A stretch of 64,000 nucleotides of DNA from Scolanthus callimorphus (taxonomy: Eukaryota > Cnidaria > Anthozoa > Actiniaria > Edwardsiidae): contig CM066915.1 of assembly GCA_033964015.1 (NCBI GenBank), positions 4,389,575-4,453,574 on the forward strand, in the 5' to 3' direction. The notes beneath the pieces were generated by a model. It had not been told where the DNA came from, ran no database searches, and worked only from the letters and a program-made list of their open reading frames with translations. Of the stretch, positions 1 to 64,000 are shown in pieces. A program made the position numbers and the translations under genes. The first letter of the stretch is position 1. Each line of letters opens with the position of its first letter.

Positions 1-565
1 ATTCTTTTCAAATCAAGAAACATAAATTTTTATTTTAAAAAGAAGACATTGAAAGCGTTTCTCTATCAACAATCAAGTTAAAAGAAATATACATAATCAA
101 ACCCTTAACAGTACCCCTAATCTTTACTTATACCTGAAACTATTTTCTATCAAACTTCAAATCGAGTGTAATTTGCGTAATTAAGTACGTATTACTCTTT
201 CTAATCTTTGGTGTTCTATCAGGTGTCATGTAAATAGATCACTCCAAAGAAACATGACCGTCCCTGTTATTTAGCGAATATCACTCTTCCTAATCTTTGA
301 TATTCCATCATGTACCATGTGATGAACACCCAAAGGGACATGACTATCCCTGTAATTAAACGGTTCCATTAGTAAGACAACATCACAAAGTTGATTTTAA
401 AATCCTAATTAACAGAAAGGTAAATCCCTCTTACATAACCTATCCTCACGAAAGAAGACTATTATGTAAATCTGATGGTATAAAATGCCACACCTTTCAG
501 TAACCCTTTCAGTAAGCAAATCATGAACTTATCGCAGTCTAAACTCATATTATGGTCTCAACATA
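1..565. other. Non-coding left flank of Polinton 1 with an imperfect direct repeat
   Basis: No convincing coding frame is seen. Two adjacent copies of a ~88-bp imperfect direct repeat lie at about 188-277 and 278-363; both contain CTAATCTTTG and a later ACATGAC.TCCCTGT segment. An AT-rich stretch at 25-45 could hold a minus-strand poly(A) signal. This is probably the subterminal and upstream region of polymerase B. No terminal inverted repeat matching the right side of the element was recognised, so the left end of the Polinton may lie outside the window. Confidence 0.5.
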
Positions 566-3500
566 ATGGGGCTTCATCGAACAACATCTGAGAAACTCCA
601 CCGTAATCAGTACAAGGTTCAGAAAATCCTAAAACGAGCAGGTAAAGAACTTAAAAAAAGAAATGTGGACCATTACAAAGTCGAAAATCTACAAAGAAGG
701 GCAATTAAGGTACTAAACAGAAGTCTACGTGTTCTTTCACAAGGAAAAGAACAAGACAGTCAATCAGTTCCTCACGGTAACTCAACTCAACCTACTTTTA
801 AATTCTCTCTTAAAAAAGTTTCTGATAGAGAGGTAAAAAAATTCTCAGCTCGAGCATGTGCCTACAGCGTTAAACTAGATATTAATCATGAAGAAGAAGA
901 TATTCGTATAACTGATGTACTGAATAGTTTAGAAAATGTATTTTCTGAAACCATTTCTAAAGTTAAAAAGAAATGTAAACTCAACAATCCATTGTCAGAT
1001 CGGATGCGGGTCGCTGTATTTTCGGATCAGCTGAACAAACCTTTATCGACTAGATTAGTATCTGTTGCTGAACAGAAACCAAATTTAATTTTGTCTGAAA
1101 TAGCCAAAGTTTTACAATCGAACGAGGAAATTAAATTAGATCAGAGTTTTCAAATAGATCTTGTTGCATTCAAAGCACCTGTTGGTCGCGGAAAATCTAA
1201 CAGACGTAAAGTTTTGAACTACGCAAAGGATGCAAAACTAAAAAAGTCTATCATCACCATAAGAAACACTGACGATCTGTGTTGCGCGCGCGCCATTGTA
1301 ACTGGACGTGAATTGCTTTTAAATCATCCAAAATTAAAACAAATTAAAATGGGTAGAAAAATACAAGAACGACTAGCTTTGGAGTTACACACACTCGCAA
1401 ATGTTCCTATCGGTTCATGTGGTTTACAAGAAATTGATCAGTTTCAAAACGTACTCACCGATTTTCAAATACGAGTAATTTCTTTTTCAGCGGGAAATTC
1501 CGTTATCTACGAAGGCCCTGCGCGTAAAAAGAAGATACTTTTGTATTTTTCTGAAACAAGTCATGGGTCAGCTCACTTTGATGTAATACATCCAAATCAG
1601 TTAGGGTGTGTTTTCGGTAAAGATTATTTTTGTGAACATTGTAAACGTTCGTTTTGCGATTATAAAGCACACCCATGTAACGATGTTTGTCAAGTGTGTG
1701 AACGTAGAAATTGTGAACGTTCTGATCAACAAGTAAAGTGTCACGACTGTAACAGGATTTGTCGGTCGCAGTCTTGTTTTGAAAGTCACAAAAAAGATAC
1801 AGACAAGAAAGGTAAACCAGTTACCTCAAAATGCTCTAGTAAATTTTGTTGTGAAAATTGCAAACAGGTTGTAAACTCAGGGAGGTCTACGAATCATCAG
1901 TGTGGCGAATACGTATGTGTGCATTGTGCGTCTTACGTTTTACCTGGTCATCTTTGTTTTATACAAAGAAAACCTCCAAAAGACCCATCCGAAAATTTGC
2001 TGTTTTTTGATTTTGAAACCGTTCAATCAAGTGGAGAACATATTGTAAATTATGCTGTGTCGCAAACGTTTGATGGAAAAACGGAATGTTTTAGCGGTGA
2101 TAATGCTTTAGATAGTTTTTGTCAATTTTTATTCCGTAAAGATTTCTCAAAATATACAGCCATTGCTCACAATGGGGGAAAATTTGACACCATTCTTATT
2201 CTTGGATGGCTATTAAAAAATAGACCTACTACCGAAATTTCTATAATAAGACGTGGAAATACCATCATTCAACTATACTGTAAGGATTACAAAATACGTA
2301 TCATTGACAGTATTTGCTTTTTTCAAATGGGTCTTTCCAAACTGGCAAAAGCGTTTGGACTAGATGAAACTCAATTTCGCAAGGGAACATTTCCCTATCT
2401 CTGGAATACAATGGAACACTGGAATGAAAACACAATTTCACCTATTCCACCTATTGAATTTTTTGATCCAGACAGTCTTTCACCACAAGAAAGAGAGAAA
2501 TTGATTTGTTGGCATCAACAAATGGTTGAGAGTGGCTATGTTTTTAATTTTCGAAAAGAACTGGAGATCTATGCAGTACAGGATGTTAAGATATTGAGGG
2601 AGGCTTGCCTTCGCTTTCGCGAGTTGTTTTTAAAGGAAATCAATATTGACCCATTTCAATACACCACAATAGCTTCCTGTGTCATGGCAACTTATCAATC
2701 CAAGTTTTTACAACCTAACACAATTGCTATTGTTCCACGTGATAATTACCGTGGAATACAAAAACTCTATTCAATCTCAGCTATTAAGTGGTTAGAATTT
2801 GTAAGTCAGCAAACAGGAAAACGCATCCAACATGCAGAAAATTTTGGAGAACATAAAGTAGTACACCCACAAACAGGCCAAACATTTTATCTTGATGGAT
2901 ATTTTATTACAGAAGAAGGAATCAAAGAGGCCTACGAATTCAATGGATGTGTCTTTCATTCTCACAATAAGTGTTGCTCGGGTGAAGATATGCACCCTTT
3001 TCAAAAACACTTAACAAATCAACAGGTGTATGAAAATACCTTGAGAAAAGAAAAATGTTTGCGAGAGCTAGGTTACTCTGTACATGTTATCTGGGAATGT
3101 GATTTCAAAACACTGCAGAAAACAGCTCAGTACCAAGACTTTGAAAAAACATTTCAACTCGTGACCCAATTAAATCCAAGAGATGCTTTCTTCGGAGGGC
3201 GAACGGAAGGGTTTAAACTTTACTACAAATGCAAACCAGGGGAAAAAATCAAGTATGTCGATTATACGAGTTTATATCCTTACGTTAATTCTAGGATGAA
3301 GTATATTCAATCACACCCTACCTTAGTAACTGAAGATTTTAAGGAAATATCACAATACTTTGGATTGATTAAATGTGAAGTATTAGCTCCATCTGAGATG
3401 TACATTCCGTATTTACCAGCACGAATAAATGGGAAACTAATGTTTGTACTTTGTAAACAATGTGCTTTGGAAGGTCTTTCTATTTGTTTGCATTCTATCG

Positions 3501-4816
3501 AGGAACGTGCATTCTGGGGAACTTTTACTACCTTTGAGATTCAAAAATCTATTTCTCTTGGATATGAGATTCTTGAGATAAAAGAAATATGGGATTTTGA
3601 GGAATCTTCCACAACACTGTTTAAAAGTTATGTTGATCATTTTCTGAGGTCCAAACAGGAATCATCAGGATACCCAACATGGGTTCAGTCAGAACAAGAC
3701 AAGGAAAGTTATATCAACAATTACAAAGAACATGAGGGAATTCAACTTCGGCATGAAAACATTGAGCACAATCCAGGCTTACGATCCTTATCAAAACTAT
3801 GCTTAAATAGTTTATGGGGTCGATTTGCAATGCGACAAGATCATTTGAAAAGTAAACTCATTTCTGAACCCAAATCCTTTTTTGAAATCATGAATTCAGC
3901 TGAACACGAAGTACACGACATTATTCTAATTAATGATGATTTTGTTGAGGTTTTGTATAGAGAAAAAGCTGAATATAGGGAAGAGTGTGATGTAGCTAAT
4001 ATATTTATAGGTATCTTTACTACAGCATATGCTAGGGACTGTCTTTTTGATCTTCTAAATAGTCAGAAATCTTCCATCCTATATGCCGACACGGACTCTT
4101 GCTTGTATGTATCTAGAGAAGATAGCACTTCTGAACCAGAACTGAGTGATTTTTTAGGTGGGTTGACTTCTGAGTTACCTCCTAATACACACATTGAGGA
4201 ATTTGTCTGCTTAGGACCAAAGAATTATGCCTACAAACTATCGAATGGACAATCCAAGGCTACTATCAAGGGGTTCTCATTAAATTTCAAAAATCAACAA
4301 CAACTAAACTTTGAAAGTATGAAGCAGATGGTTCAAAATCATCAAGCAAAGATCACTGTGGTTACAGAAAGAAAAATTACCAGGGATGGCAAATCACGTC
4401 GAATTTTTAATAAACGTGAAGAAAAACAGTATGGAATGGTATTTGATAAACGAATCATTTTAAATGATAGTTATGATACCCTGCCATACGGATACATTTG
4501 GCATCCAAGAACACAGAGAGAAACGTGTCCTAGTCGAAACACTGGAAAAGTTCCACTCACTATGTTATTCTCTGAACATTATACATCAAAACCAAATATG
4601 CTGGGTGAACTATTTCCTTACAAAATCAATAACGATTGCAACACAGAGATGGAAAGCATCACTTCTGATCATGAATCTGTTAACTTAATGAACACTTCTG
4701 ATGAATCAGAAAGTGATGATGTGCCTACAACAGAAGATCTGGAATTTTTAAATGACATTGACACTCAATCATGTGAGGATCTGTCTTTCTATCGGAGAAT
4801 GGATAATGAAGACTAA
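566..4816 (+). CDS. polB: Polinton protein-primed family B DNA polymerase
   Basis: A 1,416-residue replicative polymerase that would copy the element by protein priming. After a ~350-residue N-terminal region comes a Cys/His-rich zinc-ribbon section (about residues 349-470). The 3'-5' exonuclease follows: Exo I DFE at D482/E484, Exo II HNGGKFD at N536-D541, Exo III YAVQD at Y669/D673. An inserted segment with LDGYF (D777) and YEFNGC (E791, N793) resembles the PD-(D/E)XK-like nuclease insert seen in Polinton polymerases. Polymerase motifs are A (D899, TSLYP), B (K1077, NSLWG) and C (YADTDS, D1175/D1177). All catalytic residues look intact and the frame is open throughout. The acidic C-terminal tail (last ~70 residues) is unusual. 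The protein is somewhat longer than I expect for Polinton PolB. Identification is secure; the role of the N-terminal region is unknown. Confidence 0.96.
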   Translation: MGLHRTTSEKLHRNQYKVQKILKRAGKELKKRNVDHYKVENLQRRAIKVLNRSLRVLSQGKEQDSQSVPHGNSTQPTFKFSLKKVSDREVKKFSARACAYSVKLDINHEEEDIRITDVLNSLENVFSETISKVKKKCKLNNPLSDRMRVAVFSDQLNKPLSTRLVSVAEQKPNLILSEIAKVLQSNEEIKLDQSFQIDLVAFKAPVGRGKSNRRKVLNYAKDAKLKKSIITIRNTDDLCCARAIVTGRELLLNHPKLKQIKMGRKIQERLALELHTLANVPIGSCGLQEIDQFQNVLTDFQIRVISFSAGNSVIYEGPARKKKILLYFSETSHGSAHFDVIHPNQLGCVFGKDYFCEHCKRSFCDYKAHPCNDVCQVCERRNCERSDQQVKCHDCNRICRSQSCFESHKKDTDKKGKPVTSKCSSKFCCENCKQVVNSGRSTNHQCGEYVCVHCASYVLPGHLCFIQRKPPKDPSENLLFFDFETVQSSGEHIVNYAVSQTFDGKTECFSGDNALDSFCQFLFRKDFSKYTAIAHNGGKFDTILILGWLLKNRPTTEISIIRRGNTIIQLYCKDYKIRIIDSICFFQMGLSKLAKAFGLDETQFRKGTFPYLWNTMEHWNENTISPIPPIEFFDPDSLSPQEREKLICWHQQMVESGYVFNFRKELEIYAVQDVKILREACLRFRELFLKEINIDPFQYTTIASCVMATYQSKFLQPNTIAIVPRDNYRGIQKLYSISAIKWLEFVSQQTGKRIQHAENFGEHKVVHPQTGQTFYLDGYFITEEGIKEAYEFNGCVFHSHNKCCSGEDMHPFQKHLTNQQVYENTLRKEKCLRELGYSVHVIWECDFKTLQKTAQYQDFEKTFQLVTQLNPRDAFFGGRTEGFKLYYKCKPGEKIKYVDYTSLYPYVNSRMKYIQSHPTLVTEDFKEISQYFGLIKCEVLAPSEMYIPYLPARINGKLMFVLCKQCALEGLSICLHSIEERAFWGTFTTFEIQKSISLGYEILEIKEIWDFEESSTTLFKSYVDHFLRSKQESSGYPTWVQSEQDKESYINNYKEHEGIQLRHENIEHNPGLRSLSKLCLNSLWGRFAMRQDHLKSKLISEPKSFFEIMNSAEHEVHDIILINDDFVEVLYREKAEYREECDVANIFIGIFTTAYARDCLFDLLNSQKSSILYADTDSCLYVSREDSTSEPELSDFLGGLTSELPPNTHIEEFVCLGPKNYAYKLSNGQSKATIKGFSLNFKNQQQLNFESMKQMVQNHQAKITVVTERKITRDGKSRRIFNKREEKQYGMVFDKRIILNDSYDTLPYGYIWHPRTQRETCPSRNTGKVPLTMLFSEHYTSKPNMLGELFPYKINNDCNTEMESITSDHESVNLMNTSDESESDDVPTTEDLEFLNDIDTQSCEDLSFYRRMDNED

Positions 4817-5383
4817 CTTGAATGAATAAAGAGCATTGTTTCTCTATATGATGTACATTCACAAACTACAACTCATACGAACAAGAGTTTCCTTGATAGA
4901 CTCACACAGAATGAAAATGATGATACTTTTAGTGATACCACTAGTCTACTGTTTACTACGTGATATAACAAGACCCCTATGGCTAATCGAAATGCGAGTT
5001 CACAAGACTCTACATGTCAAGAAAGGACTACGTTGTGAAGAGAACTGTATATATTGTATAAAGTATGGTGGCCATGACTGTCAGTAACGTGGATAGAGAA
5101 TACCTTATGTTTCCAAAAGTGTTTGATTCAAGTAACAATGAAGAACTTGTGCCACAAAATCCTTGGTGATATCATCAAATACAGATAACCTGAAAGACAT
5201 TTTTCATTAAAAAAAATATTACATCTTTAACAAATGTTGTGTACATTAATTTGTAATTATATATTCTAGTAATCATTTGCACTATTTACATGTAATCTTA
5301 AAACAAAACCATGTATCTTTTTGGAATAAAAAAACATTTTAAAAAATCATCTCTGTGTTTAAATTTATTCTAATGGTAGAATC
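4817..5383 (+). other. PolB 3' flank with coding-like relics and convergent poly(A) signals
   Basis: The stretch after the polB stop contains short open pieces in shifting frames. One is a 34-codon ORF at 5065-5169 ending in VPQNPW, and another is an acidic Ser/Thr-rich stretch near 4880-4960. An 83-codon ORF at 4836-5087 carries a C..NC..C cluster. These may be decayed remains of a small gene or of a longer polB tail, but none stands alone as a gene. AATAAA at about 5321-5330 (plus) and its complement near 5357-5370 (minus) fit convergent 3' ends of polB and of the membrane-protein gene. Confidence 0.4.
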
Positions 5384-6163
5384 TTACTCAGACTTGACTC
5401 TTTCAAATTCAATCTCACTCTCATCACTGTCATCAATGGAAAAAAGATTCATTTGTATCGCAACTGGGGCTTCGTACATCTCAGTTCTCCTTCTTCGTTT
5501 TTTGATTACACAAAAGTATATGATAAGTGAAAAGAAAATGATGAGGAGAAGACTGAGGATCAGAAGTACTTGATACAGCACAGGAAATGTTTGAAGACGA
5601 ATCATAGATGTTAATGAACTGTATTCTGTTGGATGAGTACCACTTGAAGTACTAGACATCAAAGTCGGAGATGTGATTGGTAATATATTTGTAGAAATGG
5701 AAGTAGGAGTTATGGACTGTGTTATACTTGTAGTTGAAATTGTGGTCGGGCAGAGACAGAAGCTTCTCACTTGAATTAGTTTTCTTGCTTTGCAGATCAT
5801 TTTACAATCAACGGTAGTGTTTCGTAGATCGATTTTCTTGAGTGTAGGCATTTGACTGATTATGTGAGTTATGTTTATATCAAAAATTGGATTGTACTTC
5901 AGGGAAAGGATGGTGTAGTTATCTTGCGTTAATCTTTTAAATTCAGGTACTTGTGTGATTCCCTTTGACCCACAATCTAGGAAGCGAATAATCCGTAAAC
6001 ACTTGCATTGAGGAGGACATATTGAACGCATTCCAATAGCGAAACAACTCAAAATAACAAACACTATTTGAACGTTGGTCATGATTAAAACTGTGAGCAC
6101 AACAAGACAGTGATCCATGCGAATTTGATTTCCCATGCAATCTGAGAAAGTGTAAAAAGCCAT
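5384..6163 (-). CDS. Type I membrane protein with LRR N-terminal domain, Ser/Thr stalk and short acidic tail
   Basis: A 259-residue ORF on the strand opposite to its neighbours, converging on polB. A hydrophobic segment (VQIVFVILSCFAI) acts as a likely signal peptide; internal Met16 or Met28 gives a more typical signal start than the first Met. Next comes a cysteine pattern CPPQCKC followed by LDC and ITQVP, which is the LRRNT cap found in extracellular leucine-rich proteins, then one or two degenerate LRRs (ILSLKYNP, LKKIDLRNT) and a short Cys-rich closing segment. A ~45-residue Ser/Thr/Pro-rich mucin-like stalk leads to one transmembrane helix (LLILSLLLIIFFSLIIYF), a KKRRRR stop-transfer and a ~35-residue acidic tail. 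The layout is that of a cell-surface or envelope glycoprotein. A host attachment, decoy or signalling role is inference. It is not one of the core Polinton genes, so it could be a captured host gene. A possible ~44-bp GT-AG intron lies at its 5' end (6137-6182). Confidence 0.72.
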   Translation of the reverse strand: MAFYTFSDCMGNQIRMDHCLVVLTVLIMTNVQIVFVILSCFAIGMRSICPPQCKCLRIIRFLDCGSKGITQVPEFKRLTQDNYTILSLKYNPIFDINITHIISQMPTLKKIDLRNTTVDCKMICKARKLIQVRSFCLCPTTISTTSITQSITPTSISTNILPITSPTLMSSTSSGTHPTEYSSLTSMIRLQTFPVLYQVLLILSLLLIIFFSLIIYFCVIKKRRRRTEMYEAPVAIQMNLFSIDDSDESEIEFERVKSE

Positions 6164-6191
6164 TAAGGGTATGATTCTTACCTGATTTCAT

Positions 6192-6862
6192 GGAAGCAAC
6201 AAGACTTTTCGCCGTTCACTGTATTCCTCCTGAACCATGAACAGAACATTCAGATCAATATTACCTCAAGATTTAGTTTATTTTCACGTTTTTTGTAGTC
6301 CAAGTTTTCACATAATAGTACGATTCCGCTAGTTTTACCACCCTGAATGTCCAGCAATTCTTTCAACGCACAAGAAATACAAACAAAGAATACTTATCTT
6401 TGAGATAAGGTGAAAGATTGTGAATGATCCTGCCTGAAACGAGATAAACATCTGATCCGTGAATACCTTGGTCTTTGTAAAACGTATCAGAACAGTTCAA
6501 TCTTACCTTTGACTATTTTTGTAAGCTTTTTTCTATCCAAAAAATGATTTAAAACCAGAGAAATCCTGCGAGAACACAAATCAAATCTAAAATTACATGC
6601 TAATTATAGATTTCTACCCATAATTCAGTACGAGAATAGTTACCAGTCTTTCGCATCCGATTTTTACACAGGCTAAAACATGTGTAACAAGAAATAAGTT
6701 GTTAGGTTTTCTGTTTGACGTGTTCAGAAATAATCTTCTTTGAACAAAGTAAGATGGGATGTTTTACTTCACCACCTGAATGTAAACTTGGGAATATTTT
6801 CCGAAATATAAGGTGTGTGTTGGCGTGTTGTAACACTCAAACCAAAATTAATCTTCAATCTG
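6192..6862. promoter_or_regulatory. Divergent intergenic region between membrane protein and integrase block
   Basis: About 670 bp of AT-rich sequence between the 5' end of the minus-strand membrane-protein gene and the plus-strand integrase. Short ORFs here (6715-6993) run into the integrase in another frame and look like noise. By position it must hold the promoters of both gene blocks. I cannot pinpoint a TATA box with confidence; AT-rich candidates lie near 6795-6812. Confidence 0.4.
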
Positions 6863-7957
6863 ATGGCGGTTGCAAAAGTACTGGAAAAGATATATTTCAA
6901 TCCAGAACATCCAGGAAGTTTTGGAGGAACAGAAAGACTTTATCGAGAAGCAAAAACTGTAAAGAAAAACCTAACCAGAAAACAAGTGAATGACTGGCTT
7001 GCCGAACAAGACAGTTACACATTACATAGAACAGCAGCAAAGCGTTTTCGCCGTAACAGAGTAATCGTATCATCTCTTAATGAAGAATGGTGTTCCGATC
7101 TCATGGATATGCAACCGTTGACCAAGTTTAACAAAAATTTCAAATATATTTTGGTAGTTATTGATGCACTTTCAAAATTCCTATATACTGTTCCCATGAA
7201 AGACAAGAAAAGTTCTACAGTCACCGATGCATTTAGCTCCATTTTACAAAAGTCAGGGGTTAAACCACAAAAAGTGTTTACCGATAAAGGAGGTGAATTT
7301 ACAGGAAAGCCATTCAAAAAACTCATGCACGATGAAGATATCATCTTTTTTACTAGTCAAAACGAAACCAAGGTTCCAATAGCTGAAAGAGTCATAAGAA
7401 CACTGAAAGCACGTCTATATCGTTATTTTACTTACAAAAATACCTACAACTACCTTGATGTTTTACCAAAAATAGTAAAGTCATATAACAATACCATACA
7501 TTCATCCACAAAAATGAAACCACGCGATGTTACCATTTTCAATGAAGACCAAGTATGGCATAATTTATATGACAATGATTTGATAAATGGAGAGCAAAAA
7601 TTCAAATTTTCTGTCGGGCAAAAAGTCCGTATCTCAAAAACTAAGACTCCGTTTGACAAGTCTTATGAGCCCAACTTTACCAAAGAAATTTTTACCATAA
7701 CACAACGCATAGCCCGGGATCCACCAGTATACAAGTTAAAAGATTACGATAATGAAGAGATCACTGGTGTATTTTATGAAAAACAGATGATTCCTGCAAT
7801 TCAGAAAAATGACGAATACGAAATCGAGAAGATCTTGGAAACGCGTGGGCGTGGCAGAAATTTGCAATATAAAGTTCACTGGAAGAATCATCATAAAAAG
7901 TTTGACTCATGGATAAATGCTTCACAACTGAAAACGATTGCGAAAGGAGACGATTGA
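6863..7957 (+). CDS. int: Polinton integrase (retroviral-type rve core plus chromodomain)
   Basis: Read from the internal Met at 6863, a 364-residue integrase; an in-frame upstream Met at 6815 gives a less typical leader. The N-terminus has the Polinton-type segment FNPEHPGSFGGTERLYR. The DDE core shows WCSDLMDM (D79), FTDKGGEF (D141) and AERVIRTLK (E175). The C-terminus from about residue 318 is a chromodomain (YEIEKILETR, YKVHWKN, DSWI), which in related integrases binds chromatin marks and can steer insertion. It would insert the element DNA into host chromosomes. It starts the plus-strand block and is followed after 21 bp by the putative minor capsid gene. The frame is open and the triad intact, so it could still be active. 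Confidence 0.94.
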   Translation: MAVAKVLEKIYFNPEHPGSFGGTERLYREAKTVKKNLTRKQVNDWLAEQDSYTLHRTAAKRFRRNRVIVSSLNEEWCSDLMDMQPLTKFNKNFKYILVVIDALSKFLYTVPMKDKKSSTVTDAFSSILQKSGVKPQKVFTDKGGEFTGKPFKKLMHDEDIIFFTSQNETKVPIAERVIRTLKARLYRYFTYKNTYNYLDVLPKIVKSYNNTIHSSTKMKPRDVTIFNEDQVWHNLYDNDLINGEQKFKFSVGQKVRISKTKTPFDKSYEPNFTKEIFTITQRIARDPPVYKLKDYDNEEITGVFYEKQMIPAIQKNDEYEIEKILETRGRGRNLQYKVHWKNHHKKFDSWINASQLKTIAKGDD

Positions 7958-7978
7958 ATTATCATCACATTTAGAGTA

Positions 7979-8737
7979 ATGGAAGAACAACATCAATTTT
8001 TTGTTATTTTACCAAGTAATGCGTCCATGGATGTCTTCCCTAACAATACACTGGCAAATTTTACAGTGAAACTACCAGAACCTATCGTACTACAAGGTCC
8101 ATGGGAAGTGGGACTACAATCTGTCATCTGGCCAAGAACATTCTACAATATTAAATCAGAGGAAAACCGAATCTACTTTGATCTTGGGGCTGGTTATGAC
8201 GAATTTGAAATATCGGAAGGTTACTATAATACTACAGAAGAGCTGATAACTCATATCAATGAAAACATTACAAAGATTAAAGGTTCTGAAAAAATCAATT
8301 TTGCTTATGATGTTCTATCAGAAAAAACTACCGTGGAATTAAAACAAGGTGGTAAAGTTACTTTAACTGAGTCTCTAAGCGGTATTTTAGGTTTCGGTGG
8401 AAAACGAATCGAGATAACACAAACAACCAAAAGTCCCTATGTCTGTGATCTTAATGGCGGAATTCAAACCATGTACATTTATTCTGATGTTGTAGGCTAT
8501 CAAGTAGTCGGTGATACGAAATCAAAACTACTTAAAATAATTCCAATTGAAGGAAAACACGGTAGTGTTATCTCAAAAATTTACGATAATCCACAATACA
8601 TTCCGGTTGAAACAAAAGCCTTTGAGAAAGTTTCCATCTATATATACGACGGTGCTGGGAGACCATTGGCATTTCAAAGAGGAAAGGTCATCGTTACACT
8701 ACACTTTAGATTACAACCGTTGTCGTACTTACGCTAG
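7979..8737 (+). CDS. Putative Polinton minor capsid (penton-like) protein
   Basis: 252 residues, beta-strand-rich, no membrane segment. The start has the pattern FFVILPSNASMDVFPNNTLA followed by FTVKLPEPI and GPWEVGLQSVIWPRTFYN. I associate this pattern with the small structural protein next to the major capsid in many invertebrate Polintons. The proposed role is the single-jelly-roll penton at capsid vertices. Position supports this: 21 bp after the integrase stop and 4 bp before the next start, inside the capsid block. Family recognition is from memory and was not searched. Structure prediction should show one jelly roll if the call is right. Confidence 0.7.
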   Translation: MEEQHQFFVILPSNASMDVFPNNTLANFTVKLPEPIVLQGPWEVGLQSVIWPRTFYNIKSEENRIYFDLGAGYDEFEISEGYYNTTEELITHINENITKIKGSEKINFAYDVLSEKTTVELKQGGKVTLTESLSGILGFGGKRIEITQTTKSPYVCDLNGGIQTMYIYSDVVGYQVVGDTKSKLLKIIPIEGKHGSVISKIYDNPQYIPVETKAFEKVSIYIYDGAGRPLAFQRGKVIVTLHFRLQPLSYLR

Positions 8738-8741
8738 AAAA

Positions 8742-9284
8742 ATGAGGGAATTGCACAGTTCTCCCACACATGAATACGCAAATTACTATGTTAGACAGGC
8801 ACTTCAACATGGGAATGGATTTCCAGTTTTTCGTGGAAGTGTATTTCAAAGGGGTCACGGTCAAAGAGGATTCGGTATAGGAAATTTTTTCAAATCACTT
8901 GTTCGCACCGCTTTACCATTCCTCAAAGAAGGTACAAAGAACATTGCAAAAACAGCAGTACAAACCGGAACTAACATGATGAATGATGTGATAGCTGGAA
9001 AGGATTTTAAATCATCTGCAAGGCAGCATCTTCAAAATGCCGGAACAGCCATAAAAAATCATTCCAGGGAAACAATCACACAAGCGCTGAAATCACAAAC
9101 TGGTTTGGGTAGAAAGCGTAAATCTAATCCATCAAAGAAAGCGAGACCAAGTAAAAAACAAAGAAAATTAGCACCAATGAAAAAAACTATAAAGAGAAAA
9201 AAGCCCAAACGAAACTCCACTCCATCGCGAGCTAGGAAACCGAAAGCATCACCTTTCTTGTCTAAGAATATTATAGGATTTTAA
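8742..9284 (+). CDS. Polinton pX/pVI-like basic core or membrane-lytic minor virion protein
   Basis: 180 residues from the Met at 8742, chosen because it lies 4 bp after the upstream stop; a longer ORF in the same frame from 8547 overlaps the minor capsid gene and is unlikely. Residues 22-47 are Gly-rich and hold three QxGxG motifs. Then comes an amphipathic stretch (GNFFKSLVRTALPFLKEG and following), and the last ~55 residues are extremely Lys/Arg-rich. This resembles the adenovirus-like pX/pVI family of Polintons, thought to bind packaged DNA or disrupt membranes after proteolytic maturation. It lies directly upstream of the major capsid gene with an 8-bp gap. Confidence 0.75.
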   Translation: MRELHSSPTHEYANYYVRQALQHGNGFPVFRGSVFQRGHGQRGFGIGNFFKSLVRTALPFLKEGTKNIAKTAVQTGTNMMNDVIAGKDFKSSARQHLQNAGTAIKNHSRETITQALKSQTGLGRKRKSNPSKKARPSKKQRKLAPMKKTIKRKKPKRNSTPSRARKPKASPFLSKNIIGF

Positions 9285-9292
9285 AGAAAATC

Positions 9293-10621
9293 ATGTCACT
9301 CGTCCATAGACTATCATCTGAATGTACAAAAGAGGAGCTAGATTTATTCAAGATACCCGCAACACAGACATCAATACTAGAAAAAGTGGATATTGATTAC
9401 CATCCCATCTCAACCCTAAGCTCGTCTACTGTAACCGAATTCAATGTTCCTGGCACAGAATACTACATCGATCCTGGGATGACAAGAATTTATGTAAGGG
9501 GCAGTATAAAAAATAACGATGGAACTGAATTAAAAAAGGGGTTAAAACTAAGCACAGTTAACAACCTTTTACACAGTTTATGGAAACAGGTTGACATTTT
9601 TGCAAATGGCACTCAAGTCTCACAAGCTACCGGTGGGTATGCAATTGGAGCGTATCTGGAGAACACCTTGAACTATGGAAAATCGGCCAAGGAAACTCAG
9701 CTTTCTACTGTAGTTTATGAAAAAGACACGGCTGGGAAAATGGATGAGGCAGACTTTACTAAAGCTGACACGAATGAAGGACTCAAAAAACGCAGTGAGC
9801 TTATTCAAGAATCACACGAGTTTGATTTGAGTGGTCCAATACATTCGGATATTTTTATGACAAATCGTTTAATACCCAGTTTTGTAGATCTCAAGGTCAA
9901 GTTAACACCAAATACACCAGAGTATTTTTTAATGTGCGGTGAAAATCCCGTAGGTAAATACAAAATCAATTTTTCAGAAGTCAAACTTATCATACGGAAA
10001 GTCAAACTGGGTGCGCATGTAATAGCTGGTATTGAAGCTGGTTTAACGAAAAGCCCTGTCTACATTCCAATCGAGAGGACCGATACAAAGGTTTTTACCG
10101 TTCCTGGAACAACACCATCTATACGAAAAGATAACATATTTAATGGAGTTATTCCGAATCAAATTATATTTGCAATGTGTGATGCCGCCGCACTTGACGG
10201 GGATTATTCTAAAAACCCATACAACTTTGACTTGTTTAACGCAAGTTCCGTATGCGTATATGTCGATGGGAAACAAACACCTAGCGCACCTATAAAATTG
10301 AATCTCACACCCTACGGTGGTACATTCATTCAAGCCTATGAAACCCTCTTCACTGGAACTGGGAAGTATCACTTTGACCAAGGAAATAACATTACACGTG
10401 ATGATTACTGGCAAGGATACGGAATATTTGTATTTGATCTGACACCTGACTCTTGTAGTAGCTCAGATCATCTTAATCTACGACAAAAGGGAAATCTTTC
10501 GATACAAATTTTTCTATCAAAACCTCTACAAAAGGCAGTGAATCTTGTATGTAGAGGGTATTTTTCTAACATTCTGGAAGTAGATAAAGAAAGAAATTGT
10601 TTGTACGACTACACAACATGA
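9293..10621 (+). CDS. Polinton major capsid protein (double jelly-roll)
   Basis: 442 residues, beta-rich, with the early motif FKIPATQTSI and the central HEFDLSGPIHSDIF followed by RLIPSFVDLKVKL. This pattern is characteristic of the invertebrate Polinton major capsid family, whose members are often annotated as F54H12.2-like. It would form hexon-type trimers of an icosahedral shell. It follows the core-protein gene by 8 bp and its TGA stop overlaps the protease ATG (ATGA at 10618-10621). The frame is open from end to end with no sign of decay. Confidence 0.88.
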   Translation: MSLVHRLSSECTKEELDLFKIPATQTSILEKVDIDYHPISTLSSSTVTEFNVPGTEYYIDPGMTRIYVRGSIKNNDGTELKKGLKLSTVNNLLHSLWKQVDIFANGTQVSQATGGYAIGAYLENTLNYGKSAKETQLSTVVYEKDTAGKMDEADFTKADTNEGLKKRSELIQESHEFDLSGPIHSDIFMTNRLIPSFVDLKVKLTPNTPEYFLMCGENPVGKYKINFSEVKLIIRKVKLGAHVIAGIEAGLTKSPVYIPIERTDTKVFTVPGTTPSIRKDNIFNGVIPNQIIFAMCDAAALDGDYSKNPYNFDLFNASSVCVYVDGKQTPSAPIKLNLTPYGGTFIQAYETLFTGTGKYHFDQGNNITRDDYWQGYGIFVFDLTPDSCSSSDHLNLRQKGNLSIQIFLSKPLQKAVNLVCRGYFSNILEVDKERNCLYDYTT

Positions 10622-11141
10622 ACACTGAACAACTCAATTACGTTATGGTACAAGACCTCAAGTCAAGGAAAACATTTTGTGGTGTGTTTCCCAGTGATGC
10701 ATTACCAACACGTATAGAACATTTACCATGTGGAATTATAGCAAACACAGATCCTTCAGATCAGAGGGGTAGTCACTGGGTAGCATTTTATTTTCCAAGT
10801 GAAAGAAATGGGGTAGGAGAATTTTTTGACTCGTACGGAAATCAACCTAATTTTTATTCTAGACATTTTGAAAAGTTGTTAGACAGGAACTGTGATAGTT
10901 GGCTTTGTAATACTCGTACATTACAAAGTTTTGGTTCTAGCACATGCGGACAGTATTGTCTGTTTTACTTAATGATGAAAAATAGAAACATGTCAATGAA
11001 AAAATCGTATCTTATTTTAGTAAGAATACAAGTGCAAATGATAGCCGTGTAGCAGAATTTATCAATAGGTTTTTAACCATGTACACGCACAAAAAAAGTA
11101 AACAACAACAAATATCACTTGCACGTAGAAAAACAACTTAG
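10618..11141 (+). pseudogene. pro: Adenain/Ulp1-type maturation cysteine protease, 3' end frameshifted
   Basis: The start at 10618 overlaps the capsid stop. The catalytic layout of adenovirus-type proteases is visible: GSHW (H53), FFDSYG (D71), Q103 and STCGQY (C110), with the seven-residue Q-to-C spacing of that family. The expected role is cleavage of virion precursors. The first frame stops at 11052, but after about residue 130 it becomes atypical. A second frame beginning near 11005 is open and protein-like until a stop at 11141, so a one-base change lies at or near the A-run around 11000-11005. The catalytic core lies before the break. It could be a real lesion in an old copy or a homopolymer assembly error. 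Confidence 0.82.
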
Positions 11142-11154
11142 CACCAGTGTGTAA

Positions 11155-11185
11155 TGTAAATCTTTATTTTGAAATAAAAATGTAG
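11155..11185. terminator. Back-to-back poly(A) signals between the convergent gene blocks
   Basis: TTTATT at 11163-11168 reads AATAAA on the minus strand, and AATAAA occurs at 11173-11178 on the plus strand. They lie between the protease stop on the plus strand and the 3' end of the 11211-11990 gene on the minus strand. The two blocks therefore appear to end within about 70 bp of each other. Confidence 0.6.
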
Positions 11186-11210
11186 ATTACATAAACATTC
11201 CTGTTGATAT

Positions 11211-11990
11211 TTAATAGTTCACCCATTTGGGGGTAATTGTCTTGTTGTTCAAGCCATATTTCCGTCTTGGAAGTTTAGATGATCTTGGTGTAGAGGGAGG
11301 TGTGGGTGGTAGTAATGGCAAGCCATCAGAGATTTCAGCACTCACGGGTGTTCCACCATGAATGGAAGATTTATATTGTTGTACAATCTTTCGTCTATTT
11401 TCATTGCGTAACAAATATTCAGGGATGTTGATTTTTGCTAGAGTTTTTGAGAATTTATCCCATCCTTTAGGGTTGAAGTGTTTTCTGGATTGAAGTTGAT
11501 CGTTAACCAAATCAATAACTGATGTCCCTGAGATTTTTTCACCACCTATCACAATCTGACCTGATTTATCCCATGAAACTTCGTTGGGGTTTGCTTTCAT
11601 TCTTGAAATCATGGCATTCGCTAATTTACGAGAGTTTCGTGGCACTGCATCTAAAATTTCTTGCTCACTCATCATTTCCGTTTTGTCCTGTTCTGAAACA
11701 GGTGATTCATCTACTTTTTCTTGTTGCTGGTTTGGTACGGAATCAATCATTCGAACAGTTGGAATCAGTTGTTTCTTTTGCTGGTGAATATTCAAGTAGC
11801 GCTGTAAGTCATTATTGTAAACTTGCATCTTTTGATCCGTGTTCAGATCATCACTTCCCAAAACATCATCCAGTTTCTGGTCAAGTCGTGTCAATGCTTT
11901 GGTATGAACAGATGTTTCTTGTTTTTGCCGTTTTTCCATTTGATTCATTAATTCCTCTGGAACAAGGACCATTCGTTTGGTATACTTCAT
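11211..11990 (-). CDS. Polinton-associated protein with coiled-coil N-terminus and Pro-rich tail
   Basis: 259 residues. The N-terminus KRMVLVPEELMNQM is followed by a charged helical region with VYNNDLQRYL, a middle alpha/beta segment (residues ~115-205) and a Pro-rich basic tail (PPTPPSTPRSS, ending TPKWVNY). I recognise it as a recurrent Polinton protein of unknown function. The YxxxLxRYL motif and the TPPxTP...W..Y tail recur at the C-terminus of the ATPase protein in the second element (44424-45835). Its ATG overlaps the stop of the upstream gene (ATGA at 11987-11990, minus strand), which suggests coupled expression. Confidence 0.78.
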   Translation of the reverse strand: MKYTKRMVLVPEELMNQMEKRQKQETSVHTKALTRLDQKLDDVLGSDDLNTDQKMQVYNNDLQRYLNIHQQKKQLIPTVRMIDSVPNQQQEKVDESPVSEQDKTEMMSEQEILDAVPRNSRKLANAMISRMKANPNEVSWDKSGQIVIGGEKISGTSVIDLVNDQLQSRKHFNPKGWDKFSKTLAKINIPEYLLRNENRRKIVQQYKSSIHGGTPVSAEISDGLPLLPPTPPSTPRSSKLPRRKYGLNNKTITPKWVNY

Positions 11991-12325
11991 GATTTCTTTC
12001 GATTAAATATTCTTTCAAGAGTTTCGAGAACTGGAGGTAATAATGTCAACAACAGTGAACCTCCAGATTGAACCAAATACTTCTTTTTCCTTTTTATAGG
12101 GACTTTCTTGAGAGACAAACCGTAGATATGTTTCCTGAACTTGGATAAACGTTTCTTCTGAGCTGGAGTTAACTGTACTGCTCCTTTTAAGAGGTTTAGT
12201 GCAATTTCAGAAATGCATCGTATTAAATCGTTATCACAATGTTGTAATAAAGCTTTGCGTTGTTTTGGATTGCATTTACTAAGGACTGATAAGTAGTCTA
12301 AATGCTTCTTTACTCGTTGAGACAT
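11987..12325 (-). CDS. Small conserved Polinton protein with C-terminal hydrophobic segment
   Basis: 112 residues from the Met at 12325 (MSQRVKK); an upstream Met at 12346 is less likely. It is helical and basic: PKQRKALLQ, a central LNLLKGAVQLTPAQKKRL, then KKKYLVQSGG and a hydrophobic LLLTLLPPVL. This type of small protein recurs in Polintons, and the ORF at 43713-44039 in the second element shares its plan (L.KG.P.Q, ICE.ALN/ICYNF, IRGCVPIT/LKGAVQLT, a Gly motif and hydrophobic LPP ending). Function is unknown; a virion or membrane-associated role is a guess. It sits 38 bp after the ATPase stop in the same block. Confidence 0.76.
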   Translation of the reverse strand: MSQRVKKHLDYLSVLSKCNPKQRKALLQHCDNDLIRCISEIALNLLKGAVQLTPAQKKRLSKFRKHIYGLSLKKVPIKRKKKYLVQSGGSLLLTLLPPVLETLERIFNRKKS

Positions 12326-12363
12326 GATATAGAAATGTACAATCAATCCGATTGCAACAGAAT

Positions 12364-13011
12364 TTAAGCGAATTTAGAAAATACAACTTCTCGCTCGTTA
12401 GGAAAAATGTTGGTTCTTAATTTTAACTCAGTTGGAGTACTTGGGTGTAAATCCAAAATTAAGTATCCATAGTTTCTAGAAACGGCATCCTGAAAACTTT
12501 CCATTGCATGGTGATATTCATTTTTTCCTGAAAAAGCCTGTCTAAGTAGATTTGAAATCCCTAAATTATCACGTTTGTTTTGAAAGACGACAAAATAATG
12601 ACAATTAAGAGATATGGTACGTGCGTGTTTTCCTGGTGGAAAAGGGTTTTGTACAATATAAATGACCGTAATTTGCAAATGATGCGAATGGATAGTCATA
12701 ATTTCTGACATTCTAGGATCATTTGAGCAACCAACCATTTGATCATCAATTAAAAGTATTCCTGGTTCATTATTAAAGATTTCGAGAACATTTTCTGGCA
12801 AACCACTCACAAAAACCAATTGAGGTATAGCTTCTTCCATTTCAATAAACCAGTCTTGAAAAGCACCATAGCAATAAACATTCTTTTTTACTTCGCCGCG
12901 TACCATATCTTCAAGATGGTGTAAAAATTTACGACACCAGAATGATTTTCCAGACTGGGTTGGTCCACAGACCATAACTGTAGTTGGGAGTTTAAACCGT
13001 GTGTCAATCAT
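12364..13011 (-). CDS. Polinton packaging ATPase (A32/FtsK-like)
   Basis: 215 residues from the Met at 13011, chosen because IDTRFKLPTTVMVCGPT directly precedes the P-loop; an upstream in-frame Met at 13059 adds 16 residues. Walker A is GPTQSGKS (residues 16-23) and Walker B is GILLIDD (84-90). A later QNPFPP and SLNCHYFVVFQNKRD fit the genome-packaging ATPase family of Polintons and related viruses. The expected role is driving DNA into the procapsid. The C-terminus ends soon after the core, whereas the homologue in the second element has a zinc finger before and a long tail after it. The frame is intact. Confidence 0.93.
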   Translation of the reverse strand: MIDTRFKLPTTVMVCGPTQSGKSFWCRKFLHHLEDMVRGEVKKNVYCYGAFQDWFIEMEEAIPQLVFVSGLPENVLEIFNNEPGILLIDDQMVGCSNDPRMSEIMTIHSHHLQITVIYIVQNPFPPGKHARTISLNCHYFVVFQNKRDNLGISNLLRQAFSGKNEYHHAMESFQDAVSRNYGYLILDLHPSTPTELKLRTNIFPNEREVVFSKFA

Positions 13012-13120
13012 GATGTGAACCTTTACATAAAATGATTCGGATAAAATATGAAACCACACTTATAAACTCTAGTAAGATAAATGAATTTTATTACAAAAAC
13101 AAAGCATGAATACAAAATTC

Positions 13121-13726
13121 TTAAAAACCGTTTCCAAAATCTGAGTAATCGTTTAACTTTGCGATGATCATATCTTCTAACTGCTCCCTTCGTCTAAATA
13201 TAATTCCTAATCTAGTGTCTTTACAATTATACTTGATCATTTCAAGTCCATTTACTGACGGTTTTAACAACTGAAAAGCCTGTTCCATTTCCTTCGTGAG
13301 TTCATCGTCGTTAATGTTCTCGATTGCTTCTTGAAAATATTGACTCACTTTGGTTCTGTTTTCAATCATCAGACAGTCATGGTGCCACTGGGAAGGATCA
13401 AAGATTTCACAAGCATAGCAGTTTTTGTTTGTCAGTTTTACTATCTCTTCGGCTGCTAAGTCACAGTAGACTTTAGTGAGAGTATTCTCAATAAGTTCAT
13501 GGCGGAGTGTTGTACTGGGTTCTTTTTCCTCTGCTCCATTCTTTTCGTTCGGAAAATCAAGAGAAATGTACGGTAGGATTGCGTCAATTTCTTTTTCCTG
13601 GATAAAGTTGGAAAAGGCTGTTGCAATATTTTCATGAAAACTCATAAATTTTTCTCCCGTCTCCAAGACTTCATACTCCCAGCAACTGATTGTAGGTTCC
13701 TTTCTCAAGATTGTCAAACGATCCAT
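13121..13726 (-). CDS. Polinton protein with C..C..H..C motif, function unknown
   Basis: 201 residues from the Met at 13726; the longer ORF starts at 13771. The N-terminal ~70 residues are mixed alpha/beta. A helix (VYCDLAAEEIVKLT) leads to the cluster NCYACEIFDPSQWHHDCL, a likely metal site. The Cys-rich ORF at 46061-46510 in the second element has the same order: V.DL helix, C..C, PS, CL. The two are probably distant relatives. The C-terminal ~45 residues are helical. It is the most upstream gene of the minus-strand block, 109 bp before the ATPase start, and diverges from the gene at 13915. Confidence 0.68.
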   Translation of the reverse strand: MDRLTILRKEPTISCWEYEVLETGEKFMSFHENIATAFSNFIQEKEIDAILPYISLDFPNEKNGAEEKEPSTTLRHELIENTLTKVYCDLAAEEIVKLTNKNCYACEIFDPSQWHHDCLMIENRTKVSQYFQEAIENINDDELTKEMEQAFQLLKPSVNGLEMIKYNCKDTRLGIIFRRREQLEDMIIAKLNDYSDFGNGF

Positions 13727-13914
13727 ACTTGTAAATATGTGTAAAGATAGGAGAGGAGAGTGATGAATCAAATGTGCGACGGTGAGTTATATGCTAGAGA
13801 ACCACGTGATCAAATGCACACCCATTTAAAAAACAAAGCTAACTACGTCACATCAGGTATAAAGGTTCTTTCACATTCGAGTATATGCCACTCCTAAACG
13901 TTTTTTCAAAAGCC
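13727..13914. promoter_or_regulatory. Bidirectional promoter region with TATA box
   Basis: The gap between the minus-strand block and the rightmost plus-strand gene. TATAAAGG lies at 13858-13865 on the plus strand, about 30 bp before a plausible start of transcription near 13888. This makes the ATG at 13915, not 13885, the likely start of the plus gene. The same gap contains CACGTG (E-box) near 13803 and TACGTCA (CRE-like) near 13844. A TATATG-type AT motif near 13785 could serve the minus block. Confidence 0.55.
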
Positions 13915-14676
13915 ATGAAGCTGAGAAGTGGTAAAATTTTGATCAATCAGGAAAGCATGAACAACACAGCCAATCTCTTAGAGAAACTAAGGAAGATCAA
14001 GGAATTCTATCAAGCCGAGCACGAAAACAGGGTTAAGGAGATAAAACTCTTTTTTGAGTTTTGTTTCTACTTTATCGTAGAAGCATTGGAAAGGAAAGAA
14101 CTGCTTAAGCAACTTGAGGGTGAAATTGATGTAGGAATGATGATCAACTATCGCATGCAAACGCAATTTTATCAAGAAAAACTAATGGAACTATTCCCGC
14201 ATGTAATGATGGAAGAGTACTCGATAACTCCAAATAAAGCGTGGAAACTGATGTTGGAGAACTTCTTGAACAATTTGTATCTTGGAGATGTCTATACTAA
14301 CTACAAGGCATTTCAAGAAAGAGTACAAGATGACATACCATGGGATAATGACTTTGAAAATAGAACACTTTATTTACGAGAACTCGCCGCATGTATGATT
14401 GAAAATTATTTCCGTTTTTACTATAGTAAAGATATCACTCCTGAAAATTGGAAAGGAATTGTACATCAAATTGTGTTAGAATCAAAATCCGATTGCTGTT
14501 ACATTTCAGAAATAGGAAACGGAATCACGGTAGAACGAATACCTATAATATACTTTTGGCAACCACCTTTGTATGAATATCTTGTTGTAAACACAGGTGA
14601 AAAATTCGTTACCCCTGAACAAAATACAAAGAAAGCAGCTTTACTGCATTATAGAATCACAGAAAACTCTATGTAA
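13915..14676 (+). CDS. Rightmost Polinton gene, unknown helical protein
   Basis: 253 residues if read from the Met at 13915 (MKLRSGK); the ORF is open from 13885. A basic N-terminus is followed by ~150 residues of charged helices (KIKEFYQAEHENRVKEIKLF and onward). The C-terminal part is beta-like with KSDCCYISEIG, IYFWQPPLYEYLV and VNTGEKFVTPEQNT. The phrase TGEKF also occurs near the start of the divergently transcribed 13121-13726 protein, so the two might be related, but this is weak. I do not recognise the family. Its last ~12 codons lie inside a repeat that is duplicated downstream. An AATAAA at 14816-14821 could end its transcript. Confidence 0.7.
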   Translation: MKLRSGKILINQESMNNTANLLEKLRKIKEFYQAEHENRVKEIKLFFEFCFYFIVEALERKELLKQLEGEIDVGMMINYRMQTQFYQEKLMELFPHVMMEEYSITPNKAWKLMLENFLNNLYLGDVYTNYKAFQERVQDDIPWDNDFENRTLYLRELAACMIENYFRFYYSKDITPENWKGIVHQIVLESKSDCCYISEIGNGITVERIPIIYFWQPPLYEYLVVNTGEKFVTPEQNTKKAALLHYRITENSM

Positions 14677-14825
14677 TACTTTCTTATTATACTCACTAAC
14701 ATATACACTTTTTTATACTCATAATCACCTTATTGCATTATAGAATCACAGAAAACTCAATGTAATACTTTTTATTATACTTTTTGTGCACTTTTTTATA
14801 CTCATAATCATCTTTAAATAAAGAG
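14641..14825. repeat. Two ~90-bp direct repeats spanning the 3' end of the last Polinton gene
   Basis: The segment from about 14641-14728 is repeated at about 14729-14825 with few changes; both copies contain CATTATAGAATCACAGAAAA and TTTTTTATACTCATAATCA. The first copy includes the end of the coding sequence and its stop. The second ends in the AATAAA poly(A) signal. Confidence 0.8.
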
Positions 14826-15955
14826 ATTCAAATGATTTTACTTCGTGTGGTCAATGACAATCGTCGACTTATACTTACCAAACCATGCGTAACTTTGAGC
14901 GCGCTTTTTTCTTACAAAAGACAACAATCCTCCAAGATGGCGGCCATTCAATTTCAAACACACCCCATTCAAATCCTTTCAAAGTATAACTTTTAGTATA
15001 ATGTTTTCCTAAGATTTTTTGCTCATTTTTTACGATAATTTCTGAAATCTTTTTAACTCCTTTTCCCCGTTTTTACGTGTTCTTCGGATTTTCACACAAC
15101 CCTAAAAGTGTTCCAAAGACCCAGGTATAGTAGTCGTGTGATCATGTCAATTTCTCAGTTTGGAGCTGTGTGAAAAGTGTCAAAATTTATAAACACGCTT
15201 TACAAACTGATGCAGAAATTTATAGCAACAATCATGCAGAATGTAGGAGATATTAATCAGTTATGGCTCACATTCGTAAGGGCAATTGTTCAACACAATT
15301 ATTCAGAGGTGAGAGACAACATTTTATGAAAAGACCTAATGCCGACATCGCCGGATTGGCGAGTTCAAAATAAAACCTAACGTAGCGTGTTTCTGCATCA
15401 ACATATTCTCATTCAGATAAACCAGAACAAAAGGCTAAGTTTCTATTTTAACAGTGCAATGAATATTTAGAATCACCGGTAACTTATTTGCACAAAGGGC
15501 ACTTCAAAGTGTAAGTTATAAACAAAGGTTAAATTATTCGATTCACTAGCCGCGGCCGCCGGCGCGTGGCTCGTGCGAGTACGAAAGGACCGCGATCGAT
15601 ACACTTTAAATGAATACAAATGAGGTGAAATAAACTGCTTCAGTTTTCAAAGAACTGACTTCTTCAAGTTAATAGCTTCTTATTTTATAAGTACTCTTTC
15701 GTATTTATATACGCGGCCGAAGTATAATAAGCGCTGAAGTGATAAGATTGCATCACGAACTCTGTGGACTCACCTTCCTCTATACCGGAAGCATTGCCTC
15801 AGCTTTTCTTTGGTAGTACAATCAGGAAAACACAAGACGAAATCACGTATCTAGACGATGATCAACTTTGTGTGTCAGGGAATGAAGTTTGCCAGAAATA
15901 GCTGCCATTTTGAAAAACTTCGATGATGCTGTGTGTAGGATGTTCGTTATTGAAA
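14826..15955. other. Right flank of Polinton 1, no gene seen
   Basis: No protein-like frame of useful length. A short GC-rich stretch with a NotI-like GCGGCCGC lies near 15550. No inverted copy of the window start was recognised, so the right boundary of the Polinton cannot be placed; it is probably somewhere between 14,826 and about 15,600. Confidence 0.5.
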
Positions 15956-16147
15956 TACGATCCTATATACTAATTACGATTTTGAGACGGCAATTCCACA
16001 AAATATTGACGGCTAGTTGGGAGAAAATATGTTCACGTATTGGGCGGAGTCGCGCAGCGACGGAGCCCAATACGTGAAAATATTTTCTTCCAACGCCGTC
16101 AATATTTTGTAGAATTGCCGTCTCAAAATCGTAATTAATATTGTATC
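15956..16147. repeat. Near-perfect hairpin (~190 bp palindrome)
   Basis: Arms 15956-16050 and 16057-16147 are reverse complements (CGTATTGGGC...GCCCAATACG at the tip; ATTACGATTTTGAGACGGCA at the base). A related shorter inverted motif, CCGTCAATACCACAAAATATTGACGG, recurs at 16435-16465. A closing GAATCGCGATACT near 16490 mirrors the GTATCGCGATTC near 16143, so the hairpin may be one end of a ~540-bp foldback MITE (15956-16500). Confidence 0.75.
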
Positions 16148-16499
16148 GCGATTCTTGAAGATTTCTGGAGGAAATGGCAAGAAATAGTGCTATTTATTGT
16201 CGATTGAAATTTCAATTCTCATTACATTTACGCACGATCTCACGCAATCACATGGGCTTTTCGCACGAGCTCGAGCATTTTCTGTTTACATTTTTCCATC
16301 TTTTTCGGCGAAAAAAATCTCTTTCTGCCATAAGATATTGCTAGAAATATAGCTAAACGTTATTTCTAACTATTGACAATGAAATGAAACATAAATTCGT
16401 GCGAGAAAAGTTGAATTTTGCTAGCTCTTTTTGAGCCGTCAATACCACAAAATATTGACGGCTCACAACAACACAGAGTGGCAGGGTGAATCGCGATAC

Positions 16500-17937
16500 T
16501 AAAATGAATTCGGCGGCCTTTTATACTAGCCAATTAGATGCGAGATTGACCAGCCCAGGTCCCGCTCGGACATTTCACTCAATCGAAAATAGTCAGCACA
16601 CAATATTCTATTTTTGAAATAGCACAAAAAAAATTTAGCCTTTCTGTGATTTATCATTTCTGTGATTTATCATGGAGTTATTATGCACATAATAACTCCA
16701 TGGATTTATATAATACTTTTTCTTTACACTCATGCAAAGTCCCTTTGTTTTACTTAGCTATTGCAGCTAAACACATTCAACAAAGTTTTCATCAGACAAT
16801 GTATTTAGGATCAAGGTAATTGAATTTTAGCAAAAAAAAAATGTTTTTAGGAATAATTCGAGAAGCAGTGAATGTTCAAGTTTTGTTCTTTTTTTCTAGA
16901 AAAAAATCACAGTAATTTCACATGGTGATTATCATTTCACATTAATTTCACAGCATGTGAAATAAGATTTCTCTTAAGAAAAATATTTCACATGCATTTC
17001 ACATGATTCGCCATTTCACATCATCAGTTTTACATGCTTGATTTCACATGTTTTGTGTTTCACAGTAAGTTCACATCATTTTTCACATGGTTCCTTCCAG
17101 TAGTGTTGATTCCAGCGGGCATTGCCAACATCGTGTTCCAGGAGTACCGTCACACAAAAGCAGTACATTGTTTACCTCAAAAAATGGGATTCATTTTGTG
17201 CTGAAGGAAAAGTTGGTCCATTGCATCCCTTGTTAAATGTTAAATGTTTGTTCATAATTTTTTTTTGTCAAGGTACATATGTCATATTCAACACGGAACA
17301 CTGTTCGTTCAGCCTTGTCAAGTATTTATTACTCCTATCAGGAAACATGGGATGTGAAACCATTTGTGGCTTACATAGACTCCTTATATCCTCTTGAGAA
17401 ATTGACTCTGAAGGAATTATTATTTTTTTAAGTTAACTACACTTACACTTGAATACATGTGTTTTTGTTTATGTTAGGACCATGTTAAACAAAGTACACC
17501 ATGGAACATGGTCTCGATGTTTTCTTAGGAAATATCCTAAGCAGCTGTTATGTGTCTAAGGTGCTCTTAGTCATTATTTAGATAAAACAAGGTTTCTATG
17601 AGACAAGGAATATAATTCTGATTTGCTAATTTCATATGGAATCAGCACACAGTTGCTACAAGCACAATAGGTCTGTGATTAAAATCAGTTCTTACTGCTA
17701 GTAGGGTTGATTCCACAACATTTATAGCTCGTAGCTTTAGAGCTGTTTAGCTTTAAAAGCTAGTCAACACATTGGATAGTCTCAGGAGTCCACATTTAGA
17801 ATAGAGAAGCCTATTATTAGCCAAGATTCATTTGCGCAGGCTGTATTGCAATAAATTGTTTCGTTGGTCTTTGTTGTGGCCACGATCATTGCTTTAAAGT
17901 CTCATGTTAACCGGAAGTAACGTCACTGGATTTGGTA
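16500..17937. other. Gene-free stretch with decayed repeats
   Basis: AT-rich sequence. Between 16,915 and 17,090 the words TTTCACATG and TTTCACA recur many times, a degenerate short repeat. A 91-codon ORF at 17122-17397 begins with an RSTVTQKQYIVYLKKWDSFC-type segment that resembles a tyrosine-recombinase N-terminus, but it is too short and isolated to call a gene. Confidence 0.4.
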
Positions 17938-18226
17938 GAATTAAAAAATTAAACGAGACTTACCTGTAAGTTGAAGTTTGATTAGGCTCTACCAAATCCA
18001 GAGTGACGTGCTGAGGGTTAACATGCCCACCCTTATCCCACCCTATACTTCTTGTGTTTTGTTTTTTCAATAATCGCGTCCACAACTTTTTAAAAAACTG
18101 ACCGAAATTCAACCGCGGCGGCACGTGTGCATCTCATGTTAACCCTCAGCACGTAACTCTGGATTTGGTAGAATCCTAATCAAACTTCAACTTACAGGTA
18201 AGTCTCGTTTAATTTTTTAATTATAT
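17938..18226. mobile_element. MITE-like element with ~90-bp inverted arms
   Basis: The segment 17938-18026 (including TTAAACGAGACTTACCTGTA and ending GGGTTAACATG) is the reverse complement of 18133-18226 with few mismatches, around a ~106-bp spacer. A further copy of the terminal CATGTTAACC lies at 17903. Confidence 0.7.
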
Positions 18227-18257
18227 ATACTTATTATAATGCCATTTCTGAAACTGC

Positions 18258-18641
18258 ATGCATAATTTTCGACATCGTCAAGCAGTTTCGAAACTGCGTT
18301 TATCCGAACATAGATTACCAGTGGAAGTTGGCAGATATGCAAATATTGATTATAACTCTAGGAAATGTTCATTCTGCAATCTTAATGAAATTGGAGATGA
18401 GACGCATTATTTGATGTATTGTAACCATGCGTCTTTTGTTCATCTAAGAGAATTATTTTTGACTGACATTTTGCAACTGAATGTTTCCTTTGGCCAACTA
18501 GGTTTGCGTAATCTATGCGTTTACTTATTGTCGATGTGTGACGAGTCTGTCCTAAAGGTAACTGCCAAATTTTGTTTTGATATTCTCGAGCGTTTTAATG
18601 CGATGGTTGGAGATGCTGAAGAATCTAATGAGTCTCATTAA
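18258..18641 (+). pseudogene. 3' fragment of a non-LTR retrotransposon (ORF2 C-terminus)
   Basis: 127 open codons with SKLRLSEHRLPVEVGRY followed by CSFCNLNEIGDETHYLMYC, the Cys/His cluster and HxL..C context typical of the C-terminal tail of LINE ORF2 proteins after the reverse transcriptase. No reverse transcriptase domain lies upstream, so the copy is 5'-truncated, as is usual for LINEs. The 3' untranslated part runs to about 18740 and ends in an ATT-rich tail. Confidence 0.7.
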
Positions 18642-18816
18642 GCCTTATGTATTTTTTTCTTTTTTACCTATATATTTGTTAGTGTATCCTATATGCCGTG
18701 TAATTGGTATTTTATGGAATAAAGAATTATTATAATTAATAAGGCAAACTCAATAGACCCATATAACGCTAATATGGCGTATTTTATTCTACTGATTTGG
18801 TATATACACTAAAACA

Positions 18817-18840
18817 ACTATCCCCTCAGGGTCGGTGAAT

Positions 18841-18901
<61 letters not shown>

Positions 18902-18924
18902 ATCGGGGGATAGTTGTTAGATAA
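18817..18924. repeat. ~108-bp palindrome
   Basis: The arms AACTATCCCC...GGTATATATCC and their reverse complement meet near 18868 (CGACGCTTCGCGTCTCG). It is a hairpin typical of foldback MITE tips. Confidence 0.75.
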
Positions 18925-19139
18925 TATCTTATAGATATCAGGAAGCGAAGTCCAGTATTCAATTCAGCACATCCGTATGAGAAAAGCTACAAAGTTTGTG
19001 AAGAATTATACCCCTAAAACTGACCGAGAAAATTGTCAAAACTTAGCTTCCGGCAAAAACATCAAAACGAGGCTGGTAGCGCATCGATTCGCTACTACCA
19101 CCATGCTTTCATTGTAAAATCAGCAATTTAGGAAAAATA

Positions 19140-19272
19140 TATTTTCATTCTCCCTCACCAGTTCGTCCGAATGAAAAATAGTTTCCATTTCATTCTACGC
19201 AAGACTAGAACACACAGAATCAAAGACACAATGTTGTTAAACATTTGGCAGCTTGTTTCAGGATAAACAATG
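19140..19272. repeat. Dispersed direct repeat, copy 1 (second at 23527-23657)
   Basis: About 130 bp beginning CATTCTCCCTCACCAGTTCG and ending AGCTTGTTTCAGGATAAACAA, repeated almost exactly at 23527-23657 in the same orientation. No coding potential. Confidence 0.8.
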
Positions 19273-20035
19273 CACCGATTACGCTTTAATGTGCTAGTTA
19301 TTACATGTAACAGGAGATTTGAGCAATTAAGGATGACTAAGTAATTACATGCATTCCAGTTGTATAAGCGACAGACAATATAACTTGTACATCTCCTTCA
19401 TAGTCACTGAAACTTCAGAGCTTCCTATTACAAAGTTTGTACTTGTTAATAATATATTTCACATCACTGAAGAAATCAATCCTTTTAGATACTCGGTCAT
19501 CAATTTCAGCGTCTTCGTCAGACTTGTCCTTCTCTAAAGATGTTCATCTCGCCTCTAATACTTTTGCCACCACATAATCTGCAAAAATAGTAATATAGAT
19601 GCCTTAATGTTTAGCACTTCGTTTGAGAAAATTAATCCTGCTGAGGATAAAACAATGCGCAGTTGTATGCGCAGATCACTAGCGACGCACTTTCTGACCG
19701 TACATTTATTTTCTTGAATTACTGATGGCTAATTAATCTTTCTTTTTTATTGGATGCAATACCAATTATTGTCAATATTAGCATTGTAAGAATTGACCCT
19801 ATTAAAAGCGCGTGTGATTGTGATTGTTGGCCTCAATAATTGATGCAGCTTTAAAACAAGTGATTTATGTTATAGAAGCCTTTCTGGTAAATTTGTTGTG
19901 ATCTTGCCAAGCCAGTAACTGGAGAAGCACCTGAAAAATATCAATAAAATAGAAGTAAGGTTTTTTTTTAAACAGGGTAATAAATGAGTCGCTCAAGTAA
20001 TCGTTTTTTACTGTAATGTCAATAGACTTGCTGAA
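19273..20035. other. No feature recognised
   Basis: AT-rich sequence with only short chance ORFs. Confidence 0.4.
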
Positions 20036-20039
20036 TATT

Positions 20040-20505
20040 AAATCAGCTTTTTGTCCATCAACTCGCTTTATTGTCCATCGACTAAAAAGCATCGAATTTT
20101 CCATCGGGTATCCATAAACTAACCTTTTTGTCCATCGACTAAGGCTTTGTTGTAAGCTAATTGTCCATCGACTGAGCTTCATTATCAATAAACTAAGTCC
20201 ATTGTCCATCGACTGAGCTTCATTATCAATAAAGTAAGCTTATTGTCCATCAGCTGAGCTTCATTATCAATAAAGTAAGCTTATTGTCCATCGACTGAGC
20301 TTCAAGTTGTCCATCGGCTAAGCTTCATTATCCATAAACTAATTAGGTTATTGATGGTCAATCGACTGTCAGCTTCATAATACACAAACAAAGCTTAATA
20401 TCCATCGACTCAGCTTTATTCTCCATTGAATAAACTAAATTGTACTTCAAGTAACTGAATTGTCCATCGACTTAAAGCTTCATTATCCATCGACTAAGCT
20501 TATTA
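20040..20505. repeat. Degenerate minisatellite (TTGTCCATCGACT unit)
   Basis: About a dozen irregular copies of TTGTCCATCGACT, often followed by GAGCTTCATTATCAATAAA and TAAGCTTA; the best preserved copies are spaced ~56 bp apart at 20,160-20,300. An ORF on the minus strand here (19865-20209) is only the repeat read through. Confidence 0.75.
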
Positions 20506-22429
20506 AACAGTGCTCATCAATCGACTAGATAATTAGCAATAATTAATAAATAGCTTATAATGTTAGTCATCATGCATCTTTTATGTTACACATCAAACAG
20601 CTAATATTCCTTAGAATAGCAATATTCTTGTAGTACTAGAATATTGTTTCCATAACTAAAGGCCAAAAACTAACGGCCAAGCGGAACAATTGACACTTTT
20701 TCTTCGATTATACATTACATTGACTACAAAGCAATAGCCTACCCAAACGGAATCTTATTCCTTAAAGGGTTCCAAATTCTCGAATAAAAACATTTCATTG
20801 ATGTTGTTTGATGGCGCAACAGTCCAAATATAGGGACAACAAAATCTTCAAATGCTTGAAAAACAGGAATTATTAGTTGTCCAATAAGAGCAATCTCTTG
20901 TATTGCTTTATAGTGCATTCGCTTGACTGCAACTCACTTCTCCCTTGGATCCATATTTAAAATTCAATTTTTGTCATACAGTAAAACTTCATAGCCCGAT
21001 GCAGACTGGGAAATGACTTGTGTATTCCAAGATGGGAATTATAAAGTTTACTTTATACAACAATTTAAAAAGAATGTTAAAAGATAATATCTTGTCAGGA
21101 AAAGCATCATTGATTTTTAGTTAATTGATTATAAATAATTGCAATTATTTCATCAAATCAGCCACTAAGTGTAATTTTTTTTTTTTCGTAAACAACATAA
21201 TTCAACATTTGTACAGTTGTCTACAACCACAAGCACCATGCTTTTAGGTAGACTTCTCATCTTCAACGTATATATATCCAAATGTAATTCTCATTAATAG
21301 ATGAAATAAACTTGATTGATTGACTTTTCCACTCTTCAAGACAAGCTGAGACGCTTAAGTAGCTGTAATAGATTGCTAAAAGTTCACGATAAGTGGAACA
21401 AAAGTTAGTTTCCTCTTGAGTGAATATTCTGTGAGTTAACTGGATAATTCATCTCCTTCGATGCTCCACAAGCATTGCATTAAATAAACAATTCAACTGT
21501 ACAACATAGATTAGAGCATTAGATCGTCATATGATAAATAATCATAGATTTAAAATCTTGAATCCAATTTGCACTGTGGTAACAGACGTTTAGACATGAT
21601 ATTGGCTGGTTGTCCTAAAATTGGACTCACATATAGAATTTATAAAACCAACGGAGCTTGTTAAAGTCGTCTTCTAGACAATAACCATCATCCACATAAA
21701 ATACGCAATTAAACCTCTTTGGGTCGTTTCCATTGACCAAAGGCTTATTCATTAAATATCACATGTCAAAATGGTGTTAAAAAATGTTTTCTTATAATTT
21801 CCATCTTATCATGTATCTAATTTGCATTATCCAAATTCAGTACATAAGTACTAGACACTCTTGTTAAAATTATAGCAAAAATACCAGGGGTGGAAGAACT
21901 AAGATCTTTCTTATATTTTCATAATAACTTGATATAGAAAAGATGCTTCTTAAATGCTACAATGTACCTATTGACATTTTCCGAAATTCCACCAAATTCA
22001 GTAGCTGTCAAGTACCAGGCTCTAAAATTATAGCAAAACTACAAGCGTGGAAGAACTCTCAATCTTCTTATAATTCCATATTAAAACTAGATCTTGAAAT
22101 ATACTTCTTAATTTTGTGCTACTGGCACTAATAGTGACATTTACCGAAATGGCCACCAAATTCAGTACACAAGTACGTTAGACATCGCGATCTTCAGCAC
22201 TACCCCCTTCATTACCCGAGGTTCAAAGGAAAATAGTCTATTTTCGGAGTATTTAACGAGAATCTTAATATATAGCTTTGTGTACAAATTATATACTATC
22301 CTAGCCAAGAGGCGTCGGCTTTCGCGCTATAGTATCCAAGATACATCGCGCTTTATACGCGTCATCACAGTGATCCTGATGTGCATAATTTGCCTGTTGT
22401 TAGGGCAATTCTCTCCAAAAAAAAATAAT
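20506..22429. other. Gene-free AT-rich stretch
   Basis: No gene. A pair of similar ~90-bp segments at about 21840-21960 and 22000-22170 share AAATTCAGTA, TTATAGCAAAA and GTGGAAGAACT, a diverged tandem duplication. Confidence 0.4.
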
Positions 22430-22884
22430 CATCCCCCGGGGGGGGGGACTCCCATATTTTTTGACCGGGGATGATCGTCGGAAATTTTCAGTATCACCCC
22501 TAAAAGATACCAAACATGGCGGGCCATAGCGTGGCTCAAAAAAATTATTACCCTAAAAGATACCCTAAAAGATGAGGTCTTATGTGCCAAGTAGGCGCGA
22601 AGGACACAGGTAACAGGGGAAAAATACCCATGAAGACATTTCCGTGTTTGTTTCTAATTCATCGTCTTCTCATCGAATAATTTCTCTTTCTTACACGGTT
22701 TTTAGAAGCACCATCATGAGAAAAAGCAATTTGGACTCAGTTTCGGCCCTAAAAGATACCAATCTGCCTATAATTTATTGAAGATCAAGATCACCCCTAA
22801 AAGAGACCAAGGCCCCGTGATTTTAACCCCTAAAAGATACGACGATCATCCCCGGTCAAAAAATATGGGAGTCCCCCCCGGGAA
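22430..22884. mobile_element. MITE of the GGGACTCCCATATTTT family, copy 1
   Basis: Begins GGGGGGGACTCCCATATTTT and ends with the inverse AAATATGGGAGTCCCCCCC. The subterminal TACCCCTAAAAGATACC words recur on both sides. About 450 bp, longer than the 340-bp copies at 26003 and 27842. Confidence 0.8.
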
Positions 22885-23352
22885 TCATCCATCACTTAGA
22901 ATTATGCATAATAAGTCTAATACTCCTTGTGTACGGATCTGGAATGCTAAATAGCTTTCAATCTCCCTTATACATTCAAAACAGATGATTGACCAAACAA
23001 AAAAGCATTCTTTTACCTCAATAAACTCTGTTTCATTACTTTTACATCATCGTACTCATTTTCCAGTCCTCACTCACGATTTACGTCATGTGCTTGTCGT
23101 AGGCTGATGTGCCAACTGTTACTTCATGCATGCACTTCTTGAAGCATAATGATTGAATGCAATGTTCGATAATCTAATGGGAAGAATAATAAATAACTAT
23201 AAGGTTTTTTAAAACTAACAGTATACAGTATTCCCATAGGGCGAGCCGTGAACATGGGAATATAAGGAATTACGAGTCGAAAACTTGACCACATTGAAGT
23301 AGGGTCAAAATTCATCACAATAATGATTATTTTTACCCCGCAAAGAAAAAAA
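22885..23352. other. No feature recognised
   Basis: AT-rich, only short chance ORFs. Confidence 0.35.
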
Positions 23353-24388
23353 ATTAGCGTAAGCGTAACGTGCCGGGAAACCTGAAACCTGGAATAAACT
23401 AACTCTCTTGGTTGCCTCTTTTAAACATCCAACTTGCTGACTTATGTCAACAAAGTGAAAAGAAAATGTGAAATAACATATATACCGACACATGACTTAC
23501 GTCATGCTCCGAAAACAAGGAAATTTTATTTTCATTCTCCCTCACCAGTTCGTCCGAATGAAAAATAGTTTCCATTTCATTCTACGCAAGACTAGAACAC
23601 ACAGAATCAAAGACACAATGTTGTTAAACATTTGGCAGCTTGTTTCAGGATAAACAAGCTCTGGAAATAACAAAGAAAGGGCAAAGTGTTTACAGGTGTT
23701 TATACATGTACCTCAATAAACTGCTTTTCACATCCACCTCTATTAGCTACATAGCTTCGTTTATTCTTCTTCTTGTTTCTCGATGCCTCTAACTCCCAGA
23801 CTGGCGTTTAGCTCGCATGGCCTCGTCTAAGATGTTCTTTTGCTCTCTTCTCCTCTTCCAGCTAGTCACGTTCCTTGTGCTCTTAATCGTAACGACAAGG
23901 CACCGAACTTCACATAATCAACTCTTTGTCTTTTTTGAATTGCTTCAAGCAAACACTCAATCGCTAAATATGCGTCGTTCACTAAAGTTTTTGAGTAACT
24001 CTAAAAGATACGATTGTGACCTTCTATTTCAGAGTTAAATAAATACTGCTCGGTTAACTTCTAATTGAAATGTTTCCTCTGAATTCAACGAATCGCTTTC
24101 GTCCGAAATCTCTTGAAATTTACATGAGTCGACAATTCTATAATGATTTAAACTGTTTAAAGATTTTATCGACGGGGCTACCAAACTGCAGTTGAAAGTA
24201 CCAACTTCTTCCAAAATTTAGCGTAAGCGTAACGTTCCGGGAAACCTGAAACCTGGAATAAACTAACTCTCTTGGTTGCCTCTTTTAAACATCCAACTTG
24301 TTGACTTATGCAACAAAGTGAAAAGAAAATGTGAAATAACATACATACCGACGCATGACTTACGTCATGCTCCGAAAACAAAGGAAAC
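23353..24388. repeat. ~170-bp direct repeats flanking ~690 bp
   Basis: The segment 23353-23525 (TAGCGTAAGCGTAACGT ... TTACGTCATGCTCCGAAAAC) recurs at 24218-24388 in the same orientation. Between them lies copy 2 of the 19140-type repeat (23527-23657) and unrelated sequence. The layout could be a solo or LTR-like duplication, but no gag/pol coding or clear TG...CA ends were found. Confidence 0.65.
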
Positions 24389-25619
24389 TTTATATATCGG
24401 TCAGTATACAACCAATACTCGCCAAACCTTGCAGGTTTTACTAATACGGATGTGCTTAAATTGAACTAATGGACTTAAGTTTCCTGATAACTGTAAAATA
24501 ACATTAAGCCATATTAACACAAGAGCAAAGGGTTAAGTATAAATTGACTTAAAATGTAATAGTTGGGGGTCGGATATGGATACTTTACAGGGGAGTGCAG
24601 GCCTTATTTGCTGCCGCAGCTCCTCTGATGAGCACTGGACCGATGACTTATTATAACACTGATACACACTGACCTCAAGCACTTATGAACACTCCGATGA
24701 CGTCATCACGGTGCTCAAGCGTTCCAGCTCTGTGCACCAGTATTCTTACTTTTCTCGGTTCCTTGCTTATCAGAGGTATTCTGGGAGCGTCTTAGCGACG
24801 CACTCATGTGAAATTATTCTGCATTTGATTTGCCTCGCAAATAGGCCATGTTCGAATTACGCTCCAATGCCTACAAACAATAAGTCGAGGTTTTCTTCTG
24901 AAATTTGTGTAAACGTATTAGAACTTGAAGAAAGCCTCGATTTGAAGCTTTTTGATTTGAGATCCGATGTGACAAACCATTACGCTTCTTTTGGTATCAA
25001 ACTTTACGCCAGGGCGGCAAAACTGTTCGAACGAAATTTCAACAGAAACCCATACATACCAACCAACCCCTAAAGCTCCAAAACCTGGAGATTGTGTTTA
25101 AAATACAAGAACTGTATGAGAAAATCCCGAGAAATTTACCCGGGAGACATACATACAGTGAATACTTCAATGGGTGACCTGTCCTTGCGACATAGATGTA
25201 GACACACGGACAAATTCCTCCTCAGGAGTTTAAGAAAGGTGAAAGAATAGAGCTCAGTCTTAAACCAATTAATATCATTCGCGGGACCCCGCTGAGGAGT
25301 GCGGAACGCATAACACATAGTTCCGTACGAAACAGAGCTGTATGGAGAAATAAAGAAGACCCAGAATCAAATATCTGTCTCAGACAATTATTATACAGTA
25401 AATATATGGAAAGTTTCCCTTTTTTCCCGGGAGATCAAGGGTACAACCCTGGAGACTCCCGCGAATACCTGGAGAGTTGACAGGTAGTATGCCCATAGCA
25501 AAAAACTGAATTTCCCAAGGTATATCTTGCTTTGTATTTATTTTGTAGTGAGCCACATCATGATCATGTAAATAAAAGAATTAAGCTCAATAAAAGGTAT
25601 TCTTATTTATATTTTCTAG
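24389..25619. other. Gene-free stretch
   Basis: Holds a 120-codon ORF at 24711-25073 without recognised motif. The ORF is not supported by splice signals or neighbours and is probably chance. Confidence 0.35.
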
Positions 25620-25832
25620 ATGGGCTAACTCATCCTAGTGTATCTTTGCTGTCATTTTCACACAATGAAAGCGACAAGAGCAGATGACAAACCATGGTTG
25701 GTAGATCCCATACCAGACCACCCATCTGCATGGAAACCTGTAAGGAAGATTAAAAAGAGCAAAGCATACAGGAGAATGAGAGAACAGATCATGCTGAAAG
25801 GATGGCCTGATTGGTGTGGTTTTGGGTCAAAG
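25620..25832 (+). other. Exon-like segment, unproven
   Basis: A polypyrimidine tract and acceptor (TATTTTCTAG) precede the segment, and a donor (AAAGGTATTT) follows. The open frame from 25665 to the donor has protein-like composition (KPWLVDPIPDHPSAWKPVRK, then KGWPDWCGFGSK), but upstream in that frame a stop at 25636-25638 falls inside the segment. It may be a remnant of a host gene or retroposed fragment. I do not recognise the family. Confidence 0.25.
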
Positions 25833-26002
25833 GTATTTTTTGTATTTCTGTTACATTTTGACACTCAAAGGTACTGCATATAATATTTACAAAAAGGACA
25901 TTAAATATTTTTCAAGATTCGTCAAGAGATGTTTTAGAATATCTTCTCAAAACATTCAAATTTAAGAGCATGTTATCAATCAAGGAGGTATTTGCAACCC
26001 GG

Positions 26003-26343
26003 GAGGGACTCCCATATTTTTGGGGCGGGGGTGCTCGTCGTACCTTTGAGGGTTTAAAATCAGGCCTCTGGTTCCTTTTAGGGGGTAAAATTCGAAACAT
26101 TTGTTTTAGATAGGTACCTGCTAGACGGTCCGTTCTAGCAAATCAAGCAAATCACACTTGTTGGTAGCCTGAATTTCAGACGTATTTTCCCTCGTAAAGA
26201 GAAATTACGAGGGAAAATACGTCTTGTTGGTATTTAGGGGTCAAAATCAACTAAGCGATGCCATTTTAGGTACCTTTTAGGGTTAAAATCGAAAGTTCTC
26301 AACGAGCACCCCCGCCCCAAAAATATGGGAGTCCCTCCCCCAG
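26003..26343. mobile_element. MITE of the GGGACTCCCATATTTT family, copy 2
   Basis: 341 bp with ~45-bp terminal inverted repeats (GGGACTCCCATATTTTTGGG ... AAAAATATGGGAGTCCC), subterminal GTGCTCGTCG/CGAGCACCCCCGCC, and a central perfect hairpin ACGTATTTTCCCTCGTAA/TTACGAGGGAAAATACGT. Confidence 0.9.
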
Positions 26344-26888
26344 GGATTTGAAAATTACATATGTATAACTGATATCTCATTTTTAAGGATGGCATGCTTT
26401 TACCAAATTTCTTTGGATTTATATATAGTAAATTAAAGTTAACAATATAGTTGATGTTCGCGGGCATAAATATGTTTTAGGCCCGACTCAGGCACATTTT
26501 AGCCCGAGCCTTTATAATGGACAGCAAGTGTCTCGCTTTATTTCTATCAAATTCCAATGTAAAAAAATAATTGAAGCTAGAGCTCTAAAATTCACAGAGA
26601 CACAAAAGTTATTCTTATTTCCTATACTTTGACAACATGGGAAGTGTCATTAAAAATCCAGGAACGGAGAACTTTAACTTCAAAGTGAACATTATGATTA
26701 CCAACTGTCAGCTAGCATTTCTGAAACAGATACTTTTTGAAATAAATGAATCAGACTTTGTCTGTGGTAAAACATTCAGCTTGACTCTTACGGCTATAGT
26801 TTAGCTGTCATCAGAAACATGTTTCTGCTGTCATATGATAGAACTGTTCCTGCAAATAGAGAACGTTATTCTAGAAGTAATTATTAAT

Positions 26889-27574
26889 AGGTGTTGTTTT
26901 GATGACAGAAAAAGAAATGGAAAAGGAATAAAGAGAAACAAATTAACAAGAATGAGGCGACTAACAAGAAGGCCAACAGCGATGGAGACGAATTTAAGGT
27001 ATGCTAAAGTCAGTTTGTTTAGGGACTTCAATGCGTACATCACCACTGACGCACAGCAGGCAACTTTAGCCAAATAAAAACCTGCAATTTCCCATAACTT
27101 TAAGTAAAATTCGCAAAATGATTCGGCATACGAGTACTAGACATCATGGTCTTTCAGGGGCGGATCAAGGTTTTTGCAAGCGAGAGCATTTCTGGTAGAC
27201 TTGTCAGTAAGGGCTACTACATCGATCTCCTGGATAAAAACAGTGTTCTATCCGTGCGATCGCGAAACGCGATCGTTTCAGTCTTTTCCGATCGCGAGAG
27301 AAGTGTCTCCATATAATCTCTTGGATCGCGAGTGCACTCTTTCATGCGATAATGGCGACACTGAAGAGATCGAAGAGATTTATGGAAACCAGCATTAACA
27401 AGAAGAGGTGGTATTATGTTTCAGGAGATGTTGAAATATTTCGAGGTACTGAACAAAACTGTTCCAGTATCATACAAGCCTTTAATACCCGCCCAGAAAA
27501 TGGCCAATCCAAAAATAAGGTCAACAAATGCTGTTCAGTCCATTCAAGGATATCGCAAGATATTTCAACACTAT
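26889..27574 (+). other. Two exon-like segments, unproven
   Basis: One segment runs from an acceptor-like GATGACAG near 26905 to a donor AAG-GTATGC at 26999; it is open and Lys/Asn-rich. The second runs from TATGTTTCAG at about 27423 to TATG-GTAAGT at 27575 and is open with a natural-looking composition (KYFEVLNKTVPVSYKPLIPA). With 25620-25832 they could be exons of one decayed gene, but splice phases were not shown to agree. No family recognised. Confidence 0.22.
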
Positions 27575-27641
27575 GGTAAGTTCACAGTTGGTGGAGAAAG
27601 CTGTAAATAAGTGGTGGTTAGGTCCTGGGATGGCACTATAG

Positions 27642-27854
27642 CTTCATGTCTATCTGGCTATCCGTCAAGCATAGGCTTGTGTGAGTGCTATGAATGCTTT
27701 ATCATTATTTACAAATTCTGCATAGCTCGCGGCCCGTGGGGGGGGGGGGGTGAACTATCTGGCTATCCATCAAGCATAGGCTTGTGTGAGTGCTATGAAT
27801 GCTTTATCATTATTTACAAATTCTGCATCGCTCGCGGCCCGTGGGGGGGGGGGG
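27642..27854. repeat. ~103-bp tandem duplication ending in G-runs
   Basis: CTATCTGGCTATCC.TCAAGC through CTCGCGGCCCGTGGGGGG is present twice back to back, each copy ending in a run of 12 or more G. The second G-run abuts MITE copy 3. Confidence 0.9.
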
Positions 27855-28196
27855 GAGACTCCCATATTTTTGGGGCGGGGGTGCTCGTCGTACCTTTTAG
27901 GGTTTAAAATTAGGCCTCTGGTACCTTTTAGGGGTAAAATCTGAAAACTTGCATTTTTTCCAGATAGGTACCAGTAAGGGATCCGTTCTAGCAAACCCCG
28001 CTTGTTTGAGGCCTAAATTTCAGACGTATTTCCGCTCGGAAAAAATACAAGAGAAAATTACGAGGGAAAATACGTCTTGTTGGTACCTTTTGGGGGTCAA
28101 AATCAACTGAGCGCCGCCATTTTAGGTGCCTTTTAGGGGTAAAATCGAAATTTCCCGACGAGCGCCCCCGCCCCAAAAATATGGGAGTCCCCGGGG
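27842..28196. mobile_element. MITE of the GGGACTCCCATATTTT family, copy 3
   Basis: Same ends and interior as the copy at 26003-26343, including the hairpin of ACGTATTT...AAATACGT, with a few indels. Confidence 0.9.
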
Positions 28197-29150
28197 CTCG
28201 CGGGCCAGAGTTTCCTCCTGACCATACAGTAACAGTAACCATTTTGCACATTTTCAGTACGTTTTGTTGATCGGTGTAGGTGGGCGCCTCATGACGTCAC
28301 GACATGCTACGAAGTCTTCAACTTTTGATACAGGCGTCCGCGTTACAATCCATCCATACCACGGAAAAGATCACATTGACATTAGTCAGAAAACCAATTA
28401 GTCCGGCTACGCTACGTCAAAAACAATACGGTTTTATAAAAACTAAATACAATTCTAATATCTTTAAATAATAAGCTAGCTAAAATAAGCCCAAGTTTCA
28501 GGGCGATCCGTTAAAAGGGGCGGAAAATTTTGCCCCCACCCCCTAATTAAAAATTCCATACAAACCAGAACCTCTGTAAAAAATACGGCTTGTTTACGTT
28601 TGTTTGCAAGGCTGAATCTTCGCGAGTTTGTAACCGATCGGTCTCAAACTTGGCAGTTTTACTAATTTCAGCACGCTCAAATTTGAGCTTTGTCGTTGAT
28701 AAAATATATTAGAAAATAACACCTATGTTTTATTGTGAATTTGCGCATTCTGATTGGTTAAAAAGCGTGTTTGTAAGAGACCTGAGAAACACGATTGTCA
28801 CGCAACGCTGTCGCGCGTGTGTATGTTATTTTCTAAAAGCAATAAAAATACTTGCTGCGTGCTCTCTGGTTTCTTACAAACACTCGGGGAATGTTGGTCG
28901 AACTGATAAAACTTGAAAGACACTCGCCTTCGGCTCGTGTCTTTCAAGTTTTGATCAGTTCTCCCAACATCCCCCTCGTGTTTGTAAGAAAGCAGAGAGC
29001 ACGCGGAAATTACTTTTATTGCTTAATTCGAAATTCGACGAAAATGCGCCCACCTATAGGTGAAAAACTGTTGCCTCAGCCATGAAAAAATGTTGATCTT
29101 GGCCTTAAAACCTTCCTAACTATCATTATATTTACATATATTTTATTTTT
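28197..29150. other. Gene-free stretch with a ~165-bp hairpin
   Basis: The segment 28850-29015 is a palindrome: GCGTGCTCTCTG.TTTCTTAC on the left is mirrored by GTAAGAAAGCAGAGAGCACG on the right, with ACTTGAAAGACACTCGCC near the tip. It resembles the foldback hairpins at 15956 and 18817. Short ORFs here are the hairpin arms. Confidence 0.6.
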
Positions 29151-29152
29151 GC

Positions 29153-29295
29153 AGAAACATTTTGGAGCAACCAGATAGAGGGGCAGCTGAAGCAGCAGCA
29201 AGGAAGGCCTTCCATATTTGGATGTCTTACCCCTGATGACCCATGTAAACTTCTGCGCTGTGGTGACATCCACCCAAACCCAGGTCCCCCTACGG
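29153..29295 (+). other. Exon-like segment ending in a 2A-like NPGP motif
   Basis: A polypyrimidine-rich acceptor (TTATTTTTGCAG) precedes an open frame of ~46 codons, with RPSIFGCLTPDDPCKLL and then RCGDIHPNPGP at 29256-29288, and a possible donor (ACG-GTCAGT) after it. D-I-x-x-NPGP is the core of 2A StopGo peptides; such sequences sit near the N-terminus of ORF2 in some metazoan non-LTR retrotransposons. No reverse transcriptase follows within the next few kilobases, so this is either a LINE remnant or an exon. Confidence 0.4.
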
Positions 29296-30040
29296 TCAGT
29301 ATAAACATAATGGACCCCCTCATCTATATTTGGGATGATTCATTTGACACCTGTAAACATTTGAAAGTCCTGTATTTTTATTGTTCTTCTGAAAAGTCCT
29401 AATTGTTGTCGTTTGTAGAAACTTAGAAAAATAGTATTTTGAAAAACGTCTTAAAGAACTCCTGGATAAAATCTGATAGGCCTTTGAGTAAGTGAAAACT
29501 CCTGGATCCTTGTTCCATAAGTTCGTAAACTCGATGTCATTATTTGTTAATGTGGCAGATTTAACAAAATCTATACCATGGAAAATATGTTCCATGTCTG
29601 AGCCTTTTTAAAATCATATCCACTGTTTTTTTTTCTGAAAAGTCACAAAAACAATTTCGTTTTTTTTGTGAAAAGGTGCTGACATAGCAAAAATCCGACT
29701 GCTTACCAAATCGGCCACCCTTGAAAAACGTTGCACGGATTTAATGTAATGTTGTTACTAGTATTAACAAATAAAAAGTATAACATATAAAAAAATATCA
29801 AAGGAACCTAACTATAATTTGTAGGGTTGGCTAGTGAATCTTATGGGAAGCGGCTTATCCATGGGCGTGGAATAGAAGAGCATATTCGCAGCTCAAGATT
29901 TTATAGGTGTAACCTTTGTCTCAGGTTTGGGGTTTTCAAAACATGGTTTGTTTTGGCAGAACTCTATGGTTTAATAGATTTCCCGTTTCCAGAATTCAAA
30001 CAACCTCAAACCAGTCCGACTCTTGCCCTGTTTCGCCCCA
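29296..30040. other. No feature recognised
   Basis: AT-rich with small chance ORFs, up to the interrupted MITE at 30041. Confidence 0.35.
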
Positions 30041-32890
30041 GAGGGACTCCCCTATTTTGGGGACGGGGGTGCTCGTCGGGAACTTTCGATTATACCCCTA
30101 AAAAGGTACCAAAATGGCAGGGTCGCTTAGTTGAATTTGATCCCTAAAAGATACCAACAAGACGTATTTTCCCTCGTAATTTTCTCTCGTATTTTTTACG
30201 TCTGAAATCCAGGCTGCCAGCAAGTGATCGGCTTGATTTGCTAGAATGGACCTCTAACGAGGTTGTCTAATTTGCGAGCCGCGACAGCCTCTTAGCGAGC
30301 CCCGAGCCTCTTCTTAGTCCGGCGGATTAACGTAAAAATTGCGCACTTTTGGCTAAAGACACCAAACTTTGCATGTCAATGGTTTTCACTATTTTATTGA
30401 AGATAAGATATGGAGGCACGCTAAATTTTATTCGTAGCGAAAGCTAGAACAGTTTCAATGTGAACCATTGTTTTGCCATTGGCAGCCATCTTTGAATCCT
30501 TTGTTATTCATGAGCTCTGCGGCACCTTGGTGAAATCTTCCATCGTCCGTGTTTATAGAGTATAGCATAGTACTCAGAAGAAATATCATGCCAAAATTTT
30601 AGAGACAAGCTTCTTTTTACACATTCGACACATGAGGTACCAACTATCTCGATCTTTTTAGAATTTGTTGGTCATTCTTGTAACATTTTCATTAAATCTA
30701 AGTCAGGCTATTGTACAATACTAGCTGATGCCCGTGAAAAATTCACGGAGTGTAAGGGGGAAATTTATTTTACTTAAAGTGTTGTCTGTTAAAAAAAAAA
30801 CGGGAAAAAAAGCACAATGGCCATACGGATGTGAGAAGGGGTTCATGATTTCCCCCTTCCATAAACTGCTGGATTTACATTACTAATAACCTCCCATCAG
30901 CATGAGTACCCCGTCCCACCATGCCGAAATAAATGAAGTGAGCCCAAAAGGATTTTTGTTTGCACTGGTCTCCGCCTGATTGGTGCGACAAAATCACGCG
31001 TGTGTCCGTCTCTCAAATCGGTCAAAGAACCCGTGAAAATCGAAAGCGCAATTTGACTTCGGAATTGTTTGTATGTTTATCATATCTCAGTGAGGGGAGA
31101 GAAGAAACAGGTCAAGTAAAAATGTTCTAAGGACTAATACTTTTTTAGTTTATCTTATTTATATTAGAGAATATTATTCATGACTTTCACGGACTTTGTT
31201 TTCTAAATGTGTCATTTCGAATTAACATGACTTGGCGCGTGCTCCGAGGGAAGCAAGGTAGTGTGTACGTTTGTTGAAACTTGAATGAAAATTTTTCTCA
31301 GCTCAAATCTTTCAAGTTAGAATTATCCCTGCACATTCCTGTATGTAATCTGTAAGAGAACCATTTAGGTTTGAATGTCAATGGTGCTTTCGGCTGCGCG
31401 AACCGAGTTCTTTTTTAGTTTCTGTGGGAGAATTCAACATGGCGGCGATGGCGGCTTTGTCCCTCGCTTAAGAAATCGCTTGAATTAGAACTTAGCCCGA
31501 GGTGAATCTTTTCCAACAAAAACACGCCCATGGTCCAGATTTCCACCTTCCCTTTGGGTTTGCGAACTTCTTTTGGCGGCACAGCTTCAGGGCTAAGCGG
31601 AGCGAGTGCGGACACGATTTTCCTTACGGTATTAATATATAGATAAATAATAAACATTCAAAATAAACTGGTCGTGACATTTAATAAATCACCAAAAACT
31701 CTAAGGAGACGCTTAGCCGAAGTCAGTCAGCTCAATCCATAGTTCAGAATTAGCAAATGTTGAGCTGCTGTGGCTGTGTAGTCTAGAGAACAACTTGAAT
31801 GTTCACAAAACTAAGTTCTAAACCTCATTTGAATAACAAAGCATTCAAAATGGCTGCTATTGAGCTAAACAATAGTTCACTCTAAAACCTCTTTAGCTTT
31901 CACTTCGAAAGAATTCTAGCGTGCTTCCATATCTACGATTTAAAAATACATTGAAAACTATCACCTGGCAAAAAATTGGGGCTTTAGCCCAAAATGCGCA
32001 ATTTCCTCGAAAATTTGCTCTAATCCGCCGGACTATTCTGGCGAGCCTTTGAAAAACACATTAAAAACTAAAAAAAATAGCAAACATATAATTCGGTGGT
32101 CATTTTAAAGATACCAAGGATGAATATTCCACTCTATTCGACAATATTAGTCTAACTTAGAAATGCAAAAAGCAAACAAATCTCAGTTCCTTCAAAACTA
32201 TTATCACGAATACCATCCAGCACGGTAGGCAGTCATGAAGGTTGCCTGATTTCCACGCTCGTCACTCCCCTTCAATTCCATTCTCAACTTATGCCCAACC
32301 GGACAAATAGCGATTTAGTTTCCGTCTTTCAAAAGATGAATTTTGAAATGAGCTATACAATTACAGCCGCACGCTTTCAAAAAATTGATATTTTTTTTAT
32401 TATAGCTAATATAAAAAAAATGTAACTTTCCTCTAAAGATGCAATTAAAACTTCAGAGTTGTAACCTAACAGACCCCTAACAGAGTTTTAAACGCAATCA
32501 AAGCGCATTCCACGCCTGCGAGCTTCTTGGCGAGCCCCGAGGCTATTTAAGGCGAGTTTTTGAAAAACAAAATAAAACTTGAATAAACTTTATGTGGAGA
32601 AGGGGTATGGTCAACCTTTTTTCCACCTTGCCTTATTCACTGTTATTGAGTTAGCATTATTGATATTACATAAAAAATAGTCAGAAATACATCAAAAGGC
32701 TCGGGGCTCGCCCCGAAAGGCTCGGGGCTCGGTGGCTCGCAAAATAGCAACCCCCACCTCGAACAGGTACCTGTCTGAAAACAAATGCAAGTTTCGAATT
32801 GTACCCCCTAAAAGGTACCTGCAGAGGCCTGATTTTAAACCCTAAAAGGTACGACTAGCACCCCCGCCCAAAAAATAAGAAGTTCCCCGG
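30041..32890. mobile_element. MITE copy 4 split by a nested two-element insertion
   Basis: Left half 30041-30263 (GAGGGACTCCCCTATTTTGG ... TTGCTAGAATGG) and right half ~32757-32890 (GGTACCTGTCTGAAAACAAA ... CGCCCAAAAAATAAGAAGTT) together reconstruct the family interior found at 26003-26343. Between them lies an element with TTTGCGAGCC/GGCTCGCAAA inverted ends (about 30264-32756), itself carrying a third element at 30315-32035. Confidence 0.72.
30315..32035. mobile_element. Non-autonomous DNA transposon with TAGTCCGGCGGATTA ends
   Basis: 1,721 bp. The left end TAGTCCGGCGGATTA is mirrored by TAATCCGCCGGACTA on the right. Similarity continues inward for ~130 bp with gaps (TGCGCACTTTTGGCTAAAG; GGAGGCACGCTA; GAAAGCTAGAA). 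A 4-bp TTCT duplication lies at 30311-30314 and 32036-32039. No transposase frame is seen. Confidence 0.75.
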
Positions 32891-33650
32891 GCGTTTCGCC
32901 TACAACAATTTAAATACAATGCTAATGTAAATATTTTTACACGGTTACTTAAAAATAGCAAAGGCTAGTCGAGTTAAGTAGCTAAAAGTCAGACAGATCA
33001 TATCAGGATTGAGTAAGAGTATACTATGAGACAGAAATAAAAAATAAATAGTCTGAGTTTCGATTCACTAACATTAAACAACACACTAAATAACACACAC
33101 ACACGAAGATACAGGGGGCTAGAGAAGAGAAAAGCGCATCAGATATCTAAGTATGTATTTAGGATATGGTTTAGTAAACCAGGATTAACGGCTTGGATAG
33201 TTTGAAGGTGGAACACTGTGGAATGTCTAGAAAATCTGACTACTAAAATTCTCTGGAAAACGGGCACTCTTTTCGAAGTGCTACTCCTGCCTAAGTCTTA
33301 TAAGTTAAAAAAAACTGTCATTCAGTACCAGGACTTGCTCTATGATGATGCTATAATTTATAGCTATTATAAAATAGGTAACATAGTAGGCGCGCTCTGA
33401 TTGGTAGAAAGCCGTGCATTCTCACATTATAAACGCACGGTAGATACAATTCTATTTTATAAAAGCAAGAAAAAAACGGATTTCAATGGCTCTTAGTTTA
33501 CAGTTGACGCGGTTTCCATTGTTATTCGTAGGTATTAACTCGGATAATGACTCTCAACAAACTAAAAGTCGGGAGGGATTTGAATTCTCCAGGGAAAGGT
33601 TGGGGTTGATCAATAGAATTGAATTGAATTTCTAGGTAAATATATGGCTC
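32891..33650. other. No gene seen
   Basis: AT-rich with a short (CA)n near 33088. No feature beyond chance ORFs. Confidence 0.35.
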
Positions 33651-33760
33651 ATTGTGGATTCATAGGTAAGTATATGGCTCATTATGGATTCATAGGTAAG
33701 TATCTAGATACTTACCTATGAATCCATAATAAGCCATATACTTACCTATGAATCTATAAT
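33651..33760. repeat. Palindrome built from 30-bp repeats
   Basis: Left arm consists of two to three 30-bp units (GGTAAGTATATGGCTCATTA TGGATTCATA in spaced form) and the right arm is its reverse complement, centred on TATCTAGATA near 33706. The stem would be ~50 bp. Confidence 0.85.
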
Positions 33761-34125
33761 GTGTGGTTCCAGAAAATATCCCCCCCCCCCGGAAGAGTGT
33801 TGAAAAGTGACCCCCCACCTCTCTGGAATTTCCGAAGAAACATACAGTATTTGCATGGAAGAGATATCCCTTCTTATTATATGGATGCCAGTGTTTTACC
33901 GGAAACTAAAACACTCGTATTTTCCATATCTTCACTAGTGAAAATATGAAAAAGTTATGTACCGAGTGTCCCGGATGTGCACGTTTACAGTATAGTTTTC
34001 CTCACTTTCGTCTGCAGTGAAATCTCGCTCGGTCACTCGAGTTTTAAGCCACAAAACTAAGTTTTGTTCTAGACGATTATTTTGTTGATTTCTAGCGAGT
34101 TTGACTGCATTTAAGCTACTCAAAA
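33761..34125. mobile_element. MITE fragment related to the insertion in the LRR exon
   Basis: From TTATTATATGGATGCCAGTG near 33874 through GCCACAAAACTAAGTTTTGT near 34060, this segment is the reverse complement of 50371-50553 with ~85-90% visual identity. Confidence 0.7.
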
Positions 34126-34775
34126 TGACCCCAAGTTTGGACCAAATTCATGATAGACTATGACAGTGCCCCTTTCACAATGACTAATTCAATTATCAAC
34201 CCAAACATTTAACTAGTGAATTCAAATCCATACACTTACCCCGAGAAAAAACATCCAATAATCTCAGTTTATGCATCTATACTGACTAATCTGTCTATAT
34301 AAACCAATATTTGCCCCTGATTATCCTTTATGCGAATCCCGTTGAACGCCACAAAACACGATTTCCGAGAACGCCTTCACTTGAACCATAATTGAGAAGC
34401 GCTTGTCCAGTCTACTTGCTTGGTCTCCTTGCTTGGTCCCATAGAGTGTGTTCAAGACGTAAACCTGAAAATACAGATAAATCATGCCCATGTTAATTGC
34501 ATATCTAATCTTAGAGAGCAACCAACGAGCGCAAAATACCTGAAACTTGCCTTCAGTTTCGCCAACTTGAATCAGCTCCACAACGTTATGCAAATTGAGC
34601 TGTAGTAGCTGTAGCTGTCAGGGCGTGGTACAAACGAAAATAACCAGTGAGGACGTAGTTGCTTTTGTCTCTATTATTTTCGTTCTACAAAGGAGTTCTT
34701 TTGTCTCTAGTCTATTATCCTCGTTCTTTGTGTTGAGGTATAGGGTATTGTTGTATTATCCAACTAGAGAGGAGC
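34126..34775. other. No gene seen
   Basis: Unique-looking AT-rich sequence with short chance ORFs on both strands near 34321-34605. Confidence 0.35.
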
Positions 34776-37700
34776 TTTAGGAGCGAATGTCTGAGAAAAT
34801 CGAGCAAAATTTGACATTCGCGGACACAACTCAAATTCTAACCTACCCTCAAAAAGTGTCTATAAGATCGCTTGGATGATAAAAGTAACATGCTGGGTTT
34901 TATTTGTCCAAAATGACAGAGTTTAAGAATTATTCGAGAAATTCGATTTCGCCGCCGTGGTGACCCAAAAACACCCTCAAAACAGTGCACTTCGAAAAAG
35001 TTATCTTATTTGTTTGTTTCGAATCGCAGAGGCAGGAAACTTCACGGGTAACAAATACAATGGGTATTTCTTAGAATGAAGCTAAAGTTCTGGATAAATC
35101 TTAACCTTTTGACATCAAACATGTACGTCTAAACAAACAGGGTGTCGCATTGGGGTATTTTCACTAAGTTTCTAAATGTCTATTTTATCTACTGGCAAAT
35201 CCCAAATCCACCGAAACCTCCAAATTCCTAAAGGTAAAAGGTTATTCTAGGTAAATAAAGCAAAACCAGCTGGGGTTATTTCGCCAGGGCTTCATAATAT
35301 TTAGATGAATTTTGAGTTCACAGGCGTACTTCAGGTTTCTGTTGACATTCCGATCAATACGCTTGAGTTGTTTTCAAGAGAAATCTCCACTATTGTAACC
35401 ATCATTACAAATAAAATTACTAGGATTTACCTTGTAATTGTCTCCTATTCGGTTTTCTTGTAGTTGGCTTCTGCATTCTTCAAAATGAGCCAAGTTTGTA
35501 TCTCCTTCACGCGCTTCCCGTACACTTGTTACTGTAAAAGAGAAGCTAAATTGTTCAAATGTTTCAATCCAACTAAATTATTCCAATGAAAAACCCGAAA
35601 TATCAGTACCTGAATGGTTTAGCATGGCTGTGGGTGCTAAGTCTTTTCCTGGTATTACTGCAAAGCTCAGCGAAGTGCTGTGCGAATCTCATAGTGGATG
35701 CCACGAGTGAGATGTGACGGCTGTGTGACGTGACGGTGATCAACAAGTCCCAAATAAGGCTCATCGGGTTAGAGGTCACGCAAGGCAAACGTGACAGAAA
35801 GTGTAGCAAGCGCGTCGTCTCTTGTGTCTTCCACGAGTTTCGCAGAGCGCTTTGGAGTAAATACCAGGGAAAGCAAAGGCCCAACTTCGCACCCAAAGCC
35901 CTGGTAAACCATTCAGGTACTGATATTTCGGGTTTTTCATTCGAATAATTTAGTTGGATTGAAACATTTGGACAATTGAGCTTCTCTTTTACAGTAACAA
36001 GTGTACGGCAAGCGCGTGAAGCAGATATAAACTTGGCTCATTTTGAAGAATGCAGAAGCCAACTACAAGAAAACCGAATATGAGACAATTACAAGGTAAA
36101 TCCTAGTAATTTTATTCGTAATGATGGTTAAAATAGTGGAGATTTCTCTTGAAAACAACTCAAGCGTGTTGATCGGAATGTCAACAGAAACCTGAAGTAC
36201 GCCTGTGAACTCAAAATTCATCTAAATATTATGAAGCTCTGGCGAAATAACCCCAGCTGGTTTTGCTATATTTACCTAGAATAACCTTTTACCTTTAGGA
36301 ATTTGGAGGTTTCGATGGATTTGGGATTTGCCAGTAGATAAAATAGACATTTAAGAAACTTAGTGAAAATACCCCAATGCGACAACCTGTTTGTTAGACG
36401 TACATGTTTGATGTCAAAAGGTTAAGATTTATTCAGAAATTTAGCTTCACTCTAAGGAGTGTAGGTTTTGGTCGAGGGTCGAGTGTCGAGGGTAAGACGT
36501 CGAGGGTCGAGGGTAAAATGTCGAGGGTCGAGGGTAAAATGTCGAGGGTCGAGGGTAAAATGTCGAGGGTCCAATTTTTTTCTGCAAATAAATGAAATAT
36601 TTTTTTCCCGTGATACATGTTGAAATATTTTTTAAAGAATACAAATTTTGGTTTTCCTGATACGTGGATAGACTCCGACACAGTGCTGAGAATTTTCCCA
36701 CCTTTTTCGACCTTCGCGGAGCGGGATAAAACAAAATGTTGTTTCCGAAAACTCCAGGCGTAAATTTCGGGCAATCTTTTTCAAAATCAAATTCCCTAAT
36801 TTAACTGTGGCAGATTTGTTCGGCTTTTTCGCCAGGAGTTCTCAGAAAGGTTTCCTCGACAGAGCGTACCGAGCGTGTAAGCACGCGGATCTTGCTCAAA
36901 CACAGGAGAACACAAATGAGAACAACAATAAAATCTTTTGGTCTGAGATAATATCAAACCAAAGCCAAAGGAAGTCCACTCTACGTTCATCGAACTGGTG
37001 TTTTTCGAAGATTTTGAACACGGCGTTCTTCAACTGGTATATGAACTGGAGTGTTGGTAGTCCCATTGCGATATGCTGCCAGCGCAGAAAAAGCAATCGC
37101 CGACGTGATTTTATACCCAGCACTTACTAGTTTTGCTTGCTTCCATGCTACAACTACAGCTAACTTTAGGAGACTCAGGGAAAGGTAGCACAATAAAACG
37201 AAGCGAAATGAAGTTAGGTCGAATATATCATTTGCGATCTTCACGAAGCACTCTAGTGTCAAGTGAGCGCTAGAAAAAGGTTGTGAAAATGCCGCGGAAA
37301 TCTTGGTTTTCCCGAAGATTGAATAAAAGCAAAACATTAAAATCTTTTCTTGCCCAAAATACTCAGACTCGGCAAGTTTGCTTCGAATTTTGCTGTTTAA
37401 CTTTAGAGATTTCCACGGTTAAACAGAAGATTTTGCTTCCCTTCACGTGCAGTCTAATTAGCGAAGCCAAAGGTTTGATTGACAAATGTCTGCGATAAGA
37501 CACTTGTAGCGGCAAGTCTGAAGAAACATCTGCAAGAACGCTTTCACCAACAATGCGGGCATGTGAGCTAATAAAGCGGGGAAAACCGAGAATTTGAATT
37601 TAAAAAAGAAATCGACCCTGAGAAAATGAAAAAAAAATGGACCCTCGACATTTTACCCTCGACATTTTACCCTCGACCCTCGACGTCTTACCCTCGACAC

Positions 37701-38019
37701 TCGACCCTCGACCAAAACCTACACTCCACTCTAAGAAATACCCATTGTATTTGTTACCCGTGAAGTTTCCTCGGTGTGCGATTCGAAACAAACAAATAGG
37801 AGAACGTTTTCGAAGTGCACTGTTTTGAAGGTGTTTTTGGGTCACCACGGCGGCGAAATCGAATTTCTCGAATAATTCTTAAACTCTGCCGTTTTGGAAA
37901 AAATAAAGGCCAGCATGTTACTTGTATCATACAAGCGATCTTATAGACACTTTTTGAGGGTAGATTAGAATTTGAGTTGTGTCCGCACTTTGCTCGATTT
38001 TCTCAGACATTCGCTCTTA
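34776..38019. mobile_element. Large foldback element with ~850-bp inverted arms
   Basis: Left arm about 34776-35650 and right arm about 35915-38019 are reverse complements (outer GAGCGAATGTCTGAGAAAAT ... ATTTTCTCAGACATTCGCTC; inner CCTGAATGG and AATATCAGTACCTGAATGG at the tip). The right arm is lengthened by a separate 1,270-bp insertion at 36457-37726. ORFs within the arms (35603-35948) overlap on both strands and are not convincing genes. No transposase is recognised. Confidence 0.85.
36457..37726. mobile_element. Mutator-like non-autonomous element with GTCGAGGG-repeat TIRs
   Basis: 1,270 bp. Left end GAGTGTAGGTTTTGGTCGAG and right end CTCGACCAAAACCTACACTC are perfect inverses. Both TIRs continue into tandem GTCGAGGGTAAAAT / GTCGAGGG units. 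A perfect 9-bp target duplication CACTCTAAG lies at 36448-36456 and 37727-37735, the length typical of Mutator superfamily insertions. The interior has only short ORFs (36807-37130). It sits inside the right arm of the larger foldback element, which was therefore already in place. Confidence 0.85.
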
Positions 38020-38766
38020 AGCAGCTACGTACCGACCAAAATAACAGTGATTTAATGAGTTGCGCTTTTACAAAAGGCCGCTTGATTGATTGGACTGGCT
38101 GTTGTACGGAAACAAAAGACGTAATTCGTGTTCTGGATGCACTCAAGCCGTATATGTTTTTGTTTGGAAACCTTTGTCAATCATGGTTGAATAAAAGTTG
38201 TCATTCATTTTCTTCAGCATCACAACTTTATTGTGCATGGTAAAAATTAATAACAATAAGTTTCTCTGGGGAACGCACTTCTATGAAAGCAGCTAAATAA
38301 CTAGACAATAGTTCCTATTGGAATCCGCTATCTTTATCAATTGTAAACTGTACTCCTTTTCAAAACTGTTAATTTCAATGAGAAGAATGCATTTCATTTG
38401 TTCCTGTTTTCTGAAACCTTGTCAACTGTCAACTAAGTCCGTTAATTACCTCGATTCTCGGCAATAACCCAAATACATCCCGCGGGCCTACGGCCCTTGG
38501 GATGTATAGGGGTTATTGCCTCGAATCTCGGTAATTAACTCTAACATTTAAGCGATAAAAAGATGAGCGGATTTCAGTGGTGTATAACGTGAAAAACGCA
38601 CGAGGGAAAGTGAAAAAATACGATAATCAACGTTTGAAACTCACGAGCCATAATTAAACCACAGAAATCCGCCGGTTTGTATTGCTTAAAGTAGTAGAGA
38701 TACTAGACCAACTGTACTCATGGTCCTAGCAACAGTGTTAAACTTCGCATATTCCTTTTCTTGCAG
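38020..38766. other. Upstream flank of the receptor gene with a small palindrome
   Basis: Contains a ~75-bp hairpin at 38455-38530 (CGGCAATAACCC ... GGGTTATTGCC, centred on GCGGGCCTACGGCC). An 88-codon ORF at 37977-38243 starts inside the foldback arm and has no recognised motif. The polypyrimidine tract and TTGCAG at 38750-38766 form the acceptor of the HEPN exon; any earlier exon of the gene was not found. Confidence 0.5.
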
Positions 38767-39256
38767 GCAAAAAGGCCACGTCTAGATTTGCTGCCTGATA
38801 ATTGGAAACGCTGGACTGCAGTTGGAACTGCCCTTATCCACGTGGTAATGCCCCGCCTACTACCTTATATTGATAGGGAACTACAGACAGCATTCAACAC
38901 CTATAAACGAAGTCACCCGTCCTACATTGTTTGGGCGAAGTCATTCTTGCAATCATATATGGCCAAATTTACTGCCTTTAATGAGGAATGCGATCCAAGC
39001 GCAGTGCTGAATCTCTTTTGGTTTGTGCAATACAGAACGAGTTCCCACCCGGGAGGTTGTAAGTATTTCTCTACTGATATACGTTGTGCTGCCCGATTGG
39101 TTCGTGACGAAGTCCGAAATCCTTGGGCACACTGCAATTTGAATGAGTGGGATGACAGCAAGTTCCAGGACAGCTTTACGTTTATGGATCAACTGCTAAG
39201 GGCATGTGGTCTGACAAGAGCAGCGGATGAGCTGGAGGACTGGCGACAAAAAGGAG
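38767..39256 (+). CDS. NLR gene, HEPN-domain exon
   Basis: An exon between TTGCAG (38761-38766) and a strong donor GAG-GTAAGC at 39257. It encodes ~163 residues of helical protein: LPDNWKRWTAVGTALIHVVM, then NLFWFVQYRTSSHPG and DEVRNPWAHCNLNEWDD. The R-N-P-W-A-H (codons 39115-39132) is the Rx4-6H signature of HEPN domains, and the whole resembles the DZIP3-type HEPN found at the N-terminus of many cnidarian NLRs. HEPN domains can be RNases or assembly modules. Joined in phase to the 39714 exon (G/TT split codon). The stop at 39298 belongs to intron read-through. Confidence 0.8.
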
Positions 39257-39713
39257 GTAAGCCTTTGCAGAGTTTGACGTTAACCTTTTCAAGCCATTAA
39301 TGACAAAATAAGAAATTCTAGTCACCAATAGTGAAGGCTGAAATTGTTACTTGCCCAACCCTAAATCTAGTTGACATTGGCAGCTATATGTATTGTCGAA
39401 ATGTTGGGCTCTGCTTGAAGGGCAGGAGTTTAAAACTCGAGCAGGGGCTCCTATCACTGACTAACTGAAGTAGATAAAAACCGACGGTATAGTAGTTTGG
39501 CACTCGTTTAAGTTTGTGGCAAAAAATATGCGGATTGTGCCAAAATTTCTATTGTTATGCGTACAACCTCCCAAAGTAGCTGGCCACCTCCACCGGGTTA
39601 GACAGACGCTACTCCAAGTCGACATTTTCAAGCCGAGGCTCACAGTTTTCCTTGACGGACCTCCTAGCCGGTAAATAACATGATCTATCTACTTATTTCG
39701 TGTTATTCTGCAG

Positions 39714-39907
39714 TTGATACTCTAGACATGGTCAGTCAAGTAAATGACTTGAGAGAGGCTGTAGAGAAATGGACGACAGTGGATAAAGAGGGCATTCTTG
39801 AATTCATAAAGCCGAAGCTGAAACTCCTTGAGGATGACCTGAGGGAGGTCAAGGAGGCGGTCGAGGGGCTACAGAGACGACGCGAACCTAAATCAAAAGA
39901 AGAACTA
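39714..39907 (+). CDS. NLR gene, coiled-coil exon
   Basis: Flanked by TTCTGCAG and CTAG-GTGTGT. It encodes ~64 residues with a heptad pattern (VSQVNDLREAVEKW; LKLLEDDLREVKEAVEGLQR), a linker that likely oligomerises or spaces HEPN from NACHT. Its 3' split codon (G/AG) agrees in phase with the NACHT exon at 47255, 7.3 kb downstream. Confidence 0.75.
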
Positions 39908-39984
39908 GGTGTGTGTGGACCGTTAATGTTGGTCACGGGGGGTTATATTCCTAATATATTCCTAAACCTACATTCCTAAACCGA

Positions 39985-40394
39985 CGACCGGTTAGCGCAG
40001 TGGTAGAGCGCCGGGCTTATGTTCGGGAGGTTGGGAGTTCAAACCCTGGCCGGGCCAACACTCAGGGTCTTTTCTAATAATTGAGGAGAAGGTGCTGCCT
40101 TTGCTGTAACATCTGCAAATGGTTAGACCTTCGCGTCTTCTCGGATAAGGACGTTAAACCGTAGGCCCCGTCTCTCACATACACTACACTAACCGGAACC
40201 AACCAGAGGGACGTTAAAGAACCACGAGGACCGTCGGAAGTTGCCCAACCTCAGTGTCACAGAACTCACAATGCTAACACACACTCATGTTTATAAAGCT
40301 GGTTCTATAGGATGAGTTATCCGTTAATGTAAAGCGCTTTGAGCCGCGAGGATAAGCGCTATATAAGCACGGTTACTTTACTTTACTTTACTTT
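39985..40394 (+). mobile_element. tRNA-derived SINE
   Basis: The head (39985-40058) keeps pol III boxes: A box-like TTAGCGCAGTGG and B box-like GGAGTTCAAACCC. A body follows, then GTAAAGCGCTTTGAG and AAGCGCTATATAA, a 3' domain shared with CR1/L2-type LINEs, and a tail of four TTTAC repeats. It lies in the NLR intron. It is not a functional tRNA gene, because the cloverleaf is incomplete. Confidence 0.8.
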
Positions 40395-41610
40395 AATGGA
40401 GTAGTCATTATTTATGTTTGTGGGGAGGATAACAGCTTTTTCACGCCAGTTTAGAGGAAAGTCACAATTTTTTTTTCTTGAGCCAGTTAGGGGGAAGGGT
40501 CACATTTTTTGTCTACCAAAACAGTTCTATTAAAACAACAAGTCCATAATATCACTTTTATCCTGAAATTCATCATTCTCATACCCAGAGCTCCCTAGCT
40601 CTGGGGACATCCATTTGTGGGCCGGATTGGCTGATTTTGAACGGTGGGAGAGAAACAAGTCTTTCTGGTCTTTGAGGGCCATTTAGCAACAGCCATCAGC
40701 CTATTTTTCGAGCCAGTTTAGAGTGAGGGCACGTGTTCTCTACCAAACAAGTTCTGTTACAGTCAAAAGACATTAAGCGTGCCTCTCCCCTAGAGTTGAA
40801 TATTCAATTCATTATTCCATTATTGATTTCATTATTCAATCCAAAATTGCCTTTTTCAATTCAATATTAAAAATGTTACAACCGTTGCAAATCGAAAACT
40901 CGTTCTCTGTTTATGATTCAGTTGCAACGCACACCCTTTTCGAGCAACAAGCGTGCAGAATGTTACGAGAACAGACATACAGGCACCAAAGTGTAAGAAA
41001 ACGTCCGTTGTCATAGAATCGTAGATAAAAAACGAGTTCCGAATTGCAACGGTTATACAATTTGTTTATTAAATATTAACATGCTAAAATTGAAAAATGC
41101 TTTTTTGGATATTCACAAATGCCGCCCAAGCCGTGTCTCACAAGTAGCAAAATGCAGCGCGCGCTTTATTAACAGTTCGTTCGACAAAATGTCCCAGATC
41201 TACCGACATGTAGCGCGTGCGTTCGTTATAGCTGGAATCGTACATTGAATATTCAACTCTGTTGGAGTGGGGGGCACGCTTCATGTCTTTTGACTGTAAA
41301 GCGGGGATTCTGAGGTTGTGATATACTACCCGTTTCGTCTTGCGGTTTGCGTTCGCCATATCTTTATTTACTCTTTATGAACTATGAAATGAAAATACAC
41401 AAAGACACCAATCTGTTTCCTTCTAATAAAACAAATTGAGATCAAAACAAATAGTTCTCCTTTGCAGAGAACTATCCTAAAGAGCAGCACTCATTTTTTA
41501 CTAATAATAATTGACCTTCTGATGTAGGTTTAGCGAGGATACAGCTTTTTAATAAAGGCTGTCGGTTTGAAACCTACACCGAAGGGCAGTATGGGTAGAA
41601 ACCAAATATC
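40395..41610. other. NLR intron sequence, no gene
   Basis: Short inverted segments near 40840-41110 (AATTCAATATTAA... and the later TTAAATATTAACATGC) suggest a decayed MITE. No coding signal. Confidence 0.4.
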
Positions 41611-41997
41611 AGTTGAACGCCACAATAGCAAGCTGTCAAGGGCATTTCCCCTCTTTTGTTCTAGGGATCAACTCCTATTGTTCTAGGATTAGCTCCTATT
41701 GTTTGAGTCTTAGGAACCATGAGCAACCCGAGAAACCAGAGCAACCGTCGGAAATGACGTCAGATGAGCGCCTATTGTTAGAGGGATTAGAGCAACCCCT
41801 TGGGAATTCCGCAGCGGATTGGTCGATGACTCATCCCCTTGGTAAACACGTGTCCCGGAAGTCATCCCCTTGGGGAATTCTTTTGTTGATCTGGATTGGT
41901 CGATGACTCATCCCCTTGGTAAAGATGAGAAACCATGAGAAACCGCTGCAAGTCGATGATGGCTCATCACCTTGGGTCCTGATCTGCAAGTCTGGGG
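41611..41997 (+). repeat. Left terminal inverted repeat of the small Polinton
   Basis: Contains short internal direct repeats: GATGACTCATCCCCTTGGTAAA-type words occur twice (near 41824 and 41903). Matches the inverse of 46644-47020 with a few substitutions and indels. Confidence 0.9.
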
Positions 41998-42405
41998 TCA
42001 TAATATTTGAGAAATGTGGGGACGAATAATAGCGCCACCATCGCGAGGGTCTGGGACTCTAGCGTGACAGTCATGTCAATAATTGGCCGACTTTTGATGA
42101 ATATAAACTCGAGTAAGCTTTGAAAAACCTCCACTCATCTTGACAGCAGAGAAGTGTAGTCATAAAAAAAACACTTGGTGGAGCTATGTACTCTTACTTC
42201 GTGGCAGCAGCTTTATTTTTGTTTGTTGTCAAAGACCTACAAGTTTCGCTAAATTGGGGAAGTAAGAACCAAGAACCGGACCAATTTTGCTTCTGTTGTT
42301 TTTGTAAAAACAAGCACCTGATATCTGGGATACCTTCAGAGCGATCTTGAGAGGATATTTTTAAGCATCGTTATAGGAACATTGGCGGAACTTTAAAGAA
42401 ACGAA

Positions 42406-42665
42406 ATGAACGTCAAGCAAGCGCAAATACTGGAGATGATTAAACAAAATTTGCATAAGCTACGATTAGTAAATAAAGATATGGTCATTCGAACAGGACA
42501 CGAACTTATATGTTGGATGAATCGTTTATCCAGCGATGGATAGACGATAGCTTAGAAAGCATTTCGGGAGATACTCAAGAGTTATCGGTCCGCATATGCC
42601 CTCAATTTAAGAAGACCAACTTCTTAGAGAGGAAACACTGCGACGCGTGCCATACTCTTTTGTGA
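42406..42665 (+). pseudogene. Small plus-strand gene of the small Polinton, frameshifted
   Basis: A 45-codon frame from the ATG at 42406 stops at 42543. A second frame, open from about 42480 and ending at 42665, looks like its continuation and ends with a Cys cluster (RICPQF, then HCDACHTLL). A frameshift between about 42480 and 42510 would explain this. The combined product would be ~85 residues. AATAAA at about 42670 gives a poly(A) signal. Family not recognised. Confidence 0.45.
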
Positions 42666-42743
42666 TGTAAATAAAACTCACTTGAAAAGTCAATAAACCT
42701 TCTTTATTAAAGCATCGACAAATACAGACGAGTTAACGTGTTG

Positions 42744-43652
42744 TCAGGGTAACATACTAGCGGTGTTAAACCGTACAAAGGTCAAATGGAAAAAACTCTC
42801 GAATAATAAAATTACATCAATTTTCCTCATTTTGTAATGAAAATAATGCGCCCGTCCACAGTTGTCACAGTCTTGCCAGCAATCCTTGTAAAACTGATGA
42901 TGTAGCAAAAATGGCTTCGAACAAATGTCGCATGTAACAAGTTTTCCAACAAGGTTAAAATTATAATCATCTGACCACGAACACGTGGGACATAGGGCTA
43001 AGACCATTGACTTCGTTTCGGGAAAGTCGCAATAATCACACGGCAGTGTGTTTGGTTCATATCCACCACCTGATTGCACTAACTTCTTGCTCCCCTCTAC
43101 AAATTCGTCCTCGCTCATCGATTCTTCATCTGTCTCTAAAGATTCGTGTTCCAAGTCTATGATTCGTTTCAACACATCCTTATTTTGAATAAGGGTTTTA
43201 TTAATTCCGAGATCTGCTAAACCCTCGATAAAGGTATTTATTCCTTTAGGCTTTCTTGTTTTGACGTTAAACGGTAATAGTACATAATTGAGTAATGAAG
43301 CCATATCGGTTCCTGGGATTCTCTGTTGGTTTCGAGTCATTTCATCTGATAAGTTCCAATAAAGAATGTTTTTAGAAGACACAAATGAACGAAGTAAGTC
43401 GCGCGCTACATCTTTTGGAATTTTTTTCGATATTTGTTGTAGCATTTCGTCTACCGATGTCTGGTTTTCATCGATATCGCTCTGACTTTCACTCTCGGAA
43501 TCACTCGTGCTGTGATCATCTGAAGATTCCGCATCACTACCACTAGTGTCGCTTTCACTATCCAAGCTGGAAGTTTCAGTCTCAGACTCCTCCTCCTCCT
43601 CCTGAGAAACCTCCTCACTCTCATCGGTCTCTGACATTCTTCTTTTACTCAT
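42744..43652 (-). CDS. Acidic protein with C-terminal zinc ribbons
   Basis: 302 residues. The first ~75 are an extreme Ser/Glu/Asp tract (EEVSQEEEEESETETSS and onward). A helical middle (residues ~80-190: DVARDLLRSFVSS, NQQRIPGTDMASLLNYVL) follows. The C-terminal third has LVQSGGGYEP and then paired cysteines: PCDYCDF, LCPTCSW, TCDICSKPF, DCWQDCDNCGRAH, fitting two zinc ribbons. It may bind nucleic acid; the acidic tract could mimic DNA or engage histones. The family was not recognised. A minus-strand AATAAA lies at about 42700-42705. The frame is intact. Confidence 0.7.
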   Translation of the reverse strand: MSKRRMSETDESEEVSQEEEEESETETSSLDSESDTSGSDAESSDDHSTSDSESESQSDIDENQTSVDEMLQQISKKIPKDVARDLLRSFVSSKNILYWNLSDEMTRNQQRIPGTDMASLLNYVLLPFNVKTRKPKGINTFIEGLADLGINKTLIQNKDVLKRIIDLEHESLETDEESMSEDEFVEGSKKLVQSGGGYEPNTLPCDYCDFPETKSMVLALCPTCSWSDDYNFNLVGKLVTCDICSKPFLLHHQFYKDCWQDCDNCGRAHYFHYKMRKIDVILLFESFFHLTFVRFNTASMLP

Positions 43653-43712
43653 GTTATTCCTTTCTGATAGACTGCTCAGCGTGATATGACAAGATTTGTA
43701 GTGTGTCTGTAT

Positions 43713-44039
43713 TTATGCCAAAAACAAGGGCAGGGCTGCAAAAAGCGGCGGAAGTATGTCTTTTACTAAGCCACGCCCTTCTTGAGCAATTCGTCTCTTC
43801 TTATCTCTAAATGGGGTAGAAGCATCAGTCAAATCCTTGAGAAGATCTAAGTGCTCTTTAATTGCTTCTTTTTCTATTTTAGTTATGGGCACACAACCCC
43901 TTATAAAATTGTAGCAGATCTCACAGAGGGTGAGCACTTGTTCGGGATTAGCACTCGCTAAAATGTAACCCTTCTGCTCCGGCGAGCCTTTGTGTAAGAG
44001 GTGAAGATAAGGCAGATTGTTTCTCAGTAACTTTGACAT
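43713..44039 (-). CDS. Small conserved Polinton protein (relative of the 11987-12325 product)
   Basis: 108 residues: LPYLHLLHKGSPEQKGYILA, then TLCEICYNFIRGCVPITKIE, a basic KKRRIAQEGRGLVKD and a hydrophobic LPPLFAALPLFLA end. The order and spacing match the 112-residue Polinton 1 protein, so both belong to one family. The ATG lies ~60 bp from the start of a 300-bp polypurine tract that separates it from the divergent ATPase gene. Function unknown. Confidence 0.75.
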   Translation of the reverse strand: MSKLLRNNLPYLHLLHKGSPEQKGYILASANPEQVLTLCEICYNFIRGCVPITKIEKEAIKEHLDLLKDLTDASTPFRDKKRRIAQEGRGLVKDILPPLFAALPLFLA

Positions 44040-44099
44040 GGTGTGTTCTCGAAGGTTTCTATAATATGATTCGTTTTGTTTGATATGGGATATTTATAT

Positions 44100-44410
44100 G
44101 TCCCATTAGGAGCTGAGGAGGAGGAATTGAGGCGGTTTTGAGGAGGAGGAGGAGGAGGTATTGAGGCGGTTTTGAGGAGGATGAATTGAGGCGGCTTTGA
44201 GGAGGAGGAGGAGTTTTTGAGGAGGAGGAGGTTTTGAGGAGGAGGAGGTGGTTTTGAGGAGGAGGAGGAGATTTTCAGGACATTTTGAGGAGGAGGAGGA
44301 GGAGGAGGAGGAGGAGGAGGAGGAGGAAGACGAGGAGTTTTTGAGGAGGAGGAGGTTTTGAGGAGGTGGAGGTTTTGAGGAGGAGGAGGAGGAGGTTTTG
44401 AGGAGGAGGC
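44100..44410 (+). repeat. Polypurine GAGGAGGA/TTTTGAGGAGG tract between divergent genes
   Basis: About 300 bp of GAG/GGA triplets with interspersed TTTTGAGG, including an uninterrupted (GAG)n run at about 44286-44322. It lies exactly between the divergent starts of the 43713-44039 and 44424-45835 genes. The proline- and serine-rich minus ORFs that cross it are artefacts. Confidence 0.92.
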
Positions 44411-44423
44411 AAGGAAGAATATA

Positions 44424-45835
44424 ATGTATGATATTTTCAAGAGTCGTCATTGCTTTCCAAGACGCCAAAGAAGCAACACGTTATGCCCGAAATGTGGAAA
44501 AGAGTTTTCCAGAAGTGATAACCTTAAATGTCATATGGATAACCAACATAACAATCTCAAGCCACCGACCTATTTTACCACACGTGAGCCCAACTCGTCA
44601 TGTGGCCCCTTTCAACTTCAGCACCCGTTTACAGCGATCATTTCTGGTATGACCGGAACGGGAAAGACGGTGTGGGTACAAAATTTACTAGAAACGCTCA
44701 GACGATGATCAACCCACCCCCGCAAAGAATAGTGTGGTGTTATTCTCAATGGCAGCCTGCCTATGATGCAATGATTAACGCCATTCCCGGAATTGAGTTT
44801 CATAAAGGGATCCCGCAACACGTGGATGAGGACTGGTACTTCGACTCCCAAATAAACAATATGATTCTCCTAGATGATCTCATGTCGAACACGGGATCCG
44901 ATAAGAGAGTGTTGGATCTGTACATTTCTGGGTCTCATCACAGAAATCTCTCTGTAGTGAACCTTGTACAAAATCTGTATTTTCAATCAAAAATTGGAAG
45001 GACCATCTCCCTTAATTCTCACTATCTGGTGTTGTTTAAAAACCCCAGAGATAAACTACAAGTGTTGACTCTGGCAAAACAGATGTACCCTGGAAACACA
45101 GAAACATTCATGAAAAAATATGACGAAGCCGTCATGCGCCCTTATGGATATCTGTTTATCGATTTGAAGCCAACAACAAAAGACGAATGCAGGCTGAGGA
45201 TGAACATTCAACCAAGCGACAAAACTAGTTACCAATCCTTTGCGCGGTCAAGTCAGGGAGAGCGGTCAATGATCAATTACTTTCAAAAACAATCGTATCT
45301 GCAACCTGCAGTACTCAACAGCATGCATGAAATGGACGAAGAGATGGAAAATGTGTTGAATCAAAATTCGTTGCCGGCCGATGTGCTTATGAAAGAGTAT
45401 GACACGTTACTAAACAGATACCTGGATCTGCAAAAACAGACAAGTCGTGCCCCCATGGCAACCCGCCCACCACCTCCAGAACCAACCGCAAACGTAAACA
45501 GAGAACCGCAACTCATTGCTTCGCCCCAACCACAGTCTATACCACAAGGAATACCATCAACATCATTTCCAACACCACCCAAAACACCCGCATCATTTAC
45601 GACACCTAAATCGAAAAAATCACCACCCAAAGCGGTGTGGTTTCAATACGAAAATGCGAATCCAAAGAAGGATATTGGACCTCTAATGAAACAATACATG
45701 AAAGAGCAAAAGAAAGTTCCCAAATTGGCTCCGGCGTTTGACACTCCGCCATCTAGTAGTGTAACCGATCATCTCCTTTTAAAAAGCATGACAGAGCCAG
45801 AACAGAAAAGAAAGTTAGGCGATCAAAGAGACTAA
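44424..45835 (+). pseudogene. Zinc finger-packaging ATPase with fused C-terminal Polinton tail, one frameshift
   Basis: The first frame (44424-44708) holds a C2H2 finger (CPKCGKEFSRSDNLKCHMD..H) and the Walker A loop SGMTGTGKT. Its reading breaks at about 44700-44708 and the second frame carries on from about 44709 to 45835 with INNMILLDD (Walker B), VQNLYFQSK, SLNSHYLVLFKNPRDK and YGYLFIDLKPTTKDE, the packaging ATPase core. The last ~190 residues contain LMKEYDTLLNRYLDL and TPPKTPASFTTP...AVWFQY, which parallel the separate 11211-11990 protein of Polinton 1. The ORF caller's start at 44600 is out of frame for the N-terminal half. The break could be a lesion or an assembly error. AATAAA follows at about 45912. 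Confidence 0.8.
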
Positions 45836-46060
45836 ATGAAACTAGAATCAAGTTATCTCCTAAATTTGCAAATGCTTAATTTAATGTAGAAGATCGACTT
45901 TGAAGTTATGTAAATAAAGTCCTATAAGTCCGTGACATTGTCAATTATTAATCTTTCGGGATCAAATAAGGATGACATATTCAGGGTTTGTTTACTTTTT
46001 ATTGCACCACAACATACTTTCGAACAACCATGTTTGTATACAGTACTCTAAAACAGTTCA

Positions 46061-46510
46061 TCACTCGTTGCTACTTTTTCTCTGCAAAAGAGTCTGAGAT
46101 ACTTTCCAGGCTGTTCGTAGGGCGATGAATTTCTGTTGTTGTATCGACCACGCAAAAACATCTCTCCAAGCCTTTTTGTAAAGTTCCGGTAAATATTTTT
46201 TCCAAGAGGAATCCAGAGGTATGTCCAGAATACTACACACTTCCTGCACCGTTTCCCATATACGATTTTCGTCTACTTGGCGTTTGGCTTTTTTGTAAAA
46301 TAACCTCCAACTTTCTCTTTGTTCAGACAAACAGTATTCACTGGGATTGCCGACTAGACATTCCTCGCACGGGCAACTCTTGAGCTCTTCAGGCATAGCC
46401 TTTTCGCATAAATCGGCAAACACTAGGTGACATGCTTTCTTTAACAAACGTTCAATCTTTGCCTCCTCTCGGTTGTCGACAAAGACTACGGTTGGTAGAG
46501 CGTTCGCCAT
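46061..46510 (-). CDS. Cys-rich small Polinton protein (relative of the 13121-13726 product)
   Basis: 149 residues, helical. HLVFADLCEKAMPEEL precedes the cluster SCPCEECLVGNPSEYCL, matching the order V.DL helix, C..C, PS, CL of the Polinton 1 protein at 13121-13726. The rest (RLFYKKAKRQVDENRIWETV, KKYLPELYKKAWRDVFAW) is amphipathic. A minus-strand poly(A) signal lies at about 45990. The ATG lies ~130 bp from the right TIR. Function unknown. Confidence 0.65.
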   Translation of the reverse strand: MANALPTVVFVDNREEAKIERLLKKACHLVFADLCEKAMPEELKSCPCEECLVGNPSEYCLSEQRESWRLFYKKAKRQVDENRIWETVQEVCSILDIPLDSSWKKYLPELYKKAWRDVFAWSIQQQKFIALRTAWKVSQTLLQRKSSNE

Positions 46511-46643
46511 GTTCTTTCACGTATTAGTTTTAACGTAAAGCACGATCAAGAGCATGAATGCGTAAATGAACATCGCATGTCTAAACCGTTTTATACTCTA
46601 TACCACCACTAAAATAAATCTAAAAATAGATCAAATATTATTA

Positions 46644-47020
46644 CCCTAGACTTGCGGGTCAGGACCCAAGGGGACGAGTCATCGACTTGCAGCGGTTTCT
46701 CATGGTTTCTCATGTTTACCAAGGGGATGAGTCATCGACCAATCCGGATCAACAAAAGAATTCCCCAAGGGGTGACTTCCGGTGTTTACCAAGGGGATGA
46801 GTCATCGACCAATCCGCTGCGGAATTCCCAAGGGGTTGCTCTAATCCCTCTAACAATAGGCGGTCATCTGACGTCATTTCCGGCGGTTGCTCTGGTTTCT
46901 CGGGTTGCTCATGGTTCCTAAGACCCTAACAATAGGAGCTTATCCTAGAACAATAGGAGTTAATCCCTAGAACAAAAGAGGGGAAATGCCCTTGACAGCT
47001 TGCTATTGTGGCGTTCAACT
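46644..47020 (-). repeat. Right terminal inverted repeat of the small Polinton
   Basis: Inverse of 41611-41997. It contains GGGGATGAGTCATCGACCAA twice (near 46722 and 46794). Ends CGTTCAACT at 47020. Confidence 0.9.
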
Positions 47021-47254
47021 GTCATAATATATCTACTAATATCTCATCTTAACCCTGTCTGCCTCCCACGTTCTGTGAAACAAATCTGTTTGAAGACAGT
47101 AATATCCAAAAGTTAACAACTGTAACCACGAATTTTAGGTTCAGGCTGTCTAGTGTTGGCAGGAAACCTTGACTGACGAAAATTGCTGCCTGGTTAGTGC
47201 ATATTATCACAAGGGATTATATTTCTACTAATTCTTGGCTTTCTCTGCTTGCAG

Positions 47255-47915
47255 AGGGATGCATCAGGCAACTAGAGGAGCAGTTCAAAGAGAAAATCTT
47301 GCAGGACACTCATTTCCCCGGAAAGCTTCTATCATCACCAGACGTGCCACGTGTCGAGTTTGATATAATCTACACAAACCCAGTTATTCAAGAAGACTTT
47401 AAGGTGTACGATACGAAGGACATAAGCAAGAAAGGAAAGTATGCTAAGCCCACAAAAAACTCCAGCAAAACAACGGAAGAGCTGTTCGACCAAGGTGCGA
47501 CAAGAATACTGCTCATGGGCCGAGCGGGAATCGGAAAAACTCTATTTGTGCAGAAGATAGCAAGAGACTGGGCTAAAGGTAACCTGGTTAAAGACGGAAG
47601 ATATCAGTTTCTATTCTGTTTCGCGTTTAGGCAGCTTAATTTGATCGATGAGGATTTGACACTTCATCAATTTCTCAACCGTGCCTCGTTCAGTCCTGAA
47701 GTAAAAGAAGAAATGCTAACTGTCATATGTCAAAACCCCAAGTCTGTCCTTCTTTTGATGGACGGCTACGATGAATTCAAGTATCCCTTCAACAGCAAAA
47801 TCGAAAAATCAAAAGAAGACGGCAAAATGAATGTTTCGACTTTGTGCTACAAAATTGCGTCTGGAAAACTTTTATCTGGTGCCACTGTGATGTTTACGAC
47901 TCGCCCTGAAAAAGT
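47255..47915 (+). CDS. NLR gene, NACHT exon
   Basis: An acceptor CTTGCAG at 47248-47254 joins in phase to the coiled-coil exon. The frame encodes a helical lead-in (CIRQLEEQFKEKIL), a linker, then Walker A GRAGIGKT and Walker B LLLMDGYDEF, followed by the sensor-1-like TTRPEK, which is the NACHT P-loop NTPase of NOD-like receptors. It would oligomerise on ligand sensing in the cytosol. The frame hits a stop at 47923-47925. The conserved next piece (ITFGTEAEILGFTKEKV) is present but in a different frame at 47933-48043, so the domain is broken. Confidence 0.85.
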
Positions 47916-50018
47916 AAGCAACTGAAAAAATCATTACCTTCGGCACTGAGGCGGAAATTCTTGGATTCACAAAAGAGAAAGTCAAGGACTACATTATGCA
48001 CTTCTTTAAAGATAAAAAAAAAGAAATGTTGTGTGCAAACACGTAACAAGTAATGACAACCTTTTAGGGTTTTGTTACGTGCCGGTGAACTGTTACTTTA
48101 CGTGCTTGGTTTTTGACTGGTTTGAATGGAAAAAACCCTCAAATCTACCACGAACTGTTTCTGACATTTATCAAGGACTTCTGACAAAGTTTCTTCTAAA
48201 TCATCATCCAGACCATAGAAGCAAAAAAGAAGAAGGTGGAAGCTCTGAACTGAATCCTAGGGTTAAAGAAATGCTAAATAATTTAGCTGGGCTCGCTCTC
48301 CAGTTTCTGGATACAAGCAAGTATGTGTTCACAAAACGCGATCTCGAGAACTCTCGCTTGGCCGAGGAAGAAATTCAACAACTCGTCACCAGTGGCCTTA
48401 TCCATTGCATGCCTGCCGTAAGAACTAGCGATGACCCGCTCGCTACAGAGACGCAATATTGCTTCATTCATCTGACCCTACAAGAGTTTCTTGCCGCTCG
48501 AGCTCTGTTGGAGAAGAGAGACATAGAGCGAATTCAGCAGTACAGAAACCCTGTTGTTCTACAGTTCATGTGTGGTATTCTGCGAAGCACCCACAAAGAC
48601 GAAAAAACGGCTGAAATGTTAGACACGATCGTGAGGACACTGTGGGGCCGCGATCAACTTTTAGCAATCAACTGCATGTACGAATATCAGGATAAGCATT
48701 ATGCAAGTAACTTCCTGGAGAGTGTGAAGACTGTTGAACTTAAACCCGACAATCGTCTCAATGTTTCAGACTGCATGGCGTTGTCTTTCATCCTAGTTTG
48801 CGGCGCTAGCTCTCTCAACGATGTAACACTATTGGGGAAAATACCTGCTACAGGTGTTAAACATTTAGGGAAAGCACTTTGCAGTGAGGAGTGCTCTCTG
48901 AGTACATTAGAGTTATCTCTTGTTGCAGCGGGAATGAGACATTTAGCTGAAGCTCTAGGCAGCGAACATTGCAGGCTGACAACGCTACGCTTAAGAGGGC
49001 AAGGCAAAGAATTCGATGAACTCCTATGTAAGGCACTTACTAGCGGCAATAGCAAACTAACGGCGCTAGATTTACCGAATAGGCGCAAACAAGGTGATGT
49101 TGAAGCAAAACGTCTATGGACCGCTGTAAGTAATGTTAAGTGCAGACTAACGAAATTAGGTTTACAATTTAACAGTATAACGGCTGGAGGGCTGCTGTTT
49201 TATCAAAAGCACTCGAGAGTGGTCAATGTCGCCTGGAAGAGTTAGATTTAAAACACAATTACATAGAGGATAAAGGTGCTGAACATCTAGGGAATGCTCT
49301 CAGTAGCGGTAAATGCAGTTTAACAAAATTAGATTTATGTAATAACAGAATAGGGGATGAAGGGGCTGTTTGTCTTTCAAAAGCACTCGCGAGTGTTGAA
49401 TGTCGCCTGGAAGAGTTAAATTTAGGAGACAATAATATAGGCGATAAAGGTGCTGAACAACTAGTGCATGCTCTCAGTAAAGTTAAATGCAGTTTAACAA
49501 AATTAGATTTACGTGATAACAAAATAGGGGATGAAGGGGCTTCGTCTCTATCAGAAGCACTCGTGAGTGACAAATGTCGCCTGCAAAAATTAAATTTAGG
49601 AAACAATAATATAGGCGATATAGGTGCTGAACATCTAGGGAATGCTCTCAGTAGCGGTAAGTGCAGTTTAACAAAATTAGGTGTTGGTAACAGAATAGGA
49701 GATAAAGGGGCTGCTTTTCTATCAGAAGCACTCGCGAGTGATGAATGTCGCCTGGAAGAGTTAGATTTAAATTACAATAATATAGGCGACAAAGGTACTG
49801 AACATCTAGTAAATGCTCTCAGTAAAGTTCGATACAGTTTAACAAAATTAGGTTTAGAACATAACAAAATAGGGGATGAAGGGACTGCTTGTCTATCAAA
49901 AGTACTCGCGAGTGATGTATGTCGCCTGGATATAGGTGCTGAACATCTAGGGAATGCTCTCAGTAGCGGTAAGTGCAGTTTAACAAAATTAGGTGTTGGT
50001 AACAGAATAGGAGATAAA
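47916..50018 (+). pseudogene. NLR gene, NACHT C-terminus and leucine-rich repeats, frameshifted
   Basis: Reading frame changes at about 47917-47932, again at about 48015-48045, and at about 49190. The middle piece (48046-49190) gives the NACHT-associated winged-helix region (VSDIYQGLLTKFLL) and helical domain, then degenerate LRRs. From 49194 to 50018, eight or more ~28-residue RNI-type LRRs follow (LTKLDLRDNKIGDEGA; LEELDLNYNNIGDKG), with two alternating repeat types. The LRR array would be the sensor. The frame ends where a MITE interrupts it. Several independent breaks make a pseudogene likely. Confidence 0.82.
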
Positions 50019-50553
50019 TAGAGGATATTACACGGTGGCGCGAAGATATGGATTTTATTTTCGAGCGGCAAGAACAATATTTTACGAACGAGCGCAGCGA
50101 GTGAGTAAAATATTGTTTTTGACACGAGAAAATAAAATCCATATCTTCAAGCCACCGTGTAATGTTCTTTTTATTATATGGATTAGGATTGACATAGCGG
50201 CAAAATATTACAAATTGAACAACTCACTTGGTAAAGTCGAAAATGTTTATTTGTGCAATGCTCCCTCAATCTTTCTGATTCCCAGTGTCGTTAAGAACTA
50301 ATTTCCCTTTTGGTGGTGTTGTAGCTTTCTCTGCCATAGTTGAAATAAGGTTTTTCTCTTTAGAACTAGAACAAAACTTAGTTTTGTGGCTTAAAACCGA
50401 GCGAGCGAGATTTCACTGCAGACGAAGTCAGGAAAACAACACTGCAAACGTGCACATCCGGACATTCGGTACATAACTTTTTCATATTTTCACTAGTGAA
50501 GATATGGAAAATACGAGTGTTTTAGTTTCCTGTAAAACACTGACATCCATATA
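50019..50553. mobile_element. MITE-like insertion in the LRR exon
   Basis: About 535 bp inserted between GGAGATAAA and GGGGCTGCTT, which are contiguous in other repeats of the array. A possible ATAAA target duplication lies at 50014-50018 and 50554-50558. The left part is a hairpin (50029-50165: TTACACGGTGGC ... GCCACCGTGTAA). The right part (50371-50553) matches 33874-34070 in inverse orientation. Confidence 0.8.
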
Positions 50554-51120
50554 ATAAAGGGGCTGCTTTTCTATCAGAAGCACTCGCGAGTGGTGAATGT
50601 CGCCTGGAAGAGTTAGATTTAAGTTACAATAACATAGGCGATAAAGGTGCTGAACATCTAGGGAATGCTCTCAGTAGCGGTAAATGCAGTTTAACAAAAT
50701 TACAATTAAGTAAAATAGGAATAGGGGATGAAGGGGCTGCTTGTCTATCAGAAGCACTCGCGAGTGTTGAATGCCGTTTGGAAGAGTTAGACTTAACTTG
50801 GAATTTCGATATACGCGATAAAGGTGCTGAACATTTAGGGAATGCTCTCAGTAGCGTTAAAGGCAGTTTAACAAAATTAGATTTAAGATAGTAACACAAT
50901 AGGGGATGAAGGGGCTGCTTGTCTATCAGAAGCACTCGCGAGTGGTGAATGTCGTCTGAAAATAATATAAGCGATAAAGGTGCTAAACATCTAGGGAATG
51001 CTCTCAGTAGCGGTAAATGCAGTTTAAGAAAATTAGATTTATGTAATAACAGAATAGGGGATGAAGGGGCTGCTTTTCTATCAGAAGCACTCGAGAGTGG
51101 CAAATGTTGTCTGAACATTT
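50554..51120 (+). pseudogene. NLR gene, distal leucine-rich repeats after the MITE
   Basis: The LRR array continues (LEELDLSYNNIGDKGAEHLG and further copies) but has a stop near 50889, a deletion near 50957 and ends in a degenerate CRLNI-type tail at ~51118. Nucleotide identity between repeats is very high, with GAATGCTCTCAGTAGCGGTA recurring. Confidence 0.78.
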
Positions 51121-52454
51121 GACATTTTCCTTACTCTTATTTTCATCCACTTACGTCAGATATCCAAATCAGCCTGTGAAAGGCTCTACCTCCGTGTAAG
51201 ACCTGTGTATTGTTCACGAGTTGCGCCACAAAGCCAACGCCTCTTGTTCAGTAGAACGAATCATGATGAAATAATAACTGAACACAATGGTATCCTCTGG
51301 AAATGGTTCTTACACGGAGGTATACCCCTGTGAAAAGGAGAGTGTCGAGAACAAAAGTAAATACATTTGCCAATTAGATGGCGACGATTGGCAGTCGCTG
51401 TTATGGGCTTCCTGTGGTATACGGCATCACGTACCACAGGAGGCACTTCAAGGAACCGACTCAACCTGCCCATAATGCAGTGCGCCAACGCCATTTTTGA
51501 TACCAAAAATGTCTATTTTGTTCCGTTTAGCCCGTTTGCGTAAATACGTGAGAAATACTTGTTTTGCATTCATACAGCTCTGGTGCAATGAACAGGGTTC
51601 GAAATTGCGACAGGATCAGCCGCCACCTTTGCGACGAAAAATATCAGGCAGCAAGTGCAAAATAGTCGACCGGTTTTGTAGATATTCCTTGATTAAAGTT
51701 CGCCCTCGATGCTTAGCGATTAAAACCTCTCTGTTTGCGACTAGAACTCACCAAACTAGTCACCAAATTGCGACCTTTGATATCTTAATTTCGAGCCCTG
51801 ATAAATCATATAAACAAAATCAAAGCAATTTATTATGAGCAGAAGGAGTCAGTCCTTTTAACAGCGACTGCGGGGGCGGCAAATTTCATTCGACAGTCGG
51901 CTGAAATCCGCACCATTTATCCAATTCAAGCTATCGACGAAGTATGCCTTGTAAAAAGGCTGTCTTGTATTGTATTGTTTTGGAAGAAAAGAAAACAAGA
52001 GGATTGCATTGGGTAAATATGGTGATGAGGTTGTGGCTTCCACTATAGCGCTGTTCACGCTGACGTCATCCATTGTTATTAAAATGTGCCAACCAGAGAT
52101 CGATTGATGAGCAGAACAAAGAGTGCTATTCAATCTACGGTTGGCACATTTATAGCAATAGCAATTACAATAGCAATGTTGATAAAAAGTGAATTGCGCT
52201 ATATGCTTAGGCTAAAATTAGTGAGACCGGAGTTGAGTAAAATAAACGTTTCACTTTCTCGTTTAGGCCGTAGCGGCTTTATAAGTGGGTTAATATAAAA
52301 GTTTTGAGACATCACAAAATAGAACGAGTAGTTTACTCGTGTGTACAATATTGTACTAATTAAAGAACGGCATATTAAACTAGTAGTTTCTTGTAGCAGA
52401 AAGTGAATCTGGGAGCAGAAGGGAAGCCTTGGTTTGAAGGGGGGTTATTCAAAA
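51121..52454. other. Gene-free stretch
   Basis: Small inverted pairs are seen: TACCTCCGTGTAAG (51188) with CTTACACGGAGGTA (51310), and AAATGTGCCAACC (52082) with GGTTGGCACATTT (52139). They are probably MITE ends. No coding signal. Confidence 0.4.
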
Positions 52455-55400
52455 AAGCAGGGGATCCTACCTGTTTCTTCAGGCGCGATCAAACGGCGAT
52501 GAGGGTTGATGAGAGTTTTCCCGTTTGATCGCACTCATTCACTTTCATCCGTTCTCATGCACTTTGAACGCTTTGAATTGTTGACCGTTTGATCACGCGG
52601 ATGAGAGTTTTTCAGTCAGAAGTTGCCGCCAAAAGAACTGCAGGTTCATTTGGTTCCTGACCGGCAGGCTTTCATCCGCGGACAGGAACTGGGTGCTAGT
52701 GCTCACGCTGACTCATCAACTCTCATCACCGTTCACTTCTCGTGCGAGTAGATAAGAGTGGATGATAGTTGGAACTCTCATTAGCTCTCATCAACTCTCA
52801 TCACCGTTTGATCACTTCTCGTGCGAGTAGATAAGAGTGGATGATAGTTGGAACTCTCACTAGCTCTCATCAACTCTCATCACCGTTCACTTCTCGTGCG
52901 AGTAGATAAGAGTGGATGATAGTTGGAACTCTCATTAGCTCTCATCAACTCTCATCACCGTTTGATCACTTCTCGTGATAGTAGATGAGAGTGGATGATA
53001 GTTAGAACTCTCATTAGCTGTCATCAACTCTCATCACCGTTTGATCGCTTCTCGTGAGAGTAGATGAGAGTGGATGATAGTTGGAACTCTCATTAGCTGT
53101 CATCAACTCTCATCACCGTTTGATCGCTTCTCGTGTGAGTAGATGAGAGTGGATGATAGTTGGAACTCTCATTAGCTGTCATCAGCTCTCATCACCGTTT
53201 GATCACTTCTCGTGAGAGTAGATGAGAGTGGATGATAGTTAGAACTCTCATTAGCTGTCATCAACTCTCATCACCGTTTGATCGCTTCTCGTGAGAGTAG
53301 ATGAGAGTGGATGATAGTTGGAACTCTCATTAGCTGTCATCAACTCTCATCACCGTTTGATCACTTCTCGTGAGAGTAGATGAGAGTGGATGATAATTGG
53401 AACTCTCATTAGTTCTCATCAAACTCTCATCACCGTTTGATCGCTTCTCGTGAGAGTAGATGAGAGTGGATGATAGTTGGAACTCTCATTAGCTCTCATC
53501 AACTCTCATCACCGTTCACTTCTCGTGCGAGTAGATGAGAGTGGATGATAGTTGGATCTCTCATTAGCTCTCATCAACTCTCATCACCGTTTGATCGCTT
53601 CTCGTGAGAGATGACAGTGGATGATAGTTGGATCTCTCATTAGCTCTCATCAACTCTCATCACCGTTTGATCGCTTCTCGTGAGAGTAGATAAGAGTGGA
53701 TGATAGTTGGAACTCTCATTAGCTGTCATCAACTCTCATCACCGTTTGATCGCTTCTCTTGAGAGTAGATGAGAGTGGATGATAGTTGGATCTCTCATTA
53801 GCTCTCATCAACTCTCATCACCGTTTGATCACTTCTCGTGTGAGTAGATAAGAGTGGATGATAGTTGGAACTCTCATTAGCTGTCATCAACTCTCATCAC
53901 CGTTTGATCGCTTCTCGTGAGAGTAGATAAGAGTGGATGATAGTTGGATCTCTCATTAGCTCTCATCAACTCTCATCACCGTTTGATCACTTCTCGTGTG
54001 AGTAGATAAGAGTGGATGATAGTTGGAACTCTCATTAGCTGTCATCAACTCTCATCACCGTTTGATCGCTTCTCGTGAGAGTAGATGAGAGTGGATGATA
54101 GTTGGAACTCTCATTAGCTGTCATCAACTCTCATCACCGTTTGATCGCTTCTCGTGTGAGTAGATGAGAGTGGATGATAGTTGGAACTCTCATTAGCTGT
54201 CATCAGCTCTCATCACCGTTTGATGACTTCTCGTGAGAGTAGATGAGAGTGGATGATAGTTAGAACTCTCATTAGCTGTCATCAACTCTCATCACCGTTT
54301 GATCGCTTCTCGTGAGAGTAGATGAGAGTGGATGATAGTTGGAACTCTCATTAGCTGTCATCAACTCTCATCACCGTTTGATCACTTCTCGTGAGAGTAG
54401 ATGAGAGTGGATGATAATTGGAACTCTCATTAGTTCTCATCAAACTCTCATCACCGTTTGATCGCTTCTCGTGAGAGTAGATGAGAGTGGATGATAGTTG
54501 GAACTCTCATTAGCTCTCATCAACTCTCATCACCGTTCACTTCTCGTGCGAGTAGATGAGAGTGGATGATAGTTGGATCTCTCATTAGCTCTCATCAACT
54601 CTCATCACCGTTTGATCGCTTCTCGTGAGAGTAGATGACAGTGGATGATAGTTGGATCTCTCATTAGCTCTCATCAACTCTCATCACCGTTTGATCGCTT
54701 CTCGTGAGAGTAGATAAGAGTGGATGATAGTTGGAACTCTCATTAGCTGTCATCAACTCTCATCACCGTTTGATCGCTTCTCGTGAGAGTAGATGAGAGT
54801 GGATGATAGTTGGATCTCTCATTAGCTCTCATCAACTCTCATCACCGTTTGATCACTTCTCGTGTGAGTAGATAAGAGTGGATGATAGTTGGAACTCTCA
54901 TTAGCTGTCATCAACTCTCATCACCGTTTGATCGCTTCTCGTGAGAGTAGATAAGAGTGGATGATAGTTGGATCTCTCATTAGCTCTCATCAACTCTCAT
55001 CACCGTTTGATCACTTCTCGTGTGAGTAGATAAGAGTGGATGATAGTTGGAACTCTCATTAGCTGTCATCAACTCTCATCACCGTTTGATCGCTTCTCGT
55101 GAGAGTAGATGAGAGTGGATGATAGTTGGAACTCTCATTAGCTGTCATCAACTCTCATCACCGTTTGATCGCTTCTCGTGAGAGTAGATAAGAGTGGATG
55201 ATAGTTGGAACTCTCATTAGCTCTCATCAACTCTCATCACCGTTTGATCACTTCTCTTGAGAGTAGATGAGAGTGGATGACAGTTGGAACTCTCATTAGC
55301 TGTCATCAACTCTCATCACCGTTTGATCGCTTCTCGTGAGAGTAGATGAGAGTGGATGATAGTTGGAACTCTCATTAGCTCTCATCAACTCTCATCACCG

Positions 55401-56520
55401 TTTGATCGCTTCTCGTGCGAGTAGATGAGAGTGGATGATAGTTGGAACTCTCATTAGCTCTCATCAACTCTCATCACCGTTTGATCGCTTCTCGTGAGAG
55501 TAGATGACAGTGGATGATAGTTGGAACTCTCATTAGCTGTCATCAACTCTCATCACCGTTTGATCACTTCTCGTGAGAGTAGATGAGAGTGGATGATAGT
55601 TGGAACTCTCATTAGCTGTCATCAACTCTCATCACCGTTTGATCGCTTCTCGTGAGAGTAGATGAGAGTGGATGATAGTTGGAACTCTCATTAGCTGTCA
55701 TCAACTCTCATCACCGTTTGATCACTTCTCGTGAGAGTAGATGAGAGTGGATGATAGTTAGAACTCTCATTAGCTGTCATCAACTGTCATCACCGTTTGA
55801 TCGCTTCTCGTGAGAGTAGATGAGAGTGGATGATAGTTGGAACTCTCATTAGCTGTCATCAACTCTCATCACCGTTTGATCGCTTCTCGTGTGAGTAGAT
55901 GAGAGTGGATGATAGTTGGAACTCTCATTAGCTGTCATCAGCTCTCATCACCGTTTGATCACTTCTCGTGAGAGTAGATGAGAGTGGATGATAGTTAGAA
56001 CTCTCATTAGCTGTCATCAACTCTCATCACCGTTTGATCGCTTCTCGTGAGAGTAGATGAGAGTGGATGATAGTTGGAACTCTCATTAGCTGTCATCAAC
56101 TCTCATCACCGTTTGATCACTTCTCGTGAGAGTAGATGAGAGTGGATGATAATTGGAACTCTCATTAGTTCTCATCAAACTCTCATCACCGTTTGATCGC
56201 TTCTCGTGAGAGTAGATGAGAGTGGATGATAGTTGGAGCTCTCATTAGCTCTCATCAACTCTCATCACCGTTTGATCGCTTCTCGTGAGAGTAGATGAGA
56301 GTGGATGATAGTTGGAACTCTCATTAGCTGTCATCAACTCTCATCACCGTTTGATCGCTTCTCGTGTGAGTAGATGAGAGTGGATGATAGTTGGAACTCT
56401 CATTAGCTGTCATCAACTCTCATCACCGTTTGATCGCTTCCCGTGAGAGTAGATGAGAGTGGATGGTAGTTGGACTCTCATTAGCTGTCAACTCTCATCT
56501 CCGTTTGATCCCTGCTTTAC
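52455..56520. repeat. 79-bp satellite array with higher-order structure between inverted GATCAAACGG ends
   Basis: From about 52,710 to 56,508 there are ~48 copies of a 79-bp monomer (key words CTCATCACCGTTTGATCGCT, GAGTGGATGATAGTTGG, AACTCTCATTAGCT). Within each monomer ACTCTCATC is mirrored by GATGAGAGT, so every unit can fold. Variant markers (GTCATCAGCTC; GATAATTGG) recur at exact spacings of 1,021 bp and 1,735 bp, showing block duplications. The array lies between AAGCAGGGGATC..GATCAAACGG on the left (52456-52496) and the inverse CCGTTTGATCCCTGCTTT on the right (56501-56518), so it may have expanded inside a TIR element. No CRISPR-like unique spacers. Confidence 0.92.
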
Positions 56521-57075
56521 AGCCGACTTTAATATATTTTATAAGTATAGGTAATCATTAGACTTCGAGGTCAATTTGGAAAATTGCACGAGTGAGTTTT
56601 CCAAAACTTTCAAATTGCACGAGCCGCATGAACGAAAATAGTCGTATGATTACTTATTAATATATAGATGCAAAAATGTCCAGAGAAATAGGACAGTAGG
56701 TTTGCAGCGGTCACAAATGCACCGAACGCGTGCCAAACAAACGAGCAAAGTTTTACAAAACCTATCTTCACTTAACACAACAATTTCATACAAGAAGCAG
56801 GTGGAATTCTGTTTTGTCCAGAAATGCAACAAGGCCAGTCCTTTAGAGTCTTTACCACTAAAAGAGGAAAACTAAATAATACTAAAATTCGGGAAACTAA
56901 AATTCGGGAAACTAAATGATAACAAATTCACCTGCAATAGGAAAATTGAATCACTTATATGTTTCTGGAATTAGTCAATCAGCTTCATGAAATACTGGCC
57001 ACTCATTAGTGCAATTACCTTTTTGGAGTGCAAATTACTTTTGTAATTGCACTGCTCTAGACCAATCAGAATCGA
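56521..57075. repeat. Foldback hairpin with coding-free interior
   Basis: A hairpin at about 56530-56650 pairs ATAGGTAATCAT with ATGATTAC and AATTTGGAAAATTGCACGAG with its mirrored partner. A second small hairpin near 57010-57060 (AGTGCAATTAC ... GTAATTGCACT) closes with TATATTATA, so 56521-57100 may be one MITE. Confidence 0.55.
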
Positions 57076-58049
57076 AAACATTTTTTGCATCTATATTATA
57101 AGGGTTGTCTAATACACTGACAAATTTATTCAAGGCATTGTCTAAAACAATGGAGTGCAATGGAGTGTATTATAGAACGAGGCAATACAATGGAGGAGAA
57201 CAATACCATGCATAAATTTGTCAGAGTATTGGACTAGTATGTATATTATTAGCTCTGTTAATTTGACATTTACTGTATTTTTTTACTTTTTAATTTAAAG
57301 GTTGTAACTACTTTCAATTTCGTTGTGTTATTAATATGTTCTTGATGTTTTTGAATAGAAGTTGTTAAATTTCTTGCTGCTTTGCAAACATTGATAGATG
57401 AAAGTTTGAACGTAAGAAAGATTTCTTTGTAATATAGGATCAGTTGTGTTACGATAATCCTAATAAAGTTCAGTTGTGTTATGCATGATACATTTGAATT
57501 TTAAAAAAGCTGAAACAGTATTGTAAAGAAAAAAACAAAACTTTGTTTATTGATTTTCATAAACCCTTGGAATGAACAATTACCTTAATCCTTTTAGGCA
57601 TTTCTGGTGCACACTGGTTCAGTCAGTTCTGTCTTGGGCAAATGTAATGGAATATTGTTACCACTGATTTCACTGATACGTGGTCGCTTGAGGGCGAAAA
57701 GGGGCGGGTTACTCATTACCTCGGGCGCGTTACTTTTTAACCAGAGAGGTCAAACCGTCAGTTGAGTTGAACAAACACAAGCAATAAAGAGCGCGTCTCG
57801 GGACTGAAGGAAGCCAAACACTAAGGATAATGGCTAAAGCACGTCACATACGCTGAAAAGAACTTCGATTTAGAGGTAAGGGGCAAATAAGAAGTGAAAT
57901 GATCAAGTTTTGCATAGAATTTGCAAGCAAAATGAGCCAACAATGCATGAATTACTTTGTAAAATCACAACTGGTAATTTGCAAACAAAATGAGTCTATA
58001 ATACATAAATTACTTCGTGAATTTATACCAATTTATCTTATCGCCCGTG
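57076..58049. other. Gene-free stretch with a small inverted repeat
   Basis: TCTAATACACTGACAAATTT at 57108 is mirrored by AAATTTGTCAGAGTATTGGA at 57212, a ~130-bp foldback. Nothing else recognised. Confidence 0.4.
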
Positions 58050-58492
58050 CCTGAACTCTCCTTCGCGGGTCCTTTGTTGCCTGTGGTTGACGAAAGGAGA
58101 GTCCAGAAACCTTTGTATGCACTAGATCTGACCAAGAATTTGGGTTTTCGTTAGTGCACATGATCCAAATACCATTGTGTTTCCAAAAAATATCCATAGC
58201 CCCCCTCGGAAGGGATTGGAAATTCCAGAGGGGTGGGGGGGCATGGATATTTTGGGGAAACATACATTGTCAGAAGTTGGTTGTTGGCTACATGAATTTT
58301 GTCCATCAAGATAGGACGCCCTTGTGACCGTAACCACAAAAATTCAACAAACAATCTCCAACAGCGGCATTTGGATCATGGGCACTAACAAAAAATTATT
58401 GGTCAGATCTAGCGTATGTTCATATAAAGGTCTCTGGACTCTCCTTTCGGCGACCACAGGCAACAAAGGAGCCGCGAAGGAGAGTTCAGGGA
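58050..58492. mobile_element. MITE with ~65-bp terminal inverted repeats
   Basis: CCTGAACTCTCCTTCGCGG.TCC on the left is mirrored by GGAGCCGCGAAGGAGAGTTC on the right. Inner parts continue as CTTTGTTGCCTGTGGT and ATTTGGATCATG.GCACTAAC. The interior has an imperfect CCAGAGGGGTGGGGGG stem. Confidence 0.8.
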
Positions 58493-60831
58493 CTGGACTA
58501 CTATCCATTACCTTGCTGGTTTCCATTGAAAATATTTTAGTTTTACAACTTGTTTGAACTTCTTTATTAGCAATGGAATACTGAATAAAAATAACCATTA
58601 TATTATTTCACAATTCTCTGTTTTCATGTGACGTCATCAAAATGCTAACTTCTAAACCAAGAGACCTACACAGATGTCCCTTCTGTGATGAATATAACTC
58701 TATTCAAGAAATGTCACACAAAATTTCGGCACCTTCTGTCGAGTAGTAGTTCTCGAGTTATCACCAAAGCTATTTGTGTCACGCAACACCAGTCACGTAT
58801 TAGCTTAGTGTGTCACTCGATTTGCACCATTACCTTTTTGGCACGTCAGCATGTTATAAAAGTTTATATCTTACCAATCTAATACTGTTCTTGTTTGGAT
58901 TAAAAATAGTGTTGTTTTGGAGACCCGGTTAATTGGCCACCATTATGGAGCCCCTCTCGGAAAGTGACCAATCAGCCTAAAATTTACCCAGGAAACATAA
59001 TATTGTATATTCTTTATAATTCTATTAGACATCCAGTATTTAGAAGTTAATTTAGAGAAATAAATTTTGTCACATGACAAGTGAAAACCAAGAATTAGCT
59101 GCCAAAGGCGATGTGATTATTGGTGAATAGTCACCAAGACAAAGCTCAGGTTCTATTTTCGATAATCACAGAGCCTAAGGCGACTAATTGTTATAGTATA
59201 ATTTATCAGTGATTCAAGGTTTTTGGACAAAAAAAAGCTTTTTTTTTTTCACAATCATAACAAAACTTGTACATGCACTCCCAACCTTTTGCAAGAGAAA
59301 ACAAACCTCTTGACCAATCAGTGGTTGATTTTTTTTATACTCACTTGAGTAATTATACTAAACTCATTTATGTTAGAAGGTTTGGTATCAAAGATAGAAA
59401 CCCTGATAGTCAAGACACCGGATTACAGACGACTGACCACTGACCCGACATGATGATGCCACCAGTATCACAGATGAATCTATCAGTTCAAATGATGGCA
59501 ACAGTGATAACCCACTCTGGTTTAAGTGACTCAGAAGAAACATTAAAAAAAACTGATCAGACACATTCTGCAAGACATACATTTGTCAGTGTTTCTCTAA
59601 GAAGTCTACTAGCAGGTGATTTTACACATCAGTAGCATCATTTCTAGTGTAACATCTAAGAAAGCTTATACGAAACAAAATATGATGTGTAGATGTTCAG
59701 GCAAGCCTGTGGCCGCGTAGCACTAAGTTCAACAGAGTGGAGATAAGGAATTAACCTTGTGTGAAAGCTAACGTGCTAATGAATGGTCCCATGTGTGCTT
59801 CTGAGCGTTAGCCCTAGTAAGCGGAGAAAGAGAAAAAATCTCTGACCCCTCTCTTAAAAGCCTACACAAAGTGTCTGGTGGCAAAATCAATACCATTGTA
59901 AAGGGAAAGATGAGAAACTCAAACAGCAATGTCTCTGGATGTGTTTTTGTAGTCGCCCTGATAAAGGATTGACAGTAAAATCCGAAACATTGGCATGCAT
60001 CTCTGTGATGGTGGTACCTGGAACTGAAAACTTTTTAAAACTTACAGCAATTGCACTTGGCTGCACCCAATAAGTGCAATAGTTGTAGTTATCTTCTGGC
60101 TTTGATTATCCACACATGATCAAGAGATTAAAACATTTCGTGCATAATAAAATCATACGTAAAGACTGACATAGAACAGAAAAAAATAAGTAATTTGGTA
60201 TACTAGAAAGAATGTACTTTTACCGTAGAGGCCACTGCACAAAATGATGGATAAGAACTCTTCTAGTGATGGCATGATGAAAATTCATTCTTGAACCCAG
60301 AGCTCCTTGGCTCGTCACCTCTGGCTTATTGAGACAAGTTAGAAGTGCAATAAAAAGTTTATTTCTAAATTTTTCTAATAAGCATCTATTTTATGGAGTC
60401 CTCATCCTCATCCTTCTGAAATCCCAGTGCATATAAGATTAATTCCATCCATGTGAACCTGTTTAGAGAGAAAAGTAAAAGCAAACAATCGCTCAAAAAA
60501 AGGTTTTACAGCGATTCAAAGTTATTTTGTCTTAATTTGAAGGGCAAAATTGCTTGATTGGGTACCCTAAAAATAATAGTTCCCCAAATTTCCTAGCTTT
60601 CATAATTCCTGGCTTTCATAATTAACCCCTAAAGTGTAAAGAGAGACCCCCAGGCCACGATTTTACATGGCCGTAGCTAGTGGGAGGGCAGAGGGGGCAG
60701 CCCCCCCCCCCCCCAGCAAAGTAAAACTTTTAGTGTCAACATGTGGGAAAAACCTGCTTACCCCCCCAGCAAATACAGAGAAAGACCAAAGCTTGCCCCC
60801 CCAGACAAAAATTTCTAGCTACAGCCTTCAT
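58493..60831. other. Gene-free stretch with possible Penelope-type remnant
   Basis: No gene found. At 59955-59994, CCTGATAAAGGAT...ATCCGAAACATTGG resembles the CUGANGA...GAAA arrangement of the small hammerhead ribozymes carried by Penelope-like elements, but one core base differs (CTGATAA). A C-run of ~16 lies at 60690, and a fragment of the GGGACTCCC MITE interior lies near 60620-60660. Confidence 0.35.
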
Positions 60832-61866
60832 AGCCTGAGTTAACAGACGCCCGCTCAAAATCAAAAGATTTGAGCGAGACGTCTGAGCAATATAGCCAAA
60901 AGTAACGTACTGGGTGGCGTGACACTGCCCAGATCTGGGTAGTGATTCTGATTGGTCGGCGCTATTTGCCTAGCCGCGTTTATCTTTGTGAGCTGAAGAC
61001 GGCTTCGAGACAGAAGCAAAGCTGTAGATCGGTCGATATGAAATCGCTCAAAGAAGAGGTTTTTATCTCATTGCAAGCGCTTATAAAGTTCACAATTTAT
61101 ATGAAGACCAGTCGCAAGCACTGTACAGATTTCTATGCGTACAATGAGAAGTAAAGATGCCTTCGTGATCGGGAAAGTCAAATTGTACCTTAGTTTCGTT
61201 TAAATGGAGATGGCCATGCTCATGATGTCCTCATAAAGCAATCAATAATGGTGGTAGCAAGTCCATTGATCTCTCCTATGAAGGACCCGGCTAGCAACTT
61301 TCACATGCCGGAGCATGCGATGCTAAACTCGAACTCAAACCCGACGGTTTCACTCCCATTAAAACGTCCGTTCCCTATCTGTTTCAAGACGGACTTTTTG
61401 ATCCGCGGCTACAATGCTTTGGGTACTAGAGTCTCAAAGCTTCGCCTGTTTACTACTGTAGATGCATAACGAGTCTCCAAGTTTCACTCGTTTACTAGAT
61501 GCTCGATAGAAACATAGAACGTAATACAAAGCTAACCCCAAGCTTGAGTGGCAAAGTTGGTCAACAAACACGTCTGTGCAGTGCTGCAACTAGTCTTCGT
61601 ATAATTCTCAACTTAAAAATGCTTGCAACGAAATAAAACCACTGCTTTGAGACGTTTCAAATCGACCGAACTTCAGCTTTGATTGCTATCGAAGCCATCT
61701 TGAACTCACAAAGATAAACACGACACAGGCAAAACGCGCCGACCAATCAGAATCACTACCCAGATCTGGGCAGTGTCACGCCACCCAGTACGTTACATTT
61801 GGCTATATTGCTCAGACGTCTCGCTCAAATCTTTTGATTTTGAGCGGGCGTCTGTTAACTCAGGCT
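60832..61866. mobile_element. 1,035-bp non-autonomous DNA transposon with ~180-bp TIRs and 11-bp target duplication
   Basis: Ends AGCCTGAGTTAACAGACG and CGTCTGTTAACTCAGGCT are perfect inverses. The arms stay similar for ~180 bp (CTGGGTGGCGTGACACTGCC; GATTCTGATTGGTCGGCG). ACAGCCTTCAT flanks both ends (60821-60831; 61867-61877). ORFs inside (60942-61154, 61248-61469) have no transposase motif. The target-site length is compatible with Mutator-like insertion, but the family is not known. Confidence 0.85.
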
Positions 61867-61877
61867 ACAGCCTTCAT

Positions 61878-61945
61878 GTTGTTACCCCTAAAAGATACAA
61901 CGAGCACCCCCGCCCAGCTGATATGGGGAGTCCCTTCCCCAGCAA
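61878..61945. mobile_element. Fragment of the GGGACTCCC MITE family
   Basis: TTACCCCTAAAAGATACAACGAGCACCCCCGCCC followed by ATATGGGGAGTCCC, one end of the family found at 22430, 26003, 27842 and 30041. Confidence 0.8.
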
Positions 61946-63675
61946 TAACATGTTTCGATTCAAGATTTACTGAACTCACAGTCTAGTGTTATATGGAAAC
62001 TTCAGACTTTAGGCAATGAAGATTTATTGCACTCCTACATGAAGGATGATAAAAACTAACGAGTAAGCTTAAGTTATATTATTCAAAGAAAATACAATGA
62101 CTACAAAAATACACAAGCTATTAAAAACAAGATGGTCACCGTCCCATGCACAAAACGTGTATTTAAAGTGAATATGGACACAACTCTTACCTAAAGTGGA
62201 TGTCCTCTAAAGCATGAATGTTATCAGTTTTCAGCTCCGTTCAAGAATGCCAACCAATACCCACTGATCAATTCCCAGTGCAAATCATACCGTGGTCTCC
62301 ATGTAACCAGCATCTCTAGAAGATATCCGCATTCAAATATCGCCTCCTAATATGTCCATTGCCGTTAATTTGGGTATCTAAACGCGAGCATCAGCCCAAA
62401 CAAAATCGATGAAACCACGATGAAACATCTTGCACAAGTCGCCGTTGGCGTTTTAAATCAAATGGCGAAGCCTAGAATACTTATGAAATCTCCCAAAGAG
62501 AAACGGCGTTATTAACTCAATCTTGATAATTTTTGAAAGAGAAAAATTCAACGAAAAACAGAATAAAAGTCCTAACAGTTGTGTGGTCAATCTTCCCTGC
62601 CGTCAGCAACGGCCGCCATATTGGATTTTTGCATTTTAATGAGATGCGAGTTTTTGATTGACAGCTCACCAACTCGGGGAGCGGTCATAGTGACTCGGGT
62701 CCAGGCCCTGCTGCGTACCCCCCCCCCCCCCCCCCCCCCCTCTGATCTAATTGGAAAAGATGACTTCTCCATTGGGAATCCTATTTTAGGACAATGTGAA
62801 ATTCGATACCCTTCGATAACTTCTTATCCATGTGTGTTTGTGCACCATTTCCAATTAGATTTACAAACACCAAGGTAATAATTATTTTTTCCACTAATTT
62901 ATTTTTTGCCTCTTATGCATTTTCCCTGTCAGAGCAGGGGCAGTTTTTTAAAATTCCGTTAAAAATGAGGTTCAAAGGTCACATTCCATGTTGTCATAGA
63001 AACGATACTCAAACTGTGTTAAGTTCTGGGTGCTCTGAACATGAATTAAGTTTCGTAAAGAAATGAGTAAATGCATTAAGTATAGACCACCCCCTACGCT
63101 TTTCCTTCCATAGCCATGCCTTAATAGCACTGAGTGCCTGTGGCTTTTAAGTTTCGTCTCAGGCCCTTTGGCCGAGAAATTGCGGAGTACGTTTTTTTTT
63201 TCCCTCGAGATCTACTTTACCCACTAATTAATCAAGCTGCATAATAGTCCAGTCAATCTATGGTTTTCAGTCAAACTAATTGCCGAAAGAATTTGTTTCA
63301 CAGCAAAATGAAGGTTTGAGGGGACCTTAGTAACATACTGAAAATCCCATCGGTGGAACATCCTGAAATATAGCAATGAAAATATTAAGCATTTACCACA
63401 GGGTACCCGCGTTGAGAAAAAGCAAAACGATGGTGAAATTATATTTTGACTGTGTCTTTTATGCATTTCTATATGTCTTATGCCTAAGGCAAAGGTCATT
63501 AGTTTGGATAATATATTGATTTTTATGTGTATTTTTATCATAAAAAATACTATTTTGACATACCACAGGGTACCCATCTTGAGTAACTTCACCATTTCTC
63601 TTTGTCGCCGTTTCAGCTGTTCTCAGTTAATAAAAGGAAGTAGGGCCATAGCAAGTATATATTAACTACGATGGC
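61946..63675. other. Gene-free stretch with a 23-bp C-run
   Basis: A poly-C run lies at 62718-62740; ORFs across it on both strands are artefacts. A pair of CATACCACAGGGTACCC..TTGAG words at 63396 and 63560 is a diverged direct repeat. No gene recognised. Confidence 0.4.
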
Positions 63676-63684
63676 CGAGGAGGG

Positions 63685-63995
63685 ACTTCCGACTTCTAAT
63701 TTCTGTAATTTGTCACTTCTAATTTCCGACTTCTAATTTCTCACTTCTTATAATTTCCGATTCTAATTTCTCACTTCTAATGTCTCACTTCTAATTTCCG
63801 ACTTCTAATTTCTCACTTCTAATTTCCGACTTCTAATTTCTCACTTCTAATTTCCGACTTCTAATTTCTCACTTCTAATTTCTCACTACTAATTTCTCAC
63901 TTCTAATTTCTCACTTCTAATTTCCAACTTCTAATTTCTCACTTCTAATTTCCGACTTCTAATTTGCGACATCTAATTTCTGACTTCTAGAACAA
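63685..63995. repeat. Short-period tandem array at the window end
   Basis: About 24 copies of a 13-bp unit ACTTCTAATTTCT / ACTTCTAATTTCC(G), often alternating as a 26-bp dimer. It runs to the window end, so its true length is unknown. Confidence 0.92.
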
Positions 63996-64000
63996 TTTTT

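Follow-up and report, generated by a model that had tools for sequence, protein, structure and literature searches.

In this study, we describe short satellite elements in the genome of Scolanthus callimorphus, which insert as whole units bounded by AG-type ends and 6-bp duplications and which, judging from their gene content, are probably non-autonomous, gene-carrying elements dependent on Polintons. The window analysed here is a stretch of 64,000 nucleotides (C5:4389575-4453574 of the 597-Mb genome of 302 contigs), and it holds one copy of the satellite as well as a resident Polinton at 566-14676 with an apparently full gene set. An earlier note on this stretch had read the copy as a non-autonomous Polinton satellite, and this reading is supported by the copies in the genome, their gene order, their target duplications and their constrained frames. 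Polintons are defined by AG-type ends, long terminal repeats and 6-bp target duplications, and all three were found in the satellite.

The window copy extends from 41611 to 47037 (5427 bp), and the 6-bp target duplication AATATC is present at both borders (41605-41610 and, identically, 47038-47043). The left terminal inverted repeat (41611-42010, + strand) starts with AGTTGAAC, without the outer 17 bp kept at the right end. In the right repeat (46631-47037, - strand), the complete terminus AGTAGATATATTATGAC (47037-47021, - strand) comes first, followed by AGTTGAAC, and the left end accordingly opens at the inner AG, 17 bp inward. The repeats are about 400 bp long, with complementarity of 94% (I1), 98% (I2) and 87% (I3) in the repeat analysis of the window, and the left and right repeats of this copy differ by 6.3%. 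A complete element with long terminal repeats, as the earlier note had claimed, was thus borne out, with the right end at 47037 rather than 47020, as the outer terminus at 47021-47037 lies 17 bp past the end given there. The idea that the element has no target duplication was rejected once the outer 17 bp were recognised at element ends, and the presence of AATATC on both sides despite the short left end fits a single insertion of a left-shortened molecule. A second copy, L017, also begins at the inner AG (L017:2306), 17 bp inward of the usual left end; its flanks match at 5/6 positions (GATTAC vs GATTAT), and the target duplication of the window copy is exact. In both copies, it looks as though the DNA had lost the outermost part of one end prior to integration. 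Directly adjoining the satellite, ORFs resembling NACHT/LRR-like receptors were seen by eye at 47197-49245.

First, the satellite is present in many copies. The 400-bp terminal repeat gave at least 43 matches in its own genome (best 40 of 217 candidates scored), and a 193-aa piece of the ATPase gave 150 matches among the best 150 of 1040 candidates scored, 58 of them at 89-100% identity and 92 at 52-63% (counted by eye). Among the matches listed, 41 ATPase matches at 90-100% identity come ahead of the first at 61%, and 32 of the high-identity ones cover the whole query, 13 of which have open frames of 484-500 aa with no stop. The 40 genomic stretches analysed (L numbers) were picked among the top-scoring matches to the repeat and the ATPase. 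When these stretches and the window were counted together, with L010 excluded as a duplicate of L009, the order and orientation gA(-), gB(-) and zinc-finger ATPase(+) were identical in all 28 copies having the three genes. Identical 6-bp duplications were found in 17 of 20 rows, which measure about 4.9-5.8 kb; 16 of these are independent (L009 and L010 being one duplicated locus), and AATATC of the window is additional. The remaining three rows are L028 (4/6 match, probably no true pair) and, without the outer left terminus, L017 and the window copy. The possibility of a unique locus or an assembly oddity was ruled out by the dispersed copies with differing flanks. Within each of the copies L031, L032 and L036, the two repeats are 99.5-99.7% identical to each other (the median identity between left repeats of different copies is 89.8% in 136 pairs), and these near-identical pairs are counted as evidence of apparently recent movement. 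L009 and L010 (C1:21.12 Mb and 20.13 Mb) show the same insertion with the same near flanks about 1 Mb apart and represent either a segmental duplication or an assembly artefact. Larger repeat pairs were also considered as full-length parents. The pairs of 10 kb (C2:31.2 Mb) and 15 kb (C12:1.41 Mb) were rejected because they are copies of this satellite whose ATPase or gA is interrupted by an insertion, and a 21-kb pair on C10 was rejected as a full Polinton, its end stretches L027 and L028 having no recognised Polinton ORF of at least 100 aa and no match to 12 Polinton proteins. L028 also holds a 5.3-kb stretch (1667-6973) between satellite-type repeats with no satellite gene match.

Second, the satellite carries a compact set of genes. 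In the window copy, gA (302 aa, 42744-43652, - strand) has an acidic Ser-rich N-terminus and a Cys-rich C-terminus, and its last ~30 residues sit in a different frame in several copies. It is followed by gB (108 aa, 43713-44039, - strand), which is predicted to be all-helical, and by a GAG/GGA-rich degenerate repeat tract (44129-44421, + strand; families D1 and D2) between the divergent gB and ATPase. The part of the ATPase gene with the C2H2 zinc finger and Walker A lies at 44424-44708 (+ strand), where the frame stops in the window copy only, and the remaining packaging-type ATPase lies at 44711-45835 (+ strand). Since these two ORFs are one frame in 28 of the 29 copies tested and split in the window copy alone, four genes were counted, not the five of the earlier note, and the window copy is a decayed family member with its ATPase frame split. 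The last gene, gD (149 aa, 46061-46510, - strand), is an ORF with no assigned family. In 9 of 13 copies inspected, its slot holds a protein of 105-107 aa that matches Pfam PC4 (4.8e-6) barely above the cut-off (26.4 bits vs 25); PC4 is a single-strand DNA-binding family. Among the 28 ordered copies, 16 have gD and 12 do not; nine of the latter carry the PC4-type gene instead, and L022 has gD in the adjoining stretch L023. When the gB model, for which one of five structures was confident (91.8 vs 64.4-72.2), was compared by Foldseek, GasderminX of a turtle adintovirus was the sole viral match below E 0.001 (E 3.5e-6, probability 1.00, TM 0.85, 31% identity), and by predicted fold and sequence kinship gB belongs with the adintovirus GasderminX family.

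The genes of an autonomous Polinton were not found in the satellite. No polymerase, integrase, protease or capsid family was matched in Pfam (six ORFs) or PHROGs (five ORFs), where Pfam has no model detecting capsid proteins even in the window Polinton and very distant capsid forms may escape. When 12 Polinton proteins were compared with 41 satellite records by tblastn (E 0.01), no polymerase, integrase, protease, penton or major capsid was found; the ATPase was matched in 34 of the 41 records, a 263-aa end gene in one (L048) and otherwise none of the proteins, and as this search misses gA and gB, it is blind to distant kin. For B-family polymerase and RVE integrase, the ORF family searches and tblastn in the 41 records agree, and the polymerase and integrase of the window Polinton, used as controls, both match Pfam; for capsid proteins and the adenovirus-type protease, the result comes from tblastn in the same records. 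The absence of these four kinds of gene noted earlier from the window copy therefore held in these searches. With no genes found for copying, integrating or shell building, the satellites probably ride on larger Polintons of the same genome.

The resident Polinton was useful for comparison. Its polymerase (566-4816), integrase (6863-7957) and protease (10618-11052) were assigned by Pfam matches, and we take 7979-8737 to be the penton and 9293-10621 the major capsid, both by recognition with no Pfam match. The minus strand at 11211-13726 carries, as further ORFs, the genes for a 259-aa and a 112-aa protein, the ATPase gene (12364-13011) and a 201-aa gene. Its terminal repeats were not found within the stretches compared. 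The capsid gene has at least four further matches at 100% identity elsewhere in the genome (matches listed), and several capsid matches of 95-100% identity within 18 kb at C16:2199355-2217282 represent a Polinton cluster or fragments. A 259-aa ORF inside the Polinton (5384-6163, - strand), leucine-rich and with a membrane-anchored look by eye, is possibly a captured host gene.

The satellite ATPase is 38% identical to that of the Polinton (BLASTP 2e-35), which places it with the FtsK/A32-type packaging ATPases; the Pfam models Pox_A32 and Adeno_IVa2 match the satellite-type ATPase, both below their cut-offs. gB is a homologue of the 112-aa protein (27% identity, 8e-9), and gA shares a homologous domain with the central part of the 259-aa protein (26%, 6e-6; profile probability 95.9%). 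The N-terminal helical domain of the same 259-aa protein recurs as the C-terminal extension of the satellite ATPase (profile probability 96.8%, E 2.3e-10, 65 columns; pairwise just 0.022). In the model of the 259-aa protein, the N-terminal helices and the middle domain are predicted with confidence, and the model gave no match in the structure library. The earlier statement that the satellite genes have relatives in full Polintons thus holds for gA, gB and the ATPase in the window Polinton; a possible kinship of gD to the 201-aa protein scores 0.052 by BLASTP and 3.5 by profile, with no tblastn match. The order of gA, gB and ATPase is as in the window Polinton, yet the ATPase is inverted and one domain sits in a different protein. 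Since its ATPase is inverted, 38% identical and joined to another protein's domain, the satellite is no simple deletion of the resident Polinton. Its interior is not collinear with that of the window Polinton, at protein identities of 26-38%. Other possible parents were checked through the matches listed. Of 150 satellite-type ATPase rows, 0 have a listed capsid or polymerase match at a distance of up to 12 kb, and 1, a decayed row, has one at up to 20 kb. The zero is suggestive, as the control is weak: neither list is complete, and 12 of 94 capsid rows have a listed polymerase match at up to 12 kb.

These results bear on whether the genes matter at all. In a passive, MITE-like deletion derivative of a Polinton, the ends alone would matter and the genes would be left-over baggage, as could be suggested by the missing core enzymes, by the frames broken in many copies including that of the window, and by the repeat-bounded stretch of L028 with no satellite genes. 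However, the ATPase and gB evolve at dN/dS far under 1. Median pairwise dN/dS was 0.27 for the ATPase (464 pairs), 0.28 for gB (299 pairs) and 0.33 for the zinc finger (494 pairs), and 0.50 for gA (275 pairs) and 0.49 for gD (105 pairs); the pairs are non-independent, and decayed copies inflate the ratios. In a site test on up to 20 copies, hand-picked as less decayed, the shared variants of the ATPase were 13 nonsynonymous and 19 synonymous, against 0.79 nonsynonymous expected (p 3.5e-6), and those of gB were 1 and 5 (p 0.003); the test was weak for gA (p 0.047) and gave little information on gD. Shared and singleton variants were alike (Fisher p 0.42), so that the site test gives no contrast of active evolution with post-insertion decay. 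Purifying selection acts on the ATPase and on gB, and more weakly on gA. In addition to this constraint, the gene order constant in 28/28 copies, the inverted ATPase with its foreign domain, beyond the reach of one deletion, and a second family, which has gA, gB and the ATPase as well, the last in an intact frame of 453 aa, make a passive derivative unlikely. The view of the earlier note that the locus is no random deletion scar agrees with its multiple copies, its inverted ATPase and the domain of another Polinton protein that it carries, and the similar-size copies with the same gene order and conserved frames that it had asked for exist, at 4.9-5.8 kb and with target duplications and constraint.

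The second family was examined at one locus, L049, which is 1 of the 92 listed rows at 52-63% identity. Its repeats are about 760 bp long, its ends are AGTAGTATAG, and it is flanked on both sides by ATTATA. On the minus strand it has relatives of gA (7e-35) and gB (6e-22), and on the plus strand the intact ATPase, in the same order as in the first family; its gA matches the Polinton 259-aa protein by tblastn at 7e-5. Relatives of a satellite-type ATPase also occur in the anthozoans Oculina patagonica and Actinostola (names among 120 relatives listed).

The outer termini of the first family are variable. After AGTAGA, the next 11 bp differ between copies, with kinds including TATATTATGAC/G, TAGGATACAAG, GGGAGACGGAG and TATATTACACC. 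The left and right outer termini of the same copy agree in 17/17 rows with exact duplications, and those of the interrupted copy L024/L026 differ by one base. Terminus kinds and right-hand gene types (gD or PC4) are intermixed on the ATPase tree (by inspection, no statistics). The agreement of the two ends together with the intermixing on the tree suggests that one end of an element is copied onto the other and that elements exchange ends.

One terminus, AGTAGATAGGATACAAG, points to candidate helpers. It is present in 6 of 20 duplication-tested rows and has 36 exact genome matches, compared with 0 for the reversed control. Among these matches are thirteen facing pairs; eight of the pairs span 5.0-5.6 kb, five span 13.3-27.3 kb, and two of the larger pairs, of 13.5 and 15.3 kb (C12:1353018-1366556 and C2:16782215-16797471), hold a major capsid match, at C12:1361826-1363154 (40%, no stop) and C2:16792740-16794050 (39%, two stops). 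The other three large pairs have no capsid match among the matches listed, and one of them encloses the satellite L048. By sequence comparison, the ends of some satellite copies are thus common to capsid-bearing, Polinton-size elements of the same genome. About 220 bp of the repeat of the C2 element match an older satellite branch, and its first kilobase matches satellite repeats of L042 (94%, 189 bp), L048 (left 90%, right 75%) and L041 (88%, 113 bp), with shorter matches elsewhere. At L048:812-1530, next to the left repeat, there is in two frames a relative of the 263-aa gene that lies outermost in the window Polinton (48-53%, E 2e-57); it looks as though the satellite had acquired the end of a Polinton along with the first gene. 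The C12 and C2 elements are candidate helpers, singled out by the shared terminus and the capsid match. The search for a helper through the terminal repeats, as the earlier note had advised, therefore gave a terminus common to two capsid-bearing elements, although their exact 17-bp terminus is of a different type from that of the window copy; AGTAGATATATTATGA is the terminus relevant to helpers of the window copy's own type.

The same elements could be partners rather than hosts. In a divided (multipartite) Polinton, the satellite would supply packaging proteins that its partner needs, and the two would be mutualists. The ATPase/gB/gA module of the satellite is a cluster in the window Polinton, and none of the listed satellite-type ATPase rows lies inside the two capsid-bearing elements, as this arrangement would have it. 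Nevertheless, the window Polinton owns ATPase, 112-aa and 259-aa genes itself, and we consider such a division of labour quite improbable.

For a satellite dependent on Polintons, the following mechanism can be proposed. A helper Polinton would copy the satellite by protein priming at the satellite's terminal repeats, insert it by means of the helper integrase and carry the satellite DNA in the helper capsid. The zinc-finger ATPase, partnered by gA and gB, may select satellite DNA for helper capsids; gA and gB are proposed as partners since the corresponding genes neighbour each other in the resident Polinton, and the zinc finger is the obvious candidate for recognition of the satellite DNA. 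By analogy, the proteins might instead interfere with Polintons, with packaging of satellite DNA being secondary, as the assembly of the helper could be disturbed by proteins that are divergent relatives of packaging proteins; in phage satellites, packaging and interference go together, and interference as the main role seems very unlikely here. Building on the helper-dependent reading, we tentatively propose, with some doubt, a whole class of Polinton satellites with their own packaging machine, in which the ATPase would have gained a zinc finger and a partner domain to fill helper capsids, and termini and the right-hand gene (gD or PC4) would be swapped to follow helpers. At least two families of this class would be present here, and it may reach other anthozoans.

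Compared with known systems, the satellite has both familiar and distinct features. It resembles Polintons/Mavericks (Polintoviricetes) in its AG ends, long repeats, 6-bp duplications, homologous ATPase, gB and gA domain, and differs in its size of 5.4 kb, in that polymerase, integrase, protease and capsid were not found, and in its ATPase, which is inverted, has a zinc-finger N-terminus and bears as C-terminal domain a part of the 259-aa protein of the window Polinton. PICI-like phage satellites are short and helper-dependent, with their own packaging-type gene and no capsid gene. The Scolanthus satellite is also short, with a packaging-type gene, no capsid gene found and an apparent dependence on helpers, whereas it resides in an animal genome with Polinton-type integration, and a redirection of packaging is only proposed for it. 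Adintoviruses are linked to it by the GasderminX fold of gB, and virophages and adintoviruses by the logic of a hyperparasite; in contrast to the satellite, in which none was found, virophages encode capsid proteins (PMC11071308). Tlr elements share the packaging ATPase with the satellite and were once proposed to be non-autonomous Polinton derivatives, and, in contrast to the satellite, they encode major and minor capsid proteins (PMC4028283).

In conclusion, the satellite bears on the question of Polinton particles. Mavericks/Polintons encode capsid genes, and their particles were so far unobserved (PMC8097293). If a satellite retains packaging-type genes under selection, this would speak, as an independent line of evolutionary evidence, for Polinton particles that carry DNA, and the 5.4-kb satellite DNA is something to seek inside such particles. 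If this reading is true, the logic of capsid-borrowing satellites extends to virus-like transposons of animals.
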